Of a stretch of 41,337 bases of DNA, positions 1 to 41,337 are shown one piece after another (position 1 is the stretch's first letter; the number at the start of each line of letters is the position of its first letter). The stretch covers positions 1 through 41,337 of the forward strand of contig JAFCCI010000002.1 of the NCBI GenBank assembly GCA_017610275.1. Reading direction: 5' to 3'. The notes below the pieces were generated by a model. It was not told the DNA's origin. It saw only the letters and a program-made list of their open reading frames with translations, and ran no database searches. This DNA is from Candidatus Woesearchaeota archaeon. GTDB taxonomy: Archaea > Nanobdellota > Nanobdellia > Woesearchaeales > CG1-02-33-12. The position numbers and the translations under genes were made by a program.

Positions 1-1
1 A

Positions 2-364
2 GACACAATAAGAGTATCACTTACGACTAATCCTGTTGATGAAGTCAGAGCTGGAATTGAGATTTTGAATTCCCTTAACATAAGAAAAGGCAGAACAATA
101 ATTTCATGCCCTGGTTGCGGCAGAACAGAAATAGATTTAATTGGATTAACAAAGAACATTGAACAGGCAACAGCACACATAAAAAAACCAATTAAGATAG
201 CTGTTATGGGTTGTGCTGTCAATGGGCCAGGAGAGGCAAAAGAGGCTGATGTTGGTGTTGCTGGTGCAAAAGACTTTGGAATAATCTTCAGAAAGGGAAG
301 GGTTGTTAAGAAGGTAAAGAAAGATAAGATTCTTGAAGCGTTATTAGATGAAATAAGCAAATAG
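2..364 (+). CDS. ispG: IspG (GcpE), HMBPP synthase, C-terminal part
   Basis: This is the last ~120 residues of 4-hydroxy-3-methylbut-2-enyl diphosphate synthase; the frame is open at the window edge, so the start lies outside. IspG reductively opens MEcPP to HMBPP with a [4Fe-4S] cluster. The visible C-terminal domain carries the cluster cysteines in CPGCGR and in MGCAVNGPGE, both hallmarks of the family. The gene ends 9 nt before ispD and is the first of five consecutive MEP-pathway genes on this strand. The product is cytosolic. Family assignment is secure; only the N-terminal TIM-barrel part is unseen. Confidence 0.95.
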   Translation, partial: DTIRVSLTTNPVDEVRAGIEILNSLNIRKGRTIISCPGCGRTEIDLIGLTKNIEQATAHIKKPIKIAVMGCAVNGPGEAKEADVGVAGAKDFGIIFRKGRVVKKVKKDKILEALLDEISK

Positions 365-373
365 GTAGATTAT

Positions 374-1063
374 ATGAAAACAACAGCAATAATACTAGCA
401 GCAGGAAAGGCAAAAAGAATGATGACCCATAAAAATAAACTCTTCTTAGAGCTGCGAAAACCAATCTTAATACATTCAATAGAGGCATTTGAAAACCACA
501 AATTAATCAATGAGATAATAATTGTTGTAAACAAAAAGGATTTAGAAGCTTGCAGCAAGATTGTTGAAAAAAATATATTTAAAAAAATAAAAAAAATAAT
601 GGTTGGGGGTGAAACAAGGCAGCAGTCATCATACAATGGTGTTATGGAAGCAGATTCTGATATTATCCTTATTCATGATGGGGCAAGACCGCTTGTAACA
701 GAGGATTCCATAACAAACTCAATCAGGGACTCCTTAAATTATGGAGCTTCTGTTGTTGCAGTACCTCTAAAGGAAACTGTAAAAAAGATTGATAACTGTT
801 TTGTTCAAAACACCCTTGACAGAGATGCATTATGGGTTGCCCAAACCCCACAAACATTCAGGGCAGATATTATTAAAGAGGCGCATGAAACAGCAAAAAG
901 GGATGGTTTTTTTGGAAAAGATGATTCTTCATTAGTTGAAAGAATAGGTTATAAGGTTAGGATATGCAGGGGGCATTATGAAAATTTAAAGATAACAACA
1001 CCAGATGATTTGGTAATAGCAAAGCATATATTTAAGAAAAATAATGGTGATTATTATGATTAG
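374..1063 (+). CDS. ispD: IspD, MEP cytidylyltransferase
   Basis: 2-C-methyl-D-erythritol 4-phosphate cytidylyltransferase joins CTP and MEP to give CDP-ME. At 229 residues it has the normal length. The N-terminus has the nucleotide-binding loop (IILAAGKAKRM) of the IspD/TagD-like nucleotidyltransferases. The family motif HDGARPLVT lies near residue 97, and a typical C-terminal segment (LKITTPDDLVIAKHIF) follows. It lies between ispG and ispF, and its stop codon overlaps the ispF start, so it is almost certainly translated from the same transcript. The enzyme is bacterial-type and unexpected in an archaeon. Confidence 0.95.
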   Translation: MKTTAIILAAGKAKRMMTHKNKLFLELRKPILIHSIEAFENHKLINEIIIVVNKKDLEACSKIVEKNIFKKIKKIMVGGETRQQSSYNGVMEADSDIILIHDGARPLVTEDSITNSIRDSLNYGASVVAVPLKETVKKIDNCFVQNTLDRDALWVAQTPQTFRADIIKEAHETAKRDGFFGKDDSSLVERIGYKVRICRGHYENLKITTPDDLVIAKHIFKKNNGDYYD

Positions 1064-1535
1064 GGTTGGTATTGGCCAGGATTCTCATAGATTTATAATA
1101 AAAGACCAAAAAAGCCTTGTTCTTGGTGGTGTAATAATCCCTGATGAAAAGGGCTTAGAAGGAAATTCTGATGGTGATGTTGTGCTGCATGCTATTTTCA
1201 ATGCCCTTAGCCAGGCTGTTGGCAAAAGATCAATAGGTGTCTATTCTGATAAGATGTGCAGAGAAGGAATTAAAGACAGCAGAAAATACCTAAAAGTGGC
1301 ATTGAAGATGGTCAAAGACACTGGTTACAGGGTAAATAATATTGGTGTGATGATTGAGGCAAAAAAACCAAGAATTGAGCCATATGCTGATGATATGAAA
1401 AAGAGCATAGCAGGTATATTAATGATAACACAGGACATGATTGGCATAACAGCCACTTCTGGCGAGGGTCTTACTGCCTTTGGCAGAGGCATGGGAATAC
1501 AGGTATTTGCAATAGCAACTGTTATTAGGTGTTAA
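1056..1535 (+). CDS. ispF: IspF, MEcPP synthase
   Basis: 2-C-methyl-D-erythritol 2,4-cyclodiphosphate synthase cyclises CDP-ME 2-phosphate with loss of CMP. It is 159 residues, the usual length. Metal ligands are visible in GQDSHRF near the N-terminus (Asp-x-His) and the conserved His in DGDVVLHAIFNAL. The C-terminal signature TSGEGLTAFGRG is present. I place the start at the ATG at 1056 because GGTGA lies 5 nt upstream and MIRVGIGQDSH is the family's normal N-terminus; the open frame itself extends 12 nt further upstream. It overlaps the end of ispD by 8 nt. Confidence 0.95.
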   Translation: MIRVGIGQDSHRFIIKDQKSLVLGGVIIPDEKGLEGNSDGDVVLHAIFNALSQAVGKRSIGVYSDKMCREGIKDSRKYLKVALKMVKDTGYRVNNIGVMIEAKKPRIEPYADDMKKSIAGILMITQDMIGITATSGEGLTAFGRGMGIQVFAIATVIRC

Positions 1536-1539
1536 TATA

Positions 1540-2406
1540 ATGGAAATAATCCAAAAGGCATATGCCAAAATCAACCTTTCCTTGGATATCATTAAGAGGA
1601 TTTCTTCTGGATATCATAAAATAGAATTTGTTATACAGGAACTTGAGCTGCATGATATAATTAAAATAAAGAAAATAGAGAAAGGAATCAAACTTAATTG
1701 CAATACTAATATTTGTCCAGCTAATGAAAACCTTGCTTACAAAGCAGCAGAGCTTCTTATTAAAAAATTTAAAATAAACAATGGTGTTGAAATAACTATT
1801 GAGAAGAATATCCCTATTGCATCTGGTCTTGGCGGAGGAAGTTCAGATGCTGCTGCAACATTAAAAGGCATGAATAAGCTCTTTAACCTAAATTTATCAG
1901 AGGAGGAATTAATTGAAATATCTGGCGATATTGGCATGGATGTTCCATTCTTTATTCTTGGCAGCACGGTTCACGTAACTGGCCGGGGGGAAAATGTCAA
2001 AAGAATAGAAACCATGCCCAATAACATTTACTTTGTTCTGGCAAAACCAAAGTTTAGTATTTCAACAGAATATGCTTATAATAATATTGATTATGAAAAA
2101 ACAGGCAAGCAGCTAAAAACAGCTGAGATGATTAATACAATCATGGAAAAAGATATTAAAAAAATTGCAGAGAATATGCATAATGATTTTGAATATTCTA
2201 CCTTTAGGGAATATCCAATTATTAATGAAATTAAGCAAAAAATGATAGAAAATAAAGCATTAAATGCACTGATGTCTGGCTCTGGCCCAACTGTTTTTGG
2301 GATAACCAAAGAGAAAGCTGTTGCAGAAAACATATGTAACAGTTTAAAAGAAGACCCTTATTTTAAGAAAAATATTGAGTTTGTTTGTGTAACACAAACA
2401 AGGTGA
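1540..2406 (+). CDS. ispE: IspE, CDP-ME kinase
   Basis: 4-diphosphocytidyl-2-C-methyl-D-erythritol kinase phosphorylates CDP-ME using ATP. It is a 288-residue GHMP-superfamily kinase. The N-terminal AYAKINLSLDI is the substrate-binding segment, and PIASGLGGGSSDAA (residues 92-105) is the GHMP phosphate loop. The C-terminal GHMP motif is LMSGSGPTVFG. The gene starts 4 nt after ispF and is followed 4 nt later by ispH, continuing the tight MEP operon. Confidence 0.95.
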   Translation: MEIIQKAYAKINLSLDIIKRISSGYHKIEFVIQELELHDIIKIKKIEKGIKLNCNTNICPANENLAYKAAELLIKKFKINNGVEITIEKNIPIASGLGGGSSDAAATLKGMNKLFNLNLSEEELIEISGDIGMDVPFFILGSTVHVTGRGENVKRIETMPNNIYFVLAKPKFSISTEYAYNNIDYEKTGKQLKTAEMINTIMEKDIKKIAENMHNDFEYSTFREYPIINEIKQKMIENKALNALMSGSGPTVFGITKEKAVAENICNSLKEDPYFKKNIEFVCVTQTR

Positions 2407-2410
2407 AATT

Positions 2411-3217
2411 ATGAAAGTTATTTGTGCAGAAAACATGGGATTTTGTTCTGGAGTCAAGAGGGCATTGGATATGGTTTTAAATGAAAGAAATGCTTATACA
2501 TTAGGGCAATTAATACATAATCCACAGGTTGTTGAACTTCTTGAGAAAAAAGGAATTAAAGTTGTTAATTCAGTTGATGAAGCTGATAGAACCTTGATTA
2601 TAACTGCTCATGGGACACCAAAATCAAATATTGAAAAAGCAAAGAAGAAGGAATTAAGAATAATTGATACAACTTGCCCCCTTGTAAAAAGGGTTCATGA
2701 GCTTGCTGTGGAGTTTGACAAAAAAGAATACAAAATAATTTTATTGGGTGATAAGGAACACCAGGAAGTTAAGGGGACTGCAAGTAATGCAAAAGATGTT
2801 ACAATTATAAGTTCTGATGAAGAAGCAAGCAAAATGAAGTTGGATAAGGCTTGTTTCCTGTCCCAAACAACGCAGTCATTAGAAAAATTTAAAGAAATTG
2901 CTGATATATTAAAGAAAAATATTCCTGAACTGAAAATTTTTAATACAATATGTGATGCTACAAAGAAAAGGCAGGATTCAGCTATGAATCTTGCTAAAAA
3001 GGTTGATTTAATGATTATTATTGGCGGTTATAACAGTGCTAATACAAAAAGATTAAAGGAAATATGCAACAAGATAGTTGAGACAAAACACATCGAAAAA
3101 GCTGATGAAATTGATTTTGAATGGTTTAAAGATAAAAAAATAGTTGGATTGACAGCCGGAGCATCAACACCTGATCAGGTAATTAAGAGAGTTAAAGATA
3201 GAATAGAAAAGTATTAA
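2411..3217 (+). CDS. ispH: IspH (LytB), HMBPP reductase
   Basis: 4-hydroxy-3-methylbut-2-enyl diphosphate reductase makes IPP and DMAPP, the last MEP step. It has 268 residues, slightly short for the family. The three [4Fe-4S] cysteines are visible: C12 (NMGFCSGV), C89 (DTTCPLV) and C181 (TICDATKKRQ). The substrate-binding histidines are H36, H67 and H117, and the proton-relay glutamate is E119 (HQEVKG). The motif GGYNSANT is also present. GGTG lies 5 nt before the ATG. The gene converges on the cis-prenyltransferase gene with a single base between the two stops. Confidence 0.96.
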   Translation: MKVICAENMGFCSGVKRALDMVLNERNAYTLGQLIHNPQVVELLEKKGIKVVNSVDEADRTLIITAHGTPKSNIEKAKKKELRIIDTTCPLVKRVHELAVEFDKKEYKIILLGDKEHQEVKGTASNAKDVTIISSDEEASKMKLDKACFLSQTTQSLEKFKEIADILKKNIPELKIFNTICDATKKRQDSAMNLAKKVDLMIIIGGYNSANTKRLKEICNKIVETKHIEKADEIDFEWFKDKKIVGLTAGASTPDQVIKRVKDRIEKY

Positions 3218-3218
3218 T

Positions 3219-3917
3219 TTATTTCCCGAAGCGCCTGTCCCTGTTTTTGTATTCTTCAATTACTTTTATTAGGTCTTCTTTTTCAAACTCAGGCCAAGCC
3301 TTTTCAAGAAAAAACCATTCTGAATATATTGACTGCCATGGCAGAAAGTTGCTTGTTCTTCTATCGCCGCCAGTCCTTATTATGAGATCTGGCTCTGTAT
3401 TCAAGTAAAGGTTTTCTGAGAATGTTTCTTCATTAATATTCTTTATCTCCAACTCTTTGTTCTCAACTTTTTCAGCAACCTTTTTCACAGCATCAATAAT
3501 TTCTTCCCTTCCGCCATATGCAAGGGCAATGTTAATTTTGTAATCATTATAATCCTTAGTTAAGTCAATAACTTTTTTTATTTTTTCCTGCACCTTTTCT
3601 GGGAACAAGTAATACCTGCCAATTATATTTATTCTTATCTTATCTTTATGAATATCTTCGTTTGTTGATACTTCATTAAATCCTTTTTCAAAGAGATTCA
3701 TAAGATAGTCAAATTCTTTTTTGGGTCTGTTGAAGTTCTGCATAGAGAAACAGTAAAGTGTTATCTCCTTAATTTCTAGTTCCTTGCACCATTTAAACAG
3801 TTTTTTAATCTTTTTAAAGCCTAATTCATGGCCTTTCCATGGCTCTAGCATAAGCCTTTTTGCAAAGCGCCTGTTCCCATCTAAAACAATGCCTATATGC
3901 TCTGGATTCTTGTTCAT
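3219..3917 (-). CDS. uppS: cis-prenyltransferase (UppS family)
   Basis: (Z)-polyprenyl diphosphate synthase condenses IPP units to make the long-chain lipid carrier used for glycan export or N-glycosylation. It has 232 residues. The N-terminal signature HIGIVLDGNRRFAKR holds the catalytic Asp13, and GHELGFKKI follows. The C-terminal motifs LIIRTGGDRRTSNFLPWQ and EWFFLEKAWPEF bind the IPP diphosphate. Archaea normally have a member of this family, so this gene need not share the foreign origin of the neighbouring MEP genes that supply its substrate. A TATA box 26 nt upstream of the ATG points to a leaderless mRNA. Confidence 0.95.
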   Translation of the reverse strand: MNKNPEHIGIVLDGNRRFAKRLMLEPWKGHELGFKKIKKLFKWCKELEIKEITLYCFSMQNFNRPKKEFDYLMNLFEKGFNEVSTNEDIHKDKIRINIIGRYYLFPEKVQEKIKKVIDLTKDYNDYKINIALAYGGREEIIDAVKKVAEKVENKELEIKNINEETFSENLYLNTEPDLIIRTGGDRRTSNFLPWQSIYSEWFFLEKAWPEFEKEDLIKVIEEYKNRDRRFGK

Positions 3918-3935
3918 AGAATAAGGTGAAAATAG

Positions 3936-3949
3936 GTTATTTATAAAGG
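3936..3949 (-). promoter_or_regulatory. TATA promoter of the cis-prenyltransferase gene
   Basis: On the minus strand this reads CCTTTATAAATAAC, an archaeal TATA element centred about 26 nt upstream of the ATG at 3917. Transcription would start at or next to the start codon (leaderless). Position and composition are seen; activity is inferred. Confidence 0.6.
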
Positions 3950-3970
3950 TTTTTGTATATTTGATAATTT

Positions 3971-5323
3971 TTAGTTTTTAATAAAAAAATTTATTTTATT
4001 TATGAGATTATTTGTTCTTTCTAGACCTTTCTGATAACCTAAGAGTTCATACCTATTTTTTATCATTGCCAATGGATTTTTTATAAGATAGTTGAGTCTT
4101 ATATCAGCACCTTTAATTCTTCCTGTTTTTTCTCCATATGCAATTTCTTCTTCATATTGACTGAGTTCTTGGTTAATCATTCCAACAGCATAGTTGAACT
4201 TATTATTTATCTCAAAATTAAGTTTATTTATTTTGGCAGTGTATTCATTAATTTGTTCTTCAAGCCTTTTTTCACTTTTCCAGTTGTTATAATTTTTTAT
4301 TTGCATTGTTTTTGCTTTAATTTCCTTGATTAATGATAATTCCTTATTTTGAAGTCCAAGATTAAGCAATGGATCAAGCTGCCTTTGTAAACTCTTAACC
4401 TTATATTTATCCTTGTTGATATTACCCTTTACATTTTCCAGGAGTATAAAGTAATCCTGTTTTTTCTTGTTTATTTGCTCTTCAATCTTATTCAGTTCTG
4501 AAAGCATCTTTGTGTTTCTAAAGCAGCTATACAAATACCTTAGGCTATTGTTCTTTGATATTAAATCTTCAAGCTTTTCCATGGTTCCGGGCTTTTCCCA
4601 GTTGTTAGCACGAAAAATGTTATTTACTAGTTTAAATTTAGTGTCTATTTTTTTTATTTCAGAATTTATTTTCTTTTTTGTATTTTCTTTAAGATTAACT
4701 ACCTGATTAAGAAGCAGCGTAATATCCTCCTTAAAGTAATTGTCATTTTGAAGTATCTGCATCTTTTCTGTTTCGGAATCAAGTTTCTCAATCATATCAT
4801 AAATCCTGTCTATTTTCTGTTTTGTGATATTTCCATTGAAGGTTATTTCAACAAGATTTTTGTTTTTTTGAATTTTTTCATTTAATTGGGTTTTTTCATG
4901 AATAAAATTAATTAATTGTTCACTGTTTTTAATATATTTTTTTTGAAAGTGTATTATTTCTCCTTTTTCAGCTATAGAATCAAAATTTTCATCAAACTTT
5001 TTGTTGAATTCAATTATTTTATTTAAGTTGTAAGAGTCATTGCATATCTTTTCTGCTATTGTTTCAAATGTCTCACCTTCCATTACCTGGTAATATCTTG
5101 AACTTTCAAATAAGATGTCCTGTTTCCTCTTAACTTTATAAGCTTCAACAGAACCATAACCAATAGATGTAATTATTAATAAACCAATAATTGCTTGTTT
5201 AATTTTTTTCTTAATAGAATTTATTTTTGACCCTTCATCATTTATCTTATTGCTTATTTTTCTGTCTAAATCATTAAATTTTGATTCAGTGTCCATTATG
5301 AGGCTTTCAAGTTTTGATTCCAT
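3971..5323 (-). CDS. membrane protein with LysM-like domain and long coiled coils
   Basis: I recognise no family across the full 450 residues. The N-terminal ~40 residues are charged and helical. One transmembrane segment follows (about residues 43-62, IIGLLIITSIGYGSVEA), preceded by lysines that predict a cytosolic N-terminus. Next is a LysM-like module (about 78-130: YQVMEGETFETIAEKI, then NLNKIIEFNKKF and a GEIIHF end). The remaining ~300 residues are K/E/N-rich and strongly coiled-coil. The predicted outside portion could bind glycan through LysM and reach or oligomerise through the coiled coil. It is the last gene of the ubiquitin-like operon, 1 nt after the preceding stop codon. Confidence 0.7.
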   Translation of the reverse strand: MESKLESLIMDTESKFNDLDRKISNKINDEGSKINSIKKKIKQAIIGLLIITSIGYGSVEAYKVKRKQDILFESSRYYQVMEGETFETIAEKICNDSYNLNKIIEFNKKFDENFDSIAEKGEIIHFQKKYIKNSEQLINFIHEKTQLNEKIQKNKNLVEITFNGNITKQKIDRIYDMIEKLDSETEKMQILQNDNYFKEDITLLLNQVVNLKENTKKKINSEIKKIDTKFKLVNNIFRANNWEKPGTMEKLEDLISKNNSLRYLYSCFRNTKMLSELNKIEEQINKKKQDYFILLENVKGNINKDKYKVKSLQRQLDPLLNLGLQNKELSLIKEIKAKTMQIKNYNNWKSEKRLEEQINEYTAKINKLNFEINNKFNYAVGMINQELSQYEEEIAYGEKTGRIKGADIRLNYLIKNPLAMIKNRYELLGYQKGLERTNNLINKINFFIKN

Positions 5324-5324
5324 T

Positions 5325-6311
5325 TTATGTTTGGATTAATTCTTTAATTTTATTAAACTGATTACGATATTCTGATAACTCTTTTTTAGCAAATTCAAAT
5401 TTTCTCTCTCTTATGAATGGAGCAAAATAACTTTTCTTATTATTATCATTTAGATTGTATTTTTTCTCCAAATTAAACATATTTTTTCTTATTATTTCCA
5501 TACCTTCCACTGCTTTTTCGTTAAACAAATTCCTTAAATTCTGTATATGTGATTTATATTCCTCAAGAATAACTTTGTTTACAGCATAAATGGGTGATTG
5601 TAAATTAGTTGAAATATTCTTTTTTATATCATATAAAAGATAGATATCTTCTTCTGAGATTTTATATTGGTTAAGAAATATTCCTTTGATTTTTTTTATG
5701 TCCTTGCAAACATTATACAAATTTGCAAATTCAAGTGCTTTTTGTTCAGGATTTAATTCAGAATTAATTATCTTCTCTAAATGAGCTTTGTCAAGCATCG
5801 GCATCAGAACATCCATAAAAATTATTGCCTTTAAATCTTTTATATCATTGGATTGTTTTATTAAGCCCTTTATTTCATTATGATTTAATAATCCCATATA
5901 AGATGTAGAAAGAATTTCAAAATTCATGTCATTACAATACTTTAAAAGTGAATCAAATACTTTTGGTCTTTTATTGTATCTATGTTTTTCTTTTTCAACT
6001 AAGCCTATTGCACAATAATCAATTAAGGAATTTGAATCCTGTTTATTTAACAATTGGATAATTTCTTTTTTGTCTTTTTTGTCAAACCCAAGATAATAAT
6101 CAGATAAAATAGTATTCCTTAAGTCTGTAAAATCAACTTTTTCTTTAATTACCTCCTTTTTTAGATTGTCAATAAAATAATTTAATATTATATTGTCTTC
6201 AATTACATCAGAAATTCTTGTAAAATCAGGTTTTATAGTGCTTGCTATAGATTTAACTCTTTCTTCCAAACTTTTCTCTGAATTAAATTGATTTTCATCT
6301 TCTTTTTTGAT
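5325..6311 (-). CDS. unknown helical protein of the ubiquitin-like operon
   Basis: Not recognised. It has 314 residues if started at the TTG at 6269, or 328 if started at the ATC at 6309-6311. The sequence is almost wholly helical and charged, with no TM segment or signal peptide and no obvious catalytic motif. The frame is open up to the ribosome binding site GGTGA (6318-6322), which lies just after the stop of the transglutaminase-like gene. ATC is the codon at the right distance from that site; the TTG has no site before it. An ATG at 6298 is in another frame and gives only a short peptide. It is probably co-translated with its neighbours, as a cytosolic partner or substrate of the system. 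Confidence 0.65.
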   Translation of the reverse strand: MKKEDENQFNSEKSLEERVKSIASTIKPDFTRISDVIEDNIILNYFIDNLKKEVIKEKVDFTDLRNTILSDYYLGFDKKDKKEIIQLLNKQDSNSLIDYCAIGLVEKEKHRYNKRPKVFDSLLKYCNDMNFEILSTSYMGLLNHNEIKGLIKQSNDIKDLKAIIFMDVLMPMLDKAHLEKIINSELNPEQKALEFANLYNVCKDIKKIKGIFLNQYKISEEDIYLLYDIKKNISTNLQSPIYAVNKVILEEYKSHIQNLRNLFNEKAVEGMEIIRKNMFNLEKKYNLNDNNKKSYFAPFIRERKFEFAKKELSEYRNQFNKIKELIQT

Positions 6312-6323
6312 CTTAACTCACCT

Positions 6324-7010
6324 TTACGATTTTCCATTTCTCCAGTAAATAAAATTTTCAGTGATTTCATTATCATCTAAAACCTTATATTTTCTATGAT
6401 GAATATTAAACTTGTTATAAGCAGGATCAACAAGAATAGGATTATTTTGGACATAAACAACAGCACATCCATGATTAACTTTTTTGTTATCACAATCAAC
6501 CTTAACACTTGCATACTTTGACTTTAGCCCTGCTGCCCGCGCCATTGTTATATAGAGAAAAGCCATCTCTCCGCAAATCCCTAATTTATTTTCTAAAGTT
6601 TCCTTTGAGTTTTGATATCTATTGTTATTCCTTAAATTATCATACTCTATATTTTGGTGTATCCAATTAAATATTCTTTTGGCTTTTTCCTCATCATCCT
6701 TTATATTAGTAGTATAATTCTTAATTATTTTTACAAGTTCAGAGTTTATTATAAAAGGGTTTTCAATGCTTTTATCAGCTAATAAAACATTATATCCCTT
6801 GGTAATATTATTAAGATTAAAATATGGAACAGATGGAACTTTATACTCTTTTTTGATTTTTTCAATGAGATATGTATTTTGATTATTCTTCCTAATATTT
6901 TTCAACTTATCTTCTGAATTCTTTCTTTTAATTTTGTTTAGAAGGTCATCACTATTTTTTCTCTGTGTTTTTCTTATGACTTTCCCATTTATTATTTCCC
7001 ACAAATTCAT
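6324..7010 (-). CDS. transglutaminase-like cysteine peptidase
   Basis: The C-terminal ~130 residues form a transglutaminase-like (papain-fold) core with an intact Cys-His-Asp triad. Numbered from the ATG at 7010, these are C146 (LGICGEMAFLYITMARAAGL), H180 (VNHGCAVV) and D195 (ILVDPAYN). Upstream of the core is the usual helix (KRIFNWIHQNIEYDN). The N-terminal 55 residues are K/N-rich with a loose internal repeat (KRKNSDDLL, KRKNSEDKL). There is no signal peptide, so it is probably cytosolic. The ATG at 7010 follows AGGTT and overlaps the previous gene's end; an ATG at 7025 is possible. Members of this superfamily cut or join isopeptide bonds, which suits its position inside a ubiquitin-like operon. 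Confidence 0.85.
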   Translation of the reverse strand: MNLWEIINGKVIRKTQRKNSDDLLNKIKRKNSEDKLKNIRKNNQNTYLIEKIKKEYKVPSVPYFNLNNITKGYNVLLADKSIENPFIINSELVKIIKNYTTNIKDDEEKAKRIFNWIHQNIEYDNLRNNNRYQNSKETLENKLGICGEMAFLYITMARAAGLKSKYASVKVDCDNKKVNHGCAVVYVQNNPILVDPAYNKFNIHHRKYKVLDDNEITENFIYWRNGKS

Positions 7011-7011
7011 T

Positions 7012-9276
7012 TTAACCTGAAGCATCGTAGAAAATTTTGTTGAATTCTTTTTGGAGTTGAGGGCTTAATTTGGATATATCATCAGAAAGAGTCTTACTCA
7101 ATTCAATTTTGGTATTGTCTTTAATTTTGTATTGGTCTTTTAGTTCATATGGTTTAAGAGAGCCCTTAGTTCCAGCATTTTTCAATGATCCTATATTGTA
7201 TTTTGTTCCAAACTCCCTAATCTTTTGCTGCCTGTTTTTTTGATTTTGATTACTTGCTGAGCTTTCATTAGCTGCATAAACTAATTCCCATAACCCTGGA
7301 TTTCCAGTTTCCTCATCCATAACCCCCCAAAGGGTATCTCCTTTTTGAATTACATACTCCCTTTTGTTATCTTGATTATTTATAGCTGTTTTGCCAATAT
7401 GCTGAGTGATATCCTCCCTAGTATAATTTACTTTGTTACCAGGATTGTAAACAACTAAAGGAATATTTTCTCTTTCTATAATCTGCTCTGCTTTTTTAGT
7501 TGACTGGATATCTTTAATTGAATTAATTCGCTTATGATTAGCATACATAAGTGATCCTGCCCCAATTGCAAGGGATAATACTCCTATAAGACCAATTTTC
7601 CAGTATTTTTTCACAGTCCTTTTTATGAAACTTTTTGTTTTTACAGAATAATCTCTCAAGGTGTTACTTATATAATTGAGTGGATTATATTTGATTATAT
7701 TTGGCGGCTCTTTTTTATTATTTTTTCTTCTCCAGTTCACATTATTTCCATTATTTTCATATTTATGAAGGATCCTGTAAAGTGTAGATGTGCTGAATTT
7801 TTTCTCTGGCTCATTTTCCCGCCTGTTTTTATTTAACTCACTGCGTAAATTCTTAACCTTAACATTTGTGTTATTATACAAATTAATAATATCTGCTTTA
7901 TACTCATCAGGAATCTTATTTGCTCTTTTTTCTATATTATAACCATTATTTTCTGCTTCCCTTAGAATTTTGTCAAGAGTATAATTATTGATATTATATT
8001 TGCTGCATATCTGTTTTCTGGTTAATTCTTTATAATTGTTATACTTATCTATAATCCCCTCTAGGTTATTATGCGGAGTTCTATGTACAACTTCATTTAT
8101 TTGAGGCTCAATAGTCTTTTTCTCTTCAGCTGAATTGTTTAATTTATTATCATATATTATTGCTGGCAATTGTTTTATATGTTCAGTTGGAGTCTCTTTT
8201 TTATATATATTCTTTTGTTCTTCACCTTTGTCTTTTAGCTTTTCTTCAGGAGTTTTTGTTATTATTTCTTCTAAGTTTTTATTCACTTCCTCATTTTTTT
8301 CAGAAGGCTTAACCACAATCATATTAAAATTATTAACCCTTGTTTCTACTCCACTTATGATTTTTCTTAATTCATAGTCTAATACTTTTCTAGTTGGAAG
8401 CTTTCCGTTATGGTGAACCCTTTTTGATACATGATCAACTAATTTTTTATAGTCTTCAAATTGAACGTTTCCATCATCTATAACCTCTAGAGCAACATCT
8501 TTTCCTTTTACATAATTTATTTTTTCATCTCCCTTCCCTTTATAAGAAACTTCTAAGTAAGGTTGTATATTTTTGCTGTTGGTTACCATGCTATAAGCAT
8601 ATGAAATTTTTATTGGGTCAGCTTTTTCAACTTTGGCTATTTTAACATCCTTAAGAAGAGGTATAATCTCTGAATTAATCTTATCTATTGACAACCTGAA
8701 AGAAGGACTATTGTTATTATTTTGATTTATTAATAAATAATTTTTACCATCTTTATTAGAATAATTTAAGTTATAACCTCCTTCCAAATTGTCTATATCA
8801 ACGAAATTGTCTATAGTAATTTTATTATTAGGGAACACACTATAAGAAACTCCTTTAAAATTTTCTCTGTCATCTGGAGAATGAAAAGGTCTATGATCCA
8901 GTCCATGGCTATGCCACCAGCCTATTATTTTAGACCCTCTTCTCTGAATTTTTTTGAATTCATTCATCTCAGAAGATGGATCACCAATACATTTTGAAGA
9001 TGTAACAGATTGGTTATGAGCTAAATATATATCATTAACAACATCTTTATTGGTTCCTTCTGGCGCAATTAAATAACCCATGGCTTCTACTGATTCATTA
9101 AATAATATTGGTGCTATCGTAGAATAAAAGTTTGCCTTTAATAAAGCACTTTTTTTTATTTTTAATTTTTTAATTAAATTATTATTATTATTATTATTTG
9201 AGTTTAGAGTACTATTTAAGTTGAAATGCTCTTCTTTTTTTAAAAGTAATTTCCTTATTTTATTTTTTATTGGCAT
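7012..9276 (-). CDS. membrane-anchored JAB/JAMM protease with HTH-like and LysM domains
   Basis: This is a 754-residue multidomain protein. Residues ~45-175 are a JAB/MPN metalloprotease domain: Glu64 (SVEAMGYLIAP), then H122 and H124 (GWWHSH), S133 and D136 (FHSPDD). The HxH-to-Ser spacer is 8 residues rather than the usual 7. Residues ~175-310 match the second domain of the 288-residue JAB protein encoded just upstream (ISYAYSMVTN versus VSFAYSLVFN). A disordered linker is followed by two helix-turn-helix-like stretches (~400-520), one TM segment (~558-579) and a LysM domain from residue 641 (YVIQKGDTLWGVMDEETGNP). Lysines before the TM predict the JAB inside and LysM outside. It starts 1 nt after the E1-like gene's stop codon. 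Confidence 0.85.
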   Translation of the reverse strand: MPIKNKIRKLLLKKEEHFNLNSTLNSNNNNNNNLIKKLKIKKSALLKANFYSTIAPILFNESVEAMGYLIAPEGTNKDVVNDIYLAHNQSVTSSKCIGDPSSEMNEFKKIQRRGSKIIGWWHSHGLDHRPFHSPDDRENFKGVSYSVFPNNKITIDNFVDIDNLEGGYNLNYSNKDGKNYLLINQNNNNSPSFRLSIDKINSEIIPLLKDVKIAKVEKADPIKISYAYSMVTNSKNIQPYLEVSYKGKGDEKINYVKGKDVALEVIDDGNVQFEDYKKLVDHVSKRVHHNGKLPTRKVLDYELRKIISGVETRVNNFNMIVVKPSEKNEEVNKNLEEIITKTPEEKLKDKGEEQKNIYKKETPTEHIKQLPAIIYDNKLNNSAEEKKTIEPQINEVVHRTPHNNLEGIIDKYNNYKELTRKQICSKYNINNYTLDKILREAENNGYNIEKRANKIPDEYKADIINLYNNTNVKVKNLRSELNKNRRENEPEKKFSTSTLYRILHKYENNGNNVNWRRKNNKKEPPNIIKYNPLNYISNTLRDYSVKTKSFIKRTVKKYWKIGLIGVLSLAIGAGSLMYANHKRINSIKDIQSTKKAEQIIERENIPLVVYNPGNKVNYTREDITQHIGKTAINNQDNKREYVIQKGDTLWGVMDEETGNPGLWELVYAANESSASNQNQKNRQQKIREFGTKYNIGSLKNAGTKGSLKPYELKDQYKIKDNTKIELSKTLSDDISKLSPQLQKEFNKIFYDASG

Positions 9277-9277
9277 T

Positions 9278-10789
9278 TTATTTCTTATAAAAATCTTGGC
9301 TGCAAGGACAACCCTTTCTTGGATTTCTTATATGATTTCCTAAGATAATTCGATTAGCTGAAAGAGAATTATAGTATATACTATCCCTTATTGTAAAACC
9401 ATAAACTTCTGGGTAAAATATTTTCTTGACTTCTCCAACAATCATTGCACTAATTATCTGGTTTGACATAACAACACTTGGATCATGGTTATCTGCAATA
9501 CAACTAGTCGGGGTAATATCATTTTCTTTAGCCTCCTTTTGTGCCAGTAAATACACATTCTTATGGCAATCTATACAAGCAGTTTTTCCAGGATTATATA
9601 CACTAACCTGTCCTGAAAAAGGTTCTGTTCCTGCATCTATATATGGAATCTTATTTTTTACAGCTATTTTATTAATAAAAGCCCTAGTGGTAAAAGTATC
9701 GACTCCCCCTATAATTAAATCACAATTAAGTTTTAGAAGTTCTGACTCACCGATAAGTTTTACCCCTTGGCTTCTTTCATTTTCATTAAGATATTCACCT
9801 ACCTTTCCATATAATCCTTTAATATTAATATTAGGGTTTATGTTCTTCAAAGCTTTAGAAAGCACGTCTACTTTTCTTTTGCCTATATTATTTTCAAAAT
9901 TATAAAGAATTTGTCGATTTGGATTAGTAGCATCTACTTCATCCATATCAATCATATATATTTGATTTATTCCTAAAAGGGATAATCCTAAACCAACAAA
10001 ATTTCCTACTGCTCCTGCACCTATCATTACAATTTTTTTATCCTTAAATAAATCTTTTTCATTAAGATAACAGTCAAAATTAAGAGTTATGTCTGATTTG
10101 TCCTCAAATCTTTTATTTGATAATAAATTATAAGTTACTGCTTTTTTTAGTAATTTATCATTTGGTTTTAATTTAAGAATAGATTTTCTAATCTCTTCTG
10201 TAGCCAATCCACCAATGAGCCCATTAGGTATGTTTCCCTGTTTGGAGTTTTCAAAATCTAAAAATAAATAATCTTCTATAGTTTTTGAATTATTGTTTTT
10301 TGATAAAAGGATTTTTTCTACTTGATTCATTGGTTCATAAACCATTATCTTTCCTTTGTTTTCGCTTGTAGAAGCAGTAATTAAAGGTATTCTTAACCTA
10401 TCTGAAAGTTTTAGACTATTCAATTTTGAGCTCGGTTTGTTTGTAAGATCAACTAAAACATTTGGTTTTCCTATTAAATCATAAAAAGGCTCAGAATGTA
10501 TGCCCAACACATTAATATTTTCATTCATCTGAGAGATTATTTTTTCAAGGTGCTTAACCTTACTTATTTTTTCCTTTTTTTTATAGTAGTTAAAAAAAAG
10601 AAATTCATTAATGTCATTGTGATAATAGTTATTATCAATAATTCTTATATTTCCAACTTGCAATCCTGTAAGATTAGCTAAAACAAAATTACATAAAGAA
10701 CCAGCCCCTATTATTGTTACAAGAGAACCATCTAACTTTTTTTGGTCCCAATTTGTTATTCTTTCTTGTCTATCGGTCCTTTCTGAAAT
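9278..10789 (-). CDS. E1-like activating enzyme with two ThiF domains
   Basis: The open frame encodes about 503 residues, starting at an ATT codon at 10787-10789 (numbering used here). The N-terminal ThiF domain has the typical entry RQERITNWDQKKL and nucleotide loop IIGAGSLCNF (27-36), but lacks the catalytic Arg. The second ThiF domain looks active: IGAGAVG (256-262), NPNRQILYN with Arg292, GKRK, GGVDTFTTR with Asp364, zinc cysteines CIDC (405, 408) and CPC (494, 496), and Cys430 (PTSCIADN) where E1/MoeB proteins hold the conserved or thiol-carrying Cys. No ATG, GTG or TTG exists in frame until residue 43, which would delete the first nucleotide loop. GGTGG lies 5 nt before the ATT. The start overlaps the upstream JAB gene by 20 nt. 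Confidence 0.88.
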   Translation of the reverse strand: MSERTDRQERITNWDQKKLDGSLVTIIGAGSLCNFVLANLTGLQVGNIRIIDNNYYHNDINEFLFFNYYKKKEKISKVKHLEKIISQMNENINVLGIHSEPFYDLIGKPNVLVDLTNKPSSKLNSLKLSDRLRIPLITASTSENKGKIMVYEPMNQVEKILLSKNNNSKTIEDYLFLDFENSKQGNIPNGLIGGLATEEIRKSILKLKPNDKLLKKAVTYNLLSNKRFEDKSDITLNFDCYLNEKDLFKDKKIVMIGAGAVGNFVGLGLSLLGINQIYMIDMDEVDATNPNRQILYNFENNIGKRKVDVLSKALKNINPNINIKGLYGKVGEYLNENERSQGVKLIGESELLKLNCDLIIGGVDTFTTRAFINKIAVKNKIPYIDAGTEPFSGQVSVYNPGKTACIDCHKNVYLLAQKEAKENDITPTSCIADNHDPSVVMSNQIISAMIVGEVKKIFYPEVYGFTIRDSIYYNSLSANRIILGNHIRNPRKGCPCSQDFYKK

Positions 10790-11636
10790 TTATACCACCA
10801 AACAGTTTTTTCTTTCTTTTATGCATTATAAGTTTGTCATCGCTGATTAATTTTGTTTTTAGCTCTTCTAATATTCCATGGTAATCTAAAATCTCCTTAT
10901 CGGATATTATTTCTTTAAGTTTAACATCTTTTTTTATGATTACCTCCTTTTCAGGATATTTAATAGCTATCTCAGCGTAAGGAAGCATAGAATAAAAGCG
11001 ATTAAAAACAAGACTATAAGCAAAAGACACACCCCTATATTTTTTTCTTCTAATACTCTTTACCCCAAGGGTTACTAGCTTTGAAAGATTATTTACCTCT
11101 ATTTCAACATAATCTTCAAAAGGATTTGATCCCTTTACAATAAGGTATTTTTTACCATCATCTTCTTTATTATAGTTTACTTTTAGTGGACCATCCAATA
11201 ACTGAATTATTTCTCTTTTTAACGCTTTTTTATTATGTGGAAAAACTGCTAGATAAAGATTTTTGAAATTATCATCATCATCTGGTGAATGAAAAGGATG
11301 AGATTGGGCATGACTATGCCACCACCCCATTATCTTATAACCTTTATTTTCAATTTCCTTTATTGCATCCATATCAGTTCCCACCTCAGCACTATAATGT
11401 GTACTTTCTACATTCTGTTTATTTGACAAAAAAATATCTTTTACAATACAATCATCATCATTCTTTGGTGTTATAAGATAACCGCCGCACTCAAGCGGTT
11501 TCCTGAAAATCTTGCAAGCTAATGAAGAATATGCTTTTGCTTTTTTGTAAGCATAGTCAGTTATAGGTACCTCATTCAGAAAATCTTTTGTCTTATTTTT
11601 TAATTTGTTTTCTAAAATATATTTTATTTTATCCAT
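10770..11636 (-). CDS. JAB/JAMM metalloprotease
   Basis: This 288-residue protein has a complete JAMM active site: Glu49 (KPLECGGYLI), H107 and H109 (MGWWHSHAQ), S117 and D120 (FHSPDDDD), with the canonical HxH-x7-S-x2-D spacing. The domain spans ~25-145. A second domain (~160-270) is shared with the membrane JAB protein of the same operon. No TM or signal peptide is seen. JAMM proteases in prokaryotic ubiquitin-like operons trim the modifier precursor or remove the modifier. The ATG follows a strong GGAGG site. The gene lies between the E2-like and E1-like genes, the classic order for such operons. Confidence 0.9.
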   Translation of the reverse strand: MDKIKYILENKLKNKTKDFLNEVPITDYAYKKAKAYSSLACKIFRKPLECGGYLITPKNDDDCIVKDIFLSNKQNVESTHYSAEVGTDMDAIKEIENKGYKIMGWWHSHAQSHPFHSPDDDDNFKNLYLAVFPHNKKALKREIIQLLDGPLKVNYNKEDDGKKYLIVKGSNPFEDYVEIEVNNLSKLVTLGVKSIRRKKYRGVSFAYSLVFNRFYSMLPYAEIAIKYPEKEVIIKKDVKLKEIISDKEILDYHGILEELKTKLISDDKLIMHKRKKKLFGGINFRKDR

Positions 11637-11644
11637 CTTACCTC

Positions 11645-12913
11645 CTATTTGAATTTATTTGTAACCGGAATATGTTCCCTATTCAGTTCTTCTAAACTAA
11701 TTAGATTATCCCCAAAGTTTTCTTTATTTAACACTAAATGGGGCATCAAATCACCAAAATAACCTGATCTTAAGGCTGGTTCACCAATCTCCTTTAGAAG
11801 GTAGCATACTTTTTCAGCAATCTTGCCTTTTTTATCAAATTCATTTAGTTTTTTACTTACCTCTTCTTTTCTATACTTATCACCATAACAAATTCTTTGT
11901 TCACTTACATTTTTAGTGGGAATTAAAGGATGAGAATATATATCAATTATAACTGGATAACCAACTTCAATCTTATTTTTTTTTGGTGTTAGTTCAACTC
12001 CTAACTTACATTTTTCAAATTTATAATATTCATCAGTCTTAAGCGATTTAAGGGCAAATGGTTTTTCCTTAATAAAAACATAAAAATGGTTATAACTATT
12101 TTTATTTGTTTTTAAGAAACCTATATTTCCTTCTTCATAACATCTTTTATTTACTATACTCAGAAAATTGTCTCTTTGTTTAAGCAGTTGGATTCTTTCG
12201 GTTAATTTCTGTGAGCCATAATCCGCAGCTTTAGTTATCTCAGTAAATAATAATTTTGAGTATTCATTTTCTAAATTCTTTAAGTTCTTTATGAAACTAT
12301 ATGAATAACATGAATTATTTATTTTAAATTTGTTTCTTATTTTTTGATAAAATGTTTTAGGTATTTTTTTGATTTCATATACATTACCATTAGAGATAAG
12401 TATGTTGTTTTTTATTATACCCCTTTCTAGCATGGAGTATTCCCTATTTAAAATATATTCAAAACCATCTTTAGTATTTTTATAGTTATAACTATTTTCT
12501 TTTAATTCTAAAATCTTAAGGATTTTTTTATTTAATTTTTTTTTATGATTCACTTTTTTTTTCTTTTTCTTATGGTTAACTAAAGGAAAAATTTCCCCAA
12601 CAGCAAAATTAATAAGTTCATATTCATTCTTCAATTTATTTATATCTTTTTTTATTAATTGACTTTCTTCTGATTTTGTTTTGGTTAGATTATTAAAAAT
12701 ATCTTTAAATTCATTTTCATTGTTTTTAAAATAAATCATTTCAAGAGATTTTAGAGTTTCCGATTCCTTTAGATTATATTTATTATTAAGCATATAAAAA
12801 AAGCTATTGCCCTCTTCAACCTTAGGCTCAACTGTATAAAGCCTATTGTTCACGATAAGGCAAAGCTTAGATTCTTCTGCAATACTAATAAATAAGGGTT
12901 TTGGGAGATTCAT
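11645..12913 (-). CDS. candidate E2-like (UBC-fold) conjugating protein
   Basis: It has 422 residues and no close family that I recognise. The N-terminal ~250 residues are charged and mostly helical, including a very basic stretch (112-130). Residues ~270-395 look like a UBC core: alternating beta strands (NHFYVFIKEKPFAL, KLGVELTP), then YPVIIDIYSHP (His328-Pro329) and RICYGD with Cys342, then helices. HP followed by IC is the layout around the E2 catalytic cysteine, here with a few extra residues between. Its place between the candidate modifier and the JAB/E1 genes supports the call. It starts 1 nt after the modifier's stop codon. Alternative: an inactive RWD-type relative. Confidence 0.55.
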   Translation of the reverse strand: MNLPKPLFISIAEESKLCLIVNNRLYTVEPKVEEGNSFFYMLNNKYNLKESETLKSLEMIYFKNNENEFKDIFNNLTKTKSEESQLIKKDINKLKNEYELINFAVGEIFPLVNHKKKKKKVNHKKKLNKKILKILELKENSYNYKNTKDGFEYILNREYSMLERGIIKNNILISNGNVYEIKKIPKTFYQKIRNKFKINNSCYSYSFIKNLKNLENEYSKLLFTEITKAADYGSQKLTERIQLLKQRDNFLSIVNKRCYEEGNIGFLKTNKNSYNHFYVFIKEKPFALKSLKTDEYYKFEKCKLGVELTPKKNKIEVGYPVIIDIYSHPLIPTKNVSEQRICYGDKYRKEEVSKKLNEFDKKGKIAEKVCYLLKEIGEPALRSGYFGDLMPHLVLNKENFGDNLISLEELNREHIPVTNKFK

Positions 12914-12914
12914 A

Positions 12915-13349
12915 TTACTTCAATAGAATATAATCCAGCCCAGAAGAACCCTCTGGTGTTACATGAACTTCCAGATCAAGTCCTTTATACACTTTTTCAT
13001 CAATAGATTTTGGTTCAAAATAATCTTTTGCTATTTCTGTTGGACTTATTAATTCTTGAGTTTCACCATTTCTATTTTGAAAATATTTGTACTCTCCATC
13101 ACTATCTAACGCTTTTATTCCTAACATTTTTTTAGGTCTTTTTGATTCTTCTAAAACGTTTTCTACACTACCCATTACTTCTTTTTCTGTTTCATTAAAA
13201 CCATTATCTTTTATTAGGTATTTTATTAAATCATTCATTGTCAAATTTGGTTCACCATACAACTTCTCACTTACATCTTTAACTATTGCATCTGTTTGTG
13301 TTATTGGACACTTTATACTTGCAATATATGTTTCTTTTTCATCTGCCAT
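12915..13349 (-). CDS. candidate ubiquitin-like modifier or core partner (144 aa)
   Basis: First gene of the E2-JAB-E1 operon. No database family is recognised. It is paralogous to the 16188-16607 product: shared segments are YIAS(I/V)K, a (N/S)L(T/N)(M/I)N(D/E)LI run with KD(N/D)GF, EI(A/S)KDYF, and a final YK-L-LE strand. The C-terminal ~70 residues could form a beta-grasp (strand KKMLGIKAL, strand EYKYFQ, helix PTEIAKDYF, strand LDLEVHV). A TPEG then precedes a nine-residue tail, and a protease cut after that Gly would expose a C-terminal glycine. There is no terminal GG. A strong GGAGG site precedes the ATG. The modifier role is inferred from position and layout. Confidence 0.5.
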   Translation of the reverse strand: MADEKETYIASIKCPITQTDAIVKDVSEKLYGEPNLTMNDLIKYLIKDNGFNETEKEVMGSVENVLEESKRPKKMLGIKALDSDGEYKYFQNRNGETQELISPTEIAKDYFEPKSIDEKVYKGLDLEVHVTPEGSSGLDYILLK

Positions 13350-13395
13350 TTTTTACCTCCAAAAATGTTTAATTTTAATTAATAAGAAGAATTTC

Positions 13396-13437
13396 TTTTT
13401 TATATGCATTTCCGATAAAAAAGAGGTATTTTTCCGG
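13396..13437 (-). promoter_or_regulatory. shared promoter element, copy A (modifier-E2-JAB-E1 operon)
   Basis: In gene orientation this holds CCGGAAAAATA, a T-run, CGGAAATGC and then the TATA stretch ATATAAAAAA. Two GGAAA boxes lie the same distance apart as in copies B and C. TATA lies about 52 nt before the ATG at 13349, leaving a ~26-nt leader that contains the GGAGG site. An inverted CCGGAAAA lies further upstream at 13464-13471. Confidence 0.65.
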
Positions 13438-13524
13438 ACATAACGTGAATCTTTAGAAATAAACCGGAAAATATTCAACTTTAAATAAATAATTAAAAAG
13501 CAAATAAAAGAGTTAGTATCTATA

Positions 13525-14592
13525 TCACGAAAGATAATCATCCATTCTATTACCTGAATTTTCAACCCTGTTAAGTTGGGTTGTTATGATATTATCTGCT
13601 AGTTTTCTAATTCCAGGATGTGTTCCTAAATAATAGCTGTTAAGTATATTTGGATTGTTTGCAATGGATCCCATATTTTTTAGACCGTCATTTAATTTTT
13701 CATGCAAATCATTTGAATAATTACCTAACATAGCAACAGATTCATATAATACGTTGATAATCCTGCCTTCTGATATAAGAGTACCCCATTGTTTTTTTGT
13801 ATTTCTAACATAACGTAAGATCCCACTTGTTTTATCACCAATTATTTCACAAACTTCTATTCCTGTAGTAAGCATATCTTCAAGATCATTAAGAATTTCA
13901 TCTTCTTTAGACCTATCACCTATCTTATTAGCTGCACGATTTTTTTGGTGTATAACTGTTCTTGATTTTCTTTCCGCATTCTTATATCCCTTTTTAAAAA
14001 TAAAAAATTTATTATCACCTTTTTTTGTTGATTTAATTCTCTCTCCTGATTCTAAGTAAACTTCATTCAACTCTGGTTCCATTTTTTTTAATTTATTATA
14101 AGTTTTTGTGCTATCAGCCCATTCTTCAAGTATACTATCCCTATAAATTATTAATTCTTTTAATTGTTTTTTTGAATCAAAAATAATGCTTTTTAGCCCT
14201 GAATTCATATTTGATATATTGTTTAGTTGTTTATCAAATATATCTTCTATTGAGTATAGCTCCTTACCAAATATTTTTGATTTGATAAAGTCCACTGAAC
14301 TTACATAAATTTTGTAAGGAATTGGTTTACCAGCAAGGAGTTTTCTATTCATCTCTAAGTTTAATTTAGCTATATCTTTTATATTTTCTTCTAATCCAAC
14401 AAAATCAGATCCATTTGAAGATATTCTTGAATTTTTTAGATTATATACAATTGAATTTTCTTCTGGAAAATAATCATTTTTATGCTCATTTTTTAAAAAC
14501 CCATACTTTTCAAGTTTTTGAATTAATAAATCTTGATTGCCCATTTGCTTTTGACTATTTGCTTTAATTTTTTTTATTAAATTTTCATCCAT
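13525..14592 (-). CDS. unknown helical protein following two lipoproteins
   Basis: Not recognised (355 residues). It is almost entirely alpha-helical and charged, with a K-rich middle (GDNKFFIFKKGYKNAERKSR) and no signal peptide or TM segment, so probably cytosolic. I use the ATG at 14592 because GGTGA lies 5 nt upstream; a GTG at 14601 overlaps the site. It is the third and last gene of the promoter-B operon after the two lipoprotein genes, and ends just upstream of the promoter for the E2-JAB-E1 operon. The shared promoter element ties it to the same regulon. Function unknown. Confidence 0.6.
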   Translation of the reverse strand: MDENLIKKIKANSQKQMGNQDLLIQKLEKYGFLKNEHKNDYFPEENSIVYNLKNSRISSNGSDFVGLEENIKDIAKLNLEMNRKLLAGKPIPYKIYVSSVDFIKSKIFGKELYSIEDIFDKQLNNISNMNSGLKSIIFDSKKQLKELIIYRDSILEEWADSTKTYNKLKKMEPELNEVYLESGERIKSTKKGDNKFFIFKKGYKNAERKSRTVIHQKNRAANKIGDRSKEDEILNDLEDMLTTGIEVCEIIGDKTSGILRYVRNTKKQWGTLISEGRIINVLYESVAMLGNYSNDLHEKLNDGLKNMGSIANNPNILNSYYLGTHPGIRKLADNIITTQLNRVENSGNRMDDYLS

Positions 14593-14614
14593 TTTTTTCA
14601 CCTTTATAGTTTTA

Positions 14615-14851
14615 TTATTTCTTGTCTTTTGGATAATATAATGTCAGGCTTTTTTCAAGCCCATCAAGTTGAATTGTATCTTCCATGACTTTTTTATCGA
14701 CAGTTTGGTAATAAGCAGGTTTTGTATAACTAATGTCTTTTTTTATTTCATTATTTATGTCTATTTTTTCACATCCTCCACCCATATAATATCCAATTGA
14801 GAATATCGCAAAATACTTCAATAATTTAAAGCCGAATCTGATAAGCCCCAT
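14615..14851 (-). CDS. small predicted lipoprotein (78 aa)
   Basis: The N-terminus is a short secretory signal (basic LIRFGFKLLK, hydrophobic YFAIFSIGYYM) ending in GGGC, a lipobox-like sequence with the cysteine at residue ~27. The mature part is only ~50 residues and polar. This predicts a lipid-anchored protein outside the membrane. Its ATG directly follows the upstream TGA (TGAATG), with GGGGTGA as ribosome binding site inside the upstream gene's end, so it is translationally coupled to the larger lipoprotein. No family recognised. Confidence 0.7.
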   Translation of the reverse strand: MGLIRFGFKLLKYFAIFSIGYYMGGGCEKIDINNEIKKDISYTKPAYYQTVDKKVMEDTIQLDGLEKSLTLYYPKDKK

Positions 14852-15358
14852 TCACTGCTCACCCCTTTCAAAATAATCATTGACTTTCTTTTCAAGGTTT
14901 TTGTAAAACTCCTTGACTTTTGGTTTTTGTTCTTCAGCAAAATCTACAATTTTATTGTATGTACTATCAATTTTTTCACTGATTAATGGCTTTATTATCC
15001 TGAGCTTTCTCTCATTAGACATCTCGCTTATTCTTTTCTCAAGAAGATCATCGCTGAACATGTCTGCTATTTCTTTGTCATAGTTGTTTTCAATACCAAT
15101 TTTGCTTATATCTAGAATATAATTCTTGAATTCTTCAGGATTTTTGCTGATAATCCCTTTTGTATACCCAAAAAGCTCATCCATATTTTTCCCGGCAATG
15201 CCATACCTTGGCTGCTCTTGTTTTTCAGTCACCACAATCACCTTCTCCTGCACAACAGGTTTTGTTTTCTCTGTTTTTCCACATCCAGCACCAAGGTAGC
15301 TTGTTGCTGCAATCGCTCCTGTCAAAAACAAAATTCCAATTGTTCTTTTTAATCCCAT
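14852..15358 (-). CDS. predicted lipoprotein (168 aa)
   Basis: It has a classical lipoprotein signal: MGLKRTIGILFLTGAIAATS followed by YLGAGC, placing the acylated Cys at about residue 26. A short disordered linker (KTEKTKPVVQEK) leads to a ~120-residue helical domain with no motif I recognise. It is the first gene of an operon with the 78-aa lipoprotein and the 355-aa helical protein. Promoter copy B lies directly upstream, with the TATA ~26 nt from the ATG, so the mRNA is probably leaderless. Confidence 0.75.
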   Translation of the reverse strand: MGLKRTIGILFLTGAIAATSYLGAGCGKTEKTKPVVQEKVIVVTEKQEQPRYGIAGKNMDELFGYTKGIISKNPEEFKNYILDISKIGIENNYDKEIADMFSDDLLEKRISEMSNERKLRIIKPLISEKIDSTYNKIVDFAEEQKPKVKEFYKNLEKKVNDYFERGEQ

Positions 15359-15380
15359 CTTGAGATAACATTAACATTTG

Positions 15381-15421
15381 TTTTTAATAAGCATTTCCAA
15401 GAAAAAAGATGAGAATTTCCG
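15381..15421 (-). promoter_or_regulatory. shared promoter element, copy B (lipoprotein operon)
   Basis: In gene orientation: CGGAAATTCTCATC, a six-T run, then TTGGAAATGCTTATTAAAAA. The TATA centre is about 26 nt from the ATG at 15358. It is nearly identical over ~40 bp to copy C, with the same box spacing as copy A. Confidence 0.7.
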
Positions 15422-15483
15422 TTATTTTTGTAAATATTTTAAGATAAGTGTAAATTTTTTGGAGAATTACAGTTTAGAAATTC

Positions 15484-16137
15484 CTAAGCATTGTTTTTAT
15501 TTTGAGCTATAAAACAATAATAATCCCTGCTGTCTTTCCAGATTTTGAGAATTTTGAAATTATGGTAATGTTTTTTTATAACTTTTTTATTATAGATAAA
15601 GTGAGTTAATCCCTTCTCATTGCCCATTGTTGGAACATATGTTCTTGGAGCTATTTTTTTAGCTGTCTTAATAAGATAATCCCTAACCTTGCCATTGGAA
15701 ATCCTTCCGCTAAGTGTTATAAAAATAAGCCCTCCTGGCTTCAGCACCCTTTCAATCTCTTTTATTGCACCTTTTATTTCATTGACTTTGCCATGCTGTA
15801 AGACCTGGACACTAATCACTGCATCAAAAAAATTATCTTCATAAGGAAGCTTATTTAATACATTGCCTAATTTAAGGCTGCATTTTCTTTCCTTTTTTAA
15901 CCTCTTTTTGATGATTTCCAGCCCTTCAGGCGCACAATCGATGCCATATACATCAAAGCCTTTTTCCAATAAATAAACAAGATTCCTGCCAGCACCACAA
16001 CCCAAGTCGAGAACTCTTTTAATCTTTTGTTTTTTAAAGATAGTTAATATATTGGACATATCTTCATGCGGTTTGAATATATTATAATACCCATACTTTT
16101 TACCTTCTTTTTTGTATATTTCATCCCATTGAAGCAT
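15484..16137 (-). CDS. class I SAM-dependent methyltransferase
   Basis: A 217-residue methyltransferase of the Methyltransf_11/25 type. Motif I is VLDLGCGAGRNLVYLL (near residue 41), motif II includes VYGIDCAPEGLEII, and the post-I acidic and motif III regions (FFDAVISVQVLQHG, VLKPGGLIFITLSG) are clear. N-terminal WDEIYKKEGKKYGYY is typical for the family. Substrate unknown; no TM segment. It lies between the two modifier-paralogue regions on the same strand, 50 nt after the 16188-16607 gene, and may be read from that gene's promoter or from a TTATATAG box in the gap. Membership of the ubiquitin-like system is not established. Confidence 0.9.
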   Translation of the reverse strand: MLQWDEIYKKEGKKYGYYNIFKPHEDMSNILTIFKKQKIKRVLDLGCGAGRNLVYLLEKGFDVYGIDCAPEGLEIIKKRLKKERKCSLKLGNVLNKLPYEDNFFDAVISVQVLQHGKVNEIKGAIKEIERVLKPGGLIFITLSGRISNGKVRDYLIKTAKKIAPRTYVPTMGNEKGLTHFIYNKKVIKKHYHNFKILKIWKDSRDYYCFIAQNKNNA

Positions 16138-16187
16138 TTAATTTATTATATTTTAATTCTATATAATCTTTTCTAAATCCAAAATTT

Positions 16188-16607
16188 CTATTTTGTTCTT
16201 TCTCCATCAGGAGCAGGACAACACATAAGTTCTAAATTCAATGCCTTATACTTTATTTCGTCAAGAGTGTTATTTTTAAAATAATCTTTTGATATTTCAA
16301 GCCCAATTTTTTCTATAATTTGCCCATTCTCGTTTTTATCTAACATCTCATAATTATCCTGTCCATTAATCTTTATCAGTAACATATTATAACTCTTTCT
16401 TCCTCCTTTTATTTCATATTTTAAGGCTTTTTTTAGTTCTTTTTCCTCTTCATCAAATCCATCATCCTTTAATAAATAACCTATTAATTCGTTAATATTT
16501 AAGCTTGGGTTATCTTTTAGTTTTTTAGTTATATCTTTCATAATTGGCATATAATAATCATTATACTTTTTTACACTTGCAATATATGGTTCATCTTTCT
16601 GTTCCAT
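16188..16607 (-). CDS. second candidate modifier, paralogue of the 144-aa protein
   Basis: A ~139-residue paralogue of the 12915-13349 product: it shares YIASVK, the LNINELIGYLLKDDGF helix region, EISKDYF and the C-terminal LDE-YK-LNLE strand. The end differs: LNLELMCCPAPDGERTK, so a Gly again follows Pro-acidic residue, here with only a four-residue tail. If both are modifiers, processing after that Gly would give similar termini. The ATG at 16607 fits a leaderless start 26-30 nt from the TATA of promoter copy C; a GTG at 16613 is the alternative. It stands apart from the E2-JAB-E1 operon but shares its promoter element. Confidence 0.5.
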   Translation of the reverse strand: MEQKDEPYIASVKKYNDYYMPIMKDITKKLKDNPSLNINELIGYLLKDDGFDEEEKELKKALKYEIKGGRKSYNMLLIKINGQDNYEMLDKNENGQIIEKIGLEISKDYFKNNTLDEIKYKALNLELMCCPAPDGERTK

Positions 16608-16631
16608 TTTCACTCAAAATATAATGGGCTC

Positions 16632-16672
16632 TTTTTAATAAGCATTTCTAAGAAAAAAGATGAGAATTTCCG
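16632..16672 (-). promoter_or_regulatory. shared promoter element, copy C (second candidate modifier)
   Basis: In gene orientation: CGGAAATTCTCATC, a six-T run, then TTAGAAATGCTTATTAAAAA. It differs from copy B at very few positions. A further CGGAAATATT lies upstream at about 16686-16693. The TATA is placed for transcription to begin at the start codon. Confidence 0.7.
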
Positions 16673-16739
16673 CTATATATGCAATATTTCCGAAATAAGG
16701 TAATTTAGAGTTAAATAAAAAGAAGTGATATAATTATAT

Positions 16740-17708
16740 TTAGTCTAATATAATTTTTGTTTCCAGCAAAGTTAATTTTCCAGAATCTAAAACTTTTAGT
16801 AATCTTGGATTCAATGAGTATATTTTATTTTTGATTTCTTTAACTTCAGGAAAATGAATTGAATGCTTTCTATTAAATTGTTTATTTAATCCATAACTTT
16901 TTAATTCATGTTTATTACAGAAAAGGATTCCTTCCCTAGTTCTATATTTAGCTTGGATTTCTAAATCTGTTGGTATTTTATTAGGGAATTTCATTGTACA
17001 TTCTCCTTCTTTTCCATCTCTAACATCTCCACAATGGTTCAGGCTTGCAAATGCGTGGCCAAATTCATGTAAAGCAGCCTGTTTTATTATTTCTCTTCCG
17101 CTATTTTTGTATCTCTTTATACTTATTATTGCCCCCTGATCGCCACCCTCTCCAATCATAAACCTATAGCCATATAATCTATCATATAAATCAAAATCAG
17201 ATAATAATATTACCTCATAGTGCGGTCTTTCATTTTGAATAGGATCTTCCTTTAAATCTTTCCAAAATACATATAAATCACATTGGCCATTATTAGATAT
17301 ATCATAATTTTTTCTTTCTGGATTAAATGATCTTTTAATATACCAGTCTATGCTTTGGTGAGGTTCATTTCCTTCATTCCAATAACCAAAACTGTGTATT
17401 GGCAAAATTTCTTTCATATTTATAGAATTTAACACTTCTTCTAATGCCTCAACAACAATTCCAAGATTTCTATCAGAAGTTCCTTTATCACATGTTACAA
17501 AAATAGGTTTAAATCTATAAAAAGGATTTATGGGTGTTTGTAATGAGAGAATTTTATTATCATATTTCACTCTTTCAATCAAGCTTTTTCCTCTCTTTCC
17601 TGCTTTTTCTATCGATTGTTTTATTGTTAGTGTTATCTTATTCCCATCATATTTAAAATTTTTTTTAGAATTTAATAATTTAATTAGTTCTGAATTATTT
17701 TCATCCAT
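16740..17708 (-). CDS. archaemetzincin-like zinc metalloprotease
   Basis: A 322-residue protein with a zincin core: HEFGHAFASLNHC (His214, Glu215, His218, His225, Cys226), then ECTMKF (Cys237, Met239) and LFCNKH (Cys264, His267). This resembles the archaemetzincin signature of a third His followed by Cys, a C-x-M Met-turn and a distal CxxC structural zinc site. It deviates in two ways: one extra residue between the second and third zinc histidines, and CxxH instead of CxxC. No signal peptide is seen. It is on the same strand as the ubiquitin-like block, but with its own TATA (leaderless) and without the shared promoter element. Confidence 0.7.
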   Translation of the reverse strand: MDENNSELIKLLNSKKNFKYDGNKITLTIKQSIEKAGKRGKSLIERVKYDNKILSLQTPINPFYRFKPIFVTCDKGTSDRNLGIVVEALEEVLNSINMKEILPIHSFGYWNEGNEPHQSIDWYIKRSFNPERKNYDISNNGQCDLYVFWKDLKEDPIQNERPHYEVILLSDFDLYDRLYGYRFMIGEGGDQGAIISIKRYKNSGREIIKQAALHEFGHAFASLNHCGDVRDGKEGECTMKFPNKIPTDLEIQAKYRTREGILFCNKHELKSYGLNKQFNRKHSIHFPEVKEIKNKIYSLNPRLLKVLDSGKLTLLETKIILD

Positions 17709-17810
17709 GATATTAAATAGTTTAAAAATTTTATAAACTTTTTCTTTTTGGTGCTTTTTTATAATATTTACAAATTAGATGTTGGTTGACAGCACAAACC
17801 AGGCAAAAGC

Positions 17811-17818
17811 TTTAAATA
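17811..17818 (+). promoter_or_regulatory. TATA promoter of the CYTH gene
   Basis: TTTAAATA lies about 26 nt upstream of the ATG at 17841, consistent with a leaderless transcript. Activity is inferred. Confidence 0.55.
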
Positions 17819-17840
17819 ATCTAACTAAAGAACAAAAACA

Positions 17841-18371
17841 ATGATAGAACTGGAAAGAACATACTTGGCAAAATATCTTCCTCAAGGTCTAAGTAACTGC
17901 AAATCAAAGGAAATCATTGATATTTATATTCCAAAATCAAGCATTCACCCAACACTAAGAATCAGAAAAAATGGCAGTGAATATGAAATAACCAAAAAAG
18001 AGCCTGTTAAGGGAAATGATTCCTCTCATCAAAGAGAGCAAACAATTATTCTTAGAGAATCTGAATTCAGGGAACTTGAGCAGCTAGACGGAAAACAAGT
18101 TAGTAAAATAAGATATTGTTATAATTATAATGGCAGAACCGCTGAAATAGATGTATTTCAGGGTAAATTAAAAGGACTGATTCTTGTAGATTTTGAATTC
18201 AAAGAAATAGGGGAAAAAGATTCTTTTGAAATGCCTGATTTTTGTTTAGCAGATGTAACGCAGGAGAAATTTATTGCCGGAGGTATGATTTGCGGGAAAT
18301 CTTATGAAGATATTAAGGATGATTTAAAGAGGTTTAATTATTCTAAACTATTTTTAAATCCAAAACTATAA
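17841..18371 (+). CDS. CYTH-domain protein (triphosphate tunnel enzyme family)
   Basis: A 176-residue CYTH-fold protein. The N-terminal motif ELERTYLAK supplies the ExE acidic pair of the tunnel, although the usual final Lys is displaced. Basic strands follow (TLRIRKNGSEYEITKKEP, KIRYCYNYNGRTAEIDVF), then the acidic C-terminal strand VDFEFKE. Members hydrolyse triphosphates (thiamine triphosphate, inorganic triphosphate) or act as class IV adenylyl cyclases; which applies here cannot be told. The leaderless promoter is immediately upstream. It is followed 25 nt later by the DUF357 gene. Confidence 0.85.
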   Translation: MIELERTYLAKYLPQGLSNCKSKEIIDIYIPKSSIHPTLRIRKNGSEYEITKKEPVKGNDSSHQREQTIILRESEFRELEQLDGKQVSKIRYCYNYNGRTAEIDVFQGKLKGLILVDFEFKEIGEKDSFEMPDFCLADVTQEKFIAGGMICGKSYEDIKDDLKRFNYSKLFLNPKL

Positions 18372-18396
18372 AAACAAAAAGGATTTTTTAGATAGA

Positions 18397-18684
18397 ATGA
18401 AAGAAATTACTGATGAAAAGCTGGAGAAATACTTTGATATTACAGGTCAAGCACTGAAAAAAGCCAAAGACAATATCTCAAAAGATAACTCAAAGAAAGA
18501 GTTTGCAGCTGATTTTCTTGACATGACCCAGCGTTACTACAAAGATGCCAAATATTTCAGGGAAAAAGATGACTATGTTAATGCATTCGCGGCCCTAAGC
18601 TATGCACATGGCTGGCTTGACGCAGGCGCAAGAATAAAGCTGTTTGATGTTCATGACTCTAAGTTATTCACTGTTGATGATTAA
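18397..18684 (+). CDS. DUF357 family protein
   Basis: A 95-residue archaeal DUF357 protein. It is entirely helical, with the family's typical middle (DFLDMTQRYYKDAKYF) and end (YVNAFAALSYAHGWLDAGARIKLF). Function is unknown; the family is a small cytosolic helical bundle found widely in archaea. It lies downstream of the CYTH gene on the same strand and is probably co-transcribed. It converges on the caspase-like gene with 5 nt between stops. Confidence 0.85.
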   Translation: MKEITDEKLEKYFDITGQALKKAKDNISKDNSKKEFAADFLDMTQRYYKDAKYFREKDDYVNAFAALSYAHGWLDAGARIKLFDVHDSKLFTVDD

Positions 18685-18689
18685 TTTTA

Positions 18690-19289
18690 TTAAATTTTAG
18701 AATTTTTAATTAATTTCCTAATATCTTTCCAATTCTTACCAAACCACCTCATATCATTTGTTACAAAACATTTCTCTGGGTTTTTTGCTATATAGTCTGC
18801 GAGAGATTTTCCTCCACCCATATTGCAATGGAATTGTCCAACAAATTCTTTATTTTTAGGATAACCCTCAAACTCACAATAAAATAAATAGTCTTTCTTT
18901 TTAATTGCGATTTTATGTTTCGAACCATGCCCAAATATATAAACATGTTCTATATTATCATTTAAAATGATTTCTTTAAACTTTTGTTTGTTAACCTTAT
19001 CATAAACCTTATAGGGAATTTTATTTTTCAGAAAATGCTTTATCAAAATCTCGGCACCATCAACATAAAAACTTTCTTTATCTAATTTATAATCATTGGC
19101 TATTATTATTGCCCTATGATTTCCTTCTGGTTTATACTCTTTGTTTCTTTTAACAAATCTTATAACTCTAGGGAAAAGTCTAATTGATAAAATTCTCAAT
19201 ATAAAATCCCCAATTTCGCAGGAAAATTTTCCCATTAGGATTCCTAAGAAAAATATTATTATAATATAATGAATACAACCTAGTCCCAT
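18690..19289 (-). CDS. membrane-anchored caspase-fold-like protein
   Basis: It has 199 residues. An N-terminal TM anchor (about 7-25) is followed by a ~140-residue domain with the strand-and-dyad pattern of clan CD (caspase/CHAT-like) peptidases. Strand RAIIIANDYKL opens it, then hydrophobic strand HVYIFGHGSKH with His121 followed by Gly, then EFVGQFHCNMGGG with Cys155 at the end of a strand, and a helix (SLADYIA). The strand-His-Gly / strand-Cys-small-residue layout is what identifies the clan; overall identity to named families is not evident. The domain could lie on either side of the membrane. Function is an inference. Confidence 0.5.
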   Translation of the reverse strand: MGLGCIHYIIIIFFLGILMGKFSCEIGDFILRILSIRLFPRVIRFVKRNKEYKPEGNHRAIIIANDYKLDKESFYVDGAEILIKHFLKNKIPYKVYDKVNKQKFKEIILNDNIEHVYIFGHGSKHKIAIKKKDYLFYCEFEGYPKNKEFVGQFHCNMGGGKSLADYIAKNPEKCFVTNDMRWFGKNWKDIRKLIKNSKI

Positions 19290-19312
19290 ATAATTAAATA
19301 AAGTACTTTATT

Positions 19313-19918
19313 TTAAATATTTATTCTTTTGTTTTTATTTAAACTCAGATTTAATACAAAATAAATTAATAATGAAATAATAACTGCAACAATAATTGTC
19401 CTTACAAAGAATCCCTGGAAGAAAGACTGCTGGTAAGCCTGAATCATCAATGAGCCTGCATTAAACTTCCAGTTGCCCATTGGAAAAAAGATTATGTGGA
19501 ATAATTTAAAAAAACTGTTAAAAAATAGTGAAGCAATTAAAGAAAACAAGGTAATTAAAAACATTATTAATGAGGCTTTTTTAAAGTGATTAATGTGTAT
19601 TTTCCTTTTGTAAATCAATACAAAAAATCCAATTAATAAAGCAATAAAAAGAAACTCTTCAAATATAATCAGTCTTTTAACATCTGCCATGTGTGATTTT
19701 TCATTCTCATCAAAATCAACGTTTAACTCTGAACTAAAGCCGGTTATGTATTTTGTTACATTTTTGTCAATCTCTAAATGAATTGGATTCTCTGAATATT
19801 TTTTTATAAGCAAGCCATGAAAAGAAGTTGAATAAAGAAGAAAGTTAAAAGAACCAAAGATAACTATAAAAGCTACTAATAATGCAATGATAATTTCCTT
19901 TGAATTGTATTTAATCAT
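19313..19918 (-). CDS. DUF1461-like integral membrane protein
   Basis: A ~201-residue protein with four TM segments: one at the N-terminus, a large outer loop of ~50 residues, then three. The motif FKLLHIIFFPMGNWKF with a following QAYQQSFFQGF is characteristic of the DUF1461/TIGR01906 family of unknown function. The ATG at 19918 comes 2 nt after the Cbf5 stop; a TTG at 19933 inside cbf5 is less likely. Probably co-transcribed with cbf5. Confidence 0.75.
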   Translation of the reverse strand: MIKYNSKEIIIALLVAFIVIFGSFNFLLYSTSFHGLLIKKYSENPIHLEIDKNVTKYITGFSSELNVDFDENEKSHMADVKRLIIFEEFLFIALLIGFFVLIYKRKIHINHFKKASLIMFLITLFSLIASLFFNSFFKLFHIIFFPMGNWKFNAGSLMIQAYQQSFFQGFFVRTIIVAVIISLLIYFVLNLSLNKNKRINI

Positions 19919-19919
19919 G

Positions 19920-20915
19920 TTAAGCTTTCTCAATCATTGGATATGTTCCAGGAATCATGAAAACCTTTTCTGTTTTTACTGCAAGGCCTTTTTCACCAAG
20001 CATTTCCTCAGAATCCAGCTTTGCAGTTCCATAGCAGATAAACTCTCCTTTTAATGTCATTACAGCAACAATATCCTGCACAGTTATGCCTGACTCAAGC
20101 TTTGAGATTCCAGGCACATTAAGATTTGCGCCATGGCATAAGCTGTCAACTGCGCTGTCAAGAACATATATTTTTTGCAGATGTTTTACAGCATTTTCTA
20201 TTGGTTGTATACAATATCTTAGATATTTTTCATTTCCTTCTTCTTTATAATAATAAAAAGCATCTGTTAAATCCTGCAATGTAACAAGATTTGTGCTTTC
20301 GTTAAAAGGCCCTGCTTTTGTTCTTCTTAACTCAGCCATATGGGCTCCACAGCCAAGCTTTTGGCCAATGTCATGTATAAGCTTTCTTATGTATGTTCCT
20401 GCCTGGCAGCCAACCTTAAACAAGACATCCTGGCCATCAATTTCAATTATATCAAAATAATAAATTTGCCTTTCCCTTAATCTCCTTTTAACAGAGCTTT
20501 TTATAGGCGGCATCTGCATTATCTTACCAACAAAATCATTACATGTTGTATAAATCTCATGCTCTGGAATCTCTTTGTGAATATGCATTAGTCCAACATA
20601 TTCTTTACCTGCCTTAAGCAATGTCTGCACTACTCTTGTTGCCCTGCTAGTTGCTATTGGTAAAACACCTGTAACACCTGGATCTAATGTCCCTGAGTGG
20701 CCAGCCTTGCTTATATTAAGAATTTTCTGCAAATAAGCACTTACCTGATGTGATGTAGGCCCAGGAGGCTTGTCTATGTTTACAATGCCATAATTTATGA
20801 GTTCTTTTACAGGCCTTTTATCTGGCTCGCATCCAAATTTTGATGAAGTTACAGATTTCTTTCTAACCAGAATCTTTCTTTTAGTCTTTTCAAAAGGCAG
20901 TAAATCTTTTTCCAT
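19920..20915 (-). CDS. cbf5: Cbf5/TruB-type tRNA/rRNA pseudouridine synthase
   Basis: A 331-residue archaeal Cbf5, catalytic subunit of H/ACA ribonucleoproteins. The catalytic Asp lies in AGHSGTLDPGVTGVLPI. Upstream, INYGIVNIDKPPGPTSHQVSA is the family's entry motif. Downstream are YVGLMHIHKE, PPIKSSVKRRLRERQIYYFD and GTYIRKLIHDIG. The C-terminal ~80 residues are a PUA domain (VAVMTLKGEFICYGTA). It modifies rRNA with guide RNAs and can modify tRNA position 55. The tRNA-Pro in this window has a genomic C at 55. Confidence 0.96.
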   Translation of the reverse strand: MEKDLLPFEKTKRKILVRKKSVTSSKFGCEPDKRPVKELINYGIVNIDKPPGPTSHQVSAYLQKILNISKAGHSGTLDPGVTGVLPIATSRATRVVQTLLKAGKEYVGLMHIHKEIPEHEIYTTCNDFVGKIMQMPPIKSSVKRRLRERQIYYFDIIEIDGQDVLFKVGCQAGTYIRKLIHDIGQKLGCGAHMAELRRTKAGPFNESTNLVTLQDLTDAFYYYKEEGNEKYLRYCIQPIENAVKHLQKIYVLDSAVDSLCHGANLNVPGISKLESGITVQDIVAVMTLKGEFICYGTAKLDSEEMLGEKGLAVKTEKVFMIPGTYPMIEKA

Positions 20916-20971
20916 GCCTAGAAAGAGTTTTTTGTTATTTAATAAGCTTTTGCTTTAATAAAATTTATCTA

Positions 20972-21190
20972 TTAAATACTCTTGGTTTGTATGTAATAAC
21001 CAGCACTCAAATCAAAATATTCAATTACCCCGCACATTATTTCATATGCTTTTTTTTTGTAATAAACAATCTGCCCTTTATTATACTTTTTGTTTTTATC
21101 CTTGGGAAAAAACATAGCTTCTTCTTCTCCTTCTCCAATAAACGTTATTCTTCCTTCTAGGTTCTCTTTTTTAAGAATATCCTTTTTCAT
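20972..21190 (-). CDS. small unknown protein (72 aa)
   Basis: Not recognised. Beta-rich, with a central stretch resembling a small barrel (GRITFIGEGEEEAMFFP, KGQIVYYKKKAYEIM). No TM, no cysteine motif. The ATG directly abuts the eL31 stop codon, so it is almost certainly translated with the ribosomal cluster. Its conserved-looking position between eL31 and cbf5 suggests a real gene rather than chance. Confidence 0.6.
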   Translation of the reverse strand: MKKDILKKENLEGRITFIGEGEEEAMFFPKDKNKKYNKGQIVYYKKKAYEIMCGVIEYFDLSAGYYIQTKSI

Positions 21191-21682
21191 TTAGGTTTTA
21201 GTTAGAACTCTTTTTTCTTCTTTAACTTCTTTTTTATCTTCTGATGGTTTCTTTTCTTCAGTCTTTGTTTCCTTGGATTCTTCTTTCTTTTCTTCTATTT
21301 TCTTCTCAGGCTGCTTTTTCTCTTCTTCCTTAGGTAATACTTCCTTTTTTTCTTCTTTCTTTACTGGCTTTTTCTTTTCTTCTTTTGGCTTTTCAACAGG
21401 TGCTCCTACAAGCTCTGCTTTTACAAGGCCGTCATCAAACTTCTCAACCTTAACTTTGACTTTGTGTGGTGGATTTTTAATGCCGTGCTCCCATACTTTA
21501 AGATTTAAATACTTCCCAATCTTGATATTATCTGATTTCATATGCTTTGCTAAGAATTCTTTTAAGGCCTTGATTGTCTTCTTTGCCCTTTTGTATTTTG
21601 GAGCTTTCTGAAACTCTTTTCTTAGGGGGATTATATACTCTCTTTCTAATACAACTTTTGATTTTTCCTCTTTCTTTGCCAT
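21191..21682 (-). CDS. rpl31e: Ribosomal protein eL31 with long K/E-rich tail
   Basis: Residues 1-~88 are eL31 (EREYIIPLRKEFQKAPKYKR, AIKALKEFLAKHMK-like helix, IKIGKYLNLKVWEHGIKNPP). This archaeal/eukaryotic large-subunit protein sits near the peptide exit tunnel. The remaining ~75 residues are an unusual low-complexity extension rich in Lys, Glu and Pro; eL31 is normally ~80-95 residues in archaea. It begins 1 nt after the eL39 stop, part of the eS19-PDCD5-eL39-eL31 cluster. Confidence 0.93.
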   Translation of the reverse strand: MAKKEEKSKVVLEREYIIPLRKEFQKAPKYKRAKKTIKALKEFLAKHMKSDNIKIGKYLNLKVWEHGIKNPPHKVKVKVEKFDDGLVKAELVGAPVEKPKEEKKKPVKKEEKKEVLPKEEEKKQPEKKIEEKKEESKETKTEEKKPSEDKKEVKEEKRVLTKT

Positions 21683-21683
21683 T

Positions 21684-21857
21684 TTATGCCTTTGTCTTTG
21701 TTCTTCTCCATGATCTCTTTATTTCAGTATGCCTGCCAGGATGGACTCTTCTTCCTTTTCCATAGATTTTCATGACTGTCCAGAAAGGGGCCCATCTGGT
21801 CTGCTTGTGCAATTTTGCAAGCCTTAGTTTCCTGCTTAAATGTTTGTATGTTGCCAT
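21684..21857 (-). CDS. rpl39e: Ribosomal protein eL39
   Basis: A 57-residue basic protein beginning MATYKHLSRKLRLAKLHKQ and ending in a KRSWRRTKTKA tail. This matches eL39, the smallest protein of the archaeal/eukaryotic large subunit, which lines the exit tunnel; the WRR motif near the end is diagnostic. It begins 1 nt downstream of the PDCD5 gene and ends 1 nt before eL31, the usual archaeal neighbour order. Confidence 0.93.
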   Translation of the reverse strand: MATYKHLSRKLRLAKLHKQTRWAPFWTVMKIYGKGRRVHPGRHTEIKRSWRRTKTKA

Positions 21858-21858
21858 T

Positions 21859-22176
21859 TTATTTCCTTATCATCTTGAATTTATGTTTTTTTGGCTGTAA
21901 CCTCATTAAAAGATTTTTCAATGCATCATCATCAACTGTTTTTATCTGGCCTGATTGAATTGCCTGACCCAATAAAGCAAGCAACTGAACTGCCAGTTCA
22001 GGATGTGCTGTTTTTAGGTTGCCGTATCTTTCCAATGCTTTTTTTGTTAATACTCCTTTAACCAAAAGCTCAAGTTGAGCTATCTGTTGCTGCATCTGAG
22101 CTTCTTCTGAATCTGGTTGTTGTTTTGTTTGAAGTTCTTCAAGTCTTTTCCTTTTAAGTTCCTCAAGATCAGTCAT
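21859..22176 (-). CDS. PDCD5-family DNA-binding protein
   Basis: A 105-residue PDCD5/TFAR19 homologue. It has a charged N-terminal helix (LEELKRKRLEELQ), the family core (QIAQLELLVKGVLTKKALER) and a basic C-terminus (LQPKKHKFKMIRK). Archaeal members form a three-helix bundle that binds double-stranded DNA; the cellular role is unclear. Its start overlaps the eS19 stop by 4 nt (ATGA), so the genes are translationally coupled. Confidence 0.93.
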   Translation of the reverse strand: MTDLEELKRKRLEELQTKQQPDSEEAQMQQQIAQLELLVKGVLTKKALERYGNLKTAHPELAVQLLALLGQAIQSGQIKTVDDDALKNLLMRLQPKKHKFKMIRK

Positions 22177-22976
22177 TTTTTTGCTTTTTCTGCAAGCTCA
22201 GCAGCAGTTGGTACTTTGTCTTCTGGTTTACCAGCCTCTGGTTTGTCTTTTTTCTCAGGCTCTTCTTTTTTCTCTTCAACCTTGTTCTCTGCTTTAGCTT
22301 CAGCAGGTTTTTCTTCTGCTGGTTTTTTGATTTCTTGTGATTGTTCAGTTTTGATATCCTGTTTTTTTACTTCTGGTTTTTTCTCAGCTTTTTCTGTTTT
22401 TTGAGCAGTAGGTTTTTCTTCTTTTGGCTTCTCCTTAACATCCTCGGGTTTTTTCTCAATTACTTCTGGTTTTTTGATTTCTTTTGGTTGTTCTTTCTTA
22501 ACAGGCTCTTTTTTTATTTCAACTGGTTTCTCTGCTTTTACTTGTGGTTTTTTGCCGGAAAGCTGGGCAGCAACCTTATCAAGAAGAGATGCCCCTTTTG
22601 GAGCAATTATCCTTCCTTTGTGAATTCCTTTTTCTGCTTTTTTAACAAGTTCTGCCTCTTCAAGCTGCTGTAATATTAATCTTATTATTTTTCCAGATCC
22701 TTTATAAAATTTCTCTGGTTTAACACCCCTGTTTTTTTTGCCGCCATATTTTGTTCTTAGCTTTGAGACACCAACTGGTCCAATTTTAGCTATTGTCCTT
22801 AGAATAGCTGCTGCTCTTACATTCCACCAGTCATCTCTTGCAGGTGCTCTTTCCTTATGAGTGCCTGTTTTAACAAACTCTGACCATGCAGGCGCCTTGA
22901 TAGAAGCTATTTTTTTCAGTTCTAAGGCTATTTTTTCTATTAATTTGTTCTGAGGAACATTATAAATACTTTTCAT
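22173..22976 (-). CDS. rps19e: Ribosomal protein eS19 with long K/E/P-rich tail
   Basis: Residues ~1-145 are eS19: MKSIYNVPQNKLIEKIA, then PPAWSEFVKTG-like and ARDDWWNVRAAAILRTIA, GPVGVSKLRTKYGG and a C-terminal winged-helix part. The last ~120 residues form an extension rich in Lys, Glu, Pro and Ala that archaeal eS19 (usually ~150 residues) lacks. I start at the ATG at 22976 since GGAGTGAT precedes it; a GTG at 22985 lies within that site. It leads the eS19-PDCD5-eL39-eL31 operon. Confidence 0.93.
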   Translation of the reverse strand: MKSIYNVPQNKLIEKIALELKKIASIKAPAWSEFVKTGTHKERAPARDDWWNVRAAAILRTIAKIGPVGVSKLRTKYGGKKNRGVKPEKFYKGSGKIIRLILQQLEEAELVKKAEKGIHKGRIIAPKGASLLDKVAAQLSGKKPQVKAEKPVEIKKEPVKKEQPKEIKKPEVIEKKPEDVKEKPKEEKPTAQKTEKAEKKPEVKKQDIKTEQSQEIKKPAEEKPAEAKAENKVEEKKEEPEKKDKPEAGKPEDKVPTAAELAEKAKK

Positions 22977-23187
22977 CAAAATCACTCCATTATTTAACCT
23001 GTATATTTAAAGATAATGGCTTAAAAGTTCTTAATTAGCTTTTTAAACAAATTAGTTTAAAATAGAACCCTTAATCCCATTAAATAAACCCTATTCAATA
23101 CTATACTCTAGCAAACCAGAAAACGAGGATTATTTAAAAAGCTTGTGTTTGTTAATTATTAACATAATTTGCTGCCAAATAGAAAGA

Positions 23188-23195
23188 TTTAAAAA
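23188..23195 (+). promoter_or_regulatory. TATA promoter of the zinc-ribbon/cold-shock operon
   Basis: TTTAAAAA, preceded by GAAAGA as a possible BRE. The predicted start near 23220 leaves a leader of ~85-90 nt, unusually long for this genome, where most genes look leaderless. Confidence 0.5.
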
Positions 23196-23225
23196 GGAAC
23201 CCCCATCCCCCAAAGATATATCGGG

Positions 23226-23251
23226 ACTTTTTGACTATTTGTCGGTAAAGT
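23226..23251 (+). promoter_or_regulatory. hairpin in the cold-shock operon leader
   Basis: ACTTTTTGAC, loop TATTT, then GTCGGTAAAGT pair into a stem of about 9 bp with one bulged G and one mismatch. It lies at the start of the predicted leader, where bacterial cold-shock mRNAs carry temperature-sensitive structures. The structure is seen; the function is a guess. Confidence 0.35.
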
Positions 23252-23306
23252 TTATTTAGGCAATTGTTTTTTTGTTTCTGAGAAAAAATTAATTCAGATT
23301 ATACAA

Positions 23307-23447
23307 ATGGTAGATTATAAAATAATTAAGCATTGCAGATTATGCAGGAAAAGGTTTGTTGTGAAAAAAGGAGAATCAAAAAGGATTTACTGCGATGAAT
23401 GCAAATTAAAAATTGAAAATCAAGATAACAATATGGAGGAAATATAA
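23307..23447 (+). CDS. small zinc-ribbon protein (46 aa)
   Basis: A 46-residue open frame with two CxxC knuckles 14 residues apart: HCRLCRKRF and YCDECKLK. Such mini zinc ribbons bind nucleic acid or act as protein adaptors. The stop codon is 1 nt from the cold-shock ATG, and the cold-shock gene's GGAGG site lies inside this gene's last codons, so the two are coupled. The ATG at 23307 is the first in frame after the long leader. Role in RNA handling is inferred from the neighbour. Confidence 0.65.
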
Positions 23448-23448
23448 A

Positions 23449-23640
23449 ATGAAAGGAACAGTAAAATTCTTCAACGACATGAAAGGATTTGGATTTATTG
23501 CAGCTGAAGATGGCAAGGAGTATTTTGTCCACCAGTCAGGAATTCAGGAAGGAGTGACACTGCAGGAAAATGATGCAGTAACCTTTGATGTTGAAGAAGG
23601 AGACAGAGGACCAAAAGCGGTCAACGTTAATAAAGAATAA
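23449..23640 (+). CDS. cspA: cold-shock domain protein
   Basis: A 63-residue CSD protein starting [17 protein letters not shown], with RNP1 (KGFGFI) and RNP2 (YFVHQS) motifs and the typical end [10 protein letters not shown]. It binds single-stranded RNA/DNA as an RNA chaperone. CspA-type proteins are rare in archaea and mostly a bacterial acquisition. GGAGG lies 8 nt before the ATG at 23449. The next gene is a DEAD-box helicase, a sensible cold-shock partner. Confidence 0.95.
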
Positions 23641-23661
23641 ATAAAATAAATAGATTTTGAC

Positions 23662-23675
23662 TTTTTTTGTTTTTT
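23662..23675 (+). terminator. poly-T terminator after the cold-shock gene
   Basis: CTTTTTTTGTTTTTT-like run ~22 nt after the stop codon, matching intrinsic archaeal termination at T-runs. No strong hairpin precedes it. Confidence 0.5.
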
Positions 23676-23767
23676 ATAAAGCAAAATAGTTTTGTGAAAG
23701 ATAGAAAAGGCATTTGCTCAATTTGAACACTTCGCTTTTTCTGAATAATCTATTATTGAGGTAGAAA

Positions 23768-24961
23768 ATGAATGCGTTTAATAGTTTTAAATTCAGCGAT
23801 GAATTAATGGAATCAATTGAAAAACTTGGGTTTGATAGCCCTACTCAGATACAGAGCAGTTCAATACCCTATATACTTCAGGGTAAGGATGTAATAGGAG
23901 AATCTGAAACAGGTTCAGGCAAGACACTTGCTTTTGGCTCAGGAATAGTTGAAAAAACAATTCCTGGAAAAGGGCTTCAGGCACTGGTAATAACGCCGAC
24001 AAGAGAGCTTGCAGAGCAAGTCAGGAAAGAATTAAAGAAGATTGCAGTAAACAAGAAACTAAACATAATTTCTGTTTATGGAGGGGTTGCAATAAACCCC
24101 CAGATTTACGGGTTAAGAACAGCAGAGGTTGTCATTGCAACGCCAGGAAGGTTCAAGGACCATCTTCAGAGATGCACAGTAAACACATCAGGAATAAAGA
24201 TTCTTGTGCTCGATGAGGCAGACAAGATGCTTGATATGGGATTTATTGATGACATAGAGGATATAATAAAAACATGCCCAAAAGACAGGCAGACATTGTT
24301 TTTTTCTGCTACAATTCCTCCAAGAATAGAGGAATTATCAAACAGGTACATGAGGAATCCGGTAAATATTTCTACGAGAAAGCAGGTTGATCCAAGCAAG
24401 CTCAAGCAGTTTTACTATAGTATACCAAAAAACTTCAAGCTTTCGTTGCTTTTGCATTTAGTTAAAAAGGAAGACTCAAAACTTATCATGGTTTTCTGCA
24501 ATACAAGAAGCACCACTGATTTTGTTGCTAAAAATCTCAAGATTAATGGGGTAAATGCAATAGCAATACACGGCGGATTAACGCAGAACAAAAGAGAAAA
24601 CTCAATGGAAGATTTCAAGAAGGGAAATTCATTTGTTCTTGTTTGCACAGATGTTGCTGCCCGTGGAATACATGTTGATAATGTTTCCCACATAGTTAAT
24701 TATGAAATTCCAAAAAACCCTATAGATTATGTCCACAGGATAGGCAGGACAGCAAGGGCAGGAGAAGAGGGAAAGGTAATTAATTTGCTTTGTGATGATG
24801 ATTATGGGAATTTTTCAAGAATCCTGGATGAATACCGTACTTTTGATGTTAAACAGATGGAAAAGCCATATGTTGAGAAGATAAAGATTGTAAGTAACAG
24901 TAATCCAAGAAGGAATAACCCAAGAAGAAACACCTATAACAGAAGAAGAAGGTTTCACTAA
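23768..24961 (+). CDS. DEAD-box RNA helicase
   Basis: A 397-residue RhlE/CshA-like helicase. Motifs in order: Q motif (GFDSPTQIQ), I (SETGSGKT), Ia (TPTRELAEQ), Ib (ATPGRFKDHL), II (DEAD, LVLDEADKM), III (FSATI), IV (IMVFCNTR), V (VCTDVAARGIHV), VI (HRIGRTARAG). The last ~20 residues are an Arg/Asn-rich tail (NPRRNNPRRN, RRRRFH) that should bind RNA. GAGGT lies 6 nt before the ATG. It unwinds structured RNA; with the cold-shock protein upstream, low-temperature use is likely. Confidence 0.95.
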   Translation: MNAFNSFKFSDELMESIEKLGFDSPTQIQSSSIPYILQGKDVIGESETGSGKTLAFGSGIVEKTIPGKGLQALVITPTRELAEQVRKELKKIAVNKKLNIISVYGGVAINPQIYGLRTAEVVIATPGRFKDHLQRCTVNTSGIKILVLDEADKMLDMGFIDDIEDIIKTCPKDRQTLFFSATIPPRIEELSNRYMRNPVNISTRKQVDPSKLKQFYYSIPKNFKLSLLLHLVKKEDSKLIMVFCNTRSTTDFVAKNLKINGVNAIAIHGGLTQNKRENSMEDFKKGNSFVLVCTDVAARGIHVDNVSHIVNYEIPKNPIDYVHRIGRTARAGEEGKVINLLCDDDYGNFSRILDEYRTFDVKQMEKPYVEKIKIVSNSNPRRNNPRRNTYNRRRRFH

Positions 24962-25089
24962 ATTTTTATTTCTTATTTTAAGTATCTACAAAGACTGTGT
25001 TATTCTTTTTACTAAAAAGAGAAAATAAAGGGATGAAAAACAAAAAGTTTATAAGAAAAGAGTTTATAAAAGAATGAAAAGGGGTTATT

Positions 25090-25362
25090 ATGTTAAAAAA
25101 AAGAGCGGAGATAAGCACTTTTGAGTTGATGGTGCTAATAGTTGGATGTGCAGCAGTTATTCTTGGATTTAATCTTATCAACAGGGTTTACATGGTAGAT
25201 AAAAATATGGGCTGGCCAATGGTTATCTCAATATTCACGTGGCTTATACTTCTTGTTTTGTTTATTCTTCTAAGTATAAATGTTGATTCTAGTAAGCAGA
25301 CCCTTAAAGAGATAACTGAAATCAAGAATATTATTAAGAAACTGACCAAAAAGAGAAAATAA
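25090..25362 (+). CDS. small membrane protein (90 aa)
   Basis: Two TM segments (about residues 13-31 and 43-62) with a short loop, followed by a charged coiled-coil tail (KQTLKEITEIKNIIKKLTKKRK) predicted to be cytosolic. No family recognised. It has GGGG six bases before the ATG, and a TTTATAAAA box about 25 nt upstream. It converges on the Dph2-like gene. Confidence 0.6.
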   Translation: MLKKRAEISTFELMVLIVGCAAVILGFNLINRVYMVDKNMGWPMVISIFTWLILLVLFILLSINVDSSKQTLKEITEIKNIIKKLTKKRK

Positions 25363-25388
25363 GTTTTGTAGGTCAAGCAGATTTAATT

Positions 25389-26051
25389 CTAAATATCCCC
25401 TAAGTTGATTATGGCCTTGCTAATCTTTACAGAATCATCCAAAGCTATTCTTGGACAGGCCGTATTTACAAAGCATTCTATGAATGGAAAGTTTTCCAGC
25501 TGGTTAAAGTCAATTGTGTCAAATATTAAGAAATAAAAGTTCTTATCCTTGAATCTTTTTTTAAGTTCAAGGGCTTTTCTTAGCTGCTCCTGACCGGGCT
25601 TTGTTGTTACAATAACTCCTATTTCTGTTGATGAGAGAAATTTAATCAAAGCACCTTTTTTTCTTTTGTTTATTTTTGCTGCCTCTTTTTTATCAACTTT
25701 ATTAAGTTTATTAGTCAATGGATTAAATGTGAAAACATCTTTTTTTGTTTTTAATGAAATTGCTATTGGATGAAACAAACCAGAGCCAATGTAAAGAAAT
25801 GCATCAACTTTTTTTTCAACATAAACAGCAGCATCAACATCACAGCCAAGAACCTGACCATTATATTTTGTGTGCTTTCCTTTGCCTAAAAATACTTTTT
25901 TGCCCCCTTTTTCTAATTGCGACTTAACTTCCTTAACCTGCCCTATAAACTGAACTGTTGTAACTAAGCCAACTCTTGAAGGTAATTTTAAAACATGCTT
26001 TTCAATTGATATTGGCTTCTTGTATCTTGCTTCTATAAACATTAGTTTCAT
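25389..26051 (-). CDS. Dph2-like protein lacking the first domain
   Basis: A 220-residue diphthamide-synthase-like protein. Archaeal Dph2 (~340 residues) is a radical-SAM-type [4Fe-4S] enzyme that moves the aminocarboxypropyl group of SAM to the EF-2 histidine. It uses one cysteine from each of three domains (Cys59, 163 and 287 in Pyrococcus). Here only two are present: C70 (GQVLGCDVDAA) and C199 (FVNTACPRIALDD), 129 residues apart, matching domains 2 and 3. The first domain is missing, and there is no room for it before the upstream DUF58 gene's stop codon. It is the last gene after the MoxR/DUF58 operon. Confidence 0.75.
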   Translation of the reverse strand: MKLMFIEARYKKPISIEKHVLKLPSRVGLVTTVQFIGQVKEVKSQLEKGGKKVFLGKGKHTKYNGQVLGCDVDAAVYVEKKVDAFLYIGSGLFHPIAISLKTKKDVFTFNPLTNKLNKVDKKEAAKINKRKKGALIKFLSSTEIGVIVTTKPGQEQLRKALELKKRFKDKNFYFLIFDTIDFNQLENFPFIECFVNTACPRIALDDSVKISKAIINLGDI

Positions 26052-26087
26052 ATTTTCAAGAAAAAAGTTATTTATTTTTAAATTGTT

Positions 26088-26936
26088 CTATTTTAATATA
26101 TCATAGAAAGCATCAAATATTGGCTTGTCTGTTGTTACAATGTTAAAATCAAGTCCAAGCTCATCACATATCTTTGCTATCCTTGATATATGGTCTTCAA
26201 GCTTTTTTTTATAACCAACCCTAAGCCTTGGATTTATATATGTCCTTAGCATATTCTTTGTTTCAGAGTCCTTAAGCCTGAAATCTCCCTGAAATGCAAG
26301 CTCCCTTTCCACAGGATCCAAGATTTGTATTATTTTCATATCCTGATCTCCAAGCATAATAAGTCCTTGTTCTATCTCTTCAATATCAAACAGGAAATCA
26401 GATATAATAACCACAAGGGCTCTTGAGCCTATCATTTTTTTGTACCTGCTCATTGCATCCTTGAATCTTGAAACACCAGTCAGCTTTATGCTATTCAGGT
26501 GGTCAACCATGCTTGCAAGGTGACCCATGCCTCTCTTTGGCTTAAAGGTTTCAAGGCCTTCTGAAAAAGTTGAGAACTGGAATTTTTCATTCTCTTTCAT
26601 CGCTAAATATGCTGTTCCAACTCCAAGCATAGAGGCATAGTCAAACTTTGTAACTCCCTTTCCAAAATTCATGCTTCCGCTGTGGTCAACTATTATATGT
26701 GTTGTAAGGCTTTTATCCTCTTCATATCTCTTGATGTAAAGGTCATCTGTCCTTGCAAATATTCTCCAGTCTATTGCCCTGAAATCATCTCCGGGAGCAT
26801 AAATCCTATGGTCTTTTATTGTTATGCCCCTGCCATGCATTACAGAGCGCCTTTCTCCTGTATAACTTGATGTAACTCTTTTCCTTACAATAAGATTAAA
26901 CTTGCCAAGCTGGGACAGAAATTCAGTTGTTATCAT
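26088..26936 (-). CDS. DUF58 domain protein
   Basis: A 282-residue soluble DUF58 protein. The hallmark stretch is GRGITIKDHRIYAPGDD followed by RAIDWRIFARTDDLYIKRYE, then a vWA-like MIDAS start (HIIVDHSGSM). It pairs with MoxR-type ATPases in bacterial and archaeal operons that assemble or activate vWA-protein complexes. It overlaps the MoxR gene by 4 nt (ATGA), so the two proteins are translationally coupled. Confidence 0.93.
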   Translation of the reverse strand: MITTEFLSQLGKFNLIVRKRVTSSYTGERRSVMHGRGITIKDHRIYAPGDDFRAIDWRIFARTDDLYIKRYEEDKSLTTHIIVDHSGSMNFGKGVTKFDYASMLGVGTAYLAMKENEKFQFSTFSEGLETFKPKRGMGHLASMVDHLNSIKLTGVSRFKDAMSRYKKMIGSRALVVIISDFLFDIEEIEQGLIMLGDQDMKIIQILDPVERELAFQGDFRLKDSETKNMLRTYINPRLRVGYKKKLEDHISRIAKICDELGLDFNIVTTDKPIFDAFYDILK

Positions 26937-27868
26937 TTTGCCTTGCTTATTATTTCTTTGATGGCATCATCTGTTGACATTCCCTTTCTTTCAGCCTCAA
27001 AATTTAATATAATCCTGTGTCTTAATATTGGGTAAGCCATTGCATCAATATCCTCCTTGCTAACATAGTTTCTTCCCTTTAGAAGTGCTCTTGCCTTTGA
27101 TGCAAGAACTAAGCCAATAGATGCCCTTGGTGATGCCCCATATTCTATTAAATTGGGGTGTTTTCTTGTCTCAGTAACTATACTGACTATCCTATGCTTA
27201 AGGTCATTTGCTATTGGGATTTGTCTTACTAAATCCTGCATATGCATAAGATGCGCCTTATCAAGCAATATACTTAACTTATGATTTTTGACTTCAAATG
27301 CATATTTATCTACTATTTCAACTTCTTCATCATATGTTGGGTATCCTATCTTAATCTTTAGCAAAAACCTGTCTGCCTGGGCTTCTGGCAGAGGGTATGT
27401 TCCTTCCTGTTCAATAGGATTCTGTGTTGCAAGAACAAAAAACGGCTTGTCAAGCTTGAATGTTGTATTTCCTACAGTAACCTGCTTTTCCTGCATTGCC
27501 TCAAGCATGGCAGACTGCGTTTTTGGTGTTGCCCTGTTAATTTCATCTGCAAGCACAATATTTGCAAATATTGGCCCTGGCTGAAACTTAAAGTTTCTCT
27601 TGCCAGAGGTCTCTTCAATAATATATGTTCCTGTTATATCAGATGGCATTAAATCAGGGGTATTTTGTATCCTGCTGAATTTAAGGTCCATCATTTGGGC
27701 CATTGTTTTTATAGCAAGGGTTTTTGCCAGGCCAGGGTATCCCTCAAGCAGGGCATTTGCATCACATAATATTGTGATCATAATCTGCTCAACAACCTCT
27801 TTTTGCCCAACAACTATTTTTCCTATCTCTTTGTATAAACTATCAAAAGTTTCCTTATACATTTTCAT
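26933..27868 (-). CDS. moxR: MoxR-family AAA+ ATPase
   Basis: A 311-residue AAA+ ATPase. Walker A is EGYPGLAKT, Walker B IVLADEINRATP, sensor 1 VLATQNPIEQEGTYPLPEAQ and sensor 2 GASPRASIGLVLASKA. MoxR proteins act as chaperones inserting metal or remodelling vWA-domain partners. GAGGTG lies 5 nt upstream of the ATG. It sits centrally in a six-gene operon with DUF58 and two vWA membrane proteins. Confidence 0.95.
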   Translation of the reverse strand: MKMYKETFDSLYKEIGKIVVGQKEVVEQIMITILCDANALLEGYPGLAKTLAIKTMAQMMDLKFSRIQNTPDLMPSDITGTYIIEETSGKRNFKFQPGPIFANIVLADEINRATPKTQSAMLEAMQEKQVTVGNTTFKLDKPFFVLATQNPIEQEGTYPLPEAQADRFLLKIKIGYPTYDEEVEIVDKYAFEVKNHKLSILLDKAHLMHMQDLVRQIPIANDLKHRIVSIVTETRKHPNLIEYGASPRASIGLVLASKARALLKGRNYVSKEDIDAMAYPILRHRIILNFEAERKGMSTDDAIKEIISKAK

Positions 27869-27880
27869 TTTAACACCTCT

Positions 27881-28669
27881 TTAATCTTTTGCAATTTTTA
27901 AAAAATATGCTTTTACAAGCTCCTGCTGGTCTTCCTGAATTTTTTCTTCATAAACATCAGCTGTTTCTACAAATACATCATCTGGAAAAAGCTCTTCAAA
28001 ATCTCTTTTTTCAGGCTCTTTTACCTCATCAAGATTTATCTCATACCCTGCTGGCTTAATTACCATATCAAGCATTTCGCCGCCCATTTGGGCAATTTGT
28101 GCATCACCAAATACGCTCTCGCTTATTCCAGAGCTGGCTATTCTCTCAAGACCCTGCTTTCCATCTCCTGTATTATTTCCGCCAATGCTATATACAAAAT
28201 CAACAGCAGTATTTGCTGCATCTTTGAGATTAAATGATAAGTCAAACCGTGCTGAAAATACCACTAAAAAGCATAATATTATGCTTAATAATATTTTGTA
28301 AGAAACATTCTTTTGGTTAAAAAAAGATGTTACTTCAACCTTTTTCATATCCCTCATAATATTGGATTTCAGCTCATCAACAACTGGATTTTCCATTTTT
28401 ATGTTATCTCTCGCTGTTCTAAGCCTTTCATTAAGAAGGGGATATTTTTTTTCAACATTTATCAAATGTTTTTCCCTAATGCCTTTATATGTTTTAATTA
28501 TAAAATATAATGCTGCAGGAACTAATGCATATATCTGATAAAAATTAAATAAAGACAAAATAATGTAAATAATTAAAAATATCAGAAATGCATTTAGAAA
28601 ACTATTAAACAATACAATATTGTTGAATGTAAAATTTATTTCCCTTAAAACCTTATTAAATTTCTTCAT
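27881..28669 (-). CDS. membrane protein of the MoxR operon
   Basis: 262 residues with two closely spaced N-terminal TM segments (about 18-60) and a third at ~125-145 (YKILLSIILCFLVVFSARF). The C-terminal ~110 residues are acidic (EEVKEPEKRDFEELFPDDVF) and should lie outside the membrane. The layout recalls the membrane components of archaeal MoxR-vWA operons, but no named family is evident. Confidence 0.6.
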   Translation of the reverse strand: MKKFNKVLREINFTFNNIVLFNSFLNAFLIFLIIYIILSLFNFYQIYALVPAALYFIIKTYKGIREKHLINVEKKYPLLNERLRTARDNIKMENPVVDELKSNIMRDMKKVEVTSFFNQKNVSYKILLSIILCFLVVFSARFDLSFNLKDAANTAVDFVYSIGGNNTGDGKQGLERIASSGISESVFGDAQIAQMGGEMLDMVIKPAGYEINLDEVKEPEKRDFEELFPDDVFVETADVYEEKIQEDQQELVKAYFLKIAKD

Positions 28670-28672
28670 TTT

Positions 28673-29173
28673 TTATGGGCATGTGCATGTAGCCAGCTGA
28701 GCATTCAGGTCAACTATATCTTCGTTTAAACCAGCTATATCCACTCTGAGTCCTGATATTGTTGTCTGAGCAGCAGTAAGGCTTGTCTTTGTTGTGCCAA
28801 GTTCTGCCTGTACTGTGAATAATTCTGCTTTTTTCAGCTTTAACTCATTTGTTTTTGCTGTTAACTGTGTTTGTAATTTTGCTTTGTCATCCTCTAATTT
28901 TTCCTTTTCAGTTCTTAGTTCTGTGTACTGCGTGCTTAGCTCTTTTTCTCTTTCTTCCTTGATAGTAAGTTGCTGGCTTGTCTGCTCAAGCTTTGCTTTT
29001 TCAGTGCCCAGGGTTGATGAAACATTTTTTAAATCCTCTATCCTCATTTGGTAATCCATGTACAAATCCTTAAACGTTGCCTGATAATAAAGGCTTAATC
29101 CAGCAAGAGATATAAGGACTGCAACTAATAAAAGAAAAAAACCAAAGTTAACATTTCTTTTCATATATGCCAT
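28673..29173 (-). CDS. membrane-anchored coiled-coil protein
   Basis: 166 residues: a single N-terminal TM anchor (FGFFLLLVAVLISLAGLSLYY) followed by an unbroken coiled coil rich in L/E/K/T, ending in CTCP. It resembles no enzyme; it may be a spacer or scaffold outside the membrane. GGTGATAGC precedes the ATG at 29173, and its stop lies 3 nt before the next gene's start codon. Confidence 0.6.
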   Translation of the reverse strand: MAYMKRNVNFGFFLLLVAVLISLAGLSLYYQATFKDLYMDYQMRIEDLKNVSSTLGTEKAKLEQTSQQLTIKEEREKELSTQYTELRTEKEKLEDDKAKLQTQLTAKTNELKLKKAELFTVQAELGTTKTSLTAAQTTISGLRVDIAGLNEDIVDLNAQLATCTCP

Positions 29174-29199
29174 GCTATCACCTTATTATTAATTATTAT

Positions 29200-31596
29200 T
29201 TATATAGATTTCCTATTTTCCATAATTCTTCTGATACAAACCTCTATTAAAAATATAGATAATGCTGATAAAATAAAAATCCAGCTATAGCTTTTTTCAT
29301 CTATTTTTTTTCTTCTTGAATTTTCTTTAATGAATTCTACTATTGCAGTTGTATTATCTTTATTAAATATCCTTCCGTTGGTTATGCTCACAATGTCTAC
29401 AAGCTCAGGATTTATTCCTAAGTCTTCGTATTCCCTCTTGTAATTAACAGCCATAACTGCATCAAAAAAATCATGAAACCCTGTTGTCTTCGGAACAAAT
29501 TCTGCCTTATAAATATTTTTGTCTAGCTTTGAAAATGATAATCCTTCAAGCACAGGATTTGTTTCTGAAATAACAATTATCTCTGCAACATCCCCCACTC
29601 TTGAATCCTTAAGTTTTACATCAAATTCCTTGTTCCTGCTGGGGTTACCAATAGCCCAGTTGACTGTTCTTGTAATAATTTTTGAATTTTCCTTGTTTAA
29701 GAGCTGACCAGCCCATATTTCCGGATCTGTTGTTAATGCAGCAACTCTTCCAAGCCCAAACCTCCATATTGTAACTATGGGATTTGTGTTATGGGTTGCT
29801 ATAAGCATCCTTGCAGAACTTTTTGGAACAACCTGGTTAAAGCCAGTCACTTTTGCATTCAGGTTAAGATTTTGGGTTATAAAATGATTTGAGTCAATGA
29901 TTAAAAGTCCCATCACATCAGTCTCCTCTTCCTCAGGCTCCCTGCTGAAAATAATATTTAATCTTTGCGCTTCAGTAGGCTCAAAATAAACACCCTGGCC
30001 AGCTAATGCCAAATCCTGCATAAATTGCCTGTTGGTATCAAATCCAACTCCCACAGTATAGGTCTTTATTCCCTTTGAAGCCATTGATTTTGCTCTTTTA
30101 ATTGCACCATCAGGGTATTGTGTTATTCCGTCAGATATAAGAACAATATTTTTGCTTCCTTTTTCAGATCTTAGCATCTGCTCTGCCCTTATCAAGCCAA
30201 CAGAAACAAGTGTCCCTGCATTAAAACCACCGCAGTGAATAGTGGATATTGTATAATTTAAGTCAGGTTTTTCATCTATTATTGAAAGGGGGGATATTGA
30301 ATGATAATTAAAATCAAAGCTGATAACACCTATCTTATCTCCTGGTCTTAAGCCTCCAACAATCTGTGTTGCAACCGCTTTCTCAACATCTATTTTTGTA
30401 TTTGTGCTTCCACTGCCAAAAGCAGAGCATGTTGTTCCTGAAACATCTATTATAACTATGATATTCATTCCGCTTTCCTCTTCCCTGCCGGCAAGCCCCA
30501 CTTTAACAGGAAGAATAGTTTCAAACACTGAATTTTCATAGTTGCCGTAATCAAATGAATCCTGCCCACCAATGACTACAAGACCATTGCCATCTGCTGC
30601 ATAATTGGTTAAGATATCTGTATTTGTTTTAAGCCAGTCTTGATTTATGTTATACAAAACAACAGCAGAATATGATTTAAGGTCTTCCGGCATATAACTC
30701 TTTTTGGAAACATCATAGACAGCATCCATTATCTGTGTTATTTTTGCATCCTTTTGTGAAATAAAGAGTATATTTGGCTTTGGCAGAACATGGAGTGTTT
30801 TGTAATAAACATTGTTTTGCTGGAAATAATCACTTGCTATTATTGATGCTTTTATTTTATGATATCCTGTCTGCAGCATCTGCTTAATCTCAAATGTTTT
30901 TGTACCAGTGGCTTTTTCATTTATTATAATATTATCATCAATCATTACCTGAATGTTATAATCTAATGACAAAGGGCCAACTTGTTTTACATCAATATAA
31001 AATAAAGCTTCTGTTCCAAATATTAGTTCAGAAGGGGAATCAATTGTTACAACAAGGTCTGTTTTTATTGGATTAATATCTAATGAGCTGATGGTTGTGT
31101 TTAATGAAGATGCAAGCATCATCACATCACCTAAATCAGTTCCTTTGTTATTGTTTCCATCACTGATTAATAATAAGTTGTCATTTCCCTTCATATTATT
31201 AAGCAGGCTGTCTCCTATTGGTGATTCTTCTCCACGTGCAATATACCTTATTGTTGTTGGAATCTCTTTTTCAAGGCTAATTTTTAAGTTAGAGCCAATA
31301 TCCTGCTCAAAAAGCTCAAATGATGTTGAGTTATCTGCAAGTATTGTTAATGAGGGATTTCCCTGAACAGTTTTTTCCTCTAATGTGAATGGTGATGCTA
31401 TTGCTATTATCAAAAGCGAGAAAACAAAAAACCTTGATATGGCTATTAATATCCTTGAAAGTTTCTTGCTTTTTACATGCTCTTCTTTTTCCTTCTCTGT
31501 TGTAAATTTAACAAAAGTTTTTCTAATAATAACAATAAGTGTAATAATCACAGGAATAAAGAGTAATAATGCTTGCGGATTCTTGAGGTAAATGAT
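29200..31596 (-). CDS. large vWA membrane protein of the MoxR operon
   Basis: About 798 residues from an ATC start at 31594-31596, or 783 from a GTG at 31551. The longer form begins with two TM segments (KNPQALLLFIPVIITLIVII and SRFFVFSLLIIAIA), like the BatA-type protein upstream. The body has a DxSxS-like strand (LTILADNSTSFE), a glutamine-amidotransferase-like region (VVIGGQDSFDYGNYENS) and a full vWA domain (IVIIDVSGTTC, LISDG). A C-terminal TM segment ends the protein. GGGGTGA lies 6 nt before ATC, and stop/start overlap as TAATC; no site precedes the GTG. Probably anchored with its vWA domain outside, as a partner of MoxR. Confidence 0.75.
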   Translation of the reverse strand: MIYLKNPQALLLFIPVIITLIVIIRKTFVKFTTEKEKEEHVKSKKLSRILIAISRFFVFSLLIIAIASPFTLEEKTVQGNPSLTILADNSTSFELFEQDIGSNLKISLEKEIPTTIRYIARGEESPIGDSLLNNMKGNDNLLLISDGNNNKGTDLGDVMMLASSLNTTISSLDINPIKTDLVVTIDSPSELIFGTEALFYIDVKQVGPLSLDYNIQVMIDDNIIINEKATGTKTFEIKQMLQTGYHKIKASIIASDYFQQNNVYYKTLHVLPKPNILFISQKDAKITQIMDAVYDVSKKSYMPEDLKSYSAVVLYNINQDWLKTNTDILTNYAADGNGLVVIGGQDSFDYGNYENSVFETILPVKVGLAGREEESGMNIIVIIDVSGTTCSAFGSGSTNTKIDVEKAVATQIVGGLRPGDKIGVISFDFNYHSISPLSIIDEKPDLNYTISTIHCGGFNAGTLVSVGLIRAEQMLRSEKGSKNIVLISDGITQYPDGAIKRAKSMASKGIKTYTVGVGFDTNRQFMQDLALAGQGVYFEPTEAQRLNIIFSREPEEEETDVMGLLIIDSNHFITQNLNLNAKVTGFNQVVPKSSARMLIATHNTNPIVTIWRFGLGRVAALTTDPEIWAGQLLNKENSKIITRTVNWAIGNPSRNKEFDVKLKDSRVGDVAEIIVISETNPVLEGLSFSKLDKNIYKAEFVPKTTGFHDFFDAVMAVNYKREYEDLGINPELVDIVSITNGRIFNKDNTTAIVEFIKENSRRKKIDEKSYSWIFILSALSIFLIEVCIRRIMENRKSI

Positions 31597-33353
31597 TATA
31601 AATCACCCCTTATCTTTAAAATATATATCTCCAAAAGCATAATAACAATTGCAAAAATAATTAAATAAATATTAAGGTTTAAAACAACTTTCTCTTGGGA
31701 AATACCTGAAACAAACTCCTCGTTATCAAAAGATACTGTTTCCCTGGCTATGTCTGATTCATATTCATTAAGAAGGTTCACTGCAATCTTATTGCCATTA
31801 TCATATATTCCGGCTTTGCCTATTGACGGTTTTTCATCTATCCTGAAGTTATAGTCATTTATATCACCTGCTTCAGCAAGAAAGTTTAATAGTTCATTCC
31901 AGAATATTGGATAAGATGTTTGTGTTTTAAAATCAGTCTGCTCGTCAATAATTCCATAATAAACCGAATTTCCTTTTCCCCTTTTACCTAAAGCAACAAG
32001 CGGGCTAAAATCATCAGCTTCTATAATTGGTATTGTATTCTCTTTTGGAATTGCCTTGAAATATTTTTTAACTATTGTAAAGCATTTATTGCTCTCAAAC
32101 TGCTTTGTAAATTCATTTATCACTTTGACGCATGCTTTTGTATTATTGGCTTTTTCATTTAATTCAACAGGAAGGAGCCATGACATTCCTACCTGGTTTA
32201 GGTCATCCTGTGCTGTCATAATGAGGCTTTTTCCATTTTCCACCTCTCTTGATATCTCTTCAAGTGTTCCAGGAAGAATAAGGTTCCCTTCTATACTATT
32301 TATTATTATAATTTCACTGGACTCAATACCATGTATTATTGGGGGTTCTGTAATCTGAAGATTAATATCCTTTGATGACTGCAATGCCTTCATAAGATAG
32401 CTTTTTTTTGCATTTGTTATCAGCAGAACATCTATCTGTTTTTTTAATGGCGCGCTTATATAAGCAATGTTATCAAATTTAAGGTCATCATCTGAATTTA
32501 TTACAATTTTGCTGATTCCTGTTGGTGTTTCAAAATTAAATATTTCTGTTGAATGGGCAGTTATTGTTTTTGATTTGGTTTCTAAGGTATTTTCTTCTTT
32601 GATTATTGCTGCTGTTATTTCTGCATCATCATCAAAATTCTTTACATATGCCATTATATTGTATTTATCAATATCAAGTTCTATGATCCCTATGTTTTTT
32701 GCCTTGTTCCAGATGCTTATAAACTCAACATTAATGCCTTTTGAAGATAATATTCTCTTTGCCTTTAATAATTCATTTATATCATCTATTATAAAATCAC
32801 TTATAACAATAATTCTTCCCTTCCTGTCTGCAAGTATTGATTCTGCCTCATACAATGCACTTTCAAGATTTGTTTTGGTATCCCTTGGTTCTAAGGTTTG
32901 AAGCAATGACAATGCCCGGTTTTTTGTTCCATCTTCTAAAATTGTTTCAGGGCTGCCTGAAGCAACTATTATGCTTACTTTGCCCTGCAAATAGTCTTTT
33001 GCTATGTCTATTGAGTTTTCAAATCTTGTTTTGCCATTATTGATTGCCTGTGAACTTGCACTTGCATCAATTATAATAACAGTATTTTGAGATACAACAG
33101 CCTCAGAAGTTATTATGTAAGGTGAGGCAATTGAAAAAGCCAGTATAGATAATACCAATAACTGCAATAGAAATACAAGATTTCTCAGCAATTTCTGAAA
33201 AAAGGAATTCTTTATTGCCCTTTTTTGGTTTTTTATTAAGAACATAAGAGAAGGAACAACCTTTTCAACTGGTTTTGGTTTTATCAGATAAAGTATAACA
33301 AGGGGTATTAAGCTTAGAAAAGCATAAAGTCCCAGAGTATTAGCTAGCTGCAT
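31596..33353 (-). CDS. BatA-like vWA membrane protein
   Basis: 585 residues. The N-terminal BatA-type module has two TM segments (LGLYAFLSLIPLVILYLI and LVFLLQLLVLSILAFSIA), followed by a vWA-like domain with MIDAS (TVIIIDASASSQA). Later domains are beta-rich, and a C-terminal TM helix (IYLIIFAIVIMLLEIYIL) closes the protein. It leads the MoxR operon; GAGGTG lies 5 nt before the ATG, and a TATA at 33392-33404 gives a short leader. Confidence 0.85.
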   Translation of the reverse strand: MQLANTLGLYAFLSLIPLVILYLIKPKPVEKVVPSLMFLIKNQKRAIKNSFFQKLLRNLVFLLQLLVLSILAFSIASPYIITSEAVVSQNTVIIIDASASSQAINNGKTRFENSIDIAKDYLQGKVSIIVASGSPETILEDGTKNRALSLLQTLEPRDTKTNLESALYEAESILADRKGRIIVISDFIIDDINELLKAKRILSSKGINVEFISIWNKAKNIGIIELDIDKYNIMAYVKNFDDDAEITAAIIKEENTLETKSKTITAHSTEIFNFETPTGISKIVINSDDDLKFDNIAYISAPLKKQIDVLLITNAKKSYLMKALQSSKDINLQITEPPIIHGIESSEIIIINSIEGNLILPGTLEEISREVENGKSLIMTAQDDLNQVGMSWLLPVELNEKANNTKACVKVINEFTKQFESNKCFTIVKKYFKAIPKENTIPIIEADDFSPLVALGKRGKGNSVYYGIIDEQTDFKTQTSYPIFWNELLNFLAEAGDINDYNFRIDEKPSIGKAGIYDNGNKIAVNLLNEYESDIARETVSFDNEEFVSGISQEKVVLNLNIYLIIFAIVIMLLEIYILKIRGDL

Positions 33354-33391
33354 TATACACCTCTTTTGTGTTAAGATTTTTAAAACATAAT

Positions 33392-33404
33392 CTATATTTA
33401 AATC
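33392..33404 (-). promoter_or_regulatory. TATA promoter of the MoxR/vWA operon
   Basis: Minus strand GATTTAAATATAG; predicted start near 33372 leaves a ~20-nt leader carrying the GAGGTG site. Activity is inferred. Confidence 0.5.
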
Positions 33405-33426
33405 TTCACTTTTTTAGAACAAAGTT

Positions 33427-34029
33427 TTACAGTGGATTTAAGGCATATTTTAGAACTATTAATGAAGGATTTAATTTTTTAAAATAACAGAATCTTTCAA
33501 AATCATCTGGATTAACATTTTCAGGGATAAAATTGTCTCCCAAAGCCTGCCCTTTCATCTGAGCAAACTTGAATTTGTCCATAATGTTATCGACTTTATG
33601 GTTGTCTATTATTGGTGAATCATAATATTTGGCTTCTTTTGATGGAGTATTAAACCCTACAAGAGTTTGTGAGAATATCTTATTTTCATTATTAATCATA
33701 TAATCATTGTAGTCAAACTTAAAGCCTGAATTTAACTGCGGGTATATTACGTTTTGAATCAATGAGATATAATCTTTTTCCCACCTTCTGAAAGTCTTTT
33801 TATTATTAACTTCGGCTACTTCTCCTAAATCTTTTTTTTCTTTTATTGATTCTTTTTTATTGATTATTTTATTTTTGTTCTGCTGCTTTTTTATCTGTTC
33901 AATTAATTCAATAAGGTTTTTAGTCTTTTTTATGCTTGTTGATTTGCAATTGTCCTTAATTTTGTTAATTTTTTTATCTTCTTTTACGCCGATTGTTTTG
34001 TTTTTTTCTTTAATGTTGTTGGATATCAT
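33427..34029 (-). CDS. unknown basic protein, divergent to a regulator
   Basis: Not recognised (~200 residues). The first ~75 residues are Lys/Ile/Asn-rich and probably disordered; the C-terminal ~120 look folded (WEKDYISLIQNVIYPQLN, FERFCYFKKLNPSLIVLKYA). No TM, signal peptide or metal motif. The likely start is the ATG at 34029, which lies inside a 21-bp palindrome and ~27 nt from a TATA; a TTG at 34035 is the alternative. It is transcribed divergently from the HTH gene and may be its regulatory target. Confidence 0.55.
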   Translation of the reverse strand: MISNNIKEKNKTIGVKEDKKINKIKDNCKSTSIKKTKNLIELIEQIKKQQNKNKIINKKESIKEKKDLGEVAEVNNKKTFRRWEKDYISLIQNVIYPQLNSGFKFDYNDYMINNENKIFSQTLVGFNTPSKEAKYYDSPIIDNHKVDNIMDKFKFAQMKGQALGDNFIPENVNPDDFERFCYFKKLNPSLIVLKYALNPL

Positions 34030-34037
34030 ATCCAACA
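34017..34037. promoter_or_regulatory. perfect 21-bp palindrome (operator candidate)
   Basis: TGTTGGATAT, a single C, then ATATCCAACA: perfect 10-bp arms. It covers the start codon of the minus-strand gene, so a bound protein would block its transcription and initiation. The HTH gene divergent to it is the obvious candidate binder. Confidence 0.6.
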
Positions 34038-34041
34038 GAAA

Positions 34042-34061
34042 ACTATAAATAGTATATAAGG
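34042..34061. promoter_or_regulatory. overlapping divergent TATA boxes
   Basis: In 20 bp two TATA elements lie back to back: CTATAAATAG serves the plus gene (26-28 nt before its ATG at 34074), and TATATAAG read on the minus strand serves the gene starting at 34029. Both would give leaderless mRNAs and compete for TBP. Confidence 0.5.
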
Positions 34062-34073
34062 CTTTTGTTTCTT

Positions 34074-34664
34074 ATGGTAGGCAACATACCAGGCTATGTA
34101 AAAACAGATGTTATAAGGGCATTTTTGCTGATAAAAGAAAATATTAGCAGGAATGAGCTGGTTAAGAAACTTGAATTAGGAGAGGGAACTTTAAGGACAA
34201 TCTTGGATATTTTGAAGGATAAAAATTTAATTTGCTCTACAAAGCAGGGGCATTCATTGACTGAAAAAGGCAGTTTGTTTCTTAAAAAAACAGAAGAAAT
34301 TATATTAATTAAAAGTGTGAACATTGGAGACGTTTATCCTGAGCTTGAAAAAGCAGTTGTTTTGCTAAAGAAACCAGATGAGAACATAAAAATAAGTTTT
34401 GAGCAAAGGGATATTGCTGTTAAGCAGGGAGCAAATGGAGCAGTTATTCTAAAGTTTGATAATAAGCTTTACATTCCGGATGCAGATGTTAATTTTAAGG
34501 AGAATTACAAAAAAGCACATGATGAAATCCTAAAATGTTTTGATTTCAAAAAAGGGGATATATTAATTATATGCTTTGCAGAATCATCAAGAAATGCAGA
34601 GAATGGTGCCCTGGCAATTGCTTTAAGCATGAGCAAAGAATTAAGTGAGTTAATATTAATATGA
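34074..34664 (+). CDS. winged-HTH transcription regulator, DUF4443-like
   Basis: A 196-residue protein with an N-terminal winged helix (SRNELVKKLELGEGTLRTIL, then wing LICSTKQGHSLTEKG). The C-terminal ~100-residue domain (GANGAVILKFDNKLYIPD, KGDILIICFAESSRNAENGA) resembles DUF4443 of archaeal regulators; it probably senses a ligand. The ATG at 34074 fits the leaderless promoter; an in-frame TTG at 34065 is possible. It overlaps the 3' end of proS by 9 nt. It is likely to bind the palindrome just upstream. Confidence 0.7.
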   Translation: MVGNIPGYVKTDVIRAFLLIKENISRNELVKKLELGEGTLRTILDILKDKNLICSTKQGHSLTEKGSLFLKKTEEIILIKSVNIGDVYPELEKAVVLLKKPDENIKISFEQRDIAVKQGANGAVILKFDNKLYIPDADVNFKENYKKAHDEILKCFDFKKGDILIICFAESSRNAENGALAIALSMSKELSELILI

Positions 34665-36092
34665 CTTGCTGAAATAAACTTTATATTGTGCCTTTTTACC
34701 ACATTTAATGCATTTTCCAGCTTTTGCATTAGATTCTATGCATCTTGAGGTTGCACCATCTGATTCAGATTTTATTAATTCTTCGCATTCTTTTTCCCCG
34801 CAGAAAAATGCCTTTGGTATTTTTTTTGCTTTTACTGCCTTTAGAAAATCATTCCAGTTATCAACCTCAATAATGTTTGTGTCCATAAATTTCTTTGCTT
34901 TTGTGAAAAGGTTTTTCTGGATTTTATCAAGGGTTTCCTTAACTTTTTTATTTAATTCTGTTATTTTAACAAATTCTTTTTCTCCTGTGTCTCTTCTTAC
35001 CAAAACAGCTTGGCTTTTCTCTAAATCTTTTGGACCAATTTCTATTCTTAAAGGAACTCCTTTTAATTCCCATTCATGAAATTTCCATCCAGGGGAATAT
35101 TCCTCCCTCTTGTCTATTTCAATATTATAATTTTTTAATTTATTTTTTATTTCTTCTGCTTTTTTCAATATCTTTTCTTTGGATTTGTCAAAAATAATTG
35201 GAACTATAACTGCATGAATTGGGGCTATTTTTGGTGGTATCACCAAGCCATTATCATCTCCATGAACCATTATTATTGCTCCTATCATCCTTGTGCTTAT
35301 TCCCCATGATGTCTGCCATGGTATATGGTATTTTTCATCCTTGCCTAAAAATTTTATTTTAAATGCCTTTGCAAAATTCTGCCCAAGCATATGGGATGTT
35401 CCCATCTGCAATGCCTTACCATCCGGCATAAATGCCTCAAGAGTTGTTGTATAAACAGCCCCTGCAAATTTTTCCTTGTCTGTTTTTTTGCCAGTTAAAA
35501 CCGGGATTGCAAGATAGTTTTCCATTAAATCCTTGTACATATTAAGAATATCTATAACCTCTTTATCTGCTCCTTCTTTTGTTGCATGAACAGTGTGTCC
35601 TTCCTGCCATAAAAATTCCCTTGTCCTAAGAAATGGCTTAGGATACTTGAATTCCCACCTTACAACATTGCACCACTGGTTTATTAATAAAGGCAGGTCT
35701 CTCCAGGATCTTACCCAGTTTGCATATGACTCATACATTATTGTTTCAGATGTAGGCCTTACAGCAAGCCTTTCTTTCATCTTTGTATTGCCAGCATGTG
35801 TTACCCAGGCTACCTCTGGTGCAAAGCCTTCAACATGCTCTTTTTCTTTCATTAAAAGATGTTCAGGAATAAACAGGGGAAAGTAGGCGTTCTTGTGACC
35901 TGTGTTTTTTATCATGCTGTCAAATATTTTCTGTATGTTTTCCCATATTGCGTAAGAATTAGGCCTTAAAACCATGCAGCCAGATACAGAACTATAATCA
36001 GCTAATTCTGCTTTTTGAACAACCTGTGTATACCATTCGCTTAGATTATCGCTTTTCTTTACATTCAGTCCGAGTGTTTCCTTTTTGGCCAT
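34656..36092 (-). CDS. proS: prolyl-tRNA synthetase (archaeal/eukaryotic type)
   Basis: A 478-residue class II ProRS. Motif 2 and substrate region are clear (RPTSETIMYESYANWVRSWR, LPLLINQWCNVVRWE, FLRTREFLWQEGHTVHAT), as is motif 3 (GDDNGLVIPPKIAP-type). The C-terminal zinc-binding domain characteristic of this type is present (CGEKEC and CIKCGKK, ending KVYFSKSY). It charges tRNA-Pro in the cytosol. The ATG at 36092 lies 27 nt from a TATA, so it is leaderless. The intron-containing tRNA-Pro gene lies immediately upstream on the same strand. Confidence 0.97.
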   Translation of the reverse strand: MAKKETLGLNVKKSDNLSEWYTQVVQKAELADYSSVSGCMVLRPNSYAIWENIQKIFDSMIKNTGHKNAYFPLFIPEHLLMKEKEHVEGFAPEVAWVTHAGNTKMKERLAVRPTSETIMYESYANWVRSWRDLPLLINQWCNVVRWEFKYPKPFLRTREFLWQEGHTVHATKEGADKEVIDILNMYKDLMENYLAIPVLTGKKTDKEKFAGAVYTTTLEAFMPDGKALQMGTSHMLGQNFAKAFKIKFLGKDEKYHIPWQTSWGISTRMIGAIIMVHGDDNGLVIPPKIAPIHAVIVPIIFDKSKEKILKKAEEIKNKLKNYNIEIDKREEYSPGWKFHEWELKGVPLRIEIGPKDLEKSQAVLVRRDTGEKEFVKITELNKKVKETLDKIQKNLFTKAKKFMDTNIIEVDNWNDFLKAVKAKKIPKAFFCGEKECEELIKSESDGATSRCIESNAKAGKCIKCGKKAQYKVYFSKSY

Positions 36093-36114
36093 ATTAACTC
36101 TGTTTTTTGTTTTT

Positions 36115-36124
36115 ATTTAAATAT
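36115..36124 (-). promoter_or_regulatory. TATA promoter of proS
   Basis: ATATTTAAAT read on the minus strand, ~27 nt before the proS ATG. It lies between the tRNA-Pro 3' end and proS, so proS does not depend on tRNA read-through. Confidence 0.5.
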
Positions 36125-36175
36125 TTTGTTTATTTGATACCTTATTTGTAAGTGTAGCTTGGCAAGAAGCTGTAG

Positions 36176-36325
36176 TGGGGCTGCTGAGACTTCCGAACTG
36201 TTTGCGAGCGTTAGCGAGCGTGTCCGGCTTTATGCCGGACTTTGCGTATCAAATGCGCGTAACCATTTGTCGGACTCAGATCGCCGCGTCCCGAACGCGA
36301 AATACTGCCATTATACTACAGCCCC
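36176..36325 (-). tRNA. tRNA-Pro(CGG) with a 79-nt intron in the T loop
   Basis: Exons are 36269-36325 and 36176-36189; the intron is 36190-36268. Acceptor GGGGCTG pairs with CAGCCCC and A is the discriminator. The D stem is GTAT/GTAT. The anticodon stem TCGCG/CGCGG encloses loop TTCGGGA (anticodon CGG, Pro). T stem CTGAG pairs with CTCAG. The T loop is interrupted: TCCG pairs with CGGA, with a 3-nt bulge AGT on the 3' side and ACA on the 5' side, a bulge-helix-bulge. Splicing at the standard bulge positions gives a 7-nt T loop TCCGACT, so the intron lies between 59 and 60. Position 55 is C instead of T. CCA is not encoded. Confidence 0.85.
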
Positions 36326-36387
36326 ATGTTAACAAAATAAGTTATTTTAATAAATTTTAAATATCTTGCTAATTTCTCAAACAATGC

Positions 36388-36471
36388 GCGGGAGTGGCAG
36401 AGTGGCCAAATGCGCAAGGTTCAGAGCCTTGTCTCTTAGTGAGTACGCGTGTTCGAATCACGTCTCCCGCA
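36388..36471 (+). tRNA. tRNA-Leu(CAG)
   Basis: Acceptor stem GCGGGAG/CTCCCGC with discriminator A. The anticodon stem CAAGG/CCTTG encloses loop TTCAGAG, anticodon CAG. The long variable arm (TCTCTTAGTGAGTA) is typical of class II tRNA-Leu, and T loop TTCGAAT is canonical. CCA is not encoded; no intron. Confidence 0.95.
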
Positions 36472-36485
36472 TAAAAACTAAAGAA

Positions 36486-37913
36486 CTATGTGATAATCTC
36501 TGATTCTGCTTCAGATTCCAATGTTATGCCCTCAACATCCACTTTCTTTTTTATAATATGCTTCTTAATCTTCAAATAGATAATGTATGTGATAATAAGA
36601 CTTAAAAACATTGTTAATGGATAAGACCACCAGATTCCTATTGTCTTTAAATTAAAAACAAAAGCAAGCACATAAGCTCCACCCATCCTTAATATAAAAT
36701 TGTGGATAATGCTTACAACCATTGAGATATCTGTACGCTTTATTCCCCTGAAGAACCCTATGAGGATATGCCTTCCAAGTCCAAGAATTATAAACGGGGA
36801 AATAATCCTTAAAAACATGGTTCCAAGATAAATAACCCCTTCATCAACTGTAAAAGCACTTACTATTTGTCTTGCAAAAATAAAGGTAAAAACACTAATA
36901 ATAATTGTTATCTTAAATCCCAGTTTTGCAGATTCTTTCAATGAAGCAAATGCCCGCCTGAAATTTCCAGCACCAAAATTCTGGGCAACTATTGTTGATA
37001 TTGCAACAGATATTGCTAATGAGGGAATCATGAAAAAACTAAATAATCTTGTGACTATCCCAAAAGCAGCCAATGTTGCAGTCCCAAAGGCGCTAACCAA
37101 ATAAGTTATCATAAAAAATCCAAAAGACATTGACCCCATTTCAAAAGTGGTTGGGATTCCAAGTTTAAGAATATCTTTTATTATCTTTATTTTTGGCTTT
37201 AGGAAATTAAGTTCAAATCTTATTCCATAGGTTCCTTTAATTAAATGATAAAGCGCAATTAAGCTTATAATTGCTCTTGAGATTACAGTGGCTAAAGCTG
37301 CTCCAAAAACACCCATTTTTGGGAAAGGTCCCAGCCCAAAAATAAGTATTGGGTCAAGAATCACATTAATAAGCACTGAGACCAAAACAAATTTCATTGG
37401 GGTTTTTGTGTTTCCCAGTGCTCTTAATGCTGCCTCAAAAACATAATAAAGAATCATAAATGAAAACCCTATAAATATCGTTCTCATGTAAATAACTGCA
37501 CTTTTAAAAACAGCCTGTTCGGAAGTTAACAATGAAACAATTTTTGGGGCAAATAAAAAGCCAATGACAGACACTACAATTGCAGCTAAAAAAAGCAGAA
37601 CAAAAGTCTGTGAGATTATAAGATTAATCTGTTTTTTGTCTTTTTCCTTTTTTGTCTTAAATGCCTTTCCTGCAGCATGTGCTATGAGTATAGAGCCGCC
37701 AACTCCAATTCCCATTGCAATAGCTATCATAACAAAAACAATTGGAAAACTGACTGTCACTGCTGCAATTGCATAGCTTCCAAGCCTGCCAACCCAGAAT
37801 GTGTCTGTTATGTTGTATGTTGACTGGAGAAAGTTTGAGATCATCATTGGCCAGGAAAGCCTTAGAATTACTTTCTTTAAGTCTCCATTCAGAATCTTTT
37901 CTGTCTCATGCAT
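36486..37913 (-). CDS. MATE-family efflux transporter
   Basis: A 475-residue MATE transporter with twelve predicted TM helices in two halves. The family's N-terminal stretch (LSWPMMISNFLQSTYNITDTF) and inner motifs (VGRLGSYAIAAVTVSFP, MGVFGAALATVISRAI) are clear. These pumps exchange organic cations or drugs for Na+ or H+, and some relatives flip lipids. The ATG at 37913 is used. The short C-terminus (KKKVDVEGITLESEAESEI) is cytosolic and acidic. Substrate unknown. Confidence 0.93.
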   Translation of the reverse strand: MHETEKILNGDLKKVILRLSWPMMISNFLQSTYNITDTFWVGRLGSYAIAAVTVSFPIVFVMIAIAMGIGVGGSILIAHAAGKAFKTKKEKDKKQINLIISQTFVLLFLAAIVVSVIGFLFAPKIVSLLTSEQAVFKSAVIYMRTIFIGFSFMILYYVFEAALRALGNTKTPMKFVLVSVLINVILDPILIFGLGPFPKMGVFGAALATVISRAIISLIALYHLIKGTYGIRFELNFLKPKIKIIKDILKLGIPTTFEMGSMSFGFFMITYLVSAFGTATLAAFGIVTRLFSFFMIPSLAISVAISTIVAQNFGAGNFRRAFASLKESAKLGFKITIIISVFTFIFARQIVSAFTVDEGVIYLGTMFLRIISPFIILGLGRHILIGFFRGIKRTDISMVVSIIHNFILRMGGAYVLAFVFNLKTIGIWWSYPLTMFLSLIITYIIYLKIKKHIIKKKVDVEGITLESEAESEIIT

Positions 37914-37966
37914 CAAAAAAAGGGAAATGGGCTAACTTAAATAACTTTTGAGAAATTATTTCTTCA

Positions 37967-38572
37967 TTACTTCAAATGCTTATCACAATTGAATTCCTCA
38001 ACAAAAACATCATTGCCTTTAATATTAAATATTGAAACAGATGTATTGTTAAAGAAATTTTTGCTAATTTCTTTTAATGATTTTTTCAAGAGTTTTTTGA
38101 AGAACAACTTATTTATTGTGGCATGAGCAACAATTACTGAGTCTCTTTTTGTTTTAATTATTTTATCTAGAACCCTTAAAGCTCTTACATCTGTTTCTGC
38201 ATAGCTTTCTCCTTTGGGAATCTTATAGTTAAATTTGTCTTTTTCCCTTGCTTCCCATATTTCCTTGTATTTTTCCTGGATTTCCTTGTCTGTTAATCCT
38301 TCTAATATGCCAAAATCAAGTTCCTTAAGGTCTTTATCAACAATAAGCTCTGCTTTTGGATGAAATTTCTTAATCTCTTGAGCAGTTTCCAATGCTCTTT
38401 TTAACGGGCTTGTAAATATTAATTCAATATTATGGCTTTTTAGTCTTAGGGCTAATTTTCCTGCCTGCTCTTTTCCTTGTTTAGATAAATCAGTATCTTT
38501 AATGCCCTGAAGCCTAGCTGGATCTTCTTTATTCCAGCCTGTTTGTGCATGCCTTGTTATTATTAGTTTCAT
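37967..38572 (-). CDS. histidine phosphatase family protein
   Basis: A 201-residue phosphoglycerate-mutase-like phosphatase. The catalytic RHG-like motif is ITRHAQTGWN (His phospho-acceptor), followed by LQGIKDTDLSKQGKEQA, IFTSPLKRALETAQ, the acid ELDFGILEG and the second histidine VIVAHATINKLF. It dephosphorylates small phosphate esters; the specific substrate is unclear. A TATA (TATTTAAAT, 38594-38602) overlapping the end of the HD gene lies 26 nt upstream, giving a leaderless mRNA. Confidence 0.92.
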   Translation of the reverse strand: MKLIITRHAQTGWNKEDPARLQGIKDTDLSKQGKEQAGKLALRLKSHNIELIFTSPLKRALETAQEIKKFHPKAELIVDKDLKELDFGILEGLTDKEIQEKYKEIWEAREKDKFNYKIPKGESYAETDVRALRVLDKIIKTKRDSVIVAHATINKLFFKKLLKKSLKEISKNFFNNTSVSIFNIKGNDVFVEEFNCDKHLK

Positions 38573-38593
38573 AGAATGAAAAAATAAAGAATA

Positions 38594-38602
38594 TTATTTA
38601 AA
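38594..38602 (-). promoter_or_regulatory. TATA promoter of the histidine phosphatase gene
   Basis: ATTTAAATA on the minus strand, ~26 nt before the ATG at 38572. It overlaps the last codons of the preceding HD gene. Confidence 0.45.
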
Positions 38603-39187
38603 TTTTGCTACTGAAAAAAATTTCCATCTTTGTTGGTCAAAATAACCATTTTCCTTTAGATAATTTGTTATTTTTTCAAATGCTTGTTTAATTTTTGGAA
38701 ACTCTTTGAAGTATTTTTCTTTTTCCTCTCTTAAAAATTCTTCTGTCCAGCCTTTCCAGTCTTCTTTATAGTCTAATTCATGGATCTCTGCATCAAGCTT
38801 GTCAATTGCCTGGGCAAATTTTGCCTCTTTTGTCTTCTTTTCCTCAAACTCATTAACTAAATTCACAAATTTTGTTTTTAATTGCTTTGGAATTTCATGT
38901 TTCAGCTTATTTAATGCCTTTAATTCTCTTTCCCTTTGGTTTTTTCTTTCTTCTTTTTTATGCAGTGGTGTGTCTCCTGCCTCAATCTCTACAATATCAT
39001 GATACATCAATAATTCATATATTTTTAGCCTGTCAAGCTTAATGTCTGTAATATTTAAGAAATAATCAGCCAAGATCAAACAGCTCCAGCTATGCTCTGC
39101 AGAGCTTTCTTTCCTGTTCTCAACAGAGTTGGCCCTGTAAACCTTTTTGAGGCCATATAGTTTCCTTAATTTTATTATTTCTTCCAT
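38594..39187 (-). CDS. HD-domain phosphohydrolase (YfbR/HDDC2-like)
   Basis: A ~197-residue HD hydrolase of the HDDC2/YfbR kind, which removes phosphate from deoxynucleoside monophosphates. Motifs: RKESSAEHSWSC (first His), MYHDIVEIEAGDTP (HD pair and downstream acidic residue) and LDAEIHELDYKEDW with the last Asp. The ATG at 39187 fits a TATA at 39211-39220 (leaderless); an upstream in-frame ATG at 39211 lies inside that TATA and is unlikely. Confidence 0.88.
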   Translation of the reverse strand: MEEIIKLRKLYGLKKVYRANSVENRKESSAEHSWSCLILADYFLNITDIKLDRLKIYELLMYHDIVEIEAGDTPLHKKEERKNQRERELKALNKLKHEIPKQLKTKFVNLVNEFEEKKTKEAKFAQAIDKLDAEIHELDYKEDWKGWTEEFLREEKEKYFKEFPKIKQAFEKITNYLKENGYFDQQRWKFFSVAKFK

Positions 39188-39210
39188 TTTAATGCCAACA
39201 TTATTTAACA

Positions 39211-39220
39211 TATAAAAATT
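39211..39220 (-). promoter_or_regulatory. TATA promoter of the HD-domain gene
   Basis: AATTTTTATA on the minus strand, centred about 28 nt upstream of the ATG at 39187. Confidence 0.45.
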
Positions 39221-39300
39221 TTGCTATATGTATTAAAACCTTTTAGAAATGCTGAAAGAATTCCTGGAATTCTTTGCTATAGTTTATTACTGGTAACACT

Positions 39301-39335
39301 TAGTGACTACTTTTTCTTGTTTTTGTAGTCACCTA
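39301..39335. repeat. inverted repeat at the fic stop codon
   Basis: TGTAGTCACCTA at 39324-39335, read in fic sense as TAGGTGACTACA, lies within the final fic codons. An imperfect inverted copy (TAGTGACTAC, 39301-39310) spans the stop codon. Together they form an ~11-bp hairpin with an A-rich loop. The 12-mer is the same as the three copies in the fic promoter. Confidence 0.65.
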
Positions 39336-40263
39336 ACTTCTTCTTTAGATTCTTGTATTCTTTCATGTATAAACTTATTGTAGGTTTTAAGTTTTTGTTT
39401 AGTTCATATGCTTTTAGTGTGCTATAATATTCTACCCTGTTCTTGAAATCTATATTAATTGGTGGCAGGCCATGCTTGATCAATATATTATTTAGGAGAA
39501 TTCTTCCAACTCTTCCATTTCCATCTTTGAAAGGATGAATATTCTCAAATTGGTTATGAACTACTGCACCAAGAACCAAAGCTGGGTATTTTGTCTTATT
39601 TTTATCATACCAATTAATAAGCTCTTTTAATAAGTGGTTTATTCTTGATTGAGATGCTCCTTCATGCACAACATTTCCTTTGCTGTTCATCACAACTACT
39701 TCTTCACCTCTCTTTCTTAGCTTTCCTGCAAAAGGCTTTGCGTTTTTGAAAACTATCTTATGTATTTGTTTAATTAGAGATATTGATACATGCTCTTTTG
39801 TTCCTCTTATAAACCGTATTGCCTCATCAACGCCATATGCTTCTGCAATATCCTCTTTTGACTTTTTTGGCCATTTATCTTTTTCCAAGAGGTCATTTAC
39901 TTCTTTTTGGTTTAATCTGCTTCCTTCTATTGCGTTTGTATTATATGTAAATATTTCTGAGAAAGCCTGCCAGTCTTTTTTTGAGAGATGGGATATTTTG
40001 AGAGGAATTTTTGACTCTAATGCTTTAATTTCTTCTATCTCTTCCTTAGAGAGCTCAAAATGCAAAGGGTCTTTTATAATATTGTACTTGTGTATTTCTT
40101 CTAAAATAAGCTTTTCTGCAATTTGTTTTCTTTCGTTCAGTTTTTCTTTTGTCAAATCCTGCCCTAAGTATTTCCTAAATTTATGGACTTTTTGGCCCTC
40201 TCTGTATGAATGAGCAAGATAATACTTTATTCTCTTCCCAGATTCCCTTTTTTCTATGTGCAT
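39307..40263 (-). CDS. Fic-domain AMP-transferase-like protein
   Basis: A 318-residue Fic protein. The catalytic motif HPFKDGNGRVGR is complete (HxFx(D/E)GNGRxxR). The N-terminal inhibitory helix motif NAIEGS ((S/T)xxxEG-like; TYNTNAIEGS) precedes the core, so this is a self-inhibited class II Fic. The first ~60 residues are basic (HIEKRESGKRIKYYLAHSYR), and the C-terminal ~40 are lysine-rich. Fic proteins usually transfer AMP to target proteins. The start is leaderless, 27 nt from a TATA flanked by 12-bp repeats. Nothing looks like a separate antitoxin. Confidence 0.92.
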   Translation of the reverse strand: MHIEKRESGKRIKYYLAHSYREGQKVHKFRKYLGQDLTKEKLNERKQIAEKLILEEIHKYNIIKDPLHFELSKEEIEEIKALESKIPLKISHLSKKDWQAFSEIFTYNTNAIEGSRLNQKEVNDLLEKDKWPKKSKEDIAEAYGVDEAIRFIRGTKEHVSISLIKQIHKIVFKNAKPFAGKLRKRGEEVVVMNSKGNVVHEGASQSRINHLLKELINWYDKNKTKYPALVLGAVVHNQFENIHPFKDGNGRVGRILLNNILIKHGLPPINIDFKNRVEYYSTLKAYELNKNLKPTISLYMKEYKNLKKKLGDYKNKKK

Positions 40264-40273
40264 GATAGTATAA

Positions 40274-40340
40274 TAGGTGACTACATATTTAAATGTTTTG
40301 GTAATAGGTGACTACATTTTGCTTATTTTGTAGTCACCTA
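40274..40340. promoter_or_regulatory. fic promoter with three TAGGTGACTACA sites
   Basis: Copies of TAGGTGACTACA lie at 40274-40285 and 40305-40316, with an inverted copy at 40329-40340. The last two form a perfect 12-bp inverted repeat with a 12-bp spacer. The TATA (ATATTTAAAT, ~40286-40297) lies between the first two copies. The layout is a tight repressor operator. Confidence 0.7.
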
Positions 40341-40375
40341 AAAATTTGGTAATAAATAGGATTTGGCTACTCATT

Positions 40376-40394
40376 TTCCAGACAGTGTCTGGAA
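40376..40394. repeat. 19-bp perfect palindrome
   Basis: TTCCAGACA, G, TGTCTGGAA: perfect 9-bp arms. It lies after the stop of the 40404-40766 gene and upstream of the fic operator. It could be a terminator hairpin for that gene or an operator. Confidence 0.55.
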
Positions 40395-40403
40395 TTTTGG
40401 AAA

Positions 40404-40766
40404 TTAGCATTTTAGCTTGCTTGTTTTTCTTTTATCTTCAATTTTATTTACATAAATCTCATTCTCACTAAAATCCTCTATTGAGTAGCATATATCTTCA
40501 TCAAAATAACATAAGATGTATCCTAGTTTTTCTGTAAGAAACCATATAATCTGGTTGTAATACTGGGGCAGACATTGAACTGTGTATCCCTTGCCAAGAT
40601 ATTCTCCTAATTTTATTTCTTTTCCCATTAAACTTTCAGCGAACTTTTTTGCTTTGATTATATCTTTTTCAAATTCTTCTCTTTTTACAGATTTGCCTAA
40701 CAATGTTTCTTCATGTTCTCCTTCATACCAATCATACTCTACCTTGAAAATGTTTAATTCTACCAT
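40404..40766 (-). CDS. small unknown protein (120 aa)
   Basis: Not recognised. Acidic N-terminal half with aromatic residues (VEYDWYEGEHEETLLGKSV), then a helical stretch and a hydrophobic beta-like segment (NQIIWFLTEKLGYILCYF). GGGGTGA lies 6 nt before the ATG at 40766, a clear ribosome binding site; an upstream in-frame GTG overlaps it. A possible TATA (TTATAAG near 40843) would give a ~50-nt leader. No link to the neighbouring Fic gene beyond strand. Confidence 0.6.
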   Translation of the reverse strand: MVELNIFKVEYDWYEGEHEETLLGKSVKREEFEKDIIKAKKFAESLMGKEIKLGEYLGKGYTVQCLPQYYNQIIWFLTEKLGYILCYFDEDICYSIEDFSENEIYVNKIEDKRKTSKLKC

Positions 40767-40858
40767 TATATTCACCCCTTAATATTTCTTTAATCTTATT
40801 TTTTTGCATATTTCAAACCTAATATGCTCTCTAGGCAAGCTTACTTATAAGCCTTATG

Positions 40859-40878
40859 TGGACATTTGTCCAGTGTCC
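40859..40878. repeat. small palindrome with extra half-site
   Basis: TGGACA TT TGTCCA (40859-40872) followed by GTGTCC. It lies in the gap between the 40766 gene and the AlbA_2 gene. The GACA/TGTC core also occurs in the 40376-40394 palindrome. Confidence 0.4.
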
Positions 40879-40972
40879 AATGAAATTTTTGTTTAATTTT
40901 TAATTAATACGAAATAATTCCGGTAATTCTTTGTTAATCTTTATTAATCAGTTAATTGAAAATATTTTTACA

Positions 40973-41337
40973 GTGGAATTAAAGGAATCCCAAACAGTTG
41001 AGTTAAAGAAATCATTGTCTCAGTTAGACGATGCTTTAAAGACTGTATGCGCTTTCCTTAATCATAAAGGCGGAACTGTTTATTTTGGTGTGAATGATAA
41101 AGGAAAAGTTATTGGTTTGGAAGTTTCTGACAAAACCTTAAGGAAAATATCTCAGCAAATTATTTCAAGAATAAAGCCAGAGATTGCTCCGGAAATAAAA
41201 GAAGTAAAAGAGATACGTAAATCAATAATAAAAGTGAAAATTCCTGAAGGGAGCAATAAGCCTTATTTTCTAAATGGAATAGCTTATAAAAAGGTTGGAA
41301 CTGAAAAAAGAGTTATCCCGCCAGATGAGCTAAAGAG
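40973..41337 (+). CDS. AlbA_2 (Schlafen-type) DNA-binding protein, N-terminal part
   Basis: The frame runs off the window end; ~121 residues are visible. From the GTG at 40973 it reads like the AlbA_2 domain (PF04326): ESQTVELKKSL, AFLNHKGGTVYFGVNDKGK, then IPEGSNKPYFLNGIAYKKVG. In the family this domain is joined to a C-terminal winged helix or ATP-binding part and is found in regulators and defence proteins. No ribosome binding site; TTTATTAA ~30 nt upstream could serve a leaderless start. An in-frame TTG further upstream (~40931) is less likely. Confidence 0.85.
   Translation, partial: MELKESQTVELKKSLSQLDDALKTVCAFLNHKGGTVYFGVNDKGKVIGLEVSDKTLRKISQQIISRIKPEIAPEIKEVKEIRKSIIKVKIPEGSNKPYFLNGIAYKKVGTEKRVIPPDELK

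Follow-up and report, generated by a model that had tools for sequence, protein, structure and literature searches.

An open question about DPANN archaea is how those that lack a full isoprenoid pathway come by their membrane-lipid precursors. The stretch analysed here (the window) is one whole contig of 41,337 bp (C83), belonging to a 961-kb archaeal genome in 83 contigs that is 75.7% complete. At positions 2-3217 of this contig, ispG, ispD, ispF, ispE, and ispH form a tandem row in one direction, in a genome in which neither dxs nor dxr was found. A bacterial MEP pathway in an archaeon is already known (PMC8204110, PMC8421398, PMC10936187). The pathway was described in a clade of 52 Woesearchaeota genomes, with genes co-located near a UbiA prenyltransferase (PMC8204110), a paper that in turn cites Castelle and Banfield 2018 for the MEP pathway of Woesearchaeota. 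It occurs in Woesearchaeota subgroups F and J, where ispD and ispF are usually fused and bacterial origins were inferred (PMC8421398), and in Woesearchaeota and Nanoarchaeota of oxygen-deficient zones (PMC10936187). Because these genes are published for DPANN and Woesearchaeota, the headline of an earlier sequence-only reading of the window, MEP genes in an archaeal genome, is not new.

Bacterial-type isp genes on an archaeal contig

Genes were identified with Pfam and NCBIfam profiles, using the NCBIfam curated cut-offs. All Isp genes passed these cut-offs except ispG, which is cut by the contig edge, and the profile matches bore out the claim of five consecutive MEP genes in the order ispG-D-F-E-H. 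The row and its neighbour consist of the following features.

2-364, plus strand: ispG (gcpE), 3' third only; PF04551; the rest lies on contig C4 (G000:C4, locus L109)
374-1063, plus strand: ispD, MEP cytidylyltransferase; TIGR00453, 223.8 bits versus a cut-off of 181.3
1044-1535, plus strand: ispF, MEcPP synthase with a DPANN-type active-site loop; TIGR00151, 160.6 versus a cut-off of 116.5; start at 1044 or 1056
1540-2406, plus strand: ispE, CDP-ME kinase; TIGR00154, 257.7 versus a cut-off of 138.7
2411-3217, plus strand: ispH (lytB), HMBPP reductase; TIGR00216, 291 versus a cut-off of 188
3219-3917, minus strand: UppS-type cis-prenyltransferase; TIGR00055, 252.7 bits versus a cut-off of 109.6, and synteny

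Each of the five Isp proteins matched the solved enzyme of the same name, with the window IspD matching 5ddt at 7.3e-56. The C-terminal 120 residues of IspG (2-361) matched positions 223-342 of the GcpE profile at 6.7e-47. The first 109 bases of the window match one end of contig C4 exactly (reverse complement), on which the 5' part of ispG sits, and the IspG joined across the two contigs has 345 residues and aligns to the solved IspG 3noy at 8.9e-98. Upstream of the joined ispG are a polyprenyl synthase and an AMMECR1 gene (domains named in the copy of G003). At the other end UppS is convergent with ispH, and it is a syntenic partner conserved across the family. In a test for the canonical MEP pathway, which leads from pyruvate and G3P to IPP and DMAPP, IspD, IspE, IspF, IspG, and IspH were all present in the window's genome. 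The sequence-only reading had credited the row with all key catalytic residues. This was correct for IspG, IspD, IspE, and IspH, which retain their motifs, the iron-sulphur cluster and active-site residues of IspH being intact, but not for IspF. Relative to the E. coli sequence (E. coli numbering), IspF keeps the metal ligands D8, H10, and H42 together with E135, but carries Ser in place of D56 and an altered TTEK loop. Since both changes were common to all archaeal IspF examined, including those from genomes with dxr, the odd loop is typical of the clade, and degeneration of IspF was rejected as an explanation.

The contig also encodes the archaeal proteins L31e, S19e, a PDCD5-like DNA-binding protein, and a TruB/dyskerin-type protein, along with DUF357, a diphthamide synthesis protein, and prolyl-tRNA synthetase, so archaeal-style genes do adjoin the MEP genes as had been noted. 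We place the organism in DPANN, within an order in which the MEP-bearing members are similar to the Woesearchaeota of the literature. A contig break that falls inside ispG could be taken as the mark of a chimera of bacterial and archaeal DNA. However, the two contigs meet there in an exact assembly overlap of 109 bp, and the codon use of the Isp genes fits the rest of the window (r = 0.94), as originally proposed. Moreover, the locus lies between the same archaeal genes, AMMECR1/polyprenyl synthase on one side and UppS on the other, in the independently assembled family genomes G001, G003, G004, G005, G007, and G008, on contigs of up to 64 kb (the G005 locus is split over two contigs). Because of this synteny, misassembly or contamination with bacterial DNA is effectively refuted, and we give it practically no chance. 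The Isp genes are of bacterial kind, adapted, and truly in an archaeon. GGTG sites, which had been cited as a further sign of adaptation, were found within 20 bases before ispE and ispH, but none lies before ispD or ispF.

A headless pathway in course of loss

The family of the window (f1) was sampled by nine genomes that are 76-97% complete, namely the window's genome (75.7%) and eight relatives (79-97%). Profile searches for DXS (PF13292) and DXR (PF02670) matched none of the nine, and the same was true of HMG-CoA reductase (PF00368), which was the sole mevalonate enzyme searched and served as the mark of that pathway. As positive controls in the same runs, DXR was found in 10 other genomes of the order and strong DXS matches in 8. 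The MEP pathway of this family is therefore headless, and dxs and ispC (dxr), which had been recorded as merely not visible in the window, were found neither in its genome nor in the eight relatives. The full set is present in G025, which belongs to another family, and its operon order is ispG-dxs-dxr-ispD-ispF-ispE-ispH; the window's family has this order without dxs-dxr, and its ispG and ispD nearly touch. With only 75.7% of the window's genome recovered, dxs and dxr might exist and have been lost in assembly gaps. Their absence from all nine genomes makes this very unlikely: IspH is present in seven of them, and the probability that dxr went unseen in every one of these seven is about 1e-7 when completeness is taken at face value and independence is assumed. 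The sequence-only reading had further suggested that the operon perhaps replaced mevalonate. We found no evidence for such a replacement in the lineage, and since dxs and dxr are absent from the genome and all eight relatives, the operon cannot by itself replace mevalonate.

The remainder of the row is eroding within the family. G000, G003, G004, and G005 have all five genes in the order G-D-F-E-H. In the congener G001, ispG is a 25-codon remnant in which the first dozen codons are joined to the last dozen, whereas the other four genes (D, F, E, and H) are intact. G008 has lost D-F-E, and ispG and ispH alone remain, adjacent to each other. In G007 (97% complete), ispG breaks off after roughly its first 80 codons and continues mid-way through ispE, with a frameshift thereafter, leaving an ispG::ispE pseudogene beside an intact ispH. 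IspH, IspG, and IspF were not found in the congener G002 (92% complete), where a different gene stands beside UppS at the ispH site, nor in G006 (79% complete), all family genomes being incomplete assemblies. Because the breakpoints differ at one syntenic site (G001, G007, G008, and G002), the losses were independent. The locus is a truncated pathway in course of loss. The space between ispE and ispH also varies. An uncharacterised protein of 245-250 residues lies there in G004 (L059:7765-8502) and G001 (L057:8839-9591), with no Pfam match and a dN/dS of about 0.6; a xylose-isomerase-like TIM barrel occupies the same site in G007 (L062:4585-5343), and G000 and G003 have neither.

Selection on the surviving genes was estimated by simple pairwise dN/dS within the genus, using two methods (one method only for some pairs). 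The values were 0.09-0.17 for ispG, 0.15-0.29 for ispD, 0.18-0.39 for ispF, 0.25-0.41 for ispE, and 0.11-0.22 for ispH, compared with 0.10-0.30 for UppS next to them. With dS mostly at 0.1-1.0, these low ratios are not due to saturation. The surviving Isp genes, with dN/dS well below 1, are under purifying selection. As a separate observation, dS of ispD and ispF across the genus (g1) was about 0.2, clearly lower than the roughly 0.4-0.9 of ispH and the flanking genes, which may reflect recombination or transfer within the genus.

Retention of G-D-F-E-H under purifying selection in four congeners would also be expected if a non-homologous enzyme pair made MEP and the pathway were complete after all, and bacteria are believed to possess alternatives to Dxs (PMC10663253). 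A working head, however, leaves the loss of D-F-E or of G in close relatives unexplained. The only known alternative to DXR is the DXR-like enzyme DRL (PF21135), and it was absent from all nine family genomes; this absence counts little, because no control genome gave a match either. Altogether we consider a different head improbable.

IspH without upstream enzymes across the order

We next consider the order as a whole, sampled by 288 genomes. A substantial IspH match was present in 70 of them, 33 of which also had IspG and DXR. In 24 of the 70, spread over 14 families, both IspG and DXR were absent, and 14 of these 24 genomes have a completeness of 90% or more; the 24 include G007 with its pseudogene and also G001, where D-F-E persist. 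Among the ten such genomes in a 60-genome set, true DXS and HMG-CoA reductase were found in none, and IspF in G001 only. The three cluster cysteines and the active-site His, Glu, Thr, Ser, and Asn, taken as the marks of a genuine HMBPP reductase, were invariant in 20 aligned archaeal IspH, which include eight from IspH-only genomes plus those of G001 and G007. The ispH gene adjoins UppS or a polyprenyl synthase in G047, G049, G050, and G054. In G048, from a related family, IspH and a polyprenyl synthase form one 630-residue protein (L066:15650-17542), and no DXS, DXR, IspG, or IspF was found in that genome.

An IspH tree was built by a short search, with support by SH-aLRT only. The window's family formed one clade (SH-aLRT 100), which grouped with DPANN mostly having fuller MEP sets (SH-aLRT 86), and the IspH-only rows required at least five changes of state. 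Pathway reduction probably happened repeatedly; for families in which ispH is located elsewhere, transfer of ispH alone may be involved.

These data bear on the possibility that the row is a dying relic, in which finished isoprenoids or whole lipids come from a host, the remaining Isp enzymes no longer support any useful flux, and the longer survival of IspH is accidental or due to a different role. Genes were lost repeatedly within one genus and family, and uptake of host lipids is documented for another DPANN archaeon (PMC11035636). Nevertheless, dN/dS of 0.09-0.41 across ispG, D, F, E, and H is not what a relic should show, nor is an IspH active site that stays invariant in ten genomes without intact IspG and DXR, nor the fusion of IspH to a polyprenyl synthase. 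We therefore regard the relic as rather unlikely.

Two further ispH arrangements were observed. In G030, a HAD hydrolase, a GHMP kinase (probably IspE), and IspH are fused (L068:13301-15589). In family f37 (L131:5111-6121; relatives in G241 and G265), genomes lacking ispG and dxr have ispH close to a conserved sugar kinase of PfkB type, a possible lead to a salvage kinase.

Import of MEP intermediates as a proposed explanation

The reading we prefer, at a probability of about one half, is that the row is a remnant bacterial-type MEP operon fed by an imported intermediate, whose entry point has moved downstream until only IspH is left. Import is the simplest working model because nothing in the cell is known to make MEP and HMG-CoA reductase is also missing. 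Loss of DXS and DXR would predate the radiation of the family. The five enzymes that are left, predicted to be active, would convert MEP to IPP and DMAPP for use by the adjacent polyprenyl synthase and UppS. The organism is a small, probably symbiotic archaeon, and most likely a partner cell with its own MEP pathway supplies it with a methylerythritol-type intermediate. Entry would then shift from MEP to MEcPP to HMBPP, followed by deletion of the upstream genes. Entry would be at MEcPP in G008, from which D-F-E are deleted, and at HMBPP in G007, from which G-D-F-E are deleted, as probably also in many other families. IspH would survive longest because the import point moves to ever later intermediates. 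The IspH-polyprenyl synthase fusion of G048 is the best single hint that HMBPP is a real substrate in such cells. Extended to a general course of events, in which a DPANN lineage salvages its partner's MEP, then MEcPP, and finally HMBPP, so that IspH-only archaea live on imported HMBPP, the proposal is more tentative, and we offer it as a possibility. Some points count against import. MEP intermediates carry phosphate groups and need assistance to pass through membranes. In addition, G001 keeps D-F-E under constraint despite its loss of ispG, and a single entry point accounts for this only if the loss was very recent. The genomes compared are also, without exception, incomplete assemblies.

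Like the published Woesearchaeota sets, the locus is bacterial-type, co-located, found in DPANN, and near prenyltransferase genes. Those sets, however, have dxs and/or dxr and usually a fused ispD/F, whereas the window's family has no dxs or dxr, separate ispD and ispF, and relatives that are losing the rest. In a survey of 4,400 bacterial species, Dxs was the only clearly dispensable step, and DXR and IspG were called 'evolutionarily rigid' (PMC10663253). MEP genes without dxs are thus shared with the non-canonical bacterial pathways of that survey. Unlike in the surveyed bacteria, dxr, and in many genomes ispG, is gone here and ispH stays, so that archaea keeping IspH dispense with the two rigid steps. 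Listeria likewise retains a subset of MEP enzymes, but it keeps the top, loses the bottom, and stops at MEcPP, beside a mevalonate pathway (PMC13001223); the window's family is the opposite, having lost the top, with HMG-CoA reductase not found. Dependence of a DPANN archaeon on a partner for isoprenoid lipids is reported for Ca. Nanohaloarchaeum antarcticus, which takes finished lipids (PMC11035636); the uptake proposed here is of an early intermediate. In a search that fell short of the whole literature, we found no description of an IspH-only or headless MEP pathway in DPANN. The apparently new part is therefore the family-wide lack of dxs, dxr, and HMG-CoA reductase combined with an eroding remainder. 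With a family caught at several stages of dismantling its MEP operon, passage of intermediates from partner to symbiont becomes a testable hypothesis. If it is true, the partner with the MEP pathway is most likely a bacterium, and this would inform on the hosts.

Other gene rows were observed on the contig. At 6324-11636 (minus strand), a row made up of a transglutaminase-like protein, a ThiF/E1-like protein, and two proteins with JAB domains resembles a ubiquitin-like conjugation cluster of prokaryotes; weak matches to the PADLOC E1-E2 and JAB models came from ThiF and one of the JAB proteins, and this cluster beside UppS is partly conserved in the family. A MoxR AAA ATPase, DUF58, and BatA/von Willebrand factor A proteins stand in a row at 26088-33353 (minus strand), a type of cluster that is common in archaea and poorly understood. 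Near the contig end are a Fic/DOC protein (39307-40263, minus strand) and a Schlafen AlbA_2 protein (40931-41335, plus strand).
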